DNA from: Fidelibacterota bacterium
GTDB lineage: Bacteria > Fidelibacterota > UBA8477 > JABMPR01
Length of the DNA stretch: 46,390 nucleotides
Assembly: GCA_013202385.1 (NCBI GenBank)
Contig: JABMOT010000171.1
Coordinates: forward strand, 1-46,390
Direction of reading: 5' to 3'
The notes under the pieces were generated by a model, which had not been told where the DNA came from, made no database searches, and saw only the letters and a program-made list of their open reading frames with translations. The first letter of the stretch is position 1; each line of letters begins with the position of its first letter. A program made the position numbers and the translations under genes. Shown here in pieces: positions 1-46,390 of this stretch.

Positions 1-49
1 ATATACTAGATCCTGAACCTAGCGCGTCTACCAATTCCGCCACCCGGGC
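1..49 (-). tRNA. tRNA-Leu (CAG anticodon), 5' part only
   Basis: Read on the minus strand the sequence starts GCCCGGGTGGCGGAATTGG, the typical start of a bacterial class II leucine tRNA (acceptor strand, then a D arm with GGTAGAC). The anticodon stem CTAGG/TCTAG encloses the loop TTCAGGA, which places CAG at positions 34-36, so it reads CUG codons. The long variable arm, T arm and 3' end lie outside the window. The tRNA 5' end is position 49. The identity is secure; only the 3' part cannot be inspected. Confidence 0.93.
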
Positions 50-96
50 ATATCAAAAAAGCGGGCTAATGTAACCTGACCTCAATCCCCTGTCAA

Positions 97-714
97 TCAT
101 GAAAAAACAAGAATAAACCCAAGATTAGTTATGAGTAGCAAGCCCAGATTAGCCAGGATTACCAGGGGCTGGGCTGCAAGCAACTTGAAGGTTAGAATCT
201 GCCAGGGTTGAGAAACTTCCTTTGATAATATTTTTAGACTGCTCAGAAAGACAAGGGTAGTATAGCCGTACGCAAAAGGAGCCAGTATAGGTGTCTGTCC
301 CCAAAACATATGAATCGAGTCAATTTGCCAGCTAATCAGGTGATACTGGGAGAAAAAAGCTTCCAAAAAGAACGCCAGAAACACCATTGTCATGAAAATG
401 AGTGGAAGATTATAATCCCAGGCTTTTGCTGTGAGATATTCAGAGTCCAGGAAATTATTACTCCACTGCCAGGCGACATAAGCAAGGTTTGTCCAGAATA
501 CCCAAAATATCAAGGGTACACTAAAGAAGACAAGGTGAAAAGCCCCATATTGGTATAAGCTAATTATTCCCGAAAAAGCGATTTCACGAATGATTCCCAT
601 GACCATTCCAGCTGTCCAAAAAAGAGCAACGAACTGCAGATTATACTGTCTGACAGCATGAATTATCAATACAACGGTTATAAGCAGTGTGATCAGTTCA
701 ATCGCCAGAATCAT
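97..714 (-). CDS. multipass membrane protein, unknown function (CruF-like topology possible)
   Basis: A 205-residue, very hydrophobic protein with about six or seven predicted membrane segments and no signal peptide or soluble domain. Segments with GIIREIAFSG, VPLIFWVFW and LEAFFSQYH faintly recall the carotenoid-biosynthesis membrane family (CruF, PF04240), which has comparable length and topology, but I see no diagnostic motif, so this is only a suggestion. The start overlaps the end of the upstream small membrane-protein gene by 17 nt, so the two are probably co-transcribed and translationally coupled. That it is a real gene is likely from the uninterrupted membrane-protein composition; its function is not assigned. 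Confidence 0.7.
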   Translation of the reverse strand: MILAIELITLLITVVLIIHAVRQYNLQFVALFWTAGMVMGIIREIAFSGIISLYQYGAFHLVFFSVPLIFWVFWTNLAYVAWQWSNNFLDSEYLTAKAWDYNLPLIFMTMVFLAFFLEAFFSQYHLISWQIDSIHMFWGQTPILAPFAYGYTTLVFLSSLKILSKEVSQPWQILTFKLLAAQPLVILANLGLLLITNLGFILVFS

Positions 715-883
715 TTGCTTCGGCTTTTATTTTTTGATTGAGTGAAATGATGCCCCAAATAAAAATAGGGAGATTTGACCAGAGTAGGTCATAGCGCTGA
801 TTGACAATTTCAGAGATTATGGCCAGGGTTAAAAATAAATCGATGACACCGTAGGGCAGATATGCCAGAAGGAGTTTATTCAC
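698..883 (-). CDS. small two-span membrane protein, unknown function
   Basis: A 61-residue ORF starting with GTG. It has two hydrophobic stretches (about residues 4-24 and 33-47) followed by a charged tail containing QKIKAEAND. No family is recognised. It overlaps the start of the next membrane-protein gene, an arrangement typical of a coupled pair, and the charged cytoplasmic-like C-terminus makes it look like a real small membrane protein and not a shadow frame. The ribosome-binding site before the GTG is weak, so the exact start is uncertain. Confidence 0.55.
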   Translation of the reverse strand: MNKLLLAYLPYGVIDLFLTLAIISEIVNQRYDLLWSNLPIFIWGIISLNQKIKAEANDSGD

Positions 884-908
884 AAGTTACACTGCCCCAG
901 GTTTGCTT

Positions 909-946
909 ACACCCAAGGCGGTGATTCGAATCACCGCTTTGAGTGT
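909..946. terminator. long near-perfect hairpin between the lipoprotein gene and the small membrane-protein pair
   Basis: The arms pair around the centre TTCGAA at 925-930. Positions 918-926 pair perfectly with 929-937, extended through a G:U pair, CAA/TTG, one C/A mismatch and ACAC/GTGT, giving about 17 paired positions. It lies just after the stop of the minus-strand lipoprotein gene, so an intrinsic terminator or mRNA 3'-end stabiliser is the simplest reading. No strong T-run follows on the minus strand, so termination is less certain than the structure itself. Confidence 0.55.
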
Positions 947-970
947 ATTGAAATGTGGTAGATAATTGAC

Positions 971-2029
971 CTAGTCGTTCCATTCTGCTTTGAAAATGTG
1001 AGTTGCTCGTGGATTGTCAGCATCGCGATTTGAAGCAAATGCCATCGATTTGCCGTCGGGGCTAAACATGGGAAAACTGTCAAAATATGTGTTGTGTGTC
1101 AATCTGACCAGCCCTGAACCATCAACATTGATCATATATAGCTCAAAATTGTGTCCATAGGCATTTGCCGCTACATTCCAATCATCCATGTTTGATGAAA
1201 AAACGATTTGCTTGCCATTGGGGTGCCACGAAGGTGCCCAATTGGTGGCACCATTGTCAGTCAAGCGCTTCATGTTCTGGCCATCGGCATCCATACTGTA
1301 AATGTCTAATGGAACGGCTTCAACTTGATTCAGAGCCATATTTTCCTGCCAGCGGAGTGTATCCTCAGCAGTTTCAGGATACCAGGCACGCCAGACAATC
1401 TTCTGTGCATCTGGACTAAAGTAGGGACCTCCATCATAGCCAAGATGGTTGGTTAATCTCTTGACATCAGAACCATCGATATTCATGGTGAATAACTCAA
1501 GATCATCATCAATTTCAGACGTAAAAATGACCTGTCCCGTAAGATATGAGACGGTAGGTTCCGCATCATAACCTGTGTTTTCTCTGATTCGGACAAGGTC
1601 AGAACCATCTGGATTAGCTGAATAAATATCGTATGGAAAGAGTGGCCAGAGGTATTTATTACCCTGAGGTTTTGGTCTGGGTGGGCAGCTATCAACCACA
1701 CCGAAGGTTGAGGCAAATATTATTCTCTCCTTGTCGATGCTGAAATATGAGCAGGTGTGTGCGCCAACATCTGGACTCACTCGATGCTGATTGGATCCAT
1801 CTGCATTCATAACATAGATTTTATCGCAAGCATTGCCATCACGCTTGCTCTGGAAAATTATCTCCTCCCCTTTTGGTCCCCAATACGCTTCACCATTGTC
1901 ACCTTCAAAGGTCAATTGTTCCACATTTGAGAGTCCAAATGGTTTTTCAGCTATGATAACTTCCTGTTGTGTACTACAGGCAATAAACGCCATAATAAAC
2001 AGCATGGAAAGACTTAATCTAAGATTCAA
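971..2029 (-). CDS. TolB/PD40-type beta-propeller lipoprotein
   Basis: A 352-residue protein. The N-terminus is a lipoprotein signal with a lipobox ending at Cys18 (AFIAC), so an acylated periplasmic or surface location is likely. The rest consists of repeated WD40-like PD40 blades with the motif pattern 'YxMNxDGSxxxRLT...P.fSPDGkxIxF.S', for example IYVMNADGSNQHRVS, LFTMNIDGSDVKRLT, IYSMDADGQNMKRLT and LYMINVDGSGLVRLT. The family includes TolB and the propeller part of prolyl oligopeptidases; no peptidase domain follows, so it is a stand-alone propeller, probably for binding. It starts with TTG, supported by a strong AGGAG six bases upstream. It follows the three-gene set upstream after about 40 nt and may be its last gene. 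Confidence 0.85.
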   Translation of the reverse strand: MNLRLSLSMLFIMAFIACSTQQEVIIAEKPFGLSNVEQLTFEGDNGEAYWGPKGEEIIFQSKRDGNACDKIYVMNADGSNQHRVSPDVGAHTCSYFSIDKERIIFASTFGVVDSCPPRPKPQGNKYLWPLFPYDIYSANPDGSDLVRIRENTGYDAEPTVSYLTGQVIFTSEIDDDLELFTMNIDGSDVKRLTNHLGYDGGPYFSPDAQKIVWRAWYPETAEDTLRWQENMALNQVEAVPLDIYSMDADGQNMKRLTDNGATNWAPSWHPNGKQIVFSSNMDDWNVAANAYGHNFELYMINVDGSGLVRLTHNTYFDSFPMFSPDGKSMAFASNRDADNPRATHIFKAEWND

Positions 2030-2070
2030 TGTATACTCCTCATTTGTATTATTTTGCTAACTTGATGAAA

Positions 2071-3267
2071 CTAATTCCGTTCTAATTCAAGACGGTAAAC
2101 AAGAACAGCATTGTGTATATGAATTGCAAATAAATCTTTGCTAATCCTGGAAATTTTTGGGAGTGTATGTGTCCAGGTTCCAAATGAGCTACGATGCGCG
2201 ATCCTACCGGTTTTTGTCACTCCTTCGAGCTCAAAATTGCGGTATGCTTGTTCACCATCTTCAGTAAAATAGGGTTCATAACGTAAATAAAGAAAGAGAT
2301 CCCAGTCAGGCAAGTAAGTTGCATCACTTATGGTGCTCAGATCAATAGGATGATAGCTACTAATCAGTGTACCATCACCCAGATTGACAACATTCAAATC
2401 GTTTTCTGAAATCACAAAAGCGGCCTCTCGACCCAGGGGTCTAATTTCCCAGAATTTCCAGGGATAATGCCCCATGATTTTGTCGCGATTAAACAGAGTC
2501 AAAGTAGATTCATAACCGTCATCAATCTCCAGAAAATAATAATCTGTGCCGGGAAGTGACTGAAGACCCTTCAGTTTACCGGACAGCGTCACAAGATCTC
2601 CAAGTCGATTATTGCTATTCCACATTTGGAGTTCAAGCAATAAAGGTAAATCGCCTGCTTGAATATTACAGGATGAAGCTGTGACCATTTCATTTCTTGC
2701 CTTCAACTGAGCGGCCAGGATAAGAGGACTACATTCAGGTTGATTCTCAGAAAGTCCAGATTCAATAAACAACAATGTATCCTCATTTTTCATTTCAAGA
2801 ACCCAGGCATTGTTAGTTTCAGTTAACAAGATGCTCATGTCATTGGTCAGCGAGTAATGGAGGGGACCACCTGCAATATCGACGCCGTGAGTCACAGTGT
2901 ACTGGGGTCGTCCACTGGCAGCAAACACCTGAAATGAATACAAGCGTTCTGCATTTTCGATCTGCATGGATTCATGCTCTTGAAGAAGCATGTAAGCACT
3001 GTGATTTGAATTAATTTGAAAAAGATCACCCGCTGTTCTTGAAATTTCGCGAGTCTTAATCCCCAAACTATCATAATGAGTTATCAGATCTCTTCCGATG
3101 GTGAGGTAAATGGGAAAGCCAGCGTTATTTTCGCGGAAGATGATTTGCTCCATGGGCGTATCGAAGGTCCATTGAGTGTAGGGAATGATGCGCATAATAT
3201 CAGCCCTGATGACCCCCAGCATAGACAAAGTGGCAAAAACATAATTTATTATATTTGTTGGTATCAT
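2071..3267 (-). CDS. exported protein of unknown function, last of an ATGA-coupled set
   Basis: A 398-residue protein. The reading frame is open further upstream, but I place the start at 3267 because its ATG overlaps the TGA of the upstream gene (ATGA) and because the protein then begins with a signal-like segment (MIPTNIINYVFATLSMLGVI). The mature part is rich in beta-strand-like segments and short aromatic/Gly turns (for example YYFLEIDDGYES and WDLFLYLRYEPYF), which is compatible with a propeller, but no family is recognised. Operon position links it to the M23-like protein before it. It resembles the product at 5405-6556 in length and style, though I could not align the two confidently. 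Confidence 0.75.
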   Translation of the reverse strand: MIPTNIINYVFATLSMLGVIRADIMRIIPYTQWTFDTPMEQIIFRENNAGFPIYLTIGRDLITHYDSLGIKTREISRTAGDLFQINSNHSAYMLLQEHESMQIENAERLYSFQVFAASGRPQYTVTHGVDIAGGPLHYSLTNDMSILLTETNNAWVLEMKNEDTLLFIESGLSENQPECSPLILAAQLKARNEMVTASSCNIQAGDLPLLLELQMWNSNNRLGDLVTLSGKLKGLQSLPGTDYYFLEIDDGYESTLTLFNRDKIMGHYPWKFWEIRPLGREAAFVISENDLNVVNLGDGTLISSYHPIDLSTISDATYLPDWDLFLYLRYEPYFTEDGEQAYRNFELEGVTKTGRIAHRSSFGTWTHTLPKISRISKDLFAIHIHNAVLVYRLELERN

Positions 3268-5408
3268 TTCAATAAAAGCATCTTTTGGGTTGAACTCTGC
3301 CTGAGTTCCTGTCCAATGCGAGCAAAATAGGCACCACTTGGCAGCGCTGATCCAAATTGATCTGATCCATTCCAATTCCAGGAATAGGTACCAGCATTCT
3401 GATTCCCCAACGCCACAGTGATGACTTGGTGACCTAGAATATCAAAGACATAAAGCGTGGCAGTTCCTGATTCATCCAACTGATAATCGATGCGGGTTGA
3501 TCCATTAAATGGATTGGGATATATCCGTGATATTGAGAGTGTTGCAGGGTTTTGGATATCATCGATGTTTACAGTCCCATTAAAATATTGAAGAACTCTG
3601 CCCATGAGATTTGAGCGTGCCAGCTCCGTATCAATGGTTTCAAAAGCGAGACCCATGACGATCGTTCCTGACGATTCATTACGATAACTGATCGCTGCAT
3701 TTCTGGAATTACCATATTGAAGGGCTATCTCGCCCCCTGAATTTGGGGTAAAATAATCGGGCCAGTCTTCTTCGTAGGGTGTGGTGCCATAACTGAAATT
3801 TATTCCTGAGAAATATGGAGCTAAACCATTTACGGCGGGGCTATTCCCATCGTCTCCGGCATAATCAAGATGCAATGTCTGGTTAAGAAAAGCTCGATCC
3901 GCGGCTGATCCAGCGCTGAGATCATATCCAATTTCCGCACCTGAGGCGAAAAAGTAACCACCCGCTGTAAGATAGTTGGAAATAATATTTTGCTCAGCTG
4001 TGCTGAAAGTTTCCTCCGTCCGGCTATCATCCCCTACAAACCAGATCACAACATCATATGTGCTTAGATTTTGGGATTGGGTCACCCACTCATTGCTTGC
4101 GGTGCTTATGGAGACCGGGGAGCCGCTATTCACGATGGCCTCAGCGTAATAGGTAGCAAAATTGTGGCTTTTTGAAGTCCACGAGCCATTGGTGCGATCA
4201 AAACCATCAACGATGAGGACATTTCCTGCGGTGCTGTTCAGCCTCACTCCATAAGTATCCGATTGTTGGCTCCGATTTGGAATGGGAGCATCGTCAATCG
4301 CTACCAGTCTGAATTGACGGTATGCATTCACTGGGAATCCAGTCACAGTGACACTGGTCATGTCCGCCGTAATTAAATCAGTTCCCGGGTATGGCGTCCA
4401 ACTCCCACTGGTCGATGAAAATTCCAGAATATACCCAGCAAGGTCAGGGTCGTTGGGAGCTGTCCATTCAAGATGTAGATCACCATTATCATCCGGTCCC
4501 AAATATGTTATCACCGGCTGCCCTGGTGGCAGTATATCAATATCGCTGATTTGAATGGGCACAAAGGTTGTATCCCAATTGTCTTGTGTATCCGAACTCA
4601 TCACTGAAACGATATAAGGTCCTGGTGGGTAAAGATCACAATCGAGAAAGCCGTTATAGTTAAAATGGTTGGTAATAATGTATTTGTAAATGCTGGTGCT
4701 TGAACCCGGTGCATAGACCCAATTGATATTCGCATTAGAATATTGAACATTTGCTTCAAATTCGAAAAAGGGTCCCTGAAGAACTTCAGTGGTATCTGCA
4801 GTGTACAGTGCCCAGCCAATGGTGTAGATTCCATTATTCATGTCAATACTGGATAACAGATCTGTCGTGTCAGCGGCCTGCGCGATGATATCGACACGAC
4901 CACTTAAATTATTTGAGGGAAAGGCCACAAAGCTACCATCCGAGACAAATTGGATAATGGGTGATCTGGGATGGTAGGAATCAACAAAAGGAGTGATCTT
5001 ACCTGGAAGCAATGGATTTCCTGCAGGATGACCACTGGCGCCTCCGCCATAATTGAGATGAACATGGGCATAGCTATCGGTTTGTCCCACAACCCCACCC
5101 TGGGCGACACTATTACCTACATGAAGCGTTGCAAGGGGGATGACATGCACATAAGCAAAATCTTCAACCCGAATCCAGTCTGAGCCAATTTCCAAGACTA
5201 AACCAGCCTGGATGTTTAAAACGTTTTCACCGTGAGCAAGAGGCATGTCGGTTCCGTTGTGGAAATGATCCCGATCCTCGCGACACTCGTCAAATGTGGC
5301 TGAAATGCGATGTTGGGTATTCATAGGTGCCATGGGCCAGGAAAAATTGTTGATCTGTGCAAACAGGGAGAATGGCATGATTAAAATGAGAAAGTGTTTA
5401 GGGATCAT
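3264..5408 (-). CDS. secreted M23-like metallopeptidase-domain protein with FnIII, GATase-like and type-A sorting domains
   Basis: A 714-residue protein. It has a signal peptide (1-17), then an LytM/M23-like domain (about 22-125) with the zinc-ligand pattern HxGxD (His50, Asp54) and HxH (His115, His117) plus the usual GxxV...GQTD segment, so the metal site looks intact. An FnIII-like domain (about 294-392) and a Rossmann-like region starting NVLIVDGFDR (about 395-610), like the GATase/ThuA-type modules of secreted FCB proteins, come next. The C-terminus (about 628-714) is a type-A sorting domain with IYPNPFNGSTRI and terminal LLLK. M23 enzymes cut peptidoglycan cross-links or glycine-rich peptides; surface delivery by a T9SS-like route suggests an extracellular target. 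Both ends overlap neighbours by ATGA. Confidence 0.85.
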   Translation of the reverse strand: MIPKHFLILIMPFSLFAQINNFSWPMAPMNTQHRISATFDECREDRDHFHNGTDMPLAHGENVLNIQAGLVLEIGSDWIRVEDFAYVHVIPLATLHVGNSVAQGGVVGQTDSYAHVHLNYGGGASGHPAGNPLLPGKITPFVDSYHPRSPIIQFVSDGSFVAFPSNNLSGRVDIIAQAADTTDLLSSIDMNNGIYTIGWALYTADTTEVLQGPFFEFEANVQYSNANINWVYAPGSSTSIYKYIITNHFNYNGFLDCDLYPPGPYIVSVMSSDTQDNWDTTFVPIQISDIDILPPGQPVITYLGPDDNGDLHLEWTAPNDPDLAGYILEFSSTSGSWTPYPGTDLITADMTSVTVTGFPVNAYRQFRLVAIDDAPIPNRSQQSDTYGVRLNSTAGNVLIVDGFDRTNGSWTSKSHNFATYYAEAIVNSGSPVSISTASNEWVTQSQNLSTYDVVIWFVGDDSRTEETFSTAEQNIISNYLTAGGYFFASGAEIGYDLSAGSAADRAFLNQTLHLDYAGDDGNSPAVNGLAPYFSGINFSYGTTPYEEDWPDYFTPNSGGEIALQYGNSRNAAISYRNESSGTIVMGLAFETIDTELARSNLMGRVLQYFNGTVNIDDIQNPATLSISRIYPNPFNGSTRIDYQLDESGTATLYVFDILGHQVITVALGNQNAGTYSWNWNGSDQFGSALPSGAYFARIGQELRQSSTQKMLLLK

Positions 5409-6556
5409 TGCGCAATTTCAAGCCATTCGTAATTGCTACCCACATAAAAGCGATCCCCATCAGTGTGGATCTGGAATAACTTTGAGAAACGCGGATCAAT
5501 TTGAATATCTGTCACTTTGTTTGCTCGCGGAAAATATACCTGAGCAAAATGAGTATTTCGTTTGGCGAAAAAATCAACTGCAACCCTGATTAATGCAAGT
5601 TGACCTTGATTGTTCACGGTCAGTCCCAGGCAAACTTTATTTTCATGGTCAAAATTTATTTGTTCAACTCGTTTTTGCTTCAGATCAAAGAGCTGGATTT
5701 GTTCATGACTACTCAGCGCAGCTAAAAACGCCCCATTCTCCGACATAACTAACTCGTGGCCAAAGTTTTCATTGTTCCAGAGGACCAACCCATTTGAGCT
5801 AACTTCCACAATGATGGGTTGCATTTGTTGGTTTTTGGCGCTGTAATTATAACCACTAATAAAGAATCGATTGTTCTGGAAGACAAACTTTTGGAGATAT
5901 GAAAACGGCAGTGGCTGTGTGAGCTGTTCTCGGCCGTCTGCATTAATTCTGATGAATAACGAGTTTCCAGCTAGACCGCCATTGAAGCCTGGACGCTCCA
6001 GAAGGATATAACATTGCTCCCCCACCCATTGCATGAGAATGTTTCGCTCCAGGCTCATATCACCATCATCCTCGTACAGCTGGCCCTCAGCGATGAGTTT
6101 ACCTGCCTTATAAAAAGTTACAATGGCTTTCACCGGGTCAGCCAAGGCCAGCACTCCATGATCAGATATTGCAGCAACATAGGGCTTTAAATCAGCAGCA
6201 GTTCCACGATTTACGGTGTAAAGGAGCTGATCATGTTCGTCATGGACATAATAGTCCGAATAACGTTGACCCTCCTTGACCTCATCCAGACCCTGGAGAA
6301 GTGAAAACAAACGATACTCACCGTTTGGTGAGAGACTAATTTGTACATCCGAATTGTATGTGGACATGGATTTAATTGATTGATTATCAATGCGGTAGAC
6401 CGATTTAGCTGAGGTGTAATATTCCGGATATCCATGATATGAAATCCAGAATCTTGCTGCGTCTTTCAATTCAAGAATTTGATTCAGCTCCGCAGCCAGT
6501 ACCGATCCAACAATCAGGCTAGTCAGGAGCAGCATATTTCGAGAGTAGCGCTTCAT
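5405..6556 (-). CDS. exported propeller-like protein of unknown function, first gene of the ATGA-coupled set
   Basis: A 383-residue protein with a signal peptide (MKRYSRNMLLLTSLIVGSVLAAE). The mature region contains repeated strand-turn segments such as VQISLSPNGEYRLFSL, VMSENGAFLAALSS and LTVNNQGQLALIRV, typical of irregular beta-propellers, but I recognise no named family and no catalytic motif. An AAAGGA lies upstream of the ATG. Its TGA overlaps the ATG of the M23-like gene, and that gene in turn overlaps the next, so the three products are probably made in fixed proportion and may form one envelope complex. The promoter should lie in the roughly 500 nt upstream. Confidence 0.75.
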   Translation of the reverse strand: MKRYSRNMLLLTSLIVGSVLAAELNQILELKDAARFWISYHGYPEYYTSAKSVYRIDNQSIKSMSTYNSDVQISLSPNGEYRLFSLLQGLDEVKEGQRYSDYYVHDEHDQLLYTVNRGTAADLKPYVAAISDHGVLALADPVKAIVTFYKAGKLIAEGQLYEDDGDMSLERNILMQWVGEQCYILLERPGFNGGLAGNSLFIRINADGREQLTQPLPFSYLQKFVFQNNRFFISGYNYSAKNQQMQPIIVEVSSNGLVLWNNENFGHELVMSENGAFLAALSSHEQIQLFDLKQKRVEQINFDHENKVCLGLTVNNQGQLALIRVAVDFFAKRNTHFAQVYFPRANKVTDIQIDPRFSKLFQIHTDGDRFYVGSNYEWLEIAQ

Positions 6557-7056
6557 TTTTTTTCCTTTTTCAGGCTCATTGACTCAAACACGAATATGCT
6601 GAAATTAACCATAATTCCAACCCTAAATTAAGCCTGCAAATAATGGCCATAGACGGCATAATTCAGGATAATTATTCAAGCCTGCTTTATGGCTTGGACC
6701 TGAATTTCGCCTGCTTCAATATAGCACAAATATATCTGCTCATTAGTTTGAAACAAATAATGACTCAAACGAGCCATTTTCTGCAAATACAGTAAGAAAG
6801 GTCAGAATTGCATATTTAAAGAAAATTGATTCACCCTATTTAGCCAACCATAACCAGCATGGGAGCACTTTTTAACAACTATGAGACCGTTAACCAGATC
6901 CAAGTTTTCTCCGATGCCTCAGGTGACACCAACCTCAGATTGTTCCATTCCAATTCATAGTAGCCCTGATGGGAAAATATCATTCTTTGAATTCCCAACC
7001 AGGCACCATAATTCACGTAATCAACAGGCTCTTGAAGCCCAAATCGACCCTACATT
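6557..7056. other. non-coding gap, AT-rich, no gene recognised
   Basis: About 500 nt between the start of the minus-strand three-gene set and the terminator of operon A. Short open frames exist on both strands, but none has a convincing ribosome-binding site or protein-like composition. It should hold the promoter for the gene starting at 6556. I see no clear -35/-10 pair, tRNA or repeat. Confidence 0.5.
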
Positions 7057-7092
7057 TTTAAAAATAAAAGAGGCTGTCCGAAGACAGCCTCT
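7057..7092 (-). terminator. intrinsic terminator of operon A (C(UUCG)G loop)
   Basis: On the minus strand a perfect 10-bp stem AGAGGCTGTC / GACAGCCTCT closes a TTCG loop, giving the very stable C(UUCG)G tetraloop, and is followed by TTTTATTTTT. It lies about 25 nt beyond the stop of the FG-GAP protein gene. All elements of a rho-independent terminator are present. Confidence 0.93.
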
Positions 7093-7118
7093 CATTATTA
7101 AATCACAAGTGTGTTGTT

Positions 7119-8804
7119 TTACTTCAGCAGAACCATTCTCTTTGATTCAGTGAAGGAAGTGGTTTTCAAGGTATAAATGTACATACCAGATGCCACCTGC
7201 ACACCATTGTTGTCCAAACCACCCCATGTAAGATCATAGGATCCTGCACTCATTGAGCGATTCACCAAAGTAGCAACTTCTTTACCTGTCATGTCGTAAA
7301 CGGACATGTTTACCCGCTCATTATTCGGGAGGTTAAAGGTAATAGTTGTGCTTGGGTTAAAGGGATTAGGATAATTCTGCATGAGCTTGTAGTCCTTGGC
7401 AATCTGTACATCCAACTCTTTGATGGACACACTATGATTGGGAGAATCCAAAATTATCACAGGTGCTGAAACATTTGTGGTGGGGAATGCCAGTGAATAT
7501 GGGACGGATGAACTTGAGGTGTAAAGCACTTCAAGACCATCATCCTCATCCATATTGGCAATATTGATTAGACTCCAGATACCACCGCTGGCCATGTCTT
7601 CAACCGCATAGACTGAGTCAATGATCGTTGTTTCCCAGTTTTCGGGGGCTGTAATCTCACCACCTAAATAGGAACAGCGGATAATGATGCTGTTAGGTGT
7701 TGATGCGCGGCTACCATATACAAAGTCAATATAGCCATCGTTATCGATATCGCCCATGGCACCACCCCAGGGACCTCTGGATCCGCTTGGCCAGTACTCT
7801 GCCAAGTTGGCAACCTGCGTGGCCATGAGCGTATCACCCATTTCTTCCATGACATAAACACCTTTCATGGAATCATCACCCCAATCATAAATGGCACCTA
7901 CGATTTCGGTTGTACCGTCTTCATCAACATCAACGCCCATTGCAGACTGGACGCAGGATCCGCCAGCTAAAGGTGAAAGACCAGCATATTCATAGGCTGA
8001 TCCTGTCCAACTGATCTTGGTGATCTCTGTTTCTGAGAAGAAATAGGCGTTAGAGCCGACAACTGCAACATCCCATTTATTTTCCACACTCGAAGTAAGA
8101 CCAAAGTCATGACCTTCGCTCTCAAGTGTCCAGGTTTCTGAACCATCACCATTATCAGGGATATCGTCAACGGAACAAATTCCAAAATAATAGCCGCTGT
8201 TATTCCCAGCACGGTCAGCGAAGATAATCTCATCCACACCATCGCCATCAAAATCGAGTACTTCCATATCGATGGGTCGAATATTTTCGCCGTCAGCGCT
8301 GGCAATGCTCCAAGTTGAATTCGGATCATAGGCTCCAGCGTTTTCTACGCCAAAATTATCGCCACCAGCATGTTCATACACAACGATACGGGGAGGATTT
8401 GAGAAAGTTCCGGTGTTGTTAACAATGCCCCAGACCAATTCCTGTTTGCCATCAGCATCAAGGTCGGCCAGCACTAATGTGGGCCAGGTATTCTGCATAT
8501 CTACCAATGTGGCTGGTGGAATAGCACTCCAAACCATGTCCCAATCACCATTTGTGGCTTTTTCATATTTGTAGATACGGGGCACGAGTTCACCGGGGCC
8601 GTCATTCCAGTTGTCATTGACCATGTAGATCTCAATAAGACCGTCCTCATCAACATCCACTCCAGCAATGAAGTTTCCTATTCCACCATTATTGGTTACC
8701 TGGCTATCGTCGATCTCCACGAAATCAATTCTGGGGAACAAATCTGCCTGCACTTGGGCTATTAGGAATAGTCCAAATAACAGGATACGAGTAACTTTCT
8801 TCAT
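7119..8804 (-). CDS. secreted FG-GAP/VCBS-repeat protein with type-A sorting domain
   Basis: A 561-residue protein with a signal peptide (about 1-20). The body carries repeated calcium-binding FG-GAP loops of the DxDxDG type: DVDEDGLIEI, DLDADGKQEL, DFDGDGVDEI, DVDEDGTTEI and DIDNDGYIDF, which normally build an integrin-like seven-bladed propeller. The C-terminus (about 470-561) is a classical sorting domain with NYPNPFNPSTTITF, then NVSVYD-like and GxYxYxL segments, ending MVLLK. The ATG has AAAGGA at good distance. It is the last gene of operon A, 38 nt after the PorV-like gene. Expected location is the cell surface or outside the cell; its ligand is unknown. Confidence 0.9.
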   Translation of the reverse strand: MKKVTRILLFGLFLIAQVQADLFPRIDFVEIDDSQVTNNGGIGNFIAGVDVDEDGLIEIYMVNDNWNDGPGELVPRIYKYEKATNGDWDMVWSAIPPATLVDMQNTWPTLVLADLDADGKQELVWGIVNNTGTFSNPPRIVVYEHAGGDNFGVENAGAYDPNSTWSIASADGENIRPIDMEVLDFDGDGVDEIIFADRAGNNSGYYFGICSVDDIPDNGDGSETWTLESEGHDFGLTSSVENKWDVAVVGSNAYFFSETEITKISWTGSAYEYAGLSPLAGGSCVQSAMGVDVDEDGTTEIVGAIYDWGDDSMKGVYVMEEMGDTLMATQVANLAEYWPSGSRGPWGGAMGDIDNDGYIDFVYGSRASTPNSIIIRCSYLGGEITAPENWETTIIDSVYAVEDMASGGIWSLINIANMDEDDGLEVLYTSSSSVPYSLAFPTTNVSAPVIILDSPNHSVSIKELDVQIAKDYKLMQNYPNPFNPSTTITFNLPNNERVNMSVYDMTGKEVATLVNRSMSAGSYDLTWGGLDNNGVQVASGMYIYTLKTTSFTESKRMVLLK

Positions 8805-8842
8805 TTTGCTTCCTTTCAGTTTGGTTATTAATAAAACTCTTT

Positions 8843-9808
8843 CTAAAAATTCATATCCAGGCCAAATCGGTGCCTGGGTCCGAAATATTCCATACTATTA
8901 AATGCATAATCCAGGCGAATGCCATGGATTAATTCGATGCCGCCACCCAAGCTCAATCCTTGGATATCTGTCCCCATCTGATAACCCAGGCGGAGTGCAT
9001 ATTTATTCATAAAAACTAGTTCAGCTCCTAATCCGTATAATTCATGACTATTATTGGAATGTATCATATTTGCAGCCAGATGCGAGGTGAAAAACGTATT
9101 CTTCCAACCATCCATGGAAATACCGGTCCTGAATGTCATGGGCAGGGGCCAGGTATCATACGAGCTACTGTCATTTACTGCTACTTCGACAGGATTGCTG
9201 AAATCGAGATATTGACCGCTAAACTGGGCTTCTTTTGAAAAATTCAGGATGCTCATACCGATATTCAAATTATGAAAGCCAGTCCGATACAAGGTACCGA
9301 TATCCCAGGCCAGCTGTGAATAGCCATCGTCATCATAGGATTCGCTTACATTTTTCATCGTCATCCCAAAGGAGAACTTATCTGTAATATGCCGCGAAAA
9401 ACTTAAACCGATGCTCATACCACCTAGAGAAAAGGTGCCATCACCAAACGGCATGTCTGGTGTGGTCCGAATTTCATCTCCATAGGTCACATAGACGGCG
9501 CTCACACCAAATGTACCGATGGTCTCCAGGTTATACGCTACACCCAAAGCCCCAAAGCTGATGTCTGCGGGCCAGTTTAAATAGCTTACATAAGAATTGA
9601 GCATGCCAGTCTCACCGAGGTCAGATAAGCCTGCTGGATTGACGAGCATGGCTGAACTCCCCCGAACCAGTGAGGTCCCGGAATTTCCCATGCCCATATT
9701 GCGGACATGGAGATTGACTTCCAGGAATTGACCGGCAACAGAACCGATAGACGATGAGGCCCAGAGGCTATTGAGCAGGATCAACATTGATATCAGGAGT
9801 TTATACAT
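8843..9808 (-). CDS. PorV/PorQ-like outer-membrane beta-barrel protein
   Basis: A 321-residue protein with a signal peptide (about 1-17) and the family hallmarks: an N-terminal 'GQFLEVNLHVRNMGMGNSG...VNPAGL' segment (compare PorV/UPF0164 'ar..gMGga....d..a...NPAgl'), then alternating amphipathic strands, ending RFGLDMNF with a terminal Phe as in outer-membrane barrels. In T9SS organisms PorV carries folded cargo from the translocon to the attachment complex; PorQ acts similarly. A cargo-shuttle role for the neighbouring sorting-domain proteins is inferred from the family and from its place between two genes for such proteins. Confidence 0.88.
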   Translation of the reverse strand: MYKLLISMLILLNSLWASSSIGSVAGQFLEVNLHVRNMGMGNSGTSLVRGSSAMLVNPAGLSDLGETGMLNSYVSYLNWPADISFGALGVAYNLETIGTFGVSAVYVTYGDEIRTTPDMPFGDGTFSLGGMSIGLSFSRHITDKFSFGMTMKNVSESYDDDGYSQLAWDIGTLYRTGFHNLNIGMSILNFSKEAQFSGQYLDFSNPVEVAVNDSSSYDTWPLPMTFRTGISMDGWKNTFFTSHLAANMIHSNNSHELYGLGAELVFMNKYALRLGYQMGTDIQGLSLGGGIELIHGIRLDYAFNSMEYFGPRHRFGLDMNF

Positions 9809-9820
9809 GATTCCCTCACC

Positions 9821-11848
9821 CTACTTAAGAATTATGAATTTGCCGGTTTTGTCGCCCAGAGATGAACTCACGTGGTAAAGATACACGCCAGGGGCAACCT
9901 CACGATTGGATCTGCTGACGAGATCCCATTCAGCGGTGGCTGTGTTGGTCTCAGGAGCATTTTCGATACCGCGTGAATCTGTGGGCTGAATCATTTTTAC
10001 AAAATCACCATCCAGGGTGAATATCCTTACAACAGCATCCTCAGGCAAATTGATAAAAAATAATCGATCTTTCCACTGGGACGAGGAAGACGGTGTGGCA
10101 TTGTTCCAGGGGGCAGATGCACGATAAGGGTTGGGAACAACCAGAATATCATCGAGGGTATTCACCAAACTTTTCCCAGTTGCCGTGATAAAATCGCTGG
10201 TGGCCAGCTCCATATTGAAATATTTGTCCGAGTAGCCAGTCACAATCAGAGAATAGGTATAATCGTATCCAAACAACACATCAGAATCAAAAACACTGAC
10301 ATAGGAATCGCCAGTACTCGTGAGTTCAGCCTCGACTTCGGCCTTGGAAAGCACCCTCAGGGTGTCATAGATGGGTAATCCTGCAACCGTTCGTTCTTTG
10401 AACTTAGCCAGGATGTAGCCGGTAAAGTTTGGATGCGCCATGGATGCGCTGGGATCCCAGGTAACATCCACACCTTGGAATACATTATCAGCATCCAGAA
10501 CAGCTCCAATATTCAATTGCGCCAAAGGCGGAATTTCCGTCTGATCCACCTGGAAATTTTCTGCAACCAATGTTTTCGCAACCTCCATATCCTCTACAAG
10601 ACGGATAAAACTGTAAATCCCGGCGCGATCAGCATCTGCACCCACCCCGATGGCGAAGACCACCTCAATGGAATCGCCATAGGCCAATGAATCAACGGGA
10701 CCAAATGTGGTTATAGCACGATAATCCCCTTCATTCACACCTCCACCCAGAAAAGGTGGCAGCTTGAACAATTTGTCAAAGGTGGTTTTCCCGATGGCAT
10801 TTGTCCACATGGCGGCATCCCCTGAAAAATCCTGACCAATAAAGGAGGTGGTGTAGGACTTGGGTTTCATATATGGTGAACTGTGAATCATCTGCATGGC
10901 TAAAACACCGGGGGTCTGATATACACCCACTGGATTTGGGTTTGCAAAATCATCATTGGCATTATCATGGAGATAGCTACCTGAAACCGTTGAGAGGTCC
11001 AGTAGACTTGTATCTACTTCAGAGACATAGCCCCGATTATCACCATCAAACATGATGGTTAAGGTTGAATCACCCACAAACTGAGAAATATATGGCCAGG
11101 CGGCGGTATCCTGATCCATCTGGTATTCCATATATGGGAAGAGTTTTAATTCATCCCAGCTCGTTGTAAGACACAAGGCAAGATCGTCACGATTCACAAA
11201 ATCCGCTTCTGCGTCCCAGGTGGTCAATTTGCTTACATCCCCATCCATCCTGAACGTAAAATGCACATTTTGGAGTGTGGAAAGATCATCTGCAAACCCA
11301 TCCCCTGTCGTATCCACACCTACATTTTTAAAGAAATATCGGAAGATGATAAAATCGTCTGCAAAGTTGAGACCATAACTATAAGCATGCTGTGTAATCT
11401 CAAGACCTAGGGGAATATGTGTATCGTTGACTTTAATTGCGTCTGTAAATTTGGTCCATGAATGCTCGACCAATCCATTCTGGAGTGTTTCCATTTGAAC
11501 CAGTGCCAAAGGGGTGTACTCTTTGTCTTCAGTCGTGCTGGTTCCCCGGGCGCCATTCCGGGTCCCTGTCAGCCACAAGGAGCCTCGATAGAGGTACGAG
11601 TTCCCTGAGCCACCGGGCCAATCTGCAGAAGGCGTACGTTCGCGATATGAGTCATCCCCGATCATGGAAAAATTGGTGACGCGCATCCAAAGTGTGCCGT
11701 TCCGATGGTAATTGAAGTCATAGGGCACCAATTCACTCTTTTTAAATAAGGATACTTTTTTGTTCTGGAACGACATAGGCTCCCCCGCTGCCTGGAGCAA
11801 CAAACTGGTAAATATCAGGGTCAAATAGAGGGCTAACTTTCGGTTCAT
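9821..11848 (-). CDS. large exported protein with FnIII-like region and VPNPY-type C-terminal domain (operon A)
   Basis: A 675-residue protein. I use the ATG at 11848 because AGGAG sits five bases upstream; the frame can also be opened with GTG 18 nt earlier. A signal peptide (about 1-21) is followed by a long region of unknown fold, then an FnIII-like stretch (DVTWDPSASMAHPNFTGY). The C-terminal domain (about 566-675) starts DDILVVPNPYRAS, continues with FINLPEDAVVRIFTLDGDFV and ends with the GVYLYHV strand and FIILK. This is a variant of the type-A sorting domain in which VPNPY replaces YPNPFNP. The gene follows the TonB receptor after 22 nt and precedes the PorV-like gene by 12 nt. It may be the receptor's surface partner; the activity is unknown. 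Confidence 0.85.
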   Translation of the reverse strand: MNRKLALYLTLIFTSLLLQAAGEPMSFQNKKVSLFKKSELVPYDFNYHRNGTLWMRVTNFSMIGDDSYRERTPSADWPGGSGNSYLYRGSLWLTGTRNGARGTSTTEDKEYTPLALVQMETLQNGLVEHSWTKFTDAIKVNDTHIPLGLEITQHAYSYGLNFADDFIIFRYFFKNVGVDTTGDGFADDLSTLQNVHFTFRMDGDVSKLTTWDAEADFVNRDDLALCLTTSWDELKLFPYMEYQMDQDTAAWPYISQFVGDSTLTIMFDGDNRGYVSEVDTSLLDLSTVSGSYLHDNANDDFANPNPVGVYQTPGVLAMQMIHSSPYMKPKSYTTSFIGQDFSGDAAMWTNAIGKTTFDKLFKLPPFLGGGVNEGDYRAITTFGPVDSLAYGDSIEVVFAIGVGADADRAGIYSFIRLVEDMEVAKTLVAENFQVDQTEIPPLAQLNIGAVLDADNVFQGVDVTWDPSASMAHPNFTGYILAKFKERTVAGLPIYDTLRVLSKAEVEAELTSTGDSYVSVFDSDVLFGYDYTYSLIVTGYSDKYFNMELATSDFITATGKSLVNTLDDILVVPNPYRASAPWNNATPSSSSQWKDRLFFINLPEDAVVRIFTLDGDFVKMIQPTDSRGIENAPETNTATAEWDLVSRSNREVAPGVYLYHVSSSLGDKTGKFIILK

Positions 11849-11870
11849 AATGTCTCCTAGGATCACTGGA

Positions 11871-14720
11871 TTAAAACTTCAGCGACAAGCCGAGTTTAAA
11901 CTGCCGCTCTGCGGGGTAGATCAGGGGTGTCCTAATGATCAAATTGGACAATTCCTCCTTGTAAATGATGTCAGGTGGATTGTCATCCCCGGGATCCTCA
12001 TCCTGGTTGAAATAGCTGGTGTAAATACTTTGGTGCACATCGTTATTGAGGGCGTTGTAGATATCAAGATTGAGCTGCAGGGTTAATGCATTCACCTCAA
12101 AACTACGGCTAATACGGATATCCAGATTGTCATAGGAAGGTAAGCGTTGATCGTTTACAGCTCCCAATACGCCATAGCTGGAAAAGGGTTTTCCAGTTCC
12201 GTATTCGTATTGAAAGTTAGCCACCCAATTTCGGGTAATGGACTTCAGTGCCGGGAGACCTTTGTTTGAATACAGTCCCAGGTTTACGTTGGAGCTGATC
12301 CGGCGGTCAAAATCAAGGGGATACATTTTCTTGTCATAGGGATACAATTTTACCCCCCCAGTTGAGGAATTTCGTCCTGTGGCGACAGAATAGGATACAT
12401 TCCCCTGGAGACTCCAGAAGCCTATCTTCTGCCGTTTAACGGCCAGCTCAGCACCCTTTACGTTGGCATAATCCCCATTCACATACCGGTTGACTTCCGT
12501 ACCATCAGGAAATACAAATTTCTCGTTGTTAACCAGATCTGACACGTCTTTGAAATACCCAGTGATGGACACTTTCAGACTGGGCGTAAACAAGTGTTCG
12601 AAGGAAATATCATAGGCCACAGTCTTTTCCGGTTTCAGAGCTGGGTTGCCTACCCAGTTTCCAACTTTGGTCAAGCTCTGATACTGATAGTTACGGAACA
12701 GATAGCGACCATCGGGTCTCTGGAAATAATGACCATAGGTAAAAAAGAGGATATCCCGATCAGAAATTGGATGTGAAATACCAATTCGGGGGCTAATCTG
12801 ATGACTGGCTTTGGCTTCCTGAGGATCGTTAAATATGGCATATCCCAGGCTGTCATAGCCTAATACGGGATTGGACATATTCCCTGGATATTGAACAGGA
12901 TCGCCGGTTCCATTGGGATTAAAATAGTCATAGCGAAGTCCTATAAGGGTGACCAGATCATCCTTAAATTCCATCTTGTCCTGGACAAACATTCCGAAGT
13001 CAAGGTCGTTCTTTTCCCAGATATCTTTGCGGAGGCTATTCAGGGCAAAATCGGTTTCCTCGGAGACGGAGGACCAGGTAATATCCGTTATCTTGGTGTT
13101 GTTCAGGTTGAACTGCCAACCTGCTTTGAGCATATGGTACTGGTCAAGCTGGGAGGTGAGATCTCCCTTAATCAGGTAGGAACTTACCTCTTGATTGCGA
13201 TATTCTGAATCATCGCCTCGCATCCACCAGAACTCGTATTCGCGTTCCCGTCGTTCAGGCCGAGGACCTTCCACTTCCCGATCCCATTGAAGCAGTTCTT
13301 CAGTATCACCATCCCCATCACGATCGGCATAGTCTTTCATACCATTCTCATAACTTGAGTTCAAAACCTGGGCGCTGAGCTCAAAAAAGGTATTGGATGA
13401 AACGGTATAAGTGAACACACCATAAAGCTGGGTGCTGTTTTTAACTCGGGATGTAAGGTGGTTCAATGGGGCATCAAGATAGAAATTCTGATGGAACCCT
13501 ACTGCCACTGAGTCTGAATCATTCAAGTTTATGTAATAAGGCGTTGAAAGGCTGTCGATTATACCAGAGCTGTACAGATTTGTATCCAGAGCATTCTCGA
13601 CGTACAAATATCGGATCAGCGTATCATTGCTGGCACTGAGATCTTCCACAAACTCATACAGGTCACTTTGAAAATTTTCTCCAGGGCCAAATTTTCCAGC
13701 CTGAAAATAGAAAGAATTCCATTCCTGCTTGGTCACATTACCACCAATGGACAGTTTGGCGCTGTTTGAGAGTCTGTAGGTCACTTTGCCCTGGTAACTT
13801 TGATTAAAGGCATCCTGATTCAGGTAATTGCCCTGCTTTCGGTCAAGGATGTCTCCTGAAATGGCAAATGTAAGACCGGGAAGAATGGGACCGCTTAGTG
13901 AAAAGCGATAATTATTTTCCAGCTTCTGCTGATATTTCGCATCCAGGCGCCAGGCATCTTTCGGCATGAGCGTTTCATTCAGTGAGGCAAAATCCGTGGT
14001 GGTGGAATACAATGAACCTGAGAAAGAGTCATCTCCTTCTTTCATTGCCAGGTTGAGCACGCCCGATTGAACATTACCATACTCTGCTGAGAATCCTCCC
14101 AGGGATACTTCCATCTGCTGCACGGCATCTTTTGGTACTCCCAATGTGAAGCCTCCAAAATCACCGGTATATCCGGCTGAAGCGTCCCGAATAGGAATGC
14201 CATCGATGACTACCAGCACTTCGCCGCTACGACCCCCGCGGAAGTTACTGCCAACAGCACCGGCTTGATTCTGAGCAATCCCAATAATGCTTTCTACAGG
14301 TTGCACTTCCATTTCTTCGGCTGATACAATGTGTTTTGAGGAAAATTCATCTTGATTCAAAAGGGTTCGTTGAGCGACAACCAGGACTTCTTCCCCGCTA
14401 CTGATAATTTCCGCTTCCATTTTTAAATCCACATAGCGCGTCAGATCAATGGATACCCTAACATCTGTCACTCGAATCGTTTTATAACCAATATAAGATG
14501 TCACAATGGTGTAGGTACCTGGGGGGACGTTCAAAATGACGTAGAAACCATCTTCATTGGTGGAAGCTCCCATATTTGAGTTATCAATAAAGACATTGAC
14601 ACCGATCAGGGGCACATTTTCAGCATCAGTGATAATGCCTGTGATCTTACCACTGGTTCCAGCCTGCAACATTGACATCATCCCTGTTAGAATAATGAAA
14701 GTGTGCAAATATCTTTTCAT
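11871..14720 (-). CDS. TonB-dependent outer-membrane receptor (operon A)
   Basis: A 949-residue protein: signal peptide (1-20), carboxypeptidase-regulatory-like domain (about 22-105; GKITGIITDAENVPLIGVNV and DGFYVILNVPPGTYTI), plug domain (about 120-235) with FRGGRSGEVLVVIDGIPI and GGFSAEYGNVQSGVLN, then a large beta-barrel ending in LGLSLKF (terminal Phe). Such receptors bind a ligand at the surface and import it with TonB energy; some are signal receivers. The substrate cannot be read from sequence, and no SusD-like partner gene was found nearby. GAGG lies six bases before the ATG. It is the first gene of operon A and diverges from the receptor at 16313. Confidence 0.93.
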   Translation of the reverse strand: MKRYLHTFIILTGMMSMLQAGTSGKITGIITDAENVPLIGVNVFIDNSNMGASTNEDGFYVILNVPPGTYTIVTSYIGYKTIRVTDVRVSIDLTRYVDLKMEAEIISSGEEVLVVAQRTLLNQDEFSSKHIVSAEEMEVQPVESIIGIAQNQAGAVGSNFRGGRSGEVLVVIDGIPIRDASAGYTGDFGGFTLGVPKDAVQQMEVSLGGFSAEYGNVQSGVLNLAMKEGDDSFSGSLYSTTTDFASLNETLMPKDAWRLDAKYQQKLENNYRFSLSGPILPGLTFAISGDILDRKQGNYLNQDAFNQSYQGKVTYRLSNSAKLSIGGNVTKQEWNSFYFQAGKFGPGENFQSDLYEFVEDLSASNDTLIRYLYVENALDTNLYSSGIIDSLSTPYYINLNDSDSVAVGFHQNFYLDAPLNHLTSRVKNSTQLYGVFTYTVSSNTFFELSAQVLNSSYENGMKDYADRDGDGDTEELLQWDREVEGPRPERREREYEFWWMRGDDSEYRNQEVSSYLIKGDLTSQLDQYHMLKAGWQFNLNNTKITDITWSSVSEETDFALNSLRKDIWEKNDLDFGMFVQDKMEFKDDLVTLIGLRYDYFNPNGTGDPVQYPGNMSNPVLGYDSLGYAIFNDPQEAKASHQISPRIGISHPISDRDILFFTYGHYFQRPDGRYLFRNYQYQSLTKVGNWVGNPALKPEKTVAYDISFEHLFTPSLKVSITGYFKDVSDLVNNEKFVFPDGTEVNRYVNGDYANVKGAELAVKRQKIGFWSLQGNVSYSVATGRNSSTGGVKLYPYDKKMYPLDFDRRISSNVNLGLYSNKGLPALKSITRNWVANFQYEYGTGKPFSSYGVLGAVNDQRLPSYDNLDIRISRSFEVNALTLQLNLDIYNALNNDVHQSIYTSYFNQDEDPGDDNPPDIIYKEELSNLIIRTPLIYPAERQFKLGLSLKF

Positions 14721-14744
14721 GGAATACCTCGTTCAATTCGATCA

Positions 14745-14754
14745 GAGTTAACTC
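14745..14754. promoter_or_regulatory. GAGTTAACTC palindrome 25 bp upstream of the operon A start
   Basis: A perfect 10-bp palindrome upstream of the TonB receptor ATG at 14720. Inverted repeats sharing the GTTAA/TTAAC core also lie upstream of the other two TonB-led operons (15802-15816 and 43921-43947). An operator role is only a guess, because short AT-rich palindromes are common by chance. Confidence 0.25.
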
Positions 14755-15111
14755 AAAATACCATCACGTCATTCGTCGGGAGCTGTTGAACAAATGCAGA
14801 GTACTTATAATCATTCGCTTCCCCATGCTAAAACATTCACCTATGCATGCACCATAACTTGCGTGACTTTAAAAATAGCATGTTATTTAATATGAATACA
14901 ATTTTTAAGCCCTATAAATAGACCCACATCCTAAAATATAATAGGTTTAGTATTCTGTTAAATTCATACCAGTTAAGGTAAATATAGTTTGTACACAATT
15001 CGATAGTAACCTTTTTTCTTCTGTGGACAGATATAATTCAAATGTCGTTGTGATTTCTGGTTTTAGCTCAGGTGTTGGTAATCAGGGAAGAACAAACTCA
15101 TTCAACAAAAT

Positions 15112-15348
15112 TCATGAATCTTGAGATTGAATGACTTGGTTTTTATATAATTGATGCTTCCATTTGAGTAACCATTCACAACTGTAAATCGGTTTTCCAG
15201 ATTTTTTGACGGGTAATCCATAAAGCCATGCTGGAAGCGATCCCCCACATCTGACATACAAGTTTCCAGTCTGCTTATCAGGCGGGAAATGCTTCACCTC
15301 GATTAACAATTCCAAGCTTCCGGCTAGAACTTCGCACAGCTGAACCAT
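15112..15348 (-). CDS. doubtful small ORF, 78 residues
   Basis: Codes for a 78-residue protein with mixed, protein-like composition (LLIEVKHFPPDKQTGNLYV, GLPVKKSGKPIYS, WLLKWKHQLYKN). No family is recognised. A weak CCAGG lies before the ATG. The region around it is full of decayed sequence, so it may be a remnant of a longer gene or a chance ORF. I list it because the residues do not look like an obvious shadow of another gene and nothing else explains this stretch. Confidence 0.3.
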   Translation of the reverse strand: MVQLCEVLAGSLELLIEVKHFPPDKQTGNLYVRCGGSLPAWLYGLPVKKSGKPIYSCEWLLKWKHQLYKNQVIQSQDS

Positions 15349-15467
15349 CTTAAACCTGGTGAGAATTTGATCGATCTTTTCTGCACAATATGATTCTTTG
15401 GACTTGATGCATTATTATCATCTGATTAGACTGGTGGAAGTCTGTGTACAAATAAGAGGAGTATCTC

Positions 15468-15749
15468 TTGCCACTATTTTTTTATCTCTAACGAGTGGGT
15501 CACCTTCCTAATCTTCTTTGCCATTATCATACTTTTCATAGGCATAGCTGAGTTAGCGCGTAAAGTATTCCGTCTTTCTCCTGAAATAACCTGGAAGTTT
15601 GTACATGCCTGGTTTCCCTGGCTCCCTTTTTCCTCCCTGCAAAGCTGCCTGTCATTTTGCTTGGGATGGTGTTTACCAATCTGAACTATTTTGCTCTAAA
15701 TATGGATGGTCCTCAAAGAATGCATGTGACTGAAGGAAGAATATTTTGA
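15468..15749 (+). pseudogene. decayed 5' fragment of a homologue of the kinase-like/DUF92 gene at 23575
   Basis: After an AGAGGAG site and a TTG, the sequence encodes, in shifted frames, the first roughly 92 residues of the protein at 23575. In frame two EWVTFLIFFAIIILFIGIAE corresponds to EWISFFLFFGIIMFFIGIAE; by hand I count 24 of 39 identical residues over this block and its extension to KFVH. In a third frame SLAPFFLPAKLPVILLG corresponds to SLAPFFLTAKLPVILLG, with 29 of 40 identical up to MHVTE/MHTTE. One frameshift lies near 15490. A 13-nt deletion relative to the intact gene lies near 15607-15611. Homology ends at about 15740 and a TGA follows. No catalytic part remains, so it is non-functional. 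Confidence 0.88.
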
Positions 15750-15801
15750 TGTATGATAATTCATATTATCACTATTGATATTATGGATATTTTGACCGTT
15801 C

Positions 15802-15816
15802 GTTAATAAAATTAAC
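15802..15816. repeat. small inverted repeat GTTAAT-AAA-ATTAAC
   Basis: Perfect 6-bp arms with a 3-nt spacer, about 500 nt upstream of the TonB receptor at 16313 and just after the pseudogene. Its core matches the inverted repeat upstream of operon C. It is too short and AT-rich to call an operator with confidence. Confidence 0.3.
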
Positions 15817-16051
15817 AAACCCCTCTAAATAATACTTGTTCAGTAAATGCGGTCGTGCATATTGATTCCAACGTGCAAACAAGTTTGTGTTTGGTGAATA
15901 ATATATTTAATAAAATTGTTCATGTTAAACAATCGATAATTATGGAAAATATATCTATAAAGGAAGTGCTGCATATTGAATTTTTGATTCCCATCTTGCT
16001 TAGAAACTCAGGACATGGGTATTGTGTGGCATGTTCATTTTGATCCAGGCA

Positions 16052-16186
16052 ATGAATAGGACATTCTATTCGGTGACTCAGTTTCACCAGGATTTGGTTC
16101 AAGTGACGGACTATCAGAACCCTGTCAGCGGCACTTACATTTATACGCTTAACCATAATGAAGAGCTTACAGGAAACCCTGCCTAA
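16052..16186 (+). pseudogene. possible 44-codon gene remnant
   Basis: An open frame starting MNRTFYSVTQFHQDLVQ and including DYQNPVSGTYIYTLNHN, then a TAA. The composition (acidic/amide-rich, alternating strands, SGTYIYTL) looks like part of a secreted beta-sandwich protein and unlike random sequence. There is no ribosome-binding site, the family is unknown, and a longer antisense frame overlaps it. It is best seen as a possible leftover of a gene lost from this junction. Confidence 0.25.
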
Positions 16187-16312
16187 ATAGTTCTGTCGAT
16201 TATCGAATAACATGGGTACCCTCTTGGTTTCTATTTTGTTATTTGTAGGTATATACTGATAAATCTTATAGGGAAATCTGAGATCAGCTTTCCCAGAGTC
16301 TAGGAGAAATAC

Positions 16313-18976
16313 ATGACATCAATCTTTAAGAGCTTTCGATATATTGCTCTTTTTCTGCTTAGCATTGAGGTGAGTTATGCAGGAGCGGGGAAAATCGTGG
16401 GGACGGTTACAGATTACGAAACTGGCAGTGCTTTGCCATACGTGAATGTGATTATTCACGAACTCAATATTGGTGCTTCAACAGATATCAATGGCTATTA
16501 CATCATTTTAAATATTCCTCCAGGAGAATATTCAGTGAGTGCTTCATTTATCGGATATCAAAATACAAAATATGAAGGTGTACAGTGTGCCACGGGACAT
16601 ACTACCGTACAGAATTTCACTCTCCCCTCTGCTGTGATCTCAGGCGAGGAGGTGGTTGTTATTGCAAAACGCCCCTTGGTTCAGAAGGATTTGACTGCCT
16701 CCCAGAAGATTACTACCTCGGCAGAGATAAATGCTATGCCTGTGGAAAGTTTCCTGGATGTTCTCACTACCCAGGCAGGTGTCAACACGGGAGCAGATGG
16801 AGCTATCCACATCCGCGGCGGTCGCAGCAATGAAGTTGGCTTCTATATTGATGGCATATCAGTAGTAAATCCCTTTACAGGGTCCCTGGCAATGAATGTT
16901 TCCAATAATGCGCTCCAAGAAATGAAAGTTATATCAGGTGCCTTTAATGCTGAATATGGAAACGCCATGAGCGGTATCATTAATATTCAATTGCGCGAAG
17001 GAGGCGAACTACTCGATGGCAGTGTGACCTACTACACTGGCGATTATCTTTCCAACAATTCGCAAGTTTTTCCCAATATTGACGCTTATAACCCGATGGC
17101 CAACTCAGTTTTGGAGGCTGCCCTGACAGGTCCAATTTTGGGTCGCAAATTGACGTTTAATATCAGTGCAAGACTCCACAACAATGGTGGGTATTTGTAC
17201 GGTATTCGCGAACATGCCCCGGAAGACTCAGCCAATTTCCAGGATGGTGATGAATGGTATATAGAAAGCAGTGGTGACAGTAGCTACGTGTCAATGAATC
17301 CCTCAATTAGCGGTAATGGATTGGCCAAATTCACCTGGCGTATTAGCCCCCGCCTGAAAATGTCCTTTCAGGGTCTTTATGATCAGAGTCAATCAAAAGC
17401 CTATGTCCATACATATAAATATAATCCCGATGGTATTTATCAGTATTTGCGTGAGAATGGTGGGATTGCTGTCCGTTTAAATCAATCATTTGGCAGTACC
17501 TTCTACGAATTGAATCTGTACTACAATTCAACCAATTATCGCAAGTATGTATATGAAGATCCAGCGGATCTGCGCTATGTCTCCACATCCAACATTGTTG
17601 GTAGTCCCGGGTCAACCACATTTGCGTTCGGTGGCACGCTAATGGAGCATGACAATAGAAATTCTAAAACCCTGGGAACAAAATTCGACATTACCTCGCA
17701 GATTGGGTCCCATCATGAAATAAAAGCAGGTCTGGATGTTAAAACAGATCATTTGGAATCTGATGATGCCGTTATACTGTATAATGGTCAGCGCTATCGT
17801 GAACCAACTATTCTTCCCGCCAATCTTTCACCCAGTCATTCCACTTATACTGGTGATGCCACTTTCTTTAGCGCCTACGCCCAGGATAAACTTGAGTACG
17901 AAAGTATGATAATGAACGTGGGATTGCGCTATGACTTTTTCGAACCTAATGGTGAGTTCCCCACTAATCTGTTGGATCCTACTGGAACTGCCCAGGCAGC
18001 GGATTCAAAACATTCAATCTCACCCCGTTTGGGCGTATCCTTCCCCATCACGGATAAAGGATATTTACATTTTTCCTATGGCCATTTTTATCAATTACCT
18101 ACGCTGACAGCACTTTATTCCACGTCAATATTCGGCGCCAATATTACACCGTCGTTGGGCTATACGGATCTGAAACCTGAGAAAACTGTGCTCTATGAAT
18201 TTGGTCTTCAGCAGCAATTTGGCGAATACATCGCTCTGGAAGCCATCGCCTTTTATAAAGATATCCGTGATCTGCTGGCTACTCAGTCGATTTATTACGA
18301 ATCCGCAGTTTATGGTCCCTCCAACTACAGCATTCGTTTGAATAAAGATTATGGGACGGTCCTGGGGTATACACTCAGTCTTTCAAAACCCCATGATCCC
18401 GCGAGTCATCTCTCTGGTCACCTGGACTATACCTACCAGACAACAGAAGGCAATGCTACCAACTCAGGCTCCTTTTTCTTCAGCCAATTCTCTGAGACGG
18501 AAGAGGCCAAGCAGATTGTCTATCTAAGTTGGGATCAAACCCACTTGATAAATGGAACCGTCACCTATTCCGTTCCCAATAAATGGGGTATCAGTCTGAT
18601 TGGAAAGCTGGCTAGTGGCTGGCCTTATACTCCGACCATTCCACTGGCAAACTACAATCCGATTCCCAATAGTGAGCGGAAACCCTGGCAGCGGAACATC
18701 GATCTCAGGATGCACAAGAATATCCAGGTAGGTAATTTTGAAACCGTCCTGTTTGCAATGGTGTTTAACCTGTTGGATGAGCTTAATGAACGCTATGTGT
18801 ATGACGATACAGGACAAGCTGGATATACCTATGTAAACCAGAGTTCGGAGGAAACAGCAGAATTCAAAAGCCATTATGGAGAACCGGGCATCCACACCTG
18901 GTCAGAGTACCAGGTTCGTCCTACTTACTATTCTTCTCCAAGATCCACCTATCTTGGCATCACCCTTGAGTTTTAA
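16313..18976 (+). CDS. TonB-dependent outer-membrane receptor (operon B)
   Basis: An 887-residue protein with a signal peptide (about 1-23), carboxypeptidase-regulatory-like domain (about 25-110; GKIVGTVTDYETGSALPYVN and NGYYIILNIPPGEYSV), plug (about 120-235) with IRGGRSNEVGFYIDGISV and GAFNAEYGNAMSGIIN, and a barrel ending LGITLEF. AGGAG lies six bases before the ATG. It has the same architecture as the receptor at 11871 but is clearly diverged, so it is a separate paralogue. It is first in a plus-strand operon, 12 nt before the VPNPY-protein gene. The imported or sensed ligand is unknown. Confidence 0.93.
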   Translation: MTSIFKSFRYIALFLLSIEVSYAGAGKIVGTVTDYETGSALPYVNVIIHELNIGASTDINGYYIILNIPPGEYSVSASFIGYQNTKYEGVQCATGHTTVQNFTLPSAVISGEEVVVIAKRPLVQKDLTASQKITTSAEINAMPVESFLDVLTTQAGVNTGADGAIHIRGGRSNEVGFYIDGISVVNPFTGSLAMNVSNNALQEMKVISGAFNAEYGNAMSGIINIQLREGGELLDGSVTYYTGDYLSNNSQVFPNIDAYNPMANSVLEAALTGPILGRKLTFNISARLHNNGGYLYGIREHAPEDSANFQDGDEWYIESSGDSSYVSMNPSISGNGLAKFTWRISPRLKMSFQGLYDQSQSKAYVHTYKYNPDGIYQYLRENGGIAVRLNQSFGSTFYELNLYYNSTNYRKYVYEDPADLRYVSTSNIVGSPGSTTFAFGGTLMEHDNRNSKTLGTKFDITSQIGSHHEIKAGLDVKTDHLESDDAVILYNGQRYREPTILPANLSPSHSTYTGDATFFSAYAQDKLEYESMIMNVGLRYDFFEPNGEFPTNLLDPTGTAQAADSKHSISPRLGVSFPITDKGYLHFSYGHFYQLPTLTALYSTSIFGANITPSLGYTDLKPEKTVLYEFGLQQQFGEYIALEAIAFYKDIRDLLATQSIYYESAVYGPSNYSIRLNKDYGTVLGYTLSLSKPHDPASHLSGHLDYTYQTTEGNATNSGSFFFSQFSETEEAKQIVYLSWDQTHLINGTVTYSVPNKWGISLIGKLASGWPYTPTIPLANYNPIPNSERKPWQRNIDLRMHKNIQVGNFETVLFAMVFNLLDELNERYVYDDTGQAGYTYVNQSSEETAEFKSHYGEPGIHTWSEYQVRPTYYSSPRSTYLGITLEF

Positions 18977-18988
18977 TTGAGGTCCAAT

Positions 18989-21900
18989 ATGACGACGACA
19001 ATCGAGCAAAAACGCACATTAAAATGGCTGATATCACTCCTCCTTTCTCTGGCTCTGAGCCAGGGAATAATGGGAGCTGACAAAATTCGAAGAGGCTCAC
19101 TTGAGTGGTTCGTGAATGGTCCTGAAAAGACATGGACCCAGACAGACTTCCGTCTCTATAATGAGTGGCGTGAAAATAAGCTATCCAAGGCAGTGGCCGA
19201 GGATGAACAGCTCCTGCGGCGCCAAAAAGCCATTATGAATGGCAATAAAATCACCACTGAAATATGGAACTATGGCTCTATTTCCCGACCCGGAAATACC
19301 ATTACTGACATTGTCTGGGAAGGTTTGGGTTATGGCTATGAATTTGGCCCCTTTATTTGCGCTGAAGTGGATGTTCAGTCTGATTCTCATGAGGATGCCT
19401 ATATTGCCGTCGATGCTGAGGGAGACACCTTGGTCTATGAAAATGGAGATCCGATCTGGCGAGCCCAGGTTATCAGCGATGGATTGACATCCAACGGGGG
19501 TGAGACTTCGCCTGATGGTCAGGACTTCTGGGGTTGGTCACCTCTGGCTTTTGATGATGCGGGTATCATCCCCTTTGCCGATCCTTTGACAGACAGAATG
19601 CCCATTAGTAATGACCTTGACCGCGATGGTGACGGTAAACCAGACAGTTGGCCAGCTGGTTGGTATAGTGAGAGTCTTGAGAAATATGTCTGGCCTGGAG
19701 CGCTGAAACAAGGATCAGCCAATTCAGATATGGAAATTTACTTTGTTGTGGATGACCGTATGAATCGCGAGTTTGCCTACTATCCCTTCTCGGATGACTC
19801 TTCAAAACAGGGTTTGGGGATTGCCATCGAATGTCGTTACTATCAATGGTCAAATCCTCTGGCAGAAGACATTATCTTTCTGGTTTACAAGGTCACCAAT
19901 AAAAGTGAAAAAGATCTTGAGGATGTGATCTTTGGCATGTGGGGTGATCCCCATATTGGAGGACCCTCCAACTATAACGATGATCTCTCTTTCTTTGATC
20001 ATGAACTGAACATGGTTTATGCCTGGGATGAAGATGGTCGCTCGGATAAGGTGGGTTCTGTCCCCGGATATTTTGGCTATAAGTTTCTGGAATCCCCAGG
20101 AAATCCCTATGATGGTTTGGACAACGATCAAGATGGTATGATCGACGAAAGCTGGACCAATGGGATTGATGATGATGGCGATTGGAACCCAGAGAAGGAT
20201 GATGTAGGTCTTGATGGTGTCGCTAACACCGGCGATGAGGGCGAAAGTGATGGAGTTCCTACCGCAGGCGATCCGTACGATCCCAGGCAACCGGGTGAAC
20301 CGAATTATGAATTTACCGATATCGATGAATCTGATATGATTGGCCTGACCAGTTTTGCATCTCCGCAATTCGGATCGCCGAACTATATCAGAAATGATGA
20401 TTACATCATTAATGAGTATTTGCAGCCTGGATATTATGACTCAAGTGGGGCTGCTTTAGCCGGTGATAATATCTTTTTGTATGGCTCAGGTAAATTCCCC
20501 CTTCCAAGAGATGAAAGTCGAAGATTCTCGATTGGTCTTATCATCGGTCAAGATTTTGATGATCTCACTTTAAACGCTGAAACCGCCAATCAGATTTATC
20601 AGAGTAATTATCAATTTGCGACACCTCCCCCAAAACCAAATGTTATTGCCGTAGCTGGCGATCAAAAAGTAACCCTGTACTGGGATGATATCGCTGAGGA
20701 TGCTTATGATCCGATCTCTGAGAGCAATGATTTTGAGGGTTACGTGATTTATCGAAGTACCGATCCATCTTTTCTCGATCAACAAACCATTACTGACTCC
20801 TATGGATCAAAATTTCTTTTTGAACCGCTCAAAATGGGTAACGGAGCCGAAGCTCGATTTGACCTGGACAATGAATATGTTGGATTGAGTAGTGTACCTT
20901 ATGCCAATCGTGGTTCAAGTTATTATCTGGGGAACAACACTGGAATTCGGCATGCCTTTGTCGACTCGAACCAGGTGATGAACGGTCAAACCTACTACTA
21001 CGCTGTTGTCTCCTATGATCATGGTGTTATTGAGCTTGAAATTGCACCCACTGAGTGTTCAAAAAACATTACGCTCAACCCTGAGAGCAATGAAATATTC
21101 CTGGATGCGAATACGGTTAGAGTCGTCCCAACCGCCCCAGCAGCGGGCTACATACCAGGCATTGTAAACGATGGAAGTATCCTCCATACCAGCGGTGTGG
21201 CTACTGGACAGCTTGCTATTAATGTTTTGGACGCTGACAGGGTCCAGGAATCCAACGCCTTTGAGATCAACTTTCAGGAGAACCCAACCCGCTTCTCGAT
21301 TCACGACATCAAACCCAACGAATTGCCAGTGACACTCATAGGGAGTCAATGGTTTCAGATGCCCTATCAGAATATTTACGATTCGACATTTACACTGGTA
21401 AATATTAGCACAAACGCAGAATATGATCGAGATATCGATTTTATTTTCTATCCAGATATTGGTCAATTACAACGTATTGAGACAGGTCATATACTTTCCG
21501 GCGAACCACTCATGGCGATATTCACATACTTCCCTGTTTGGGAGAGCAGTTTTATTGCAGGCGGTCCCCTGAACCCCATTTTTGATGGGATGACGATAAC
21601 GGTTGCTGATCAGGAATTAGGTATCATAGAAGCTATTTCGGAGTGGAGCTCTGGTAGTCAGACCACCTGGGAAGCCAGTATCGCCCCCTTCACTGGTGAT
21701 CTCACAAAACGTTTCCCTGCAGATTATGAGATTCGATTTTTTAATCAGAATGTAGATACTGCAAAGTTTTACCCGGTTGCTGCACCCTTCGAAGTTTGGG
21801 ATGTGACTCCAGGTCAAATTCCCGAAAAACGGGTCTTTGAAGTGTTAGAACCCATCGCTACAAAAGATTCCTTGTGGCAGAGGAGTGAACCCATCATCAT

Positions 21901-22411
21901 TTACAAAAGCAATGATGGAAATTTTGATTTCGGGTGGGAGGTTACTTTCTCACTACCAAGTACTGGTGATACCGTGAGTGCTGGATCGGGCGATATCTAT
22001 GCCTTTTTCACGTCTCGCCCCTTTACTGAGGAAGATGTTTACGGGTTTTCAACCAGCGCTTCCCATATCAACAATGAGGCAGCCAAGGCCGCCCTGGATG
22101 ACATCTGTGTTGTACCTAATCCGTATGTGGCCGTTTCAGCATTTGAACCCTATGATTATCAGCATCTTTTGGATCGCGGAGATCGCTTGGTTTATTTTGA
22201 CAATCTCCCCACAGAATGTACGATCCGCATCTATACAATCGCTGGAGAGCATGTAAAAACCATCGAGCATAGCTCCTTCATGAGTGATGCTCAGGAATTC
22301 TGGAATCTTACCAGTAAGGATAATTTCCCAATCTCTTATGGTATCTATTTGTACCATGTGGATGCCGGCGACCTTGGTCAAAAGATCGGACGAATTGCGG
22401 TGATCAAATGA
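18989..22411 (+). CDS. very large exported protein with Asp-rich repeats, FnIII-like region and VPNPY-type C-terminal domain (operon B)
   Basis: A 1140-residue protein. The ATG at 18989 has GAGG six bases upstream; an in-frame TTG at 18977 touches the previous stop but lacks a site. The signal peptide is about 1-33. Residues about 374-430 are Asp/Gly-rich, with GLDNDQDGMIDESW, NGIDDDGDWNPEKDD and GDEGESDGVPTAGDP, resembling calcium-binding DxDxDG loops. An FnIII-like domain follows (about 549-640, KVTLYWDD...FEGYVIYRS). The C-terminal domain (about 1036-1140) contains DDICVVPNPYVAVSA, CTIRIYTIAGEHVKTIEH and GIYLYHVDAG, ending IAVIK. This matches the C-terminal domain type of the other three receptor-partner proteins. 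It overlaps the PorV-like gene by ATGA. Its enzymatic or binding role is unknown. Confidence 0.87.
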   Translation: MTTTIEQKRTLKWLISLLLSLALSQGIMGADKIRRGSLEWFVNGPEKTWTQTDFRLYNEWRENKLSKAVAEDEQLLRRQKAIMNGNKITTEIWNYGSISRPGNTITDIVWEGLGYGYEFGPFICAEVDVQSDSHEDAYIAVDAEGDTLVYENGDPIWRAQVISDGLTSNGGETSPDGQDFWGWSPLAFDDAGIIPFADPLTDRMPISNDLDRDGDGKPDSWPAGWYSESLEKYVWPGALKQGSANSDMEIYFVVDDRMNREFAYYPFSDDSSKQGLGIAIECRYYQWSNPLAEDIIFLVYKVTNKSEKDLEDVIFGMWGDPHIGGPSNYNDDLSFFDHELNMVYAWDEDGRSDKVGSVPGYFGYKFLESPGNPYDGLDNDQDGMIDESWTNGIDDDGDWNPEKDDVGLDGVANTGDEGESDGVPTAGDPYDPRQPGEPNYEFTDIDESDMIGLTSFASPQFGSPNYIRNDDYIINEYLQPGYYDSSGAALAGDNIFLYGSGKFPLPRDESRRFSIGLIIGQDFDDLTLNAETANQIYQSNYQFATPPPKPNVIAVAGDQKVTLYWDDIAEDAYDPISESNDFEGYVIYRSTDPSFLDQQTITDSYGSKFLFEPLKMGNGAEARFDLDNEYVGLSSVPYANRGSSYYLGNNTGIRHAFVDSNQVMNGQTYYYAVVSYDHGVIELEIAPTECSKNITLNPESNEIFLDANTVRVVPTAPAAGYIPGIVNDGSILHTSGVATGQLAINVLDADRVQESNAFEINFQENPTRFSIHDIKPNELPVTLIGSQWFQMPYQNIYDSTFTLVNISTNAEYDRDIDFIFYPDIGQLQRIETGHILSGEPLMAIFTYFPVWESSFIAGGPLNPIFDGMTITVADQELGIIEAISEWSSGSQTTWEASIAPFTGDLTKRFPADYEIRFFNQNVDTAKFYPVAAPFEVWDVTPGQIPEKRVFEVLEPIATKDSLWQRSEPIIIYKSNDGNFDFGWEVTFSLPSTGDTVSAGSGDIYAFFTSRPFTEEDVYGFSTSASHINNEAAKAALDDICVVPNPYVAVSAFEPYDYQHLLDRGDRLVYFDNLPTECTIRIYTIAGEHVKTIEHSSFMSDAQEFWNLTSKDNFPISYGIYLYHVDAGDLGQKIGRIAVIK

Positions 22412-23460
22412 GGACGCTGATTATGACCCGAAAAATAGTAGTGATAACCTTGATACTAATTTTTTGCACGAATACACTCTTCGCCCAAATTGGTAATTCC
22501 CAGACGATTACCAAAACGGGGACAACAGCGGCAGCGTTTTTAAAAATTGCTCCTGATCCTCGAGCAGCGGCTATGGGCAATGCCTTTATTTCCATCCCTG
22601 GCGATTTGAGTTCCATGCACTGGAATCCAGCTGGTTTGGATCACATCACTCGGAGTGAGGTTTTGTTTGTCAACAATAAGTGGTTGGCTGATATTGATTA
22701 CTTATTCATGGCCATGGCTGTGAAGTTGCCCTCCATCGGTACAGTTGGGATAAGTGCCACAAGTCTGAGTATTCCGCAAGATCTCGTTCGGACGGAGATT
22801 AAACCTGACGGGACTGGCGAATATTGGTCGGCTCAGGACCTGTCACTGACCCTTTCCATTTCACGGCGACTCACTGACCGGTTTTCTATAGGGGGCAACG
22901 CAAAATTTATCAGTGAGCGAATCTGGCACGAATCAAGTGCCAACATCGCCTTGGATTTTGGAACCTTGTATGATATGCCCATCGGTGGCATCCGTTTGGC
23001 CGGTGTACTATCCAATTATGGTCCCAAAATGGGTTTAAGCGGCCGTGATCTGTATTTCAGCTCGGATCCCGACCCCATCAAAAGCGGAACGGTCACTTTT
23101 GTAAATTCGGAATATCAAACCGACGATTACCCTCTACCCCTGGTCTTCAGAGTGGGACTGTCAGGCGAATTATTCGAAAATCAAAAAGTACGCTTAACCT
23201 GGGCTGCTGATGCACTGCACCCCAATGATAATCTAGAAAGCGTGAACCTTGGTGCAGAGTTGGGTCTGGCGGAGACCGTCTTTCTGAGAGCGGGCTGGTC
23301 ATCTCTCTTTTTACCCGATACTGAAGAGGGACTGACCCTGGGCGCTGGTTTGAACTATCGGATTGGTGGATCACAGAGCATACTAAAGGTTAATTACAGT
23401 TATTCTGATCATGGACGATTAAAGAGTGTCCAACGATTTTCACTCGGCTTAGCGTTTTAA
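22408..23460 (+). CDS. PorV/PorQ-like outer-membrane beta-barrel protein (operon B)
   Basis: A 350-residue protein with a signal peptide ending near FAQIG and the PorV-family N-terminal signature AAAFLKIAPDPRAAAMGNAF...MHWNPAGL, followed by barrel strands and ending FSLGLAF. The ATG overlaps the upstream TGA (ATGA) with GGTGA just before it; an in-frame ATG at 22423 with GAGGA eight bases upstream is an equally good start and would trim five residues. Coupling to the upstream VPNPY protein suggests that the barrel handles that protein's transport or anchoring, as PorV does for T9SS cargo. Confidence 0.9.
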   Translation: MRTLIMTRKIVVITLILIFCTNTLFAQIGNSQTITKTGTTAAAFLKIAPDPRAAAMGNAFISIPGDLSSMHWNPAGLDHITRSEVLFVNNKWLADIDYLFMAMAVKLPSIGTVGISATSLSIPQDLVRTEIKPDGTGEYWSAQDLSLTLSISRRLTDRFSIGGNAKFISERIWHESSANIALDFGTLYDMPIGGIRLAGVLSNYGPKMGLSGRDLYFSSDPDPIKSGTVTFVNSEYQTDDYPLPLVFRVGLSGELFENQKVRLTWAADALHPNDNLESVNLGAELGLAETVFLRAGWSSLFLPDTEEGLTLGAGLNYRIGGSQSILKVNYSYSDHGRLKSVQRFSLGLAF

Positions 23461-23574
23461 TCAAGCGCTAATATAGGCTCTACCCATAGAGTGATCGGGG
23501 GCTTTAATACCTCGGCCAACTTTTCCGCAAGAATTAGATTAGTTGGTTGATCAGTTTAGAGAAAGGAATTCACA

Positions 23575-25089
23575 GTGCCCTTGTTTTTCAATCTACCCAA
23601 TGAATGGATATCATTCTTCCTTTTCTTTGGCATTATTATGTTTTTTATTGGTATCGCTGAAATTTCCCGAAAAGTTCTACATATATCCCCGGAATTGACC
23701 CGCAAATTTGTCCACGTTATGGTTGGCATCCTGGTTTCCCTGGCACCCTTTTTCCTCACTGCAAAACTGCCCGTCATTTTACTTGGAATAATTTTTACCT
23801 TTCTGAACTATGTCGCTTTAAAAAAGGATGGTTTGAAGGGCATGCATACAACTGAACGCATCTCATTTGGAACTGTCTATTTCCCCATCGCCTTTACCCT
23901 CCTTGTGATCATGTTCTGGGATCGAAATATCGTTATTTTTATTGTGGCTATGCTGATTCTTGCCTTTGCGGACACAGCTGCAACCGTGGTTGGAGAGCGG
24001 ATTAATTCAAAAAATAAATTTATTTTATGGCACGACAAAAAAAGCTGGCCTGGCAGCATAGCATTCTTTACCACGGCTTTAGTGGTCATGTTGACCTGCT
24101 ATCCAATCTACACTGGATTTTTGAATGATAATCCGCTGCCCCTGATTCATCTGGTAGGGATGTCAGTATTTGTCGCATTTGTCTCTACAGTAGCTGAAGC
24201 TGTTTCAAAACGCGGTAGCGACAACCTTACATTGACCTTAACCGCCGCTCTTGGCATGGATCTTTACCTCACCAGTATGAATAACGGAACTCTGGTTGCA
24301 CTTTCAGGTTGGTTCATCGTTTCTTTTATTTTAGGATTCGGGGCATTTAAGCTAAAAGCACTGAGCGTCAGTGGTGGATTTGGTGCTTTTCTTCTGGGTG
24401 TCTTCATGTTTGGAATGGGTGGTTGGCACACAACCCTCCCCCTGATCGGCTTTTTTGTATTGTCAAGTCTACTCTCAAAAATCGCAGACAGACAATCCAA
24501 ACCAGATGTCATTCTCTCTAAGGGATCTCAGCGCGATATTGTCCAGGTTTACGCAAATGGCGGAATTCCGTTGATAATCACCATAGCCTGGTATCTGTCC
24601 AGCTTTTCAATAGAATGGCTGTATTGGGCATTTCTGGCCTCCCTGGCAAGCGCCACGTCTGATACTTGGGAAACAGAGATTGGCAGCTTTAGCAAAAAGC
24701 TACCGCTGAATATATTAACCTGGAAGCGTGTTGCGAAAGGTTACTCGGGTGGTGTATCATTTCTGGGAACCCTTGGAGGTCTCGTGGGTGCCGTATCAAT
24801 CATAGCCATATCTTATTTTATGGGTTACCTCGAGTGGGACCCTGCTTTGATCGCAGTCATTATTTTTTCAGGATTTCTTGGCAGCGTTGTAGATAGCATT
24901 CTTGGTGCCAGTATCCAGGCCAAATTCACCTGTGAAGTGTGTGGGAAATCAACAGAGCGCTTGAGTCATTGCCACCAGGAGACACGCCATGTATCTGGAT
25001 ATCTCTGGCTTGACAATGATTGGATCAATGTAGCCGGCTCCCTTTCGGGGGGCGTCATTTTCGTGTTGGCATATTATTTTACGTTTTAA
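23575..25089 (+). CDS. fused phytol/dolichol-kinase-like and DUF92 membrane protein
   Basis: A 504-residue multipass membrane protein with a GTG start and AAAGGA upstream. The N-terminal half (about 1-215) resembles the phytol kinase/dolichol kinase/CdsA-like family (VTE5, SEC59): RKFVHVMVGI, then FADTAATVVGERI and the basic KKSWPGSIAFF segment. The C-terminal half (about 230-500) is DUF92 (TMEM19/VTE6-like): KGSQRDIVQVYANGG, SATSDTWETEIG, GYSGGVSFLGT and GSVVDSILGASIQ. In plants and cyanobacteria VTE5 phosphorylates phytol and VTE6 phosphorylates phytyl phosphate, so a single protein for two-step isoprenoid-alcohol phosphorylation is inferred. A CxxC-like pair (CEVCGKS, SHCH) lies near residues 460-470. 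A decayed copy of its start is at 15468-15749. Confidence 0.85.
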   Translation: MPLFFNLPNEWISFFLFFGIIMFFIGIAEISRKVLHISPELTRKFVHVMVGILVSLAPFFLTAKLPVILLGIIFTFLNYVALKKDGLKGMHTTERISFGTVYFPIAFTLLVIMFWDRNIVIFIVAMLILAFADTAATVVGERINSKNKFILWHDKKSWPGSIAFFTTALVVMLTCYPIYTGFLNDNPLPLIHLVGMSVFVAFVSTVAEAVSKRGSDNLTLTLTAALGMDLYLTSMNNGTLVALSGWFIVSFILGFGAFKLKALSVSGGFGAFLLGVFMFGMGGWHTTLPLIGFFVLSSLLSKIADRQSKPDVILSKGSQRDIVQVYANGGIPLIITIAWYLSSFSIEWLYWAFLASLASATSDTWETEIGSFSKKLPLNILTWKRVAKGYSGGVSFLGTLGGLVGAVSIIAISYFMGYLEWDPALIAVIIFSGFLGSVVDSILGASIQAKFTCEVCGKSTERLSHCHQETRHVSGYLWLDNDWINVAGSLSGGVIFVLAYYFTF

Positions 25090-25121
25090 TAGATTTCAGA
25101 TGATATCATAAATTGATTAAA

Positions 25122-25155
25122 AAACCAGGCACGGTTTCGAAACCGCGCCTGGTTT
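25122..25155. terminator. bidirectional intrinsic terminator between convergent genes
   Basis: The arms AAACCAGGC and GCCTGGTTT enclose the perfect palindrome CGGTTTCGAAACCG, with one A/C mismatch between the two blocks. T-rich sequence follows on the plus strand (TATTTCTTTTTT) and on the minus strand (TTTTTTAATC). It sits between the 3' ends of the plus gene at 25089 and the minus gene at 25180, serving both. Confidence 0.92.
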
Positions 25156-25179
25156 ATTTCTTTTTTAAAAAATCGACTG

Positions 25180-28100
25180 CTATTTCAGTAGCAGAATTCG
25201 TCTCCCTTGAATTCCAAGTTTAGTCTCCAGGACAACTATATAAACACCAGTAGCATAATCACTGCCGCTAAAGCGTATTTTATGTTCACCTTCCGTGAGC
25301 CGATCATTGATAAGTTGTTCTAGCTCCCGCCCCCTAATATCAAAGATAGAGAGTCGCACCTGCATTGGATCAGGTATTGAAAAACTCAACATAGTTTCAG
25401 GATTAAAGGGGTTGGGATAATTTTGATTTAGCCGAAACGCTGTGGGCTGTTGAAAAGACTCCTCATTTACAGAAACCCCAGGCATTCTTTTGATGATTCT
25501 GAAGTTATCTAGATATACACGACCACTTACTTCACCAAATTCTGGATCATAGGTCAATTGGAAACTATCCGCACGATAATTCGTTCCATCCAGAACCCCA
25601 CTACCAGTAAGCCATGTTCCTACCATGCTGGGATCACTCAGATCCCATTCGAGTAGTCTCCAGCCCTCCCAGTCGATTGTGTACCAGGTAGAAACTTCAC
25701 TTGTTATCCAACTACTGCCATCGCCTTCATCAATGGCGAAACGGAATTTATTGTTACTAGCATCACCATAGATATAACACTGGATGTTGTAGGAAGTGTC
25801 GAAATATACACTTGCGGGCGGCGCTGTATCCGGGATGTACTCTCTCAACAGATGTGAGCTTACGGTGGTGTCCCATTGATAAGCGATATATGCTGATTTT
25901 AAACCCTGATTGTAGATACTTGATGCAGGCAGATAATTACTGGTTGAGTAGCCAAAGGTTGTTGCAGAACCAATGGTGCCCGCGGTTGAGCCGCTCCCCT
26001 CAGGATCCCACCAGCCATTCATTGCTGTAAAATTATCTATGTCTATTATTTCAGAGTAATGTTCATTGAATGTAGTGAAAGATACTGAAATCACTTCATC
26101 CAAGGGATTCCCAATGGTATCCGAGATACTTTCTGCCAGGGTTATGGTATAATCGCTTGCAGCGTGAAGGGGTTCAAACAGCTTGATATCCAGCACCGAT
26201 TTTCCATAATATCCAGTCATCAGGAAACCAAATTCCTGTTCTTCTCCGGCTTGGCTAAAACTGATAGCGTCCATGGTCACGCTTTCACGATCCAATTCTT
26301 CATCAAAAACAAAAGAGATCACACCTTCAACATCAAAATCTTCAGCGGCGATAGTAAAATCAGGTGTACTATATATTACTCTGGGACCTGCTTCATCAAT
26401 TTCTTTTGTAAGGAAAGTATAGCTAAGGGTACCGCCGGCTACCCCGTCTGCGTCACCGTCAAAAGCGACCCCGTTAATGTCTTGAGCAACATCGCTGAGT
26501 GACACTGTATAAGCCGTAAGGAAATCCAAATTATTCAGAGGATATACGGTGAGGCGGTGATTTGACTCAGACCAGCTATAAATATCAACACCAATATCAG
26601 GAGAAAAACTAAGTGCAGACTCAACTGAAACGATGTTCATAGATTTGCTGAAATTGAATGTCAGAGGAGTGTTCACATTAACTGTGTCGTCTGGTTCGGG
26701 GTAGACATATAGAGCCACAGGAGCAAATGATTCCAATACGGAAGATTCAACACCAACAGCAGGCAGTGACTCGTTCCAATATCTGTCCAGCATGGTAGCA
26801 CTATAAAAATAGCTGCTGTTGTGATCCTGGGTTCCGTCAAATGATTCGGTTATAGTAAAGGTATCTGCACCAAAAAGCACACCAATAATCTTGCTCTCAT
26901 CTACATCGAATTCATCGGTCTCAGAGCGATAAATCGCCCACCATTGATCTTCTGTGACAGACTCATCAGGCGTAACAGTAATATCGAAAGTGAAATCGTC
27001 AATGATAGCTAGTGAGACCGAAGGCGAGACCGGTGACTCATTTACATAAATACCTGTGTCACGTATTTTAGTCTTCCCGCTAAAAAAGGTTGCGCCGGCT
27101 ATGGGCCAGTATTGATAGCCCTGCCAACTGCCATAGGAGAAGAATTGGAACCCATCTACCCAGTCAATCGATCTACAAGCATTAATCACACTTTCATGCC
27201 GTGACCATACATTATTCAAAGCAAATTGGTAGGATCCGGGACCGGCAGAGTACAATCTGCCTGCATTAACTCCAGGTTGGATGTACAATCCCCAATCATT
27301 TGATAATTCGTTAGTAAAGCCCCCCGATGTTGTCCAATGATAATGCATGGGAGTTAGTTGGTCGATATAGCCCTCGTTAAACCAGAGTGCTGCATCTTGA
27401 AAGACAGCATAGTAGCCATTCCAGCCTCCAGTTCCACCAGCCTTGTATTTTCCTATTGCAGCCACTGACAGACGAACCCAGGGTTTCTGGGTCTGGATAG
27501 AGTCATGGAGGGCATGTACAAATTCTGTAACTGAGGATCGCCAGAATTCCTCCCAAGAGTCATATTCGCTGGGAATTCCTCCCAAATATGAATGTTCAAT
27601 ATCATATGTATAACGTGCAGGATCAACAGAGCGGGCTGCTGCATTATACTCTTTTTCGACCATACCGTCCAAAATCTGTAATTGCGACTCTTCTGATAGC
27701 TGGGTTATTGTAGAGAAATCGCCGGTATCATACTCATTCCAGCGTACATAATCCAAGTGCAATCCATCAATATCATAGTTAGTCACCAATTCCATAGCTA
27801 CATCTAATGTATAATCTCTCACCGCTTGTAAGCCTGGTGATAAAGCACGATATCCAGGCATGGGGTTTCCATCCCCATCACGACAAACCCAATCTGGATG
27901 TGCTAGAGCAGGTGGAAGAGGCGATAATGTGGAGTCCACTGATGAAGTTTGAAAGGTATTGAACCATGCATGCAGTTCCAGACCACGGGCATGCGCCTGT
28001 TCAATGGCATATTGAAGTGGATCATATCCTGGGTCACTGCCACCTGCATAATAGCCCCAAGGTTCGAAGGATGAATTATAATAGGCAGTTCCACCTTGTC

Positions 28101-28308
28101 GCACTTGAAAGAGCACGGCATTCATATTGGCAGCAACATGGTTATCAAGAATGGTTCGGATTCTTGCCTGGTTTTCACTGACTGAGCTCCCTGCGCTGAT
28201 ATGTTCCCAAGTAATAACCCAGGTAGCCCGAAATTCCTGATTATCTGTTTGAGCCCAGATCGTGGACACACCGAACAGTATATAAATGTATATCCTCTGC
28301 CAATTCAT
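25180..28308 (-). CDS. secreted glycoside-hydrolase-like (GHL10/DUF187) protein with Ig-like domains and type-A sorting domain
   Basis: A 1042-residue protein. The start at 28308 is chosen because GGAGGAAA lies upstream and the protein then begins with a signal peptide (MNWQRIYIYILFGVSTIWAQ); the open frame extends 45 codons further but runs into the neighbour's terminator. Residues about 24-345 match the glycosyl-hydrolase-like GHL10 barrel: FRATWVITWEH, MNAVLFQVRQGGTAYY, ARGLELHAWFNTF and IDGLHLDYVRW (near 181-191). Two Ig-like (SbsA/Big_5-type) domains follow (about 525-735), then a carbohydrate-binding-like beta-sandwich (about 750-945) and a sorting domain with NYPNPFNPETMLSF, ending ILLLK. 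The likely role is surface or extracellular glycan hydrolysis; the substrate is unknown. It is a single-gene unit. Confidence 0.88.
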   Translation of the reverse strand: MNWQRIYIYILFGVSTIWAQTDNQEFRATWVITWEHISAGSSVSENQARIRTILDNHVAANMNAVLFQVRQGGTAYYNSSFEPWGYYAGGSDPGYDPLQYAIEQAHARGLELHAWFNTFQTSSVDSTLSPLPPALAHPDWVCRDGDGNPMPGYRALSPGLQAVRDYTLDVAMELVTNYDIDGLHLDYVRWNEYDTGDFSTITQLSEESQLQILDGMVEKEYNAAARSVDPARYTYDIEHSYLGGIPSEYDSWEEFWRSSVTEFVHALHDSIQTQKPWVRLSVAAIGKYKAGGTGGWNGYYAVFQDAALWFNEGYIDQLTPMHYHWTTSGGFTNELSNDWGLYIQPGVNAGRLYSAGPGSYQFALNNVWSRHESVINACRSIDWVDGFQFFSYGSWQGYQYWPIAGATFFSGKTKIRDTGIYVNESPVSPSVSLAIIDDFTFDITVTPDESVTEDQWWAIYRSETDEFDVDESKIIGVLFGADTFTITESFDGTQDHNSSYFYSATMLDRYWNESLPAVGVESSVLESFAPVALYVYPEPDDTVNVNTPLTFNFSKSMNIVSVESALSFSPDIGVDIYSWSESNHRLTVYPLNNLDFLTAYTVSLSDVAQDINGVAFDGDADGVAGGTLSYTFLTKEIDEAGPRVIYSTPDFTIAAEDFDVEGVISFVFDEELDRESVTMDAISFSQAGEEQEFGFLMTGYYGKSVLDIKLFEPLHAASDYTITLAESISDTIGNPLDEVISVSFTTFNEHYSEIIDIDNFTAMNGWWDPEGSGSTAGTIGSATTFGYSTSNYLPASSIYNQGLKSAYIAYQWDTTVSSHLLREYIPDTAPPASVYFDTSYNIQCYIYGDASNNKFRFAIDEGDGSSWITSEVSTWYTIDWEGWRLLEWDLSDPSMVGTWLTGSGVLDGTNYRADSFQLTYDPEFGEVSGRVYLDNFRIIKRMPGVSVNEESFQQPTAFRLNQNYPNPFNPETMLSFSIPDPMQVRLSIFDIRGRELEQLINDRLTEGEHKIRFSGSDYATGVYIVVLETKLGIQGRRILLLK

Positions 28309-28426
28309 ATTTGACTTTCCTCCATTAAATGTTGTCATAAAAGATAATCTGAAAATCCTACGAAGTAAGTATGATTCCTGTACAAACTGATCACATATTC
28401 CCACCTGAATCTGTACAACTAGGCAC

Positions 28427-28458
28427 AAAAAAAAGGCGAGCATAACTCGCCTTTTTTT
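28427..28458 (-). terminator. intrinsic terminator of operon C
   Basis: GGCGAG / CTCGCC arms with a 5-nt loop, flanked by runs of A and T (8 A before, 7 T after on the plus strand), so the structure also works on the minus strand, where transcription of the upstream gene ends 18 nt earlier. A classical rho-independent terminator. Confidence 0.92.
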
Positions 28459-28475
28459 GTACCATTAAGCAGCGT

Positions 28476-29786
28476 TTATTTAACCAACATCATACTTTTA
28501 GCACTCACTTGTCCGTTGAAGGAGAGCTGATAAATGTAAAGTCCTGAGCTTAGGTTTGAACCGTTGAAAGAGGCAACGTGATTTCCGGCATTCATTTGGT
28601 CATTCAGCAGAGTTGCAATTTCGTGACCTGCAACATCATAAACCGTCAAAGTGACCAGACCATCCTGATGGAGCTCGTAGGCAATTGTGGTTGATGGGTT
28701 AAAGGGGTTCGGGTAATTCTGCTTCAACTCAAAAGCGGTCGGAATCGTAATGGGACGATCCACACCGTCGGGTACCTGATTCCAAATTGTCACAGCGCAA
28801 TATCCAAAATCAGCAACATACATTTTGGTACCATCTGCGCTCCAGGCACAACCACGACCATTAAACATGCCACCCTGATCGTAAGCACCGTTAGGTGTTC
28901 CAAATGAGTACTTTTCTGTACCATCAGTCCCATAGACCCAATAGCGTGAACCGTGTAATGTGTCAGCTGTAAACTCAATCTGAGTATTGGCAGCATACAG
29001 CAAGCCTTCAGGACTCATGCTCACATCTTCCGCCCAAAGCTGTTGGAATGTGGTATCGTTGATCTGCCATCCTCCAATGGCTTCCACCTCCTCATGGGGG
29101 AAGGTACCAGGCAAATCACTGTGTAAGTGACGAATACCCATCCCATTCCAGGTTGAGCCCGTGTAAATATCCTGGCCATCACCTGAGACAACAATTGCAC
29201 GAGTATTAGAACCAGTAAATTCAGCAACGGCATTGCCGGTTTCAACCAAATCTGAATTCAGTATTTTGATTGCGTGACCTGGTCCCACTGTACCAATATA
29301 GACATTTCCCGCATCATCAACGGCAGGTTTTGACAAGGAGCCAGTGAAATCGGGGTAATCGTACATGGCCATTCCAGCGCCAGTAGTATGGTTGATCTTA
29401 TACATCTTACCGGCAACGGCGTAGAGGACATTCCCATCATTATCTGTTGTCAAACCGCGGCAGGAACTGACGAGTGTGTCTGTGACCCCGCTGATAGTTA
29501 ACATTGAAATCGGTGAAAATGAGGCTGGTGTTCCATCGGAAGATACAGCAAATATCTGATAGACATCCACAGTGTCAGTCGCAGTTGGATAAAGTGACGC
29601 AGTGGAATAATTGTACATGGCGTACCAAATCATTCCAGCTCCATCCACAGTCACACCGTGCATCCCGTAACTGTTTGTGATCTCTGTGTCGGGAATTTCA
29701 GCAAGCACGCCTTCAAATTCCCAGCCGCCAAATACGGCACTGCTTATTACCAACGCAGTGACGAAGATAGATAGCATTCTTCTCAT
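28476..29786 (-). CDS. secreted propeller-like protein with type-A sorting domain, last gene of operon C
   Basis: A 436-residue protein. I choose the ATG at 29786 because AGGAG lies eight bases upstream and a signal peptide (MRRMLSIFVTALVISSAVFG) starts there; the frame runs 12 codons further. The body (about 20-345) resembles NHL/SMP-30-type propellers, with repeats such as GVTVDGAGMIWYAMY, LTTDNDGNVLYAVAGKMYK, AVDDAGNVYIGTVG and MSPEGLLYAAN. The C-terminal sorting domain (about 350-436) contains NYPNPFNPSTTIAY, VYDVAGHEI and GLYIYQL, ending MMLVK. It lies 116 nt after the IPT-domain lipoprotein gene and directly before the terminator, so it is probably part of the long operon, though an internal promoter in the gap is possible. 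Confidence 0.87.
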   Translation of the reverse strand: MRRMLSIFVTALVISSAVFGGWEFEGVLAEIPDTEITNSYGMHGVTVDGAGMIWYAMYNYSTASLYPTATDTVDVYQIFAVSSDGTPASFSPISMLTISGVTDTLVSSCRGLTTDNDGNVLYAVAGKMYKINHTTGAGMAMYDYPDFTGSLSKPAVDDAGNVYIGTVGPGHAIKILNSDLVETGNAVAEFTGSNTRAIVVSGDGQDIYTGSTWNGMGIRHLHSDLPGTFPHEEVEAIGGWQINDTTFQQLWAEDVSMSPEGLLYAANTQIEFTADTLHGSRYWVYGTDGTEKYSFGTPNGAYDQGGMFNGRGCAWSADGTKMYVADFGYCAVTIWNQVPDGVDRPITIPTAFELKQNYPNPFNPSTTIAYELHQDGLVTLTVYDVAGHEIATLLNDQMNAGNHVASFNGSNLSSGLYIYQLSFNGQVSAKSMMLVK

Positions 29787-29902
29787 GTTTTGTTCTCCTT
29801 CTGTTGTTTGCGATTTATACATGCCAAACGCGTAAGATTATACAATTGAACGCGCTTTTATGCACATGTTTTTATTCTATTTGTTAATATTTTAAACAAA
29901 CT

Positions 29903-31141
29903 TTATTGACGCCCAGCATAGGCTGCTCCAGCCTCCACCATATTAATTTTGGACACTCTGGTTGCTTGCAGCTGATACAGATAGTCGCCATTCCCCCACA
30001 CCAGGTCACGTGTGGGCGGTGATAGTATGTGATTGTAAAACGGTTTTAATTCAAAATTCTCATATACGAGTATAGCCTGAACAGCATCCAGACCCAGAAA
30101 CAATTTGCCATCTGCTGAAAATGTCATAGCATTGATTTGAACCCCTGCATAATCTGGGTAATCTGCCAGATCAAGTACCAGTTCTGAGGCACCCAGAGTA
30201 AAACCGGAAATATGATTTTTATAGACCACAGGAGCTGTGTTTGCACCGTTGGATGTCCTGAATCCGGAAACATATAGATCATTGTCAAAGACTCGTACAC
30301 ATTTAATGTTTAGACTGTCATAGGCCATGAGTGTGTCTTTGATCCCTGTATCAAAACTGATGCCCATCACATAGCCCTTGTTCGGTGCTTTTATGAATGC
30401 GACGAAGACATGGTTGCTATCGAGAAAGTCCAGATCGCGGGTCACATCGGATCCTGCAAATGGGAATAAATAGCTTCTATTATAAAGACCAGTGGTCTTG
30501 TCCATGGCATAGAGCAGTGCCCCACCTGTCAGGAAGAGCAGATCATTGCCTCCGTACTTCAGACCCGTCGAGGACACCGTCAATGTACTAAATTCAAGTT
30601 TTTTCAAACTATCAGGGAAGACTGAATACATTTTGATGGTTGGATTTCCAAACGTAGTAACCCAAAGGGCATCGTTTACATCACAGGCAAGGGAATAGAG
30701 TTGATCAAAATCATCAAAGCCGCCAACCGGAATGACGGCCGGCACAATTTCAAAAGGTGTTTCATATTCGGCAAATTGAAAGGCTCCCTGGACACTTATC
30801 CTGACAATAATCGAATCTCCTGAAATAACCGGGACACGCACTCGCAGACTGGTTTCACTGGCCGTAAGCACCTCTCCAGGTAGACCGTTAAAAAAGACCA
30901 TATTATAATCTGAAACCGCTGAAAAATTGCTACCGGTAATTATTACCACGCCTTCGCCGGCAAAGCTGACATCGTTCTGACTGTAATTGCTATCTGGAGC
31001 CACGTGTGTTATAGCTGGTGTTGGGTTCCCGGTCACATCAGGATTGTAGATGCTTTGTGGATCTTCCTCACAACTAAAAAACAGCACTATAACAGTGAGG
31101 GTCATTACTAATAATTTTTGGGTTTGTTTTTGCTGTCTCAT
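29903..31141 (-). CDS. IPT/TIG-domain lipoprotein with propeller-like C-terminal part
   Basis: A 412-residue protein. The start at 31141 (AGGA nine bases upstream) gives a lipoprotein signal with the cleavage Cys at residue 24 (VLFFSCEED). An alternative ATG at 31165 adds eight residues. Residues about 36-118 look like an IPT/TIG immunoglobulin-like fold (PAITHVAPDSNYSQND, GVVIITGSNFS, VVFFNGLPGEV-like strand, VRVPVISGDSIIVRI). The remainder (about 125-412) has propeller-like repeats (LACDVNDALWVTTFG, MTFSADGKLFLGLD). IPT lipoproteins beside SusC/SusD pairs in Bacteroidetes often bind glycans at the surface; the same could hold here, where the gene follows the second receptor unit. No SusD is present. 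Confidence 0.82.
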   Translation of the reverse strand: MRQQKQTQKLLVMTLTVIVLFFSCEEDPQSIYNPDVTGNPTPAITHVAPDSNYSQNDVSFAGEGVVIITGSNFSAVSDYNMVFFNGLPGEVLTASETSLRVRVPVISGDSIIVRISVQGAFQFAEYETPFEIVPAVIPVGGFDDFDQLYSLACDVNDALWVTTFGNPTIKMYSVFPDSLKKLEFSTLTVSSTGLKYGGNDLLFLTGGALLYAMDKTTGLYNRSYLFPFAGSDVTRDLDFLDSNHVFVAFIKAPNKGYVMGISFDTGIKDTLMAYDSLNIKCVRVFDNDLYVSGFRTSNGANTAPVVYKNHISGFTLGASELVLDLADYPDYAGVQINAMTFSADGKLFLGLDAVQAILVYENFELKPFYNHILSPPTRDLVWGNGDYLYQLQATRVSKINMVEAGAAYAGRQ

Positions 31142-31184
31142 ATTATTTCGTCCTGTTTTTTGCATGATACGCCAACTCCAAAGT

Positions 31185-33305
31185 CTAACGTATTACGATA
31201 AATTTTTCAAGGATAGAGCGACCATCAGGCTGCTCAAAATGTGCAATGTAAATCCCGCTGGAAATCACCTGTAGAGCATCTGTACTTAACAGCCAAAACT
31301 CATCTCCACTGCCGTCCGTATGCTGGATTGTCTTGATGAGATCCCCGCGTTCTGTATAAATTCGTATTGTGCATACTCCAGGAATGTCATAAAAAGCGAG
31401 CTTATCAGGTTGCCCGAGAAAAGCCTCCTGATTGATATTGTATGGATTTGGAACAATGCGAACCTTTTCCAAATTGCCAGCTTTTCTTTTTAAGGTTGCA
31501 GCCTGGGTCGTACGGGTATAAAATCTATTACTATGCAATGACCCAGAGGGATTCAATGTGGTATTATTTTCACTGCCATCATTAAAGGCCACCAAATAAT
31601 AAAAATAATTTTGACCACGAACAGGTGAGATGTCATCATAGTAATAGCTAAGCTCCGGATTATCCGTTCCAAATCCACAGGCGAAGATTTCTTCGAAAGT
31701 TGTATCCAGCTCACCTATGGCCCTGAACAGACGATACCCACCGAAATCCGCATCATTCTCAGATAAACTGGGTAGCCAGCTTGTGTAGATAAGATCCCCC
31801 CCTGACTCCACAGTGAAGCTCTGAGGTGGCTGTGGTGGTTGTGGAATGGTAAAACCAGAATCATAATTGCGTTTTGCTCGGCCAAAAGTAAGCATTATTG
31901 AATCTTTGCCTGTATATACCCAACTGTTTTTAAAGACATTCATATCAGTGGTCTCGTTTCCATCAGGCAAAGTAAAGGGTCCATTATCTCCGGGTGTATT
32001 GTAGGCCTGCTGCCAACGCTCTCCAATCACTCGGCACATTTCCCGACTCAAGCCGTTTATACCCTCTGCTTCCACAATATGAATACTCTCGCCGAGTGCC
32101 AGATCGAAGGGACCATAGGTCATCATGACATTGGTGCCTCCGCCATCGTTGTGTGCCTTCCAGGGATCAAATGGATCCGTGATATCACCACCTGTAAAAA
32201 CTTCATCCATCCGAGTTGTATCCCCCATGTTCGACCCGCCAAAAGGATGGCCCGAAAGCATTTCATAGAGATCACTCATGGCGTCAACATTCTCGATTCG
32301 TTGATCACCTATTTTTGGATAGGTATCACCGGCATGCCAACCAAGGAATACAGGTTGGGCAATCCAATCTTCAGGATCCAGTGCCGATCGATCCACATGG
32401 AGAACAACAGAACCCGTATGATGCGGGGATGTCAATCTGCCCGTAGCTGTTAAATCTGGACCGCCAATATTATCGAAGGTATTCTTTTCCCCTTGTCCAG
32501 CCCAAGAGAAACCTGCCCGGAGCCAATCTACAATGGGATTATCGGGCGTAATTGCTTCTTGATAGTGAAGTGAATAATCCTCTCCACGGCGTGTAACCCA
32601 TGTGTGTTTACCCCAACTCTGTCCATCACCGATGGTCCAGTTGGCTTCTCGACCCATTGAATAGCGTGTTCCCCAGCCAATCCTTACACCGAGCAAAGAA
32701 TCTGTGAGTTCTATATCTGCATCCCAATCGGCATTGCCAGTATTGGTGAAGGTAAATTCTTTAATGAAGTAGTTGTCATGATATTGCTGACTAAAAGCGT
32801 AAATTTTGCGGGTCATAGTCAAACCCATGGAAGAATTCACAATATTTGTGATAATTCTGTCTGCAAGCTGATCTGGGTCGATGGCATCTATCTCACCAGC
32901 AAAGATGACTCCGAGATCATTGCCATCCACATAGACATTAGGGGGTTGGAAACGACTGGTTTGGGTCAGCTCCATTGGAAATAGACCGATGCCCTCAGCA
33001 TCCTGGGTGTAATACACACCATATCTGGACCAAAAGGCACCATTCTTATCTTTAAAATCTCGAGAAGCTGCCCATGCACGTTTGATGACGGCATTATCCT
33101 GGAACCGATAGTCAGCTGGCCAGATCATACCTTCGTAATAGCTGTTATTCCAGCCTCTCTCAGATCCATAGGCAGAGAATTGACTCTGGAGACTACCAAT
33201 ACGAACATAACGTTTCAGGGATGCATCGACCTGACCTTGAACCATGGACAATCCAAGTAAAAGGACAAAGCTCAAAATTGCGATGATACTACGACGGATC
33301 TTCAT
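31185..33305 (-). CDS. large exported protein with FnIII-like region and VPNPY-type C-terminal domain (operon C, second unit)
   Basis: A 706-residue protein with a signal peptide (about 1-24). It is clearly a paralogue of the product at 38308-40389: shared landmarks in the same order are IVNSSMGLTMTRKI...FSQQYHDNY, YGPFDLALGESIHIVEAEG, SREMC, WVYTGKDSIMLTFGRA and PPQSFTVESGGDLI. An FnIII-like domain (about 495-590) precedes the C-terminal domain (about 615-706), which holds VRIVPNPYNI, CTIRIYTERGDLIKTIQHTD and GIYIAHFEQPDG, ending FIVIR. The ATG overlaps the TGA of the upstream receptor gene (TGATG), so the two are coupled. Role inferred: surface partner of that receptor. Confidence 0.87.
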   Translation of the reverse strand: MKIRRSIIAILSFVLLLGLSMVQGQVDASLKRYVRIGSLQSQFSAYGSERGWNNSYYEGMIWPADYRFQDNAVIKRAWAASRDFKDKNGAFWSRYGVYYTQDAEGIGLFPMELTQTSRFQPPNVYVDGNDLGVIFAGEIDAIDPDQLADRIITNIVNSSMGLTMTRKIYAFSQQYHDNYFIKEFTFTNTGNADWDADIELTDSLLGVRIGWGTRYSMGREANWTIGDGQSWGKHTWVTRRGEDYSLHYQEAITPDNPIVDWLRAGFSWAGQGEKNTFDNIGGPDLTATGRLTSPHHTGSVVLHVDRSALDPEDWIAQPVFLGWHAGDTYPKIGDQRIENVDAMSDLYEMLSGHPFGGSNMGDTTRMDEVFTGGDITDPFDPWKAHNDGGGTNVMMTYGPFDLALGESIHIVEAEGINGLSREMCRVIGERWQQAYNTPGDNGPFTLPDGNETTDMNVFKNSWVYTGKDSIMLTFGRAKRNYDSGFTIPQPPQPPQSFTVESGGDLIYTSWLPSLSENDADFGGYRLFRAIGELDTTFEEIFACGFGTDNPELSYYYDDISPVRGQNYFYYLVAFNDGSENNTTLNPSGSLHSNRFYTRTTQAATLKRKAGNLEKVRIVPNPYNINQEAFLGQPDKLAFYDIPGVCTIRIYTERGDLIKTIQHTDGSGDEFWLLSTDALQVISSGIYIAHFEQPDGRSILEKFIVIR

Positions 33306-36256
33306 CAGAATTTAAACCTCATACCAATGGTGAATTTGCGAGGATCCAAAAAGGTTAGCGAGCGATAATTGGGCATATCAATATAGGATCGTGTATCCCT
33401 GCGACGCTCATTCTCCAAGTCAATATCCGGATCATTGTCCGGGTTTGCCACCATGGGATCATACTCCACATCGTCATCCCGATACACTCCAACATAATCG
33501 TCACCCGCCTCAATGTCTTCTTCAAATGAAAAATGCAGTGACTGAAGATAGTCGATATAATCAAACTGATCTGAGAACCCACTATAGCGCAAATATTTTT
33601 TATCGAACACATTGGCAACATCACAGAATAATTCAAGATTCCTGTCACCCAGAGCCAGAGATTTCTGCAGGCGAAGGTCCACATTCCAGCGAGGTGCCCA
33701 TTGTACGTATTTGTCAATAAAAAGGAGACTGGACAGGTTGAATTGGCTTCCCGTTTTGTAATCCCCAAGAAAACTCAGTGTGAATCCGCCCAATGGGTTT
33801 ATGCTCAGAACTTTGGGACCAAATGTTGAAGGCGTACGGAAAGCGATATTTGCTCTAAAATAAGGTTGCGGCCGTGGTCGGTCATCCTTGACATTCACCT
33901 GTTCGTAATCCCGCTGTTCCTGCGGATTCTGATAATAGCGCAAAAGACCAAAATACCCACTCGTCTTTACCATATAGGTATAGTTAATAAATCCACTAAT
34001 AAATCGGCCTTTAGGTTTGCTAACGGTCACTTCAAACCCACGGATATCCTGGTAATTATTGCTTTGTGCTTTGCGATAATTAACAGAACCATTGGCATTT
34101 CGATAAATGACCCAGCCTGACTGATTGGTGATGTCCTTGTAATACGCTGCCAAATCCAGGAGAACTACATTGTTAAAACCATGGGAATAACCCAATTCAT
34201 AGGCAACTGTCTTCTCCTGATCCAATTCCGGATTTCCCAAATCAGTAACCAAACCATTGGATTCACGTTGAATCCTGAATCGGTAGGTTGATCGTGCTTC
34301 GGAGTAAAAATGACCATAGTTAAAGTAAAGCTTTGAATGATCCGTGATGGGATGAGCCACGCCCAACCGCGGTGCCAGAGTAAGGTTTGATTGAGCCGGT
34401 TTCTTATCAGCCAACTCCTCCAAGGAGCTACCAACTCCCTGTTGAAATAGCTCATCAAAAGCATCCAGAAGATACACATCAGTATTGGAGGCTGAGTACT
34501 CACCACGGAGTCCTAAATTTGCAATAAAGCCCTCATATTCCAGTTTATCCTGGATGTAGGCACTAAACCGTGACGGCGAAACGTCGTAACTCATGTTCCT
34601 GGTCCAAGTATCCTTATCACTTTCCGTATAAGAGCGTACCTGAAAATCATACAGGGTCATTTGCAAGCCCATTTTCAGCTGGTTATTCTCATTGATCTGG
34701 GCGGTGTAGTCACTTTTCAACAGGAAGGAGTTTGTGCGGCTGGTATCGCGCCCCAGATTCATCCAATCGGCCGAATTGTATCCATAAGGAGCTTCATCAT
34801 CATAAAAGCCCGGGAAGATCTCAATCTTTGTTGTGTCTCTATATTCCAGCTCAAAAGTTCGATACTGGGTACGTCCATACTGAGCAATGATTTCAAAATA
34901 GGAATCACTGCTCAACATGTGATTATAGCTCAAATCCACCCTACCGCGATAAATCGAATAGGGACTGAAATATCCAGGTGTAAACAGAACAGCGTCCGTG
35001 GCTAGATTTGCAACGTTGTAACTGCCCCTGAGGAGATTGCCCTCTGGGACGGTCGTCCAGTTCGCCTCATTCACAGAGTGTTCCTCAGCATATAGCAGAT
35101 TTGCGACTAGTTTTTGGTGAGGACTAATCTCATAGTTGAGTTTTAAGCGCGTAGAATTGGAGCTATATCCATCCCGAGAGAGTGGAATAACGAACATTTC
35201 CTTCTCTTCACGGAAGGAAATGAAAAAGCGTAGGGAAGAAAGACCGGGTAATGGACCTCCAAAACCCATATCCAGTGTATGGTCAGGCTTGGTGATGTCC
35301 CCCGACCTGCGATGCTCCCAAATCCACTGCTGTTGAGCGGCGGTGGACGTCATTCCCGCCAGAGGATTATTGCGCTCATTCCAACCCGCAAAGGTTGCAT
35401 ACTGTCGTCGTGTGTATTCATCCCAGCTTCCATTATCCGTGCCACTCCAGGCGACTGTATCATCCAGGTAAGGTCTCAGAAAATAGGAACTCTTATCATA
35501 GGGTGAAATCCCGTAATGTTTGGGTGCTGCGGGACTGACCTGATAATATAAGGAGCCCTTGTAATGATCTGCGGAACCCTCAGCGGTGATAACATTGACG
35601 ATACCGGACCGGATATTTCCATATTCTGCATTAAATCCACCTGACTGAACCTGAATTTCTTCTACAGAGCTTAGACTAATGGTGGTCACTGGTGCATTGG
35701 AACGGCTGTCACTTAGCAGAAATCCATCCATCATAACTGCAGTTTGATAAATACTACCGCCTCGCACTTCCATATTTTCCACACCAGCTTGAACACCGAG
35801 GACAGATGCAACGGATGAAATGGGCAATTGTTCAATGGATTCTGAATTGACATTCAGTTGGCTTCCGGAGAGGTCTTTCCGGACGATTGGCCTTTCAACG
35901 ATCACTGTGATGGACTGCATTCCTAGCACTTCAGGTGAAAGCTTAATATCGATATTGGAGGTGAGTCCGATAACGACCTCAATATTTTCAATTACCGCAC
36001 CCGTATAACCAATAATTGAAGCTTGGATTCTATGTTTTCCAGGTCGGACATTCAGGATGGAATAATAGCCACTCAGATCGCTGGCAGCACCAATACCCAT
36101 ATCTGTCACGATTATATTTACACCCACAAGAGCGTCCCCAGACTCAATATCTGTGATACGTCCACTGATTTTACCGGTTGTGGAGGCATATGATACTGAT
36201 GTTAGCATCATGATGCAAAATGTCAGGAAGCAAAGCCTTTTCTTCATAGGTGACAT
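33305..36256 (-). CDS. TonB-dependent outer-membrane receptor (operon C, second unit)
   Basis: A 983-residue protein: signal peptide (about 1-24), carboxypeptidase-regulatory-like domain (about 26-110; GKISGRITDIESGDALVGVN and SGYYSILNVRPGKHRI), plug (about 120-235) with MEVRGGSIYQTAVMMDGFLL and GGFNAEYGNIRSGIVNV, and a barrel ending TIGMRFKF. AAGGG lies five bases before the ATG. It aligns with the receptor at 40425 over long stretches (ISPYDKSSYFLRPYLDDTVAWSG against ISPYDKDSFYMRPYLDEAVAWTG), showing a tandem duplication. It overlaps the downstream gene by TGATG and starts 9 nt after the PorV-like gene. Confidence 0.93.
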   Translation of the reverse strand: MSPMKKRLCFLTFCIMMLTSVSYASTTGKISGRITDIESGDALVGVNIIVTDMGIGAASDLSGYYSILNVRPGKHRIQASIIGYTGAVIENIEVVIGLTSNIDIKLSPEVLGMQSITVIVERPIVRKDLSGSQLNVNSESIEQLPISSVASVLGVQAGVENMEVRGGSIYQTAVMMDGFLLSDSRSNAPVTTISLSSVEEIQVQSGGFNAEYGNIRSGIVNVITAEGSADHYKGSLYYQVSPAAPKHYGISPYDKSSYFLRPYLDDTVAWSGTDNGSWDEYTRRQYATFAGWNERNNPLAGMTSTAAQQQWIWEHRRSGDITKPDHTLDMGFGGPLPGLSSLRFFISFREEKEMFVIPLSRDGYSSNSTRLKLNYEISPHQKLVANLLYAEEHSVNEANWTTVPEGNLLRGSYNVANLATDAVLFTPGYFSPYSIYRGRVDLSYNHMLSSDSYFEIIAQYGRTQYRTFELEYRDTTKIEIFPGFYDDEAPYGYNSADWMNLGRDTSRTNSFLLKSDYTAQINENNQLKMGLQMTLYDFQVRSYTESDKDTWTRNMSYDVSPSRFSAYIQDKLEYEGFIANLGLRGEYSASNTDVYLLDAFDELFQQGVGSSLEELADKKPAQSNLTLAPRLGVAHPITDHSKLYFNYGHFYSEARSTYRFRIQRESNGLVTDLGNPELDQEKTVAYELGYSHGFNNVVLLDLAAYYKDITNQSGWVIYRNANGSVNYRKAQSNNYQDIRGFEVTVSKPKGRFISGFINYTYMVKTSGYFGLLRYYQNPQEQRDYEQVNVKDDRPRPQPYFRANIAFRTPSTFGPKVLSINPLGGFTLSFLGDYKTGSQFNLSSLLFIDKYVQWAPRWNVDLRLQKSLALGDRNLELFCDVANVFDKKYLRYSGFSDQFDYIDYLQSLHFSFEEDIEAGDDYVGVYRDDDVEYDPMVANPDNDPDIDLENERRRDTRSYIDMPNYRSLTFLDPRKFTIGMRFKF

Positions 36257-36264
36257 GATTTCCC

Positions 36265-37251
36265 TTAAAGTGAAAATCTCACTGTCATGCGTTGAACATC
36301 GCCCAGGCGACCAAAAGCCTCGTAGGCGTAATCAAATACAACTCCAAATTGCTGAATACCCAGGCCAAAAGAGAGGTCATTTTCATCGTTTGCCGAGCGA
36401 TAGCCCGCCCTCAAGGACAGCATATCAATGGGTCTGTATTCCAAACCGATCCGTATTTGTTCCGCGTGGGAGCGATAGTGAAGTGCATCGATACTTAAGA
36501 GCATCTGCTGCTTTTTCATCGTTGACCGTTTCAAATCAAAGATGTCCATTGAAATCCCCAGGGTGAAAGCAAGCGGTAATTGGAAACCCTCTTTCTCAAA
36601 GATGACTTCATTGGAAAAATTTCTCACTGACATGCCAAATGCGAGACTATTCCAACCGGTTTTATATATTGTTCCAAAATCGACAGCATTAGCAAAGGCA
36701 AGATTAGATTTAACTGTATCAGCGATCCCTGTTTCATCCGGATAAACACTCTTGCCATAGTTCAAGCCCACATATTTAAAATGTCCACCCACTGAGAATT
36801 TATCGTTGAGCGCTTTAGCATAGCCGATACCTGCTGCATAGGCTGAGGGTCTTAAAATTTCGGTATCCACATAACCCTGATCATTATCCCAGCGCTGCGT
36901 GCCCTGAATATCGCCGTAGTCAACGCCAATATAGGATAAAGCGAGAACGCCAAGATTGCCATCTCCGGGTTTATAGGCTACAGAAAAGGAATTATAGTTG
37001 ATGTCAGCAAACCATTGGTTTTGACTGGCCATGAAGTTGATCGCTTCTTTCATGCGTGCCATTCCAGCAGGGTTAAAGAACACTGAGGCGGATTGCATTT
37101 CCACAGTTGTCAATGCGCCAGCCATACCACCCGCCTTCGCATCGGAGTCTACACTTAGAAACTGACCACCAGACTGGGCTAGCTTGATTTGGCCGAATGT
37201 TGCTGAAAAGCCAAAACACAGGATGAGGACGAACACGTAAATCTTTTTCAT
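36265..37251 (-). CDS. PorV/PorQ-like outer-membrane beta-barrel protein (operon C)
   Basis: A 328-residue protein when started at the ATG at 37251 (AAGG six bases upstream; signal peptide MKKIYVFVLILCFGFSATFG). An ATG at 37275 with GGAGG nine bases upstream would add MRRSRRFR in front and is a serious alternative. The family signature GQFLSVDSDAKAGGMAGALT...VFFNPAGMARM is clear, followed by barrel strands (GGHFKYVGLNYGKSVY, LRAGYRSANDENDLSFGLGI) and the end MTVRFSL. It lies between the two receptor units of operon C, so one shuttle may serve both large VPNPY proteins. Confidence 0.9.
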   Translation of the reverse strand: MKKIYVFVLILCFGFSATFGQIKLAQSGGQFLSVDSDAKAGGMAGALTTVEMQSASVFFNPAGMARMKEAINFMASQNQWFADINYNSFSVAYKPGDGNLGVLALSYIGVDYGDIQGTQRWDNDQGYVDTEILRPSAYAAGIGYAKALNDKFSVGGHFKYVGLNYGKSVYPDETGIADTVKSNLAFANAVDFGTIYKTGWNSLAFGMSVRNFSNEVIFEKEGFQLPLAFTLGISMDIFDLKRSTMKKQQMLLSIDALHYRSHAEQIRIGLEYRPIDMLSLRAGYRSANDENDLSFGLGIQQFGVVFDYAYEAFGRLGDVQRMTVRFSL

Positions 37252-37276
37252 GCGAAACCTTCTAGACCTTCTCATC

Positions 37277-38296
37277 TTAATTGCCCTCCAAAAGTGCCAA
37301 ATGGAAATTCTGAGATAACATGGCTTCATTCGGTAGAAATTGTATCAAATATTCCTCTGCATCCAGAGCGAAGCGGGTCATGGTTTTCACCTCGGGACAG
37401 TATGCAATCAGTTCCATGGAAATACTGTTGTCTAGAGGGGTCTGTCGCTCACCTATTGCGTTCCATATGGATATTGACATGTACGAGTTTGTATTGAAGG
37501 ATACGTCACCACTCCCCATTGTATTGCGATCCCATAAGAGATACCCCGCATCGTTCGCACTTTCCAGTTCTATGTGCATAAGGGAATCTGGATATTCCAA
37601 ATAGACTGAGTCAGCCCTTAAGGTTTCAATGGCCAAGCTAAATCCCAAGCCATCGCTAAGATAATCTTTAGCAGGTGCCAGGATTACATTGGCTAAACTG
37701 CTGTCTTCCACGCGATGGACCCTTGTCGTTGAAGATTGTATCACAATAGCACCATGAAAAGATATCTGCCAGGCATCACCTGCGCCCACGGAACCTTGTG
37801 AAAAACTCAGATAAAAGGGTGTGGTTTCCGATCCGATAATCATCAAGGTATCCAGATCCAAACCGGTCAAATTGGCAGCACCTAGAGGATTATATTTATA
37901 GACCAGTTTAATGCCGTCCACGACCATGGTATTTTCATCGTAAGTCAATGATAGAAAACGCAATGCAGCTAAAGTATCCGCTCCATCGATAAATACATAG
38001 ACATCCGGTTCAATTAAAAAATCGTCATCGAACCAGGATGATCCGATTCGTTCTGTTGCAGCGAGAGCTGCGTCAATATCCTGACCAACCCAGACTGGCC
38101 CCAGTGGTCTCAAATCTGCCCCAAAGAGATTCACCCAGAGTGTATCGTTTAGAAGCTCGCAGGCAGCTTGTTCTGTATCATTCAGTACATAGGTTTCCTC
38201 CTGATAGAGCTCGCAATGTTGTAAACCGAAAATTGGGAGGATGAAAAAGATCCCAAGTAGGGGACGTTTAAATAGTATGAATATGCTTTTTATCAT
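37277..38296 (-). CDS. exported (possible lipo-) protein of unknown function
   Basis: A 339-residue protein. The N-terminus is hydrophobic and ends in FGLQHC (Cys28); the residues before Cys are not the usual lipobox, so lipidation is uncertain, though the following ELYQEE is lipoprotein-like. No family is recognised. The rest looks beta-rich with WQISFHGAIVIQ and VYLEYPDSLMHIELESAND. AGGGG lies before the ATG. It sits between the VPNPY protein (12 nt) and the PorV-like gene (GGAGG inside its last codons), the position taken in the second unit by the IPT lipoprotein, so an accessory envelope role in the same module is inferred. Confidence 0.8.
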   Translation of the reverse strand: MIKSIFILFKRPLLGIFFILPIFGLQHCELYQEETYVLNDTEQAACELLNDTLWVNLFGADLRPLGPVWVGQDIDAALAATERIGSSWFDDDFLIEPDVYVFIDGADTLAALRFLSLTYDENTMVVDGIKLVYKYNPLGAANLTGLDLDTLMIIGSETTPFYLSFSQGSVGAGDAWQISFHGAIVIQSSTTRVHRVEDSSLANVILAPAKDYLSDGLGFSLAIETLRADSVYLEYPDSLMHIELESANDAGYLLWDRNTMGSGDVSFNTNSYMSISIWNAIGERQTPLDNSISMELIAYCPEVKTMTRFALDAEEYLIQFLPNEAMLSQNFHLALLEGN

Positions 38297-38307
38297 TTGA
38301 AAACCCC

Positions 38308-40389
38308 TTATCGGATAACAATAAATTTTCGGAAGGTGGATTGCCCATCCGGTTGCTCAAAGTGGGCTATGTAGATGCCACTGACCACCACCTGCCTGTA
38401 TTCGGTGACTGAGTCCCAGGATTCATCACCGCTATTATCTGTATGTTCAATTGTTTTTATCAAATCTCCCCGCTCTGTGTATATGCGAATCGTGCACATA
38501 CCCGGAATGTCATAAAAGTAGAGACGATCTTCTCCTGAATTACTAAACTGCAATGATTTAGATGCAATATTGAATGGATTGGGAACCACCCTAATTCGAT
38601 CAAGTGATCCGGCAGGTCGCTTAAGAGATGCCCCTATATTTGTCATCGTGTAGAATTTACTACTGTACAAGGGGGCTCCAGGAGAAACCTGATTGCTATT
38701 CCCATCATCATAAGAGACGATATAATAGAAATATTTAAATCCACGTTTGGCTTTTACATCCGCAAACTCGTTAGTCAGGTTGGTCACATCGCAGGAAAAG
38801 ATCTCTTCGTAGCTGGTATCAGGTTTATGCATGGCCCTGTAAACTTTATATCCCATAAAACCGGGATGTCCCTCGGCATTGGAACTCCAGGATAGTCCTA
38901 TCCGATCACCACCAGATGTAACGGTAAACGTTTCAGGTGGAGGAGGTGGTTCAGGTACCGCATAATCAGCTTCATAGGTGTCATGAGCGCGGCGAAAGGT
39001 TTGCATGAGCGAATCTTCTCCAGTAAACACCCATTTATCTTTGTATTCATCTTTATCAACAGGAGCACTTCCATCAGGATTAAGAAGCTCCCCAATCGCA
39101 ACATTACCATCAAACCAGTTGCCTCCAACCTCATAACACATTTCTCGGTTTATGCCTGCAGCACCCTCAGCAATAACAATATGAATTTTTTCTCCGGGTG
39201 CTATATCATAGGGACCATAAGCAATAAACTGCGAATATCCACCTGCGTCAGTGCCCCAGGTATCCGCATAACCACTTCCGATATCCTCAGCCTGTGACAT
39301 GCCAGGATGACCAGCTGCCATATGCAGGTAGCGTTGCTGCATTTTAACGGAATTAAATTGATCATTGCTTTGGGTAATGGGCTGATCAGAGCCGGTATAT
39401 AATGTTGTTGAGGGTTGATAAACATCATCGCTTGCATCGGTGGTTGATTTATCGGCGTGAAGTGTGACTACACCAACAAATTGCTGGGCACTCAAGTGAC
39501 CATCTCCACCAGTTCCATAATATGGTGAACCAATATTGTCATGACCATCAGTTGATTTTGAATGTAAACCATGCCAGGAATAGGCCGCCCGCATCTCATT
39601 GTCTGCCGGGATTTCACCAATCACTTCATTGACTGTGTTGGCGCCCCAGGCAGTATTTTGAGGAGCCCAATAACCACCGGCACCATATGGACCACTTTCG
39701 CGTGTAGGAGCGTAGCGGTACTGCATAGCGAAATAAACGCCAGTTAATGTTTCATTAAAAGTTGCTCCTGATGAACTATAAATACCGGTATTCTCAAAAA
39801 CATAATCAACGACATGATAATTATCGTGATATTGGTTTGAAAAGCCACGGATGGTGCGAGTCATGGTGATTCCCACTGAGGTGTTAACCACGTTTTCAAT
39901 TCTGCGATCTTCCTTCATAGTAGCATCAACGCTATCGACAATATCAAGATATTGCAGGATACTGGCAGGATCACCATCCACGAAAACACCAGGATGATCA
40001 TATTTCCCATACATTTTAAATTTTTGGATAAGTATCTCTGTTTTGGTATCCACGGGTCCACGCGGACCAATATGGGCGACCTTAAAGTCATAGTTCACGT
40101 TAACCTGGGGATCGATAAAGTCAGTTGTTCCAATCCAAAGCGCTTTGGCTGCCTGTGCATCCTGATAGCTGTATTGTGCTGGCCAGCGCAATCCATCCTG
40201 TTGATCTCTTATCTGTCCCGTACGGCCAACCTCGACCTCACAACCTTCTTCAGAATACCAGTTATGCAAATTGCCAACAGCAATCCACTTGCTTTCAGCA
40301 GCAGATACTATATTCATCACAAAACCAATAGCCATCAAAAAGACTAGGGCATGCGCATGAATTTTACTTTTCATTCTATTGTTTACCAT
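38308..40389 (-). CDS. large exported protein with FnIII-like region and VPNPF-type C-terminal domain (operon C, first unit)
   Basis: A 693-residue protein with a signal peptide (ending near VSAAES). It is a paralogue of the product at 31185-33305, sharing IVNTSVG-like NVVNTSVGITMTRTI, FSNQYHDNY, YGPYDIAPGEKIHIVIAEG, NREMC and WVFTGEDSLMQTFRRA. An FnIII-like domain (about 485-580; ETFTVTSGGDRIGLSW) precedes the C-terminal domain (about 600-693) with IRVVPNPFNIASK, CTIRIYTERGDLIKTIEHTD and GIYIAHFEQPDG, ending FIVIR. An AAGGA lies upstream; a second ATG five codons in is possible. It follows the first receptor of operon C after 35 nt. Confidence 0.86.
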   Translation of the reverse strand: MVNNRMKSKIHAHALVFLMAIGFVMNIVSAAESKWIAVGNLHNWYSEEGCEVEVGRTGQIRDQQDGLRWPAQYSYQDAQAAKALWIGTTDFIDPQVNVNYDFKVAHIGPRGPVDTKTEILIQKFKMYGKYDHPGVFVDGDPASILQYLDIVDSVDATMKEDRRIENVVNTSVGITMTRTIRGFSNQYHDNYHVVDYVFENTGIYSSSGATFNETLTGVYFAMQYRYAPTRESGPYGAGGYWAPQNTAWGANTVNEVIGEIPADNEMRAAYSWHGLHSKSTDGHDNIGSPYYGTGGDGHLSAQQFVGVVTLHADKSTTDASDDVYQPSTTLYTGSDQPITQSNDQFNSVKMQQRYLHMAAGHPGMSQAEDIGSGYADTWGTDAGGYSQFIAYGPYDIAPGEKIHIVIAEGAAGINREMCYEVGGNWFDGNVAIGELLNPDGSAPVDKDEYKDKWVFTGEDSLMQTFRRAHDTYEADYAVPEPPPPPETFTVTSGGDRIGLSWSSNAEGHPGFMGYKVYRAMHKPDTSYEEIFSCDVTNLTNEFADVKAKRGFKYFYYIVSYDDGNSNQVSPGAPLYSSKFYTMTNIGASLKRPAGSLDRIRVVPNPFNIASKSLQFSNSGEDRLYFYDIPGMCTIRIYTERGDLIKTIEHTDNSGDESWDSVTEYRQVVVSGIYIAHFEQPDGQSTFRKFIVIR

Positions 40390-40424
40390 AAATGTGTTTT
40401 CCTTATCCGTGTATCTGCCAGCCT

Positions 40425-43400
40425 TTAGAAATCATAAGAAATATTGATGCCCAGAAAAATATCCCGGGGTGAGAGGAATATGAATGAGCTCTGGTTCGGC
40501 ATGTCAATGTATGCTTTGTCTTCAACAACTTTATCTAGATAGGCAGGGGCAACCTCTCCCCAACCAGTGTTGTGATCGTATTGCAAATAACTCTCCGAGG
40601 CGGCATCATAATAAATTGCCAGCTCACTTCTGTTATTTGCATCGATTTTATTTACATCTCCGATCCACTCAATGGGAACGTAACCAACATCATCAGGCCT
40701 GACGTCTCCAGGATTGTCAGCATGTGCAAGACCAGGTAGAATTGGCTGTCCGATGGCTTCAAGCTTGTTTTCCGGAAGCAGCAAAGAGCTCAGATAAAAG
40801 CCATAGTCGTGAATGTCTTCAAAACCGTAACCACTGAATGTTTTAAAATTCAGGGCATTGTTGATATCGGCGAAAAACTTTACACGCATATTTCCCGCAG
40901 AGAATATTTTCGAAATTTTCAAATCAACCGATTTTGCATCCTGCCATCTAAAATTATAGGCAATACCCCCAATACCATTGGGGTTGTAGGTGAACCAGGA
41001 GCCGGCTCGCCAACTGCTCAAGATATTCAAATGCCATTCTGAAAAGGGCTTTTGCCCTAACAAGGTCGGACCTAAGCTTTTTGGTGTGTGCAAATCGATT
41101 ACGGATTTAACCCTGGGAGTTGGTCGAGGTTTGCTCTGAACTGTATTATCTCTCAAATAATCTCGCTGCTCACTGGGATTTTGATAATATGACTTAATTC
41201 CAAAATATCCGGATGTGTTCACACGATATTCAAAGTTTACATTTCCAGTGAGCCAATCACCAATCATCTTGGAGATATCCGCCTCAAATCCGCGGATATC
41301 TTCATAGCTATTTGCCGTGAGTTGACTATAGTTCACCTGTCCATTAGCACTGATATAATTTGTCCAATCCTGCTGATCCGAGATATCTTTATAATAGGCA
41401 GCCAGGTGGAGCAGATATGTGTCAAACAACGCATGATCATATCCAAGTTCGTATGAAATAGTTTTGGCCTGATCCAGCCTTGGATCTCCAATCACGGATA
41501 ATTGGGTCAGATCCTCAATATTGAGATCTGAATTGAGCACGGCTTTCCGTTGAACCCTGAATAAACTTTCGGCGGTAGGCACTTGTCGATAATGTCCATA
41601 ATTGAAATACAATTTTGAATTGACGGTTATGGGATGGGAAATGGACAATCTAGGACTTAGATACAATCTGGCTGCAATATCTTTCTTTTCAAAACTGTCT
41701 TCAGCGGATTCACTGTATCCCGATGAATAAAAGCTGCCATCATAGGGATCCACATCATACCAGGAAGCGTTAGGGCTGATCAGTTCAGCATTAAGCCCCA
41801 GGGAAGCGATAAAACCTTCAAATTCCATTTTATCCTGTATATAAGCTGTTAACCGGTAGGGATTGTAGAACATCCTGGTCCAATAATTCCCCTCAGGGAG
41901 GAAGTAATTAAGGGAACCAAATTCCATCGCCAAGTCGTCATAGACAAAGTCGAATCCAGCTTTCATCTGATTATTTTGATTTACCTGATTCACATAATCG
42001 ACACCAAGCGAAGTTGTTTTCACGACGCTCTGATCACGAGAAGTGCTCACAGCTCCACCCATGTTCATATTTCCATCTACTGTACTCACAGGAGTTCCAT
42101 AAAAGCCCACAGGACCTTCATCTACAAAATAGCCTGGGAATATTTCATATATCTGGGACGTATCGCGGGCAGCACCTGGACCAGTATCATAGCGCTTCTG
42201 GATATGTTTTACGCTTACTTCATAATACGAAGCAGAGCTAAGAAGATGGGTGAATTTTGCAGAAAAGGTTGAATGCCTTACCTCTGTAGGCGCCCAATAT
42301 TCGTTGGAATAAAGTCTCCAGGGCATAGTAAAACCAGCACGGTCGACCTGTGAAGCAAGACTGGACACCGATGACAAATAGCTGGTAAGTCCACCTCTTG
42401 ATGATGTCGTTGCATTGAGACTTCCAGCCATATATGTAAAATTCAATTTTTGCGTTTTTGATACATCAGCGGTCATACGCAGCAAGGCTGTCTTTGAAAG
42501 TGTGCCAGTTTCGGACACGGGAAAGAGATACTCATCGTTTTCCTGTCGGTAAGACAGGTAAAATCTGAGATTTCCCAGTTGTTCGCCAATAAAGGGGACC
42601 GGACCGCCGAAACCACCATCAATATTGATATCAGGATTAACAATATTTCCTGCTTTGCGATATTGCCATTCATAAAGCCGTTTTGCTCCTGCAGGGGTCA
42701 GATCGTCACTAGGGTCATCATTGGCCAGGGAAGATTCTGAAACTGCATTCCAACCACTAAAACTTGGATATTGACGCTGAATGTATTTGTCCCAGGAGGT
42801 ATAAGAGCCATCTTGATTGATGTCGGTATAGGATTCACCTTCATCCCAATAACCATTATTATTAGCATCAGTGTAGGATTCACCATTTTCCGTTCCAGTC
42901 CAGGCCACGGCCTCATCCAGATAGGGACGCATGTAAAATGAATCTTTATCATAAGGCGATATGCCAAAATGTTTCGACTCAGCCGCACTGTGCTTAATTG
43001 TGAGAGTACCACTATAGCCGCCACTGCCGTCCTTGGTTACCACATTGACAACACCAGAACGAACATTCCCATATTCTGCGCTAAAGCCACCCGTTTGAAC
43101 TGATATTTCCTGGACAGCACTAAGGGGGATTCCAGTAATGGGTTGATTAGTACGCTCATCTTTCAGCTCAATCCCATCAATCATCAATGAGGTTTCATCA
43201 ATACCACCACCCCTGACAGAAAACCCACTCACACCAGCCTGAAGTGTCAGTACTTCAGATATACTGGTTACTGGCAATTCTTCAATATCTTCAGCAGTCA
43301 CACTGCGCTGACTGGCGGCCACATCCATTTTAATGACTTTGCGTTCAGCAGTTATTGTAACAGATTCACCCTCGAGGATTTGATCAGACATATCGATATT

Positions 43401-43691
43401 GATATTTTGAGTACGATCAATCTCAACCCGAATATCTTTTATGGTATACTGGGAATATCCAATCATACTGGCTTTCAGTTCATGAAAACCTGGAGGAACA
43501 TTCAAAATGACATAATAACCATCAATATTGGTGACAGCCCCAAGACTGGTCCCTTCGACAATGATATTAACCCCAATCATGGGTTCGCCAGTGCTTTTTT
43601 CCCTGACCATACCAGAAATTTTGCCAGTGGTTGCAGCCATCGTTAATGATGTAATGGCTAGCATGACAAGAAATAGACTCGCTTTTCTCAT
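40425..43691 (-). CDS. TonB-dependent outer-membrane receptor (operon C, first gene)
   Basis: A 1088-residue protein: signal peptide (1-19), carboxypeptidase-regulatory-like domain (about 21-105; GKISGMVREKSTGEPMIGVN and DGYYVILNVPPGFHEL), plug (about 120-230) with FSVRGGGIDETSLMIDGIEL and GGFSAEYGNVRSGVVNV, and a barrel ending IFLGINISYDF. GAGGG lies seven bases before the ATG. It is paralogous to the receptor at 33305 but carries an extra Asp/Asn-rich insertion at about residues 267-297, described separately. As first gene of the long operon its promoter should lie in the 360 nt before it. Ligand unknown. Confidence 0.93.
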   Translation of the reverse strand: MRKASLFLVMLAITSLTMAATTGKISGMVREKSTGEPMIGVNIIVEGTSLGAVTNIDGYYVILNVPPGFHELKASMIGYSQYTIKDIRVEIDRTQNINIDMSDQILEGESVTITAERKVIKMDVAASQRSVTAEDIEELPVTSISEVLTLQAGVSGFSVRGGGIDETSLMIDGIELKDERTNQPITGIPLSAVQEISVQTGGFSAEYGNVRSGVVNVVTKDGSGGYSGTLTIKHSAAESKHFGISPYDKDSFYMRPYLDEAVAWTGTENGESYTDANNNGYWDEGESYTDINQDGSYTSWDKYIQRQYPSFSGWNAVSESSLANDDPSDDLTPAGAKRLYEWQYRKAGNIVNPDINIDGGFGGPVPFIGEQLGNLRFYLSYRQENDEYLFPVSETGTLSKTALLRMTADVSKTQKLNFTYMAGSLNATTSSRGGLTSYLSSVSSLASQVDRAGFTMPWRLYSNEYWAPTEVRHSTFSAKFTHLLSSASYYEVSVKHIQKRYDTGPGAARDTSQIYEIFPGYFVDEGPVGFYGTPVSTVDGNMNMGGAVSTSRDQSVVKTTSLGVDYVNQVNQNNQMKAGFDFVYDDLAMEFGSLNYFLPEGNYWTRMFYNPYRLTAYIQDKMEFEGFIASLGLNAELISPNASWYDVDPYDGSFYSSGYSESAEDSFEKKDIAARLYLSPRLSISHPITVNSKLYFNYGHYRQVPTAESLFRVQRKAVLNSDLNIEDLTQLSVIGDPRLDQAKTISYELGYDHALFDTYLLHLAAYYKDISDQQDWTNYISANGQVNYSQLTANSYEDIRGFEADISKMIGDWLTGNVNFEYRVNTSGYFGIKSYYQNPSEQRDYLRDNTVQSKPRPTPRVKSVIDLHTPKSLGPTLLGQKPFSEWHLNILSSWRAGSWFTYNPNGIGGIAYNFRWQDAKSVDLKISKIFSAGNMRVKFFADINNALNFKTFSGYGFEDIHDYGFYLSSLLLPENKLEAIGQPILPGLAHADNPGDVRPDDVGYVPIEWIGDVNKIDANNRSELAIYYDAASESYLQYDHNTGWGEVAPAYLDKVVEDKAYIDMPNQSSFIFLSPRDIFLGINISYDF
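42801..42893 (-). repeat. in-frame duplicated EF-hand-like insertion in the TonB receptor
   Basis: Two copies of a GESYTDxNxxG unit (GESYTDANNNGYWDE and GESYTDINQDGSY) follow each other. On the DNA this shows as two copies of a GTAGGATTCACC-like stretch about 40 nt apart. The paralogous receptor at 33305 has only NGSWDEYTRRQ at this place, where this one has the insertion before SWDKYIQRQ. DxNxNG/DxNxDG loops resemble dockerin or EF-hand calcium sites. Confidence 0.75.
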
Positions 43692-44050
43692 ATAATGACC
43701 CTCAAGTGTAATTTTTCAATTGAAAGCTCAACTGCATAGCAGTCAACTCTCCCAAGAAACAATTATAGTATTTGAGCATTTCCAATGTACTTAAATTTTT
43801 ATGCGGGACACACTTTTTTTGCATAATATACTGTCTTCATGCGCACCCATACCAGTATACATTCTCAAAGATTTAGCATCAATTCATTTTGCAATTTCGA
43901 TACCAATATATCTATGTGGTTAGTTAATACCATTTATTTATTAACTATATCAAAAATAATTCCTGACTGCAACGCGATTTAATGAAGCCCAATAGTTGCG
44001 ATTTATTCACCATTTCCTCCCTTAAATTGTGGAGGATTTTTCCGAAAATA
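43692..44050. other. intergenic region between polA 3' end and operon C start
   Basis: About 360 nt, AT-rich, with no gene. It should contain the operon C promoter. A weak 6-bp hairpin (TCCTCC/GGAGGA, 44015-44036) lies 15 nt beyond the polA stop but lacks a T-run on the polA strand, so polA termination is not clear. The strongest element is the inverted repeat at 43921-43947. Confidence 0.5.
43921..43947. promoter_or_regulatory. perfect 9-bp inverted repeat upstream of operon C
   Basis: Arms TAGTTAATA and TATTAACTA with a 9-nt spacer, about 230 nt upstream of the receptor ATG at 43691. Arm length, symmetry and centre-to-centre distance of 18 nt (nearly two helical turns) fit a dimeric regulator site; an AT-rich hairpin with another role is also possible. 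The GTTAA/TTAAC core recurs upstream of the other two TonB-led operons. Confidence 0.4.
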
Positions 44051-46390
44051 CTAGTGAGCTTCCAGCCAATTGTCCCCAATACCGATGTCTACAGTGAGAG
44101 GAATATCCAATTGAACAGTATTTTCCATAGTCTCTCGCACCAGAAGAGTGATCTGGTCCACTTCTTCCTCAGGAACTTCAAAAACCAACTCATCATGGAC
44201 TTGTAAGATCATTTTTGTATCCAAACCTGCCGCCTGTATCCTATTGTGGACCAGAATCATGGCTTTTTTGATGATATCAGCTGCGGTACCCTGGATGGGC
44301 ATGTTGGTGGCAATTCTCTCGGCCCCTTCCCTGCTCATCCGATTGGAAGCATCAATGTCCGGAACCGGTCGTTTCCTGCCGAATAAAGTCTGGACAAACT
44401 TGTGCTCCCGGGCAAAAGCAATGGTCTCATCGAGATAATTTCTGATTCCTGGATAGGTGGCGAAATAGTTACTGATCAATTCAGCTGCCTCAGATCTGGA
44501 AATATCCAGTTCATTTGACATTCTAAACGGACCTGCACCATACATAATCCCAAAATTGACCACTTTGGCTCGACGGCGCTGATCAGGATTCACACCAAAA
44601 AGATCGGTCCCAAACACATGCGCTGCTGTTGCTGTATGAATATCCTCACCATTTTTGAAGGCTTCAATGAGCCGCTCATCCCTGGAATATTGCGCCATGA
44701 GTCTTAACTCAATTTGAGAATAATCAGCCGCCAGGATTTTCCAACCCGGATCCTGAGGCCGAAAGGCTTTTCGAATATCACGACCCAGTTCTGTGCGTAC
44801 AGGAATATTCTGGAAATTTGGATTGGTTGAACTTAATCGACCCGTTGCAGCAATGGTCTGGTTAAAATTTGAATGAATACGACCCGTTTTTTTGTGAATG
44901 AGCAAAGGTAAGGTATCTGTATATGTGGATTTTAACTTGGCTATCTGTCGGTAATCCAACATATATCGGGGAATGGCGTGCTCTCTGGCCAGTATCTGCA
45001 GCACATTCACATCAGTCGAATAGCCTGTCTTGGTTTTCCGGATCGGTTTGATCCCCTTTTTCTCAAACAGGATCTGAGCCACCTGTGCTGGCGAGGCTAC
45101 ATTAAATTCTTCACCAGCCTCCTCATAAATTGCCTTTTCCAGCCGCTCCAGTTCTTTACCGAAGCCTACGGACATTTCATCTAATATTGTGGCATCAACA
45201 AAAGTGCCCTTCCGCTCCATTTCCAGGAGCACAGGCATGAGGGGCAGATCAATATCGTGTAAAACAGATCCAAGTTCATCCTGCTCAATCTTTTCAGACA
45301 AGATTTCATAGAGCTGAAAGGAAATATCAGCATCTTCAGCGGCGTATTCACTGATCACATCAAGGCTGACCATATCCATAGTGATTTGATCTTTGCCTTT
45401 GCCAATAAGCTCCTCAATATGAATGGGATCGATGCCAAGATACTGAACACTGAGATCATTCATGCCATAGCCACGCCCACCGGGATTGACCAGATAACCC
45501 GCTATTTGTGAATCAAAACCAACCCCCTTCACCTCTATGCCATAACTCTTCAAAACAGAGAGATCAAACTTCAGATTGTGACCCGTTTTAAGGATTGTCT
45601 CTGAATCCCAGAAAGGCTTCAATTCGCGCAACACTGTATTTGTATCATCCTGGCTGAATGATCCATCAGGTGGGTTCGGATATTTAACAGCAATATATAC
45701 AGCCTTGTTAGCTTCCCAGGAGAATGACAGACCGACGATTTCAGTTGTTAATACATCCAGACTGGTTGTCTCTAGATCAAATGCAACCATCTTTTGTTTC
45801 TTAAGCTCCTCCACCAAGTCGATAAGCTCAGGAATATGCTTCACAACACTGTACTGTCTATTTCGTTCCGGTCGTGGGACCTGAGTCCCATCTGAATACA
45901 AAACCCGGACATCATCCAGGGGTTTCATCAAATTAAAGAGCTCAAATTCCTGAAAAATACTGCGAGCTGCGTCAATATCCATGGATTCAATCCGGATCTC
46001 TTCCCAGGAGGGCATGGATTCCATATCAGTTTTAATTGTCACCAATTCCCTTGAGAGCAGCGCTTTTTCCCGATTTTCCTCAAGTTTGAGTCTTAATTTT
46101 GGATTACTTATTTCCTCAAGATGCTCGTAAATCTCAAGGATACTGCCATGCTCCTGGATCAATTTTACTGCGGTCTTAGGACCCACACCAGGGACGCCGG
46201 GAACATTATCTGAAGCATCACCCATGAGGCCCAGCAGATCTATAATTTTCTCAGGCGGAACACCCCATTTTTCTTCAACATAGCTGGCTGTCCATACCTG
46301 GTTGTCTTTGGGATTGACGATTTGCACCTTATCATTCACCAATTGGGCGAAATCTTTATCGCCGGAAAGAATTTTTACTTCAAAACCTTC
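44051..46390 (-). CDS. polA: DNA polymerase I, N-terminus cut by the window edge
   Basis: About 779 residues are visible; the first roughly 110-150 residues of the 5' nuclease domain lie outside the window. The visible nuclease part has ILSGDKDFAQLV and the H3TH segment GDASDNVPGVPGVGPKTA. The 3'-5' exonuclease domain keeps its acidic residues (FDLETTSLD, NLKFDLSVL, YAAEDADI), so proofreading is probably active. The polymerase domain shows motif A DYSQIELRLMAQYS, motif B RRRAKVVNFGIMYGAG (with the conserved Phe) and motif C QVHDELVFE. The enzyme fills gaps and removes RNA primers during replication and repair. The stop is TAG at 44051-44053. It is a housekeeping gene that marks the window as chromosomal. 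Confidence 0.97.
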   Translation of the reverse strand, partial: EGFEVKILSGDKDFAQLVNDKVQIVNPKDNQVWTASYVEEKWGVPPEKIIDLLGLMGDASDNVPGVPGVGPKTAVKLIQEHGSILEIYEHLEEISNPKLRLKLEENREKALLSRELVTIKTDMESMPSWEEIRIESMDIDAARSIFQEFELFNLMKPLDDVRVLYSDGTQVPRPERNRQYSVVKHIPELIDLVEELKKQKMVAFDLETTSLDVLTTEIVGLSFSWEANKAVYIAVKYPNPPDGSFSQDDTNTVLRELKPFWDSETILKTGHNLKFDLSVLKSYGIEVKGVGFDSQIAGYLVNPGGRGYGMNDLSVQYLGIDPIHIEELIGKGKDQITMDMVSLDVISEYAAEDADISFQLYEILSEKIEQDELGSVLHDIDLPLMPVLLEMERKGTFVDATILDEMSVGFGKELERLEKAIYEEAGEEFNVASPAQVAQILFEKKGIKPIRKTKTGYSTDVNVLQILAREHAIPRYMLDYRQIAKLKSTYTDTLPLLIHKKTGRIHSNFNQTIAATGRLSSTNPNFQNIPVRTELGRDIRKAFRPQDPGWKILAADYSQIELRLMAQYSRDERLIEAFKNGEDIHTATAAHVFGTDLFGVNPDQRRRAKVVNFGIMYGAGPFRMSNELDISRSEAAELISNYFATYPGIRNYLDETIAFAREHKFVQTLFGRKRPVPDIDASNRMSREGAERIATNMPIQGTAADIIKKAMILVHNRIQAAGLDTKMILQVHDELVFEVPEEEVDQITLLVRETMENTVQLDIPLTVDIGIGDNWLEAH

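Follow-up and report, generated by a model that had tools for sequence, protein, structure and literature searches.

A decayed 5' fragment of a DUF92-fusion gene and the arrival of a TonB-receptor operon in a Fidelibacterota genome

An intact gene for a CTP_transf_1/DUF92 fusion protein and a short, frameshifted copy of its 5' end lie on opposite sides of a three-gene TonB-receptor operon (operon B) in a metagenome-assembled contig of a Fidelibacterota bacterium, the whole of which (46,390 nucleotides) is the window analysed here. This arrangement raises the question of how one gene came to be represented on both sides of the operon, and whether the divergence of its copies dates the event. 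The intact gene (23575 to 25089, forward strand) encodes 504 amino acids, of which residues 15-206 match CTP_transf_1 (PF01148; E 9.8e-7, above the gathering cut-off, in a scan of the N-terminal part by itself) and residues 249-492 match DUF92 (E 2e-62); judged by these domain matches, the label 'kinase/DUF92' appears apt. VTE5/VTE6-type proteins are phytol and phytyl-phosphate kinases (PF01148 and PF01940), and the predicted domain make-up of the intact gene resembles theirs, but here the domains are fused in one protein and the fragment encodes neither. The gene product is presumably a fusion of phytol-kinase-like and phytyl-phosphate-kinase-like membrane domains, a function predicted by family. 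Among the 18 congeners, 17 carry a single copy of the gene, the one not doing so being G008, whose genome is 63% complete; none of the 18 holds a second copy, and nearly all other genomes of the phylum that carry it give exactly one match each. In G031 it looks broken, with several stops and frame breaks (contig 1, 201347-202804), and in G016 (L016) it contains one in-frame TGA; the DUF92-fusion gene may thus be dispensable in some lineages.

A six-frame search of the whole assembly placed the DUF92 gene at two sites only, the intact gene and the fragment. The fragment spans 15468 to 15752 on the forward strand and corresponds to the first ~98 codons of the intact gene. Alignment of 15469-15710 with 23576-23832 gave 181 identities over 257 positions (70%), the BLASTN E-value being 2e-32 with the gene as target and 4.5e-31 with the entire window. 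In 500 dinucleotide shuffles the local score had a mean of 20 and a maximum of 30, far below the observed 148. The fragment falls into three parts. Block 1 (15468-15607) runs from the start codon to codon ~47 and carries a 2-nt deletion near 15487, which leaves the TTG start at 15468 out of frame past 6 codons. A 13-nt deletion between 15607 and 15608 separates it from block 2 (15608-15710; codons ~52-86), which is a recently shared tract with 23730-23832 of the intact gene. The degenerate tail (15711-15752; codons ~87-98) contains a TGA at 15747-15749 and marks the end of homology; a weaker ungapped match continues to 15749, over 142 nt at 77%. The sequence-only reading had described a decayed, same-orientation copy of the gene's 5' end split by a 13-nt deletion, with 24/39 and 29/40 identical residues in its two translated blocks, and each of these points holds, the residue counts now being 25/41 and 31/42.

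The fragment retains its start codon and an AGAGGAG resembling a ribosome-binding site. A coding role was considered and ruled out, since the frame of the start codon is lost after 6 codons and further lesions follow. No trace of the last ~80% of the gene, past codon ~98, was found upstream of operon B at E-values up to 10. With its homology, its disabling lesions and truncation, and its relaxed constraint, the fragment is a pseudogene: it is dead, and unable to make the DUF92-fusion protein. An Rfam search of 14600-16400 returned zero matches. The fragment is flanked by two open frames, at 15115-15411 (reverse strand, 99 amino acids) and 16004-16183 (forward strand, 60 amino acids), which have no Pfam or NCBIfam match and nothing convincing within the genus; these are possibly more decayed gene pieces of the same scar region. 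Between the fragment and operon B, 15753-16312 has no match in the relatives' loci compared.

Operon B consists of three forward-strand genes, encoding a TonB-dependent receptor with a CarboxypepD-like domain (16313-18976), a large secreted protein of 1144 amino acids (18977-22411) and a PorV/PorQ family outer-membrane protein (22408-23460; NF033709, E 2e-53). Alignment and coordinates agree that the operon is bracketed by the fragment and the intact gene, as had been proposed, with the truncated copy on one side and the full-length copy on the other in the same orientation. To the left of the fragment, on the reverse strand and divergent from it, is operon A (8843-14720), which encodes another TonB receptor, secreted protein and PorV family protein. 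We compared these flanks with those of relatives, all Candidatus Neomarinimicrobiota metagenome-assembled genomes, using polA as the species marker; rpoB is missing from half the genomes. Within the genus, the downstream flank of DUF92 is fixed, with a GHL10 glycosidase-like gene (25180-28443, reverse strand) as its conserved neighbour, and the upstream side is variable. In two congeners that lack operon B, G006 and G010, operon A adjoins DUF92 divergently across gaps of 491 and 533 nt with nothing in between, so that the fragment, which 748 nt separate from operon A in the window, sits at the place of DUF92 beside operon A. A 37-nt element (AAATATAGTTTGTACACAATTCGATAGTAACCTTTTT; 14980-15016) lies ~216-260 nt ahead of operon A. 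The genomes G006, G010 and G007 retain it at 78-92% identity and at similar distances, while its surroundings are not conserved; in G007 operon A is located elsewhere and the element is still upstream of it. This flank is therefore native to operon A, and the element is probably a promoter or regulator site.

Operon B is absent from all 18 congeners. The best score of its 1144-aa protein in the genus is 403 bits (42% identity), against 1682 bits (65% over its length) in G019, a member of another genus of the same family, and 55-60% identity in many other families. The whole three-gene operon is kept in G019 (62, 64 and 65%, with the receptor at 62% and the large secreted protein at 65%) and in other families, in differing contexts and with no DUF92 nearby in the stretches inspected; none of the sampled genomes has operon B followed by DUF92. 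Most other congeners and same-order relatives carry a B-like operon and a secreted-protein gene upstream of DUF92. We considered whether operon B is this same operon and dropped the idea, as the tree groups operon B with G019 (SH-aLRT 99), far from the operons preceding DUF92 in congeners. These comparisons indicate that operon B is a lineage-specific insertion at the junction of operon A and DUF92; the empty junction of G006 and G010 is what an insertion predicts, and one gain here is simpler than several losses, with the caveat that some of the genomes compared are incomplete. The composition of operon B gives no sign of foreign origin (GC 0.44-0.47, like its neighbours), and the DUF92 pair is the sole notable repeat on either side of the insert.

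The divergence between fragment and intact copy is markedly uneven. In block 1 (codons 2-47) pS is 0.98, pN is 0.16 and third-position identity is 31%; in block 2 (codons 52-85) pS is 0.29, pN is 0.12 and third-position identity is 74%, with dN/dS of about 0.34. The contrast in third-position identity is significant (Fisher p 2.6e-4), and the difference of 0.42 between the blocks compares with a largest value of 0.21 in 153 congener pairs, the intact gene included. The 13-nt deletion coincides with the mosaic boundary, and the breakpoints, drawn from only ~270 nt, are rough (best window permutation p 0.0075). Differences in block 1 are distributed 14:2:31 over the codon positions. Between this genome and each of the congeners compared, third positions approach saturation, so that block 1 represents between-species divergence under coding constraint; the same saturation defeated an attempt to identify a donor by synonymous distance. 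The dN/dS of block 2 is as expected if one of the two copies had lost constraint; pN reaches 0.40 in fragment codons 86-92, and of 75 second codon positions conserved in congeners, 5 have changed in the fragment and 0 in the intact copy. Because of this relaxation, the decay of the fragment is recent relative to the divergence of block 1. The sequence-only reading had taken the divergence to imply an old event, which is not supported: the divergence of block 1 mostly predates the event and accrued under coding constraint, so divergence alone is no proof of great age.

In a tree of the whole stretch the fragment and the intact gene are sisters (95/86), a signal that comes from block 2 (96/94). 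The tree of block 1 does not unite them, but a sister pairing is not rejected there either (p-AU 0.36); the intact block 1 leans to G006 (93/94) and the fragment's block 1 has no clear partner. The rest of the intact gene, codons 93-504, branches outside a nine-genome clade, like polA, in agreement with the species tree.

We favour an explanation in which the fragment is what remains, now dead, of the left-hand end of a DUF92-fusion gene and operon B was inserted through recombination between diverged DUF92 alleles, a reading to which we give about an even chance of being right. In the ancestral chromosome operon A would have adjoined DUF92, as it does in G006 and G010, and the incoming DNA would have brought operon B and, behind it, the beginning or more of another lineage's DUF92 gene. 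Strand exchange within the conserved stretch near codons 52-85 would have left a full-length, hybrid DUF92 gene at the operon B side, with its native downstream neighbour, and the other copy as a 5' stub beside operon A that has decayed since. A join of two lineages' alleles is preferred because a single duplication followed by decay cannot give two ages. We infer that the sharing of the tract and the insertion were one event and that this was a single crossover or a one-sided integration; either DUF92 copy may have been the newcomer. Against this model, the mosaic inside DUF92 would look the same after a later gene conversion, and the shared tract could have arisen that way, separately from the insertion. 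The proposed donor, with operon B ahead of DUF92, has no representative among the sampled genomes. The proposed immediate ancestor, moreover, is drawn from G006 and G010, neither of which is sister to the present genome (G000); G015, the sister species by polA (97/98), is arranged differently, with a secreted-protein gene directly before DUF92.

Of the other explanations, the least unlikely is that two functional DUF92 paralogues or xenologues long flanked operon B, that a short tract was converted between them and that one was later lost. The low pN and saturated pS of block 1 and a homogenised tract of ~100 nt fit this directly, but a long-lived second copy would be expected in some relative, and the congeners and nearly all other genomes of the phylum that carry the gene have one; we regard it as unlikely. 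The earlier suggestion of segmental duplication or recombination-driven insertion stands for the insertion of operon B, on the relatives' synteny, and falls for a single old duplication, on the two third-position identities. Were DUF92 or its 5' end simply copied in this lineage, with operon B placed between the copies and neutral decay thereafter, the common orientation of the copies and their closest relationship overall would follow. Such an event predicts uniform divergence, yet adjacent blocks differ more than threefold in pS; the codon-position pattern of block 1 is that of two functional genes and unlike neutral decay, and block 1 alone does not recover the copies as sisters, even if their grouping is not rejected. 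Plain duplication is thus distinctly improbable.

It is about as improbable that the fragment arrived with operon A, as the flank of a donor resembling G006 or G010, and that the native gene is the intact copy. In favour of this, the fragment adjoins the flank of operon A, operon A has a scattered distribution in the genus (4 of 19), and intact codons 93-504 track the species tree, as they would under our main model too, which retains native codons 93-504; the fragment, for its part, groups with neither G006 nor G010 in any block. Site-specific integration of an island into the 5' end of DUF92, with the element bringing a replacement 5' end, has a model in e14, which carries a replacement icd 3' end. 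It would account for a broken piece on one side and a restored gene on the other, and at the edge of the tract the two copies are identical over 15 nt (CCTGGTTTCCCTGGC; 15608-15622). Between the fragment and the intact gene, however, there is no integrase or transposase, only the three operon genes, and the shared tract is merely 84% identical, which makes this explanation very improbable indeed.

The preferred recombination between alleles has parallels among known systems. Campbell-type single-crossover insertion duplication predicts an upstream 3'-truncated copy and a downstream full-length hybrid; the two copies here stand in that order around the insert, the truncated one before it and the full-length one after it, but no plasmid backbone is left here, and a donor circle is only hypothetical. 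Homology-facilitated illegitimate recombination (HFIR) is a related route, described in S. pneumoniae, A. baylyi and P. stutzeri and at low frequency in E. coli; its known events insert ~1 kb, delete about as much and show microhomology at the junction (PMC3240628). As in HFIR, foreign DNA would here have been joined homologously at one end and without homology at the other; unlike in HFIR, the insert is ~8 kb, the deletion matching the insert that is usual in the classic case (PMC3240628) is not evident, and the junction is too old to read. New modules in Vibrio T6SS arrays and Rhs loci have displaced 3' ends and orphan immunity genes beside them (PMC5361080). There, as proposed here, a homologous anchor admits a new module and a remnant of the old gene is left alongside; in the present case a 5' end was left, the gene is membrane kinase-like, and effector and immunity genes play no part.

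Receptor modules recur within the 46 kb of the window. Four TonB-type receptors (11871, 16313, 33305 and 40425) have a CarboxypepD-like domain, each adjoined by a large protein of unassigned family (9821, 18977, 31185 and 38308), and PorV/PorQ-family proteins occur at 8843, 22408 and 36265; the regions concerned (8843-14720, 16313-23460 and 29903-43691) look like a recurring receptor-cargo-shuttle operon design. In L162 (G087), from another family, only a few kb separate a relative of operon A (66-70%) from one of operon B (55-56%), and both operons have relatives in the sister genus G019; operons A and B may be functionally linked. The operons upstream of DUF92 vary by species, being operon A, B-like operons or, here, A plus B. 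It is conceivable, if doubtful, that the DUF92-fusion gene repeatedly serves as an anchor in the exchange of TonB-receptor/secreted-protein/PorV operons in Neomarinimicrobiota by recombination within the gene.

The fragment is itself an ordinary type of genomic scar, on our preferred reading left by mosaic recombination, and no new kind of system; as a scar rather than a working element it carries modest weight. It would mark a junction of DNA from two lineages, and so is informative on the arrival of operon B and useful for dating it, with the caution that an event dated from raw divergence of the fragment it left can seem much older than it is. Taken together, these observations suggest that in this uncultured phylum outer-membrane receptor/secreted-protein operons may move between lineages via an adjacent conserved gene.
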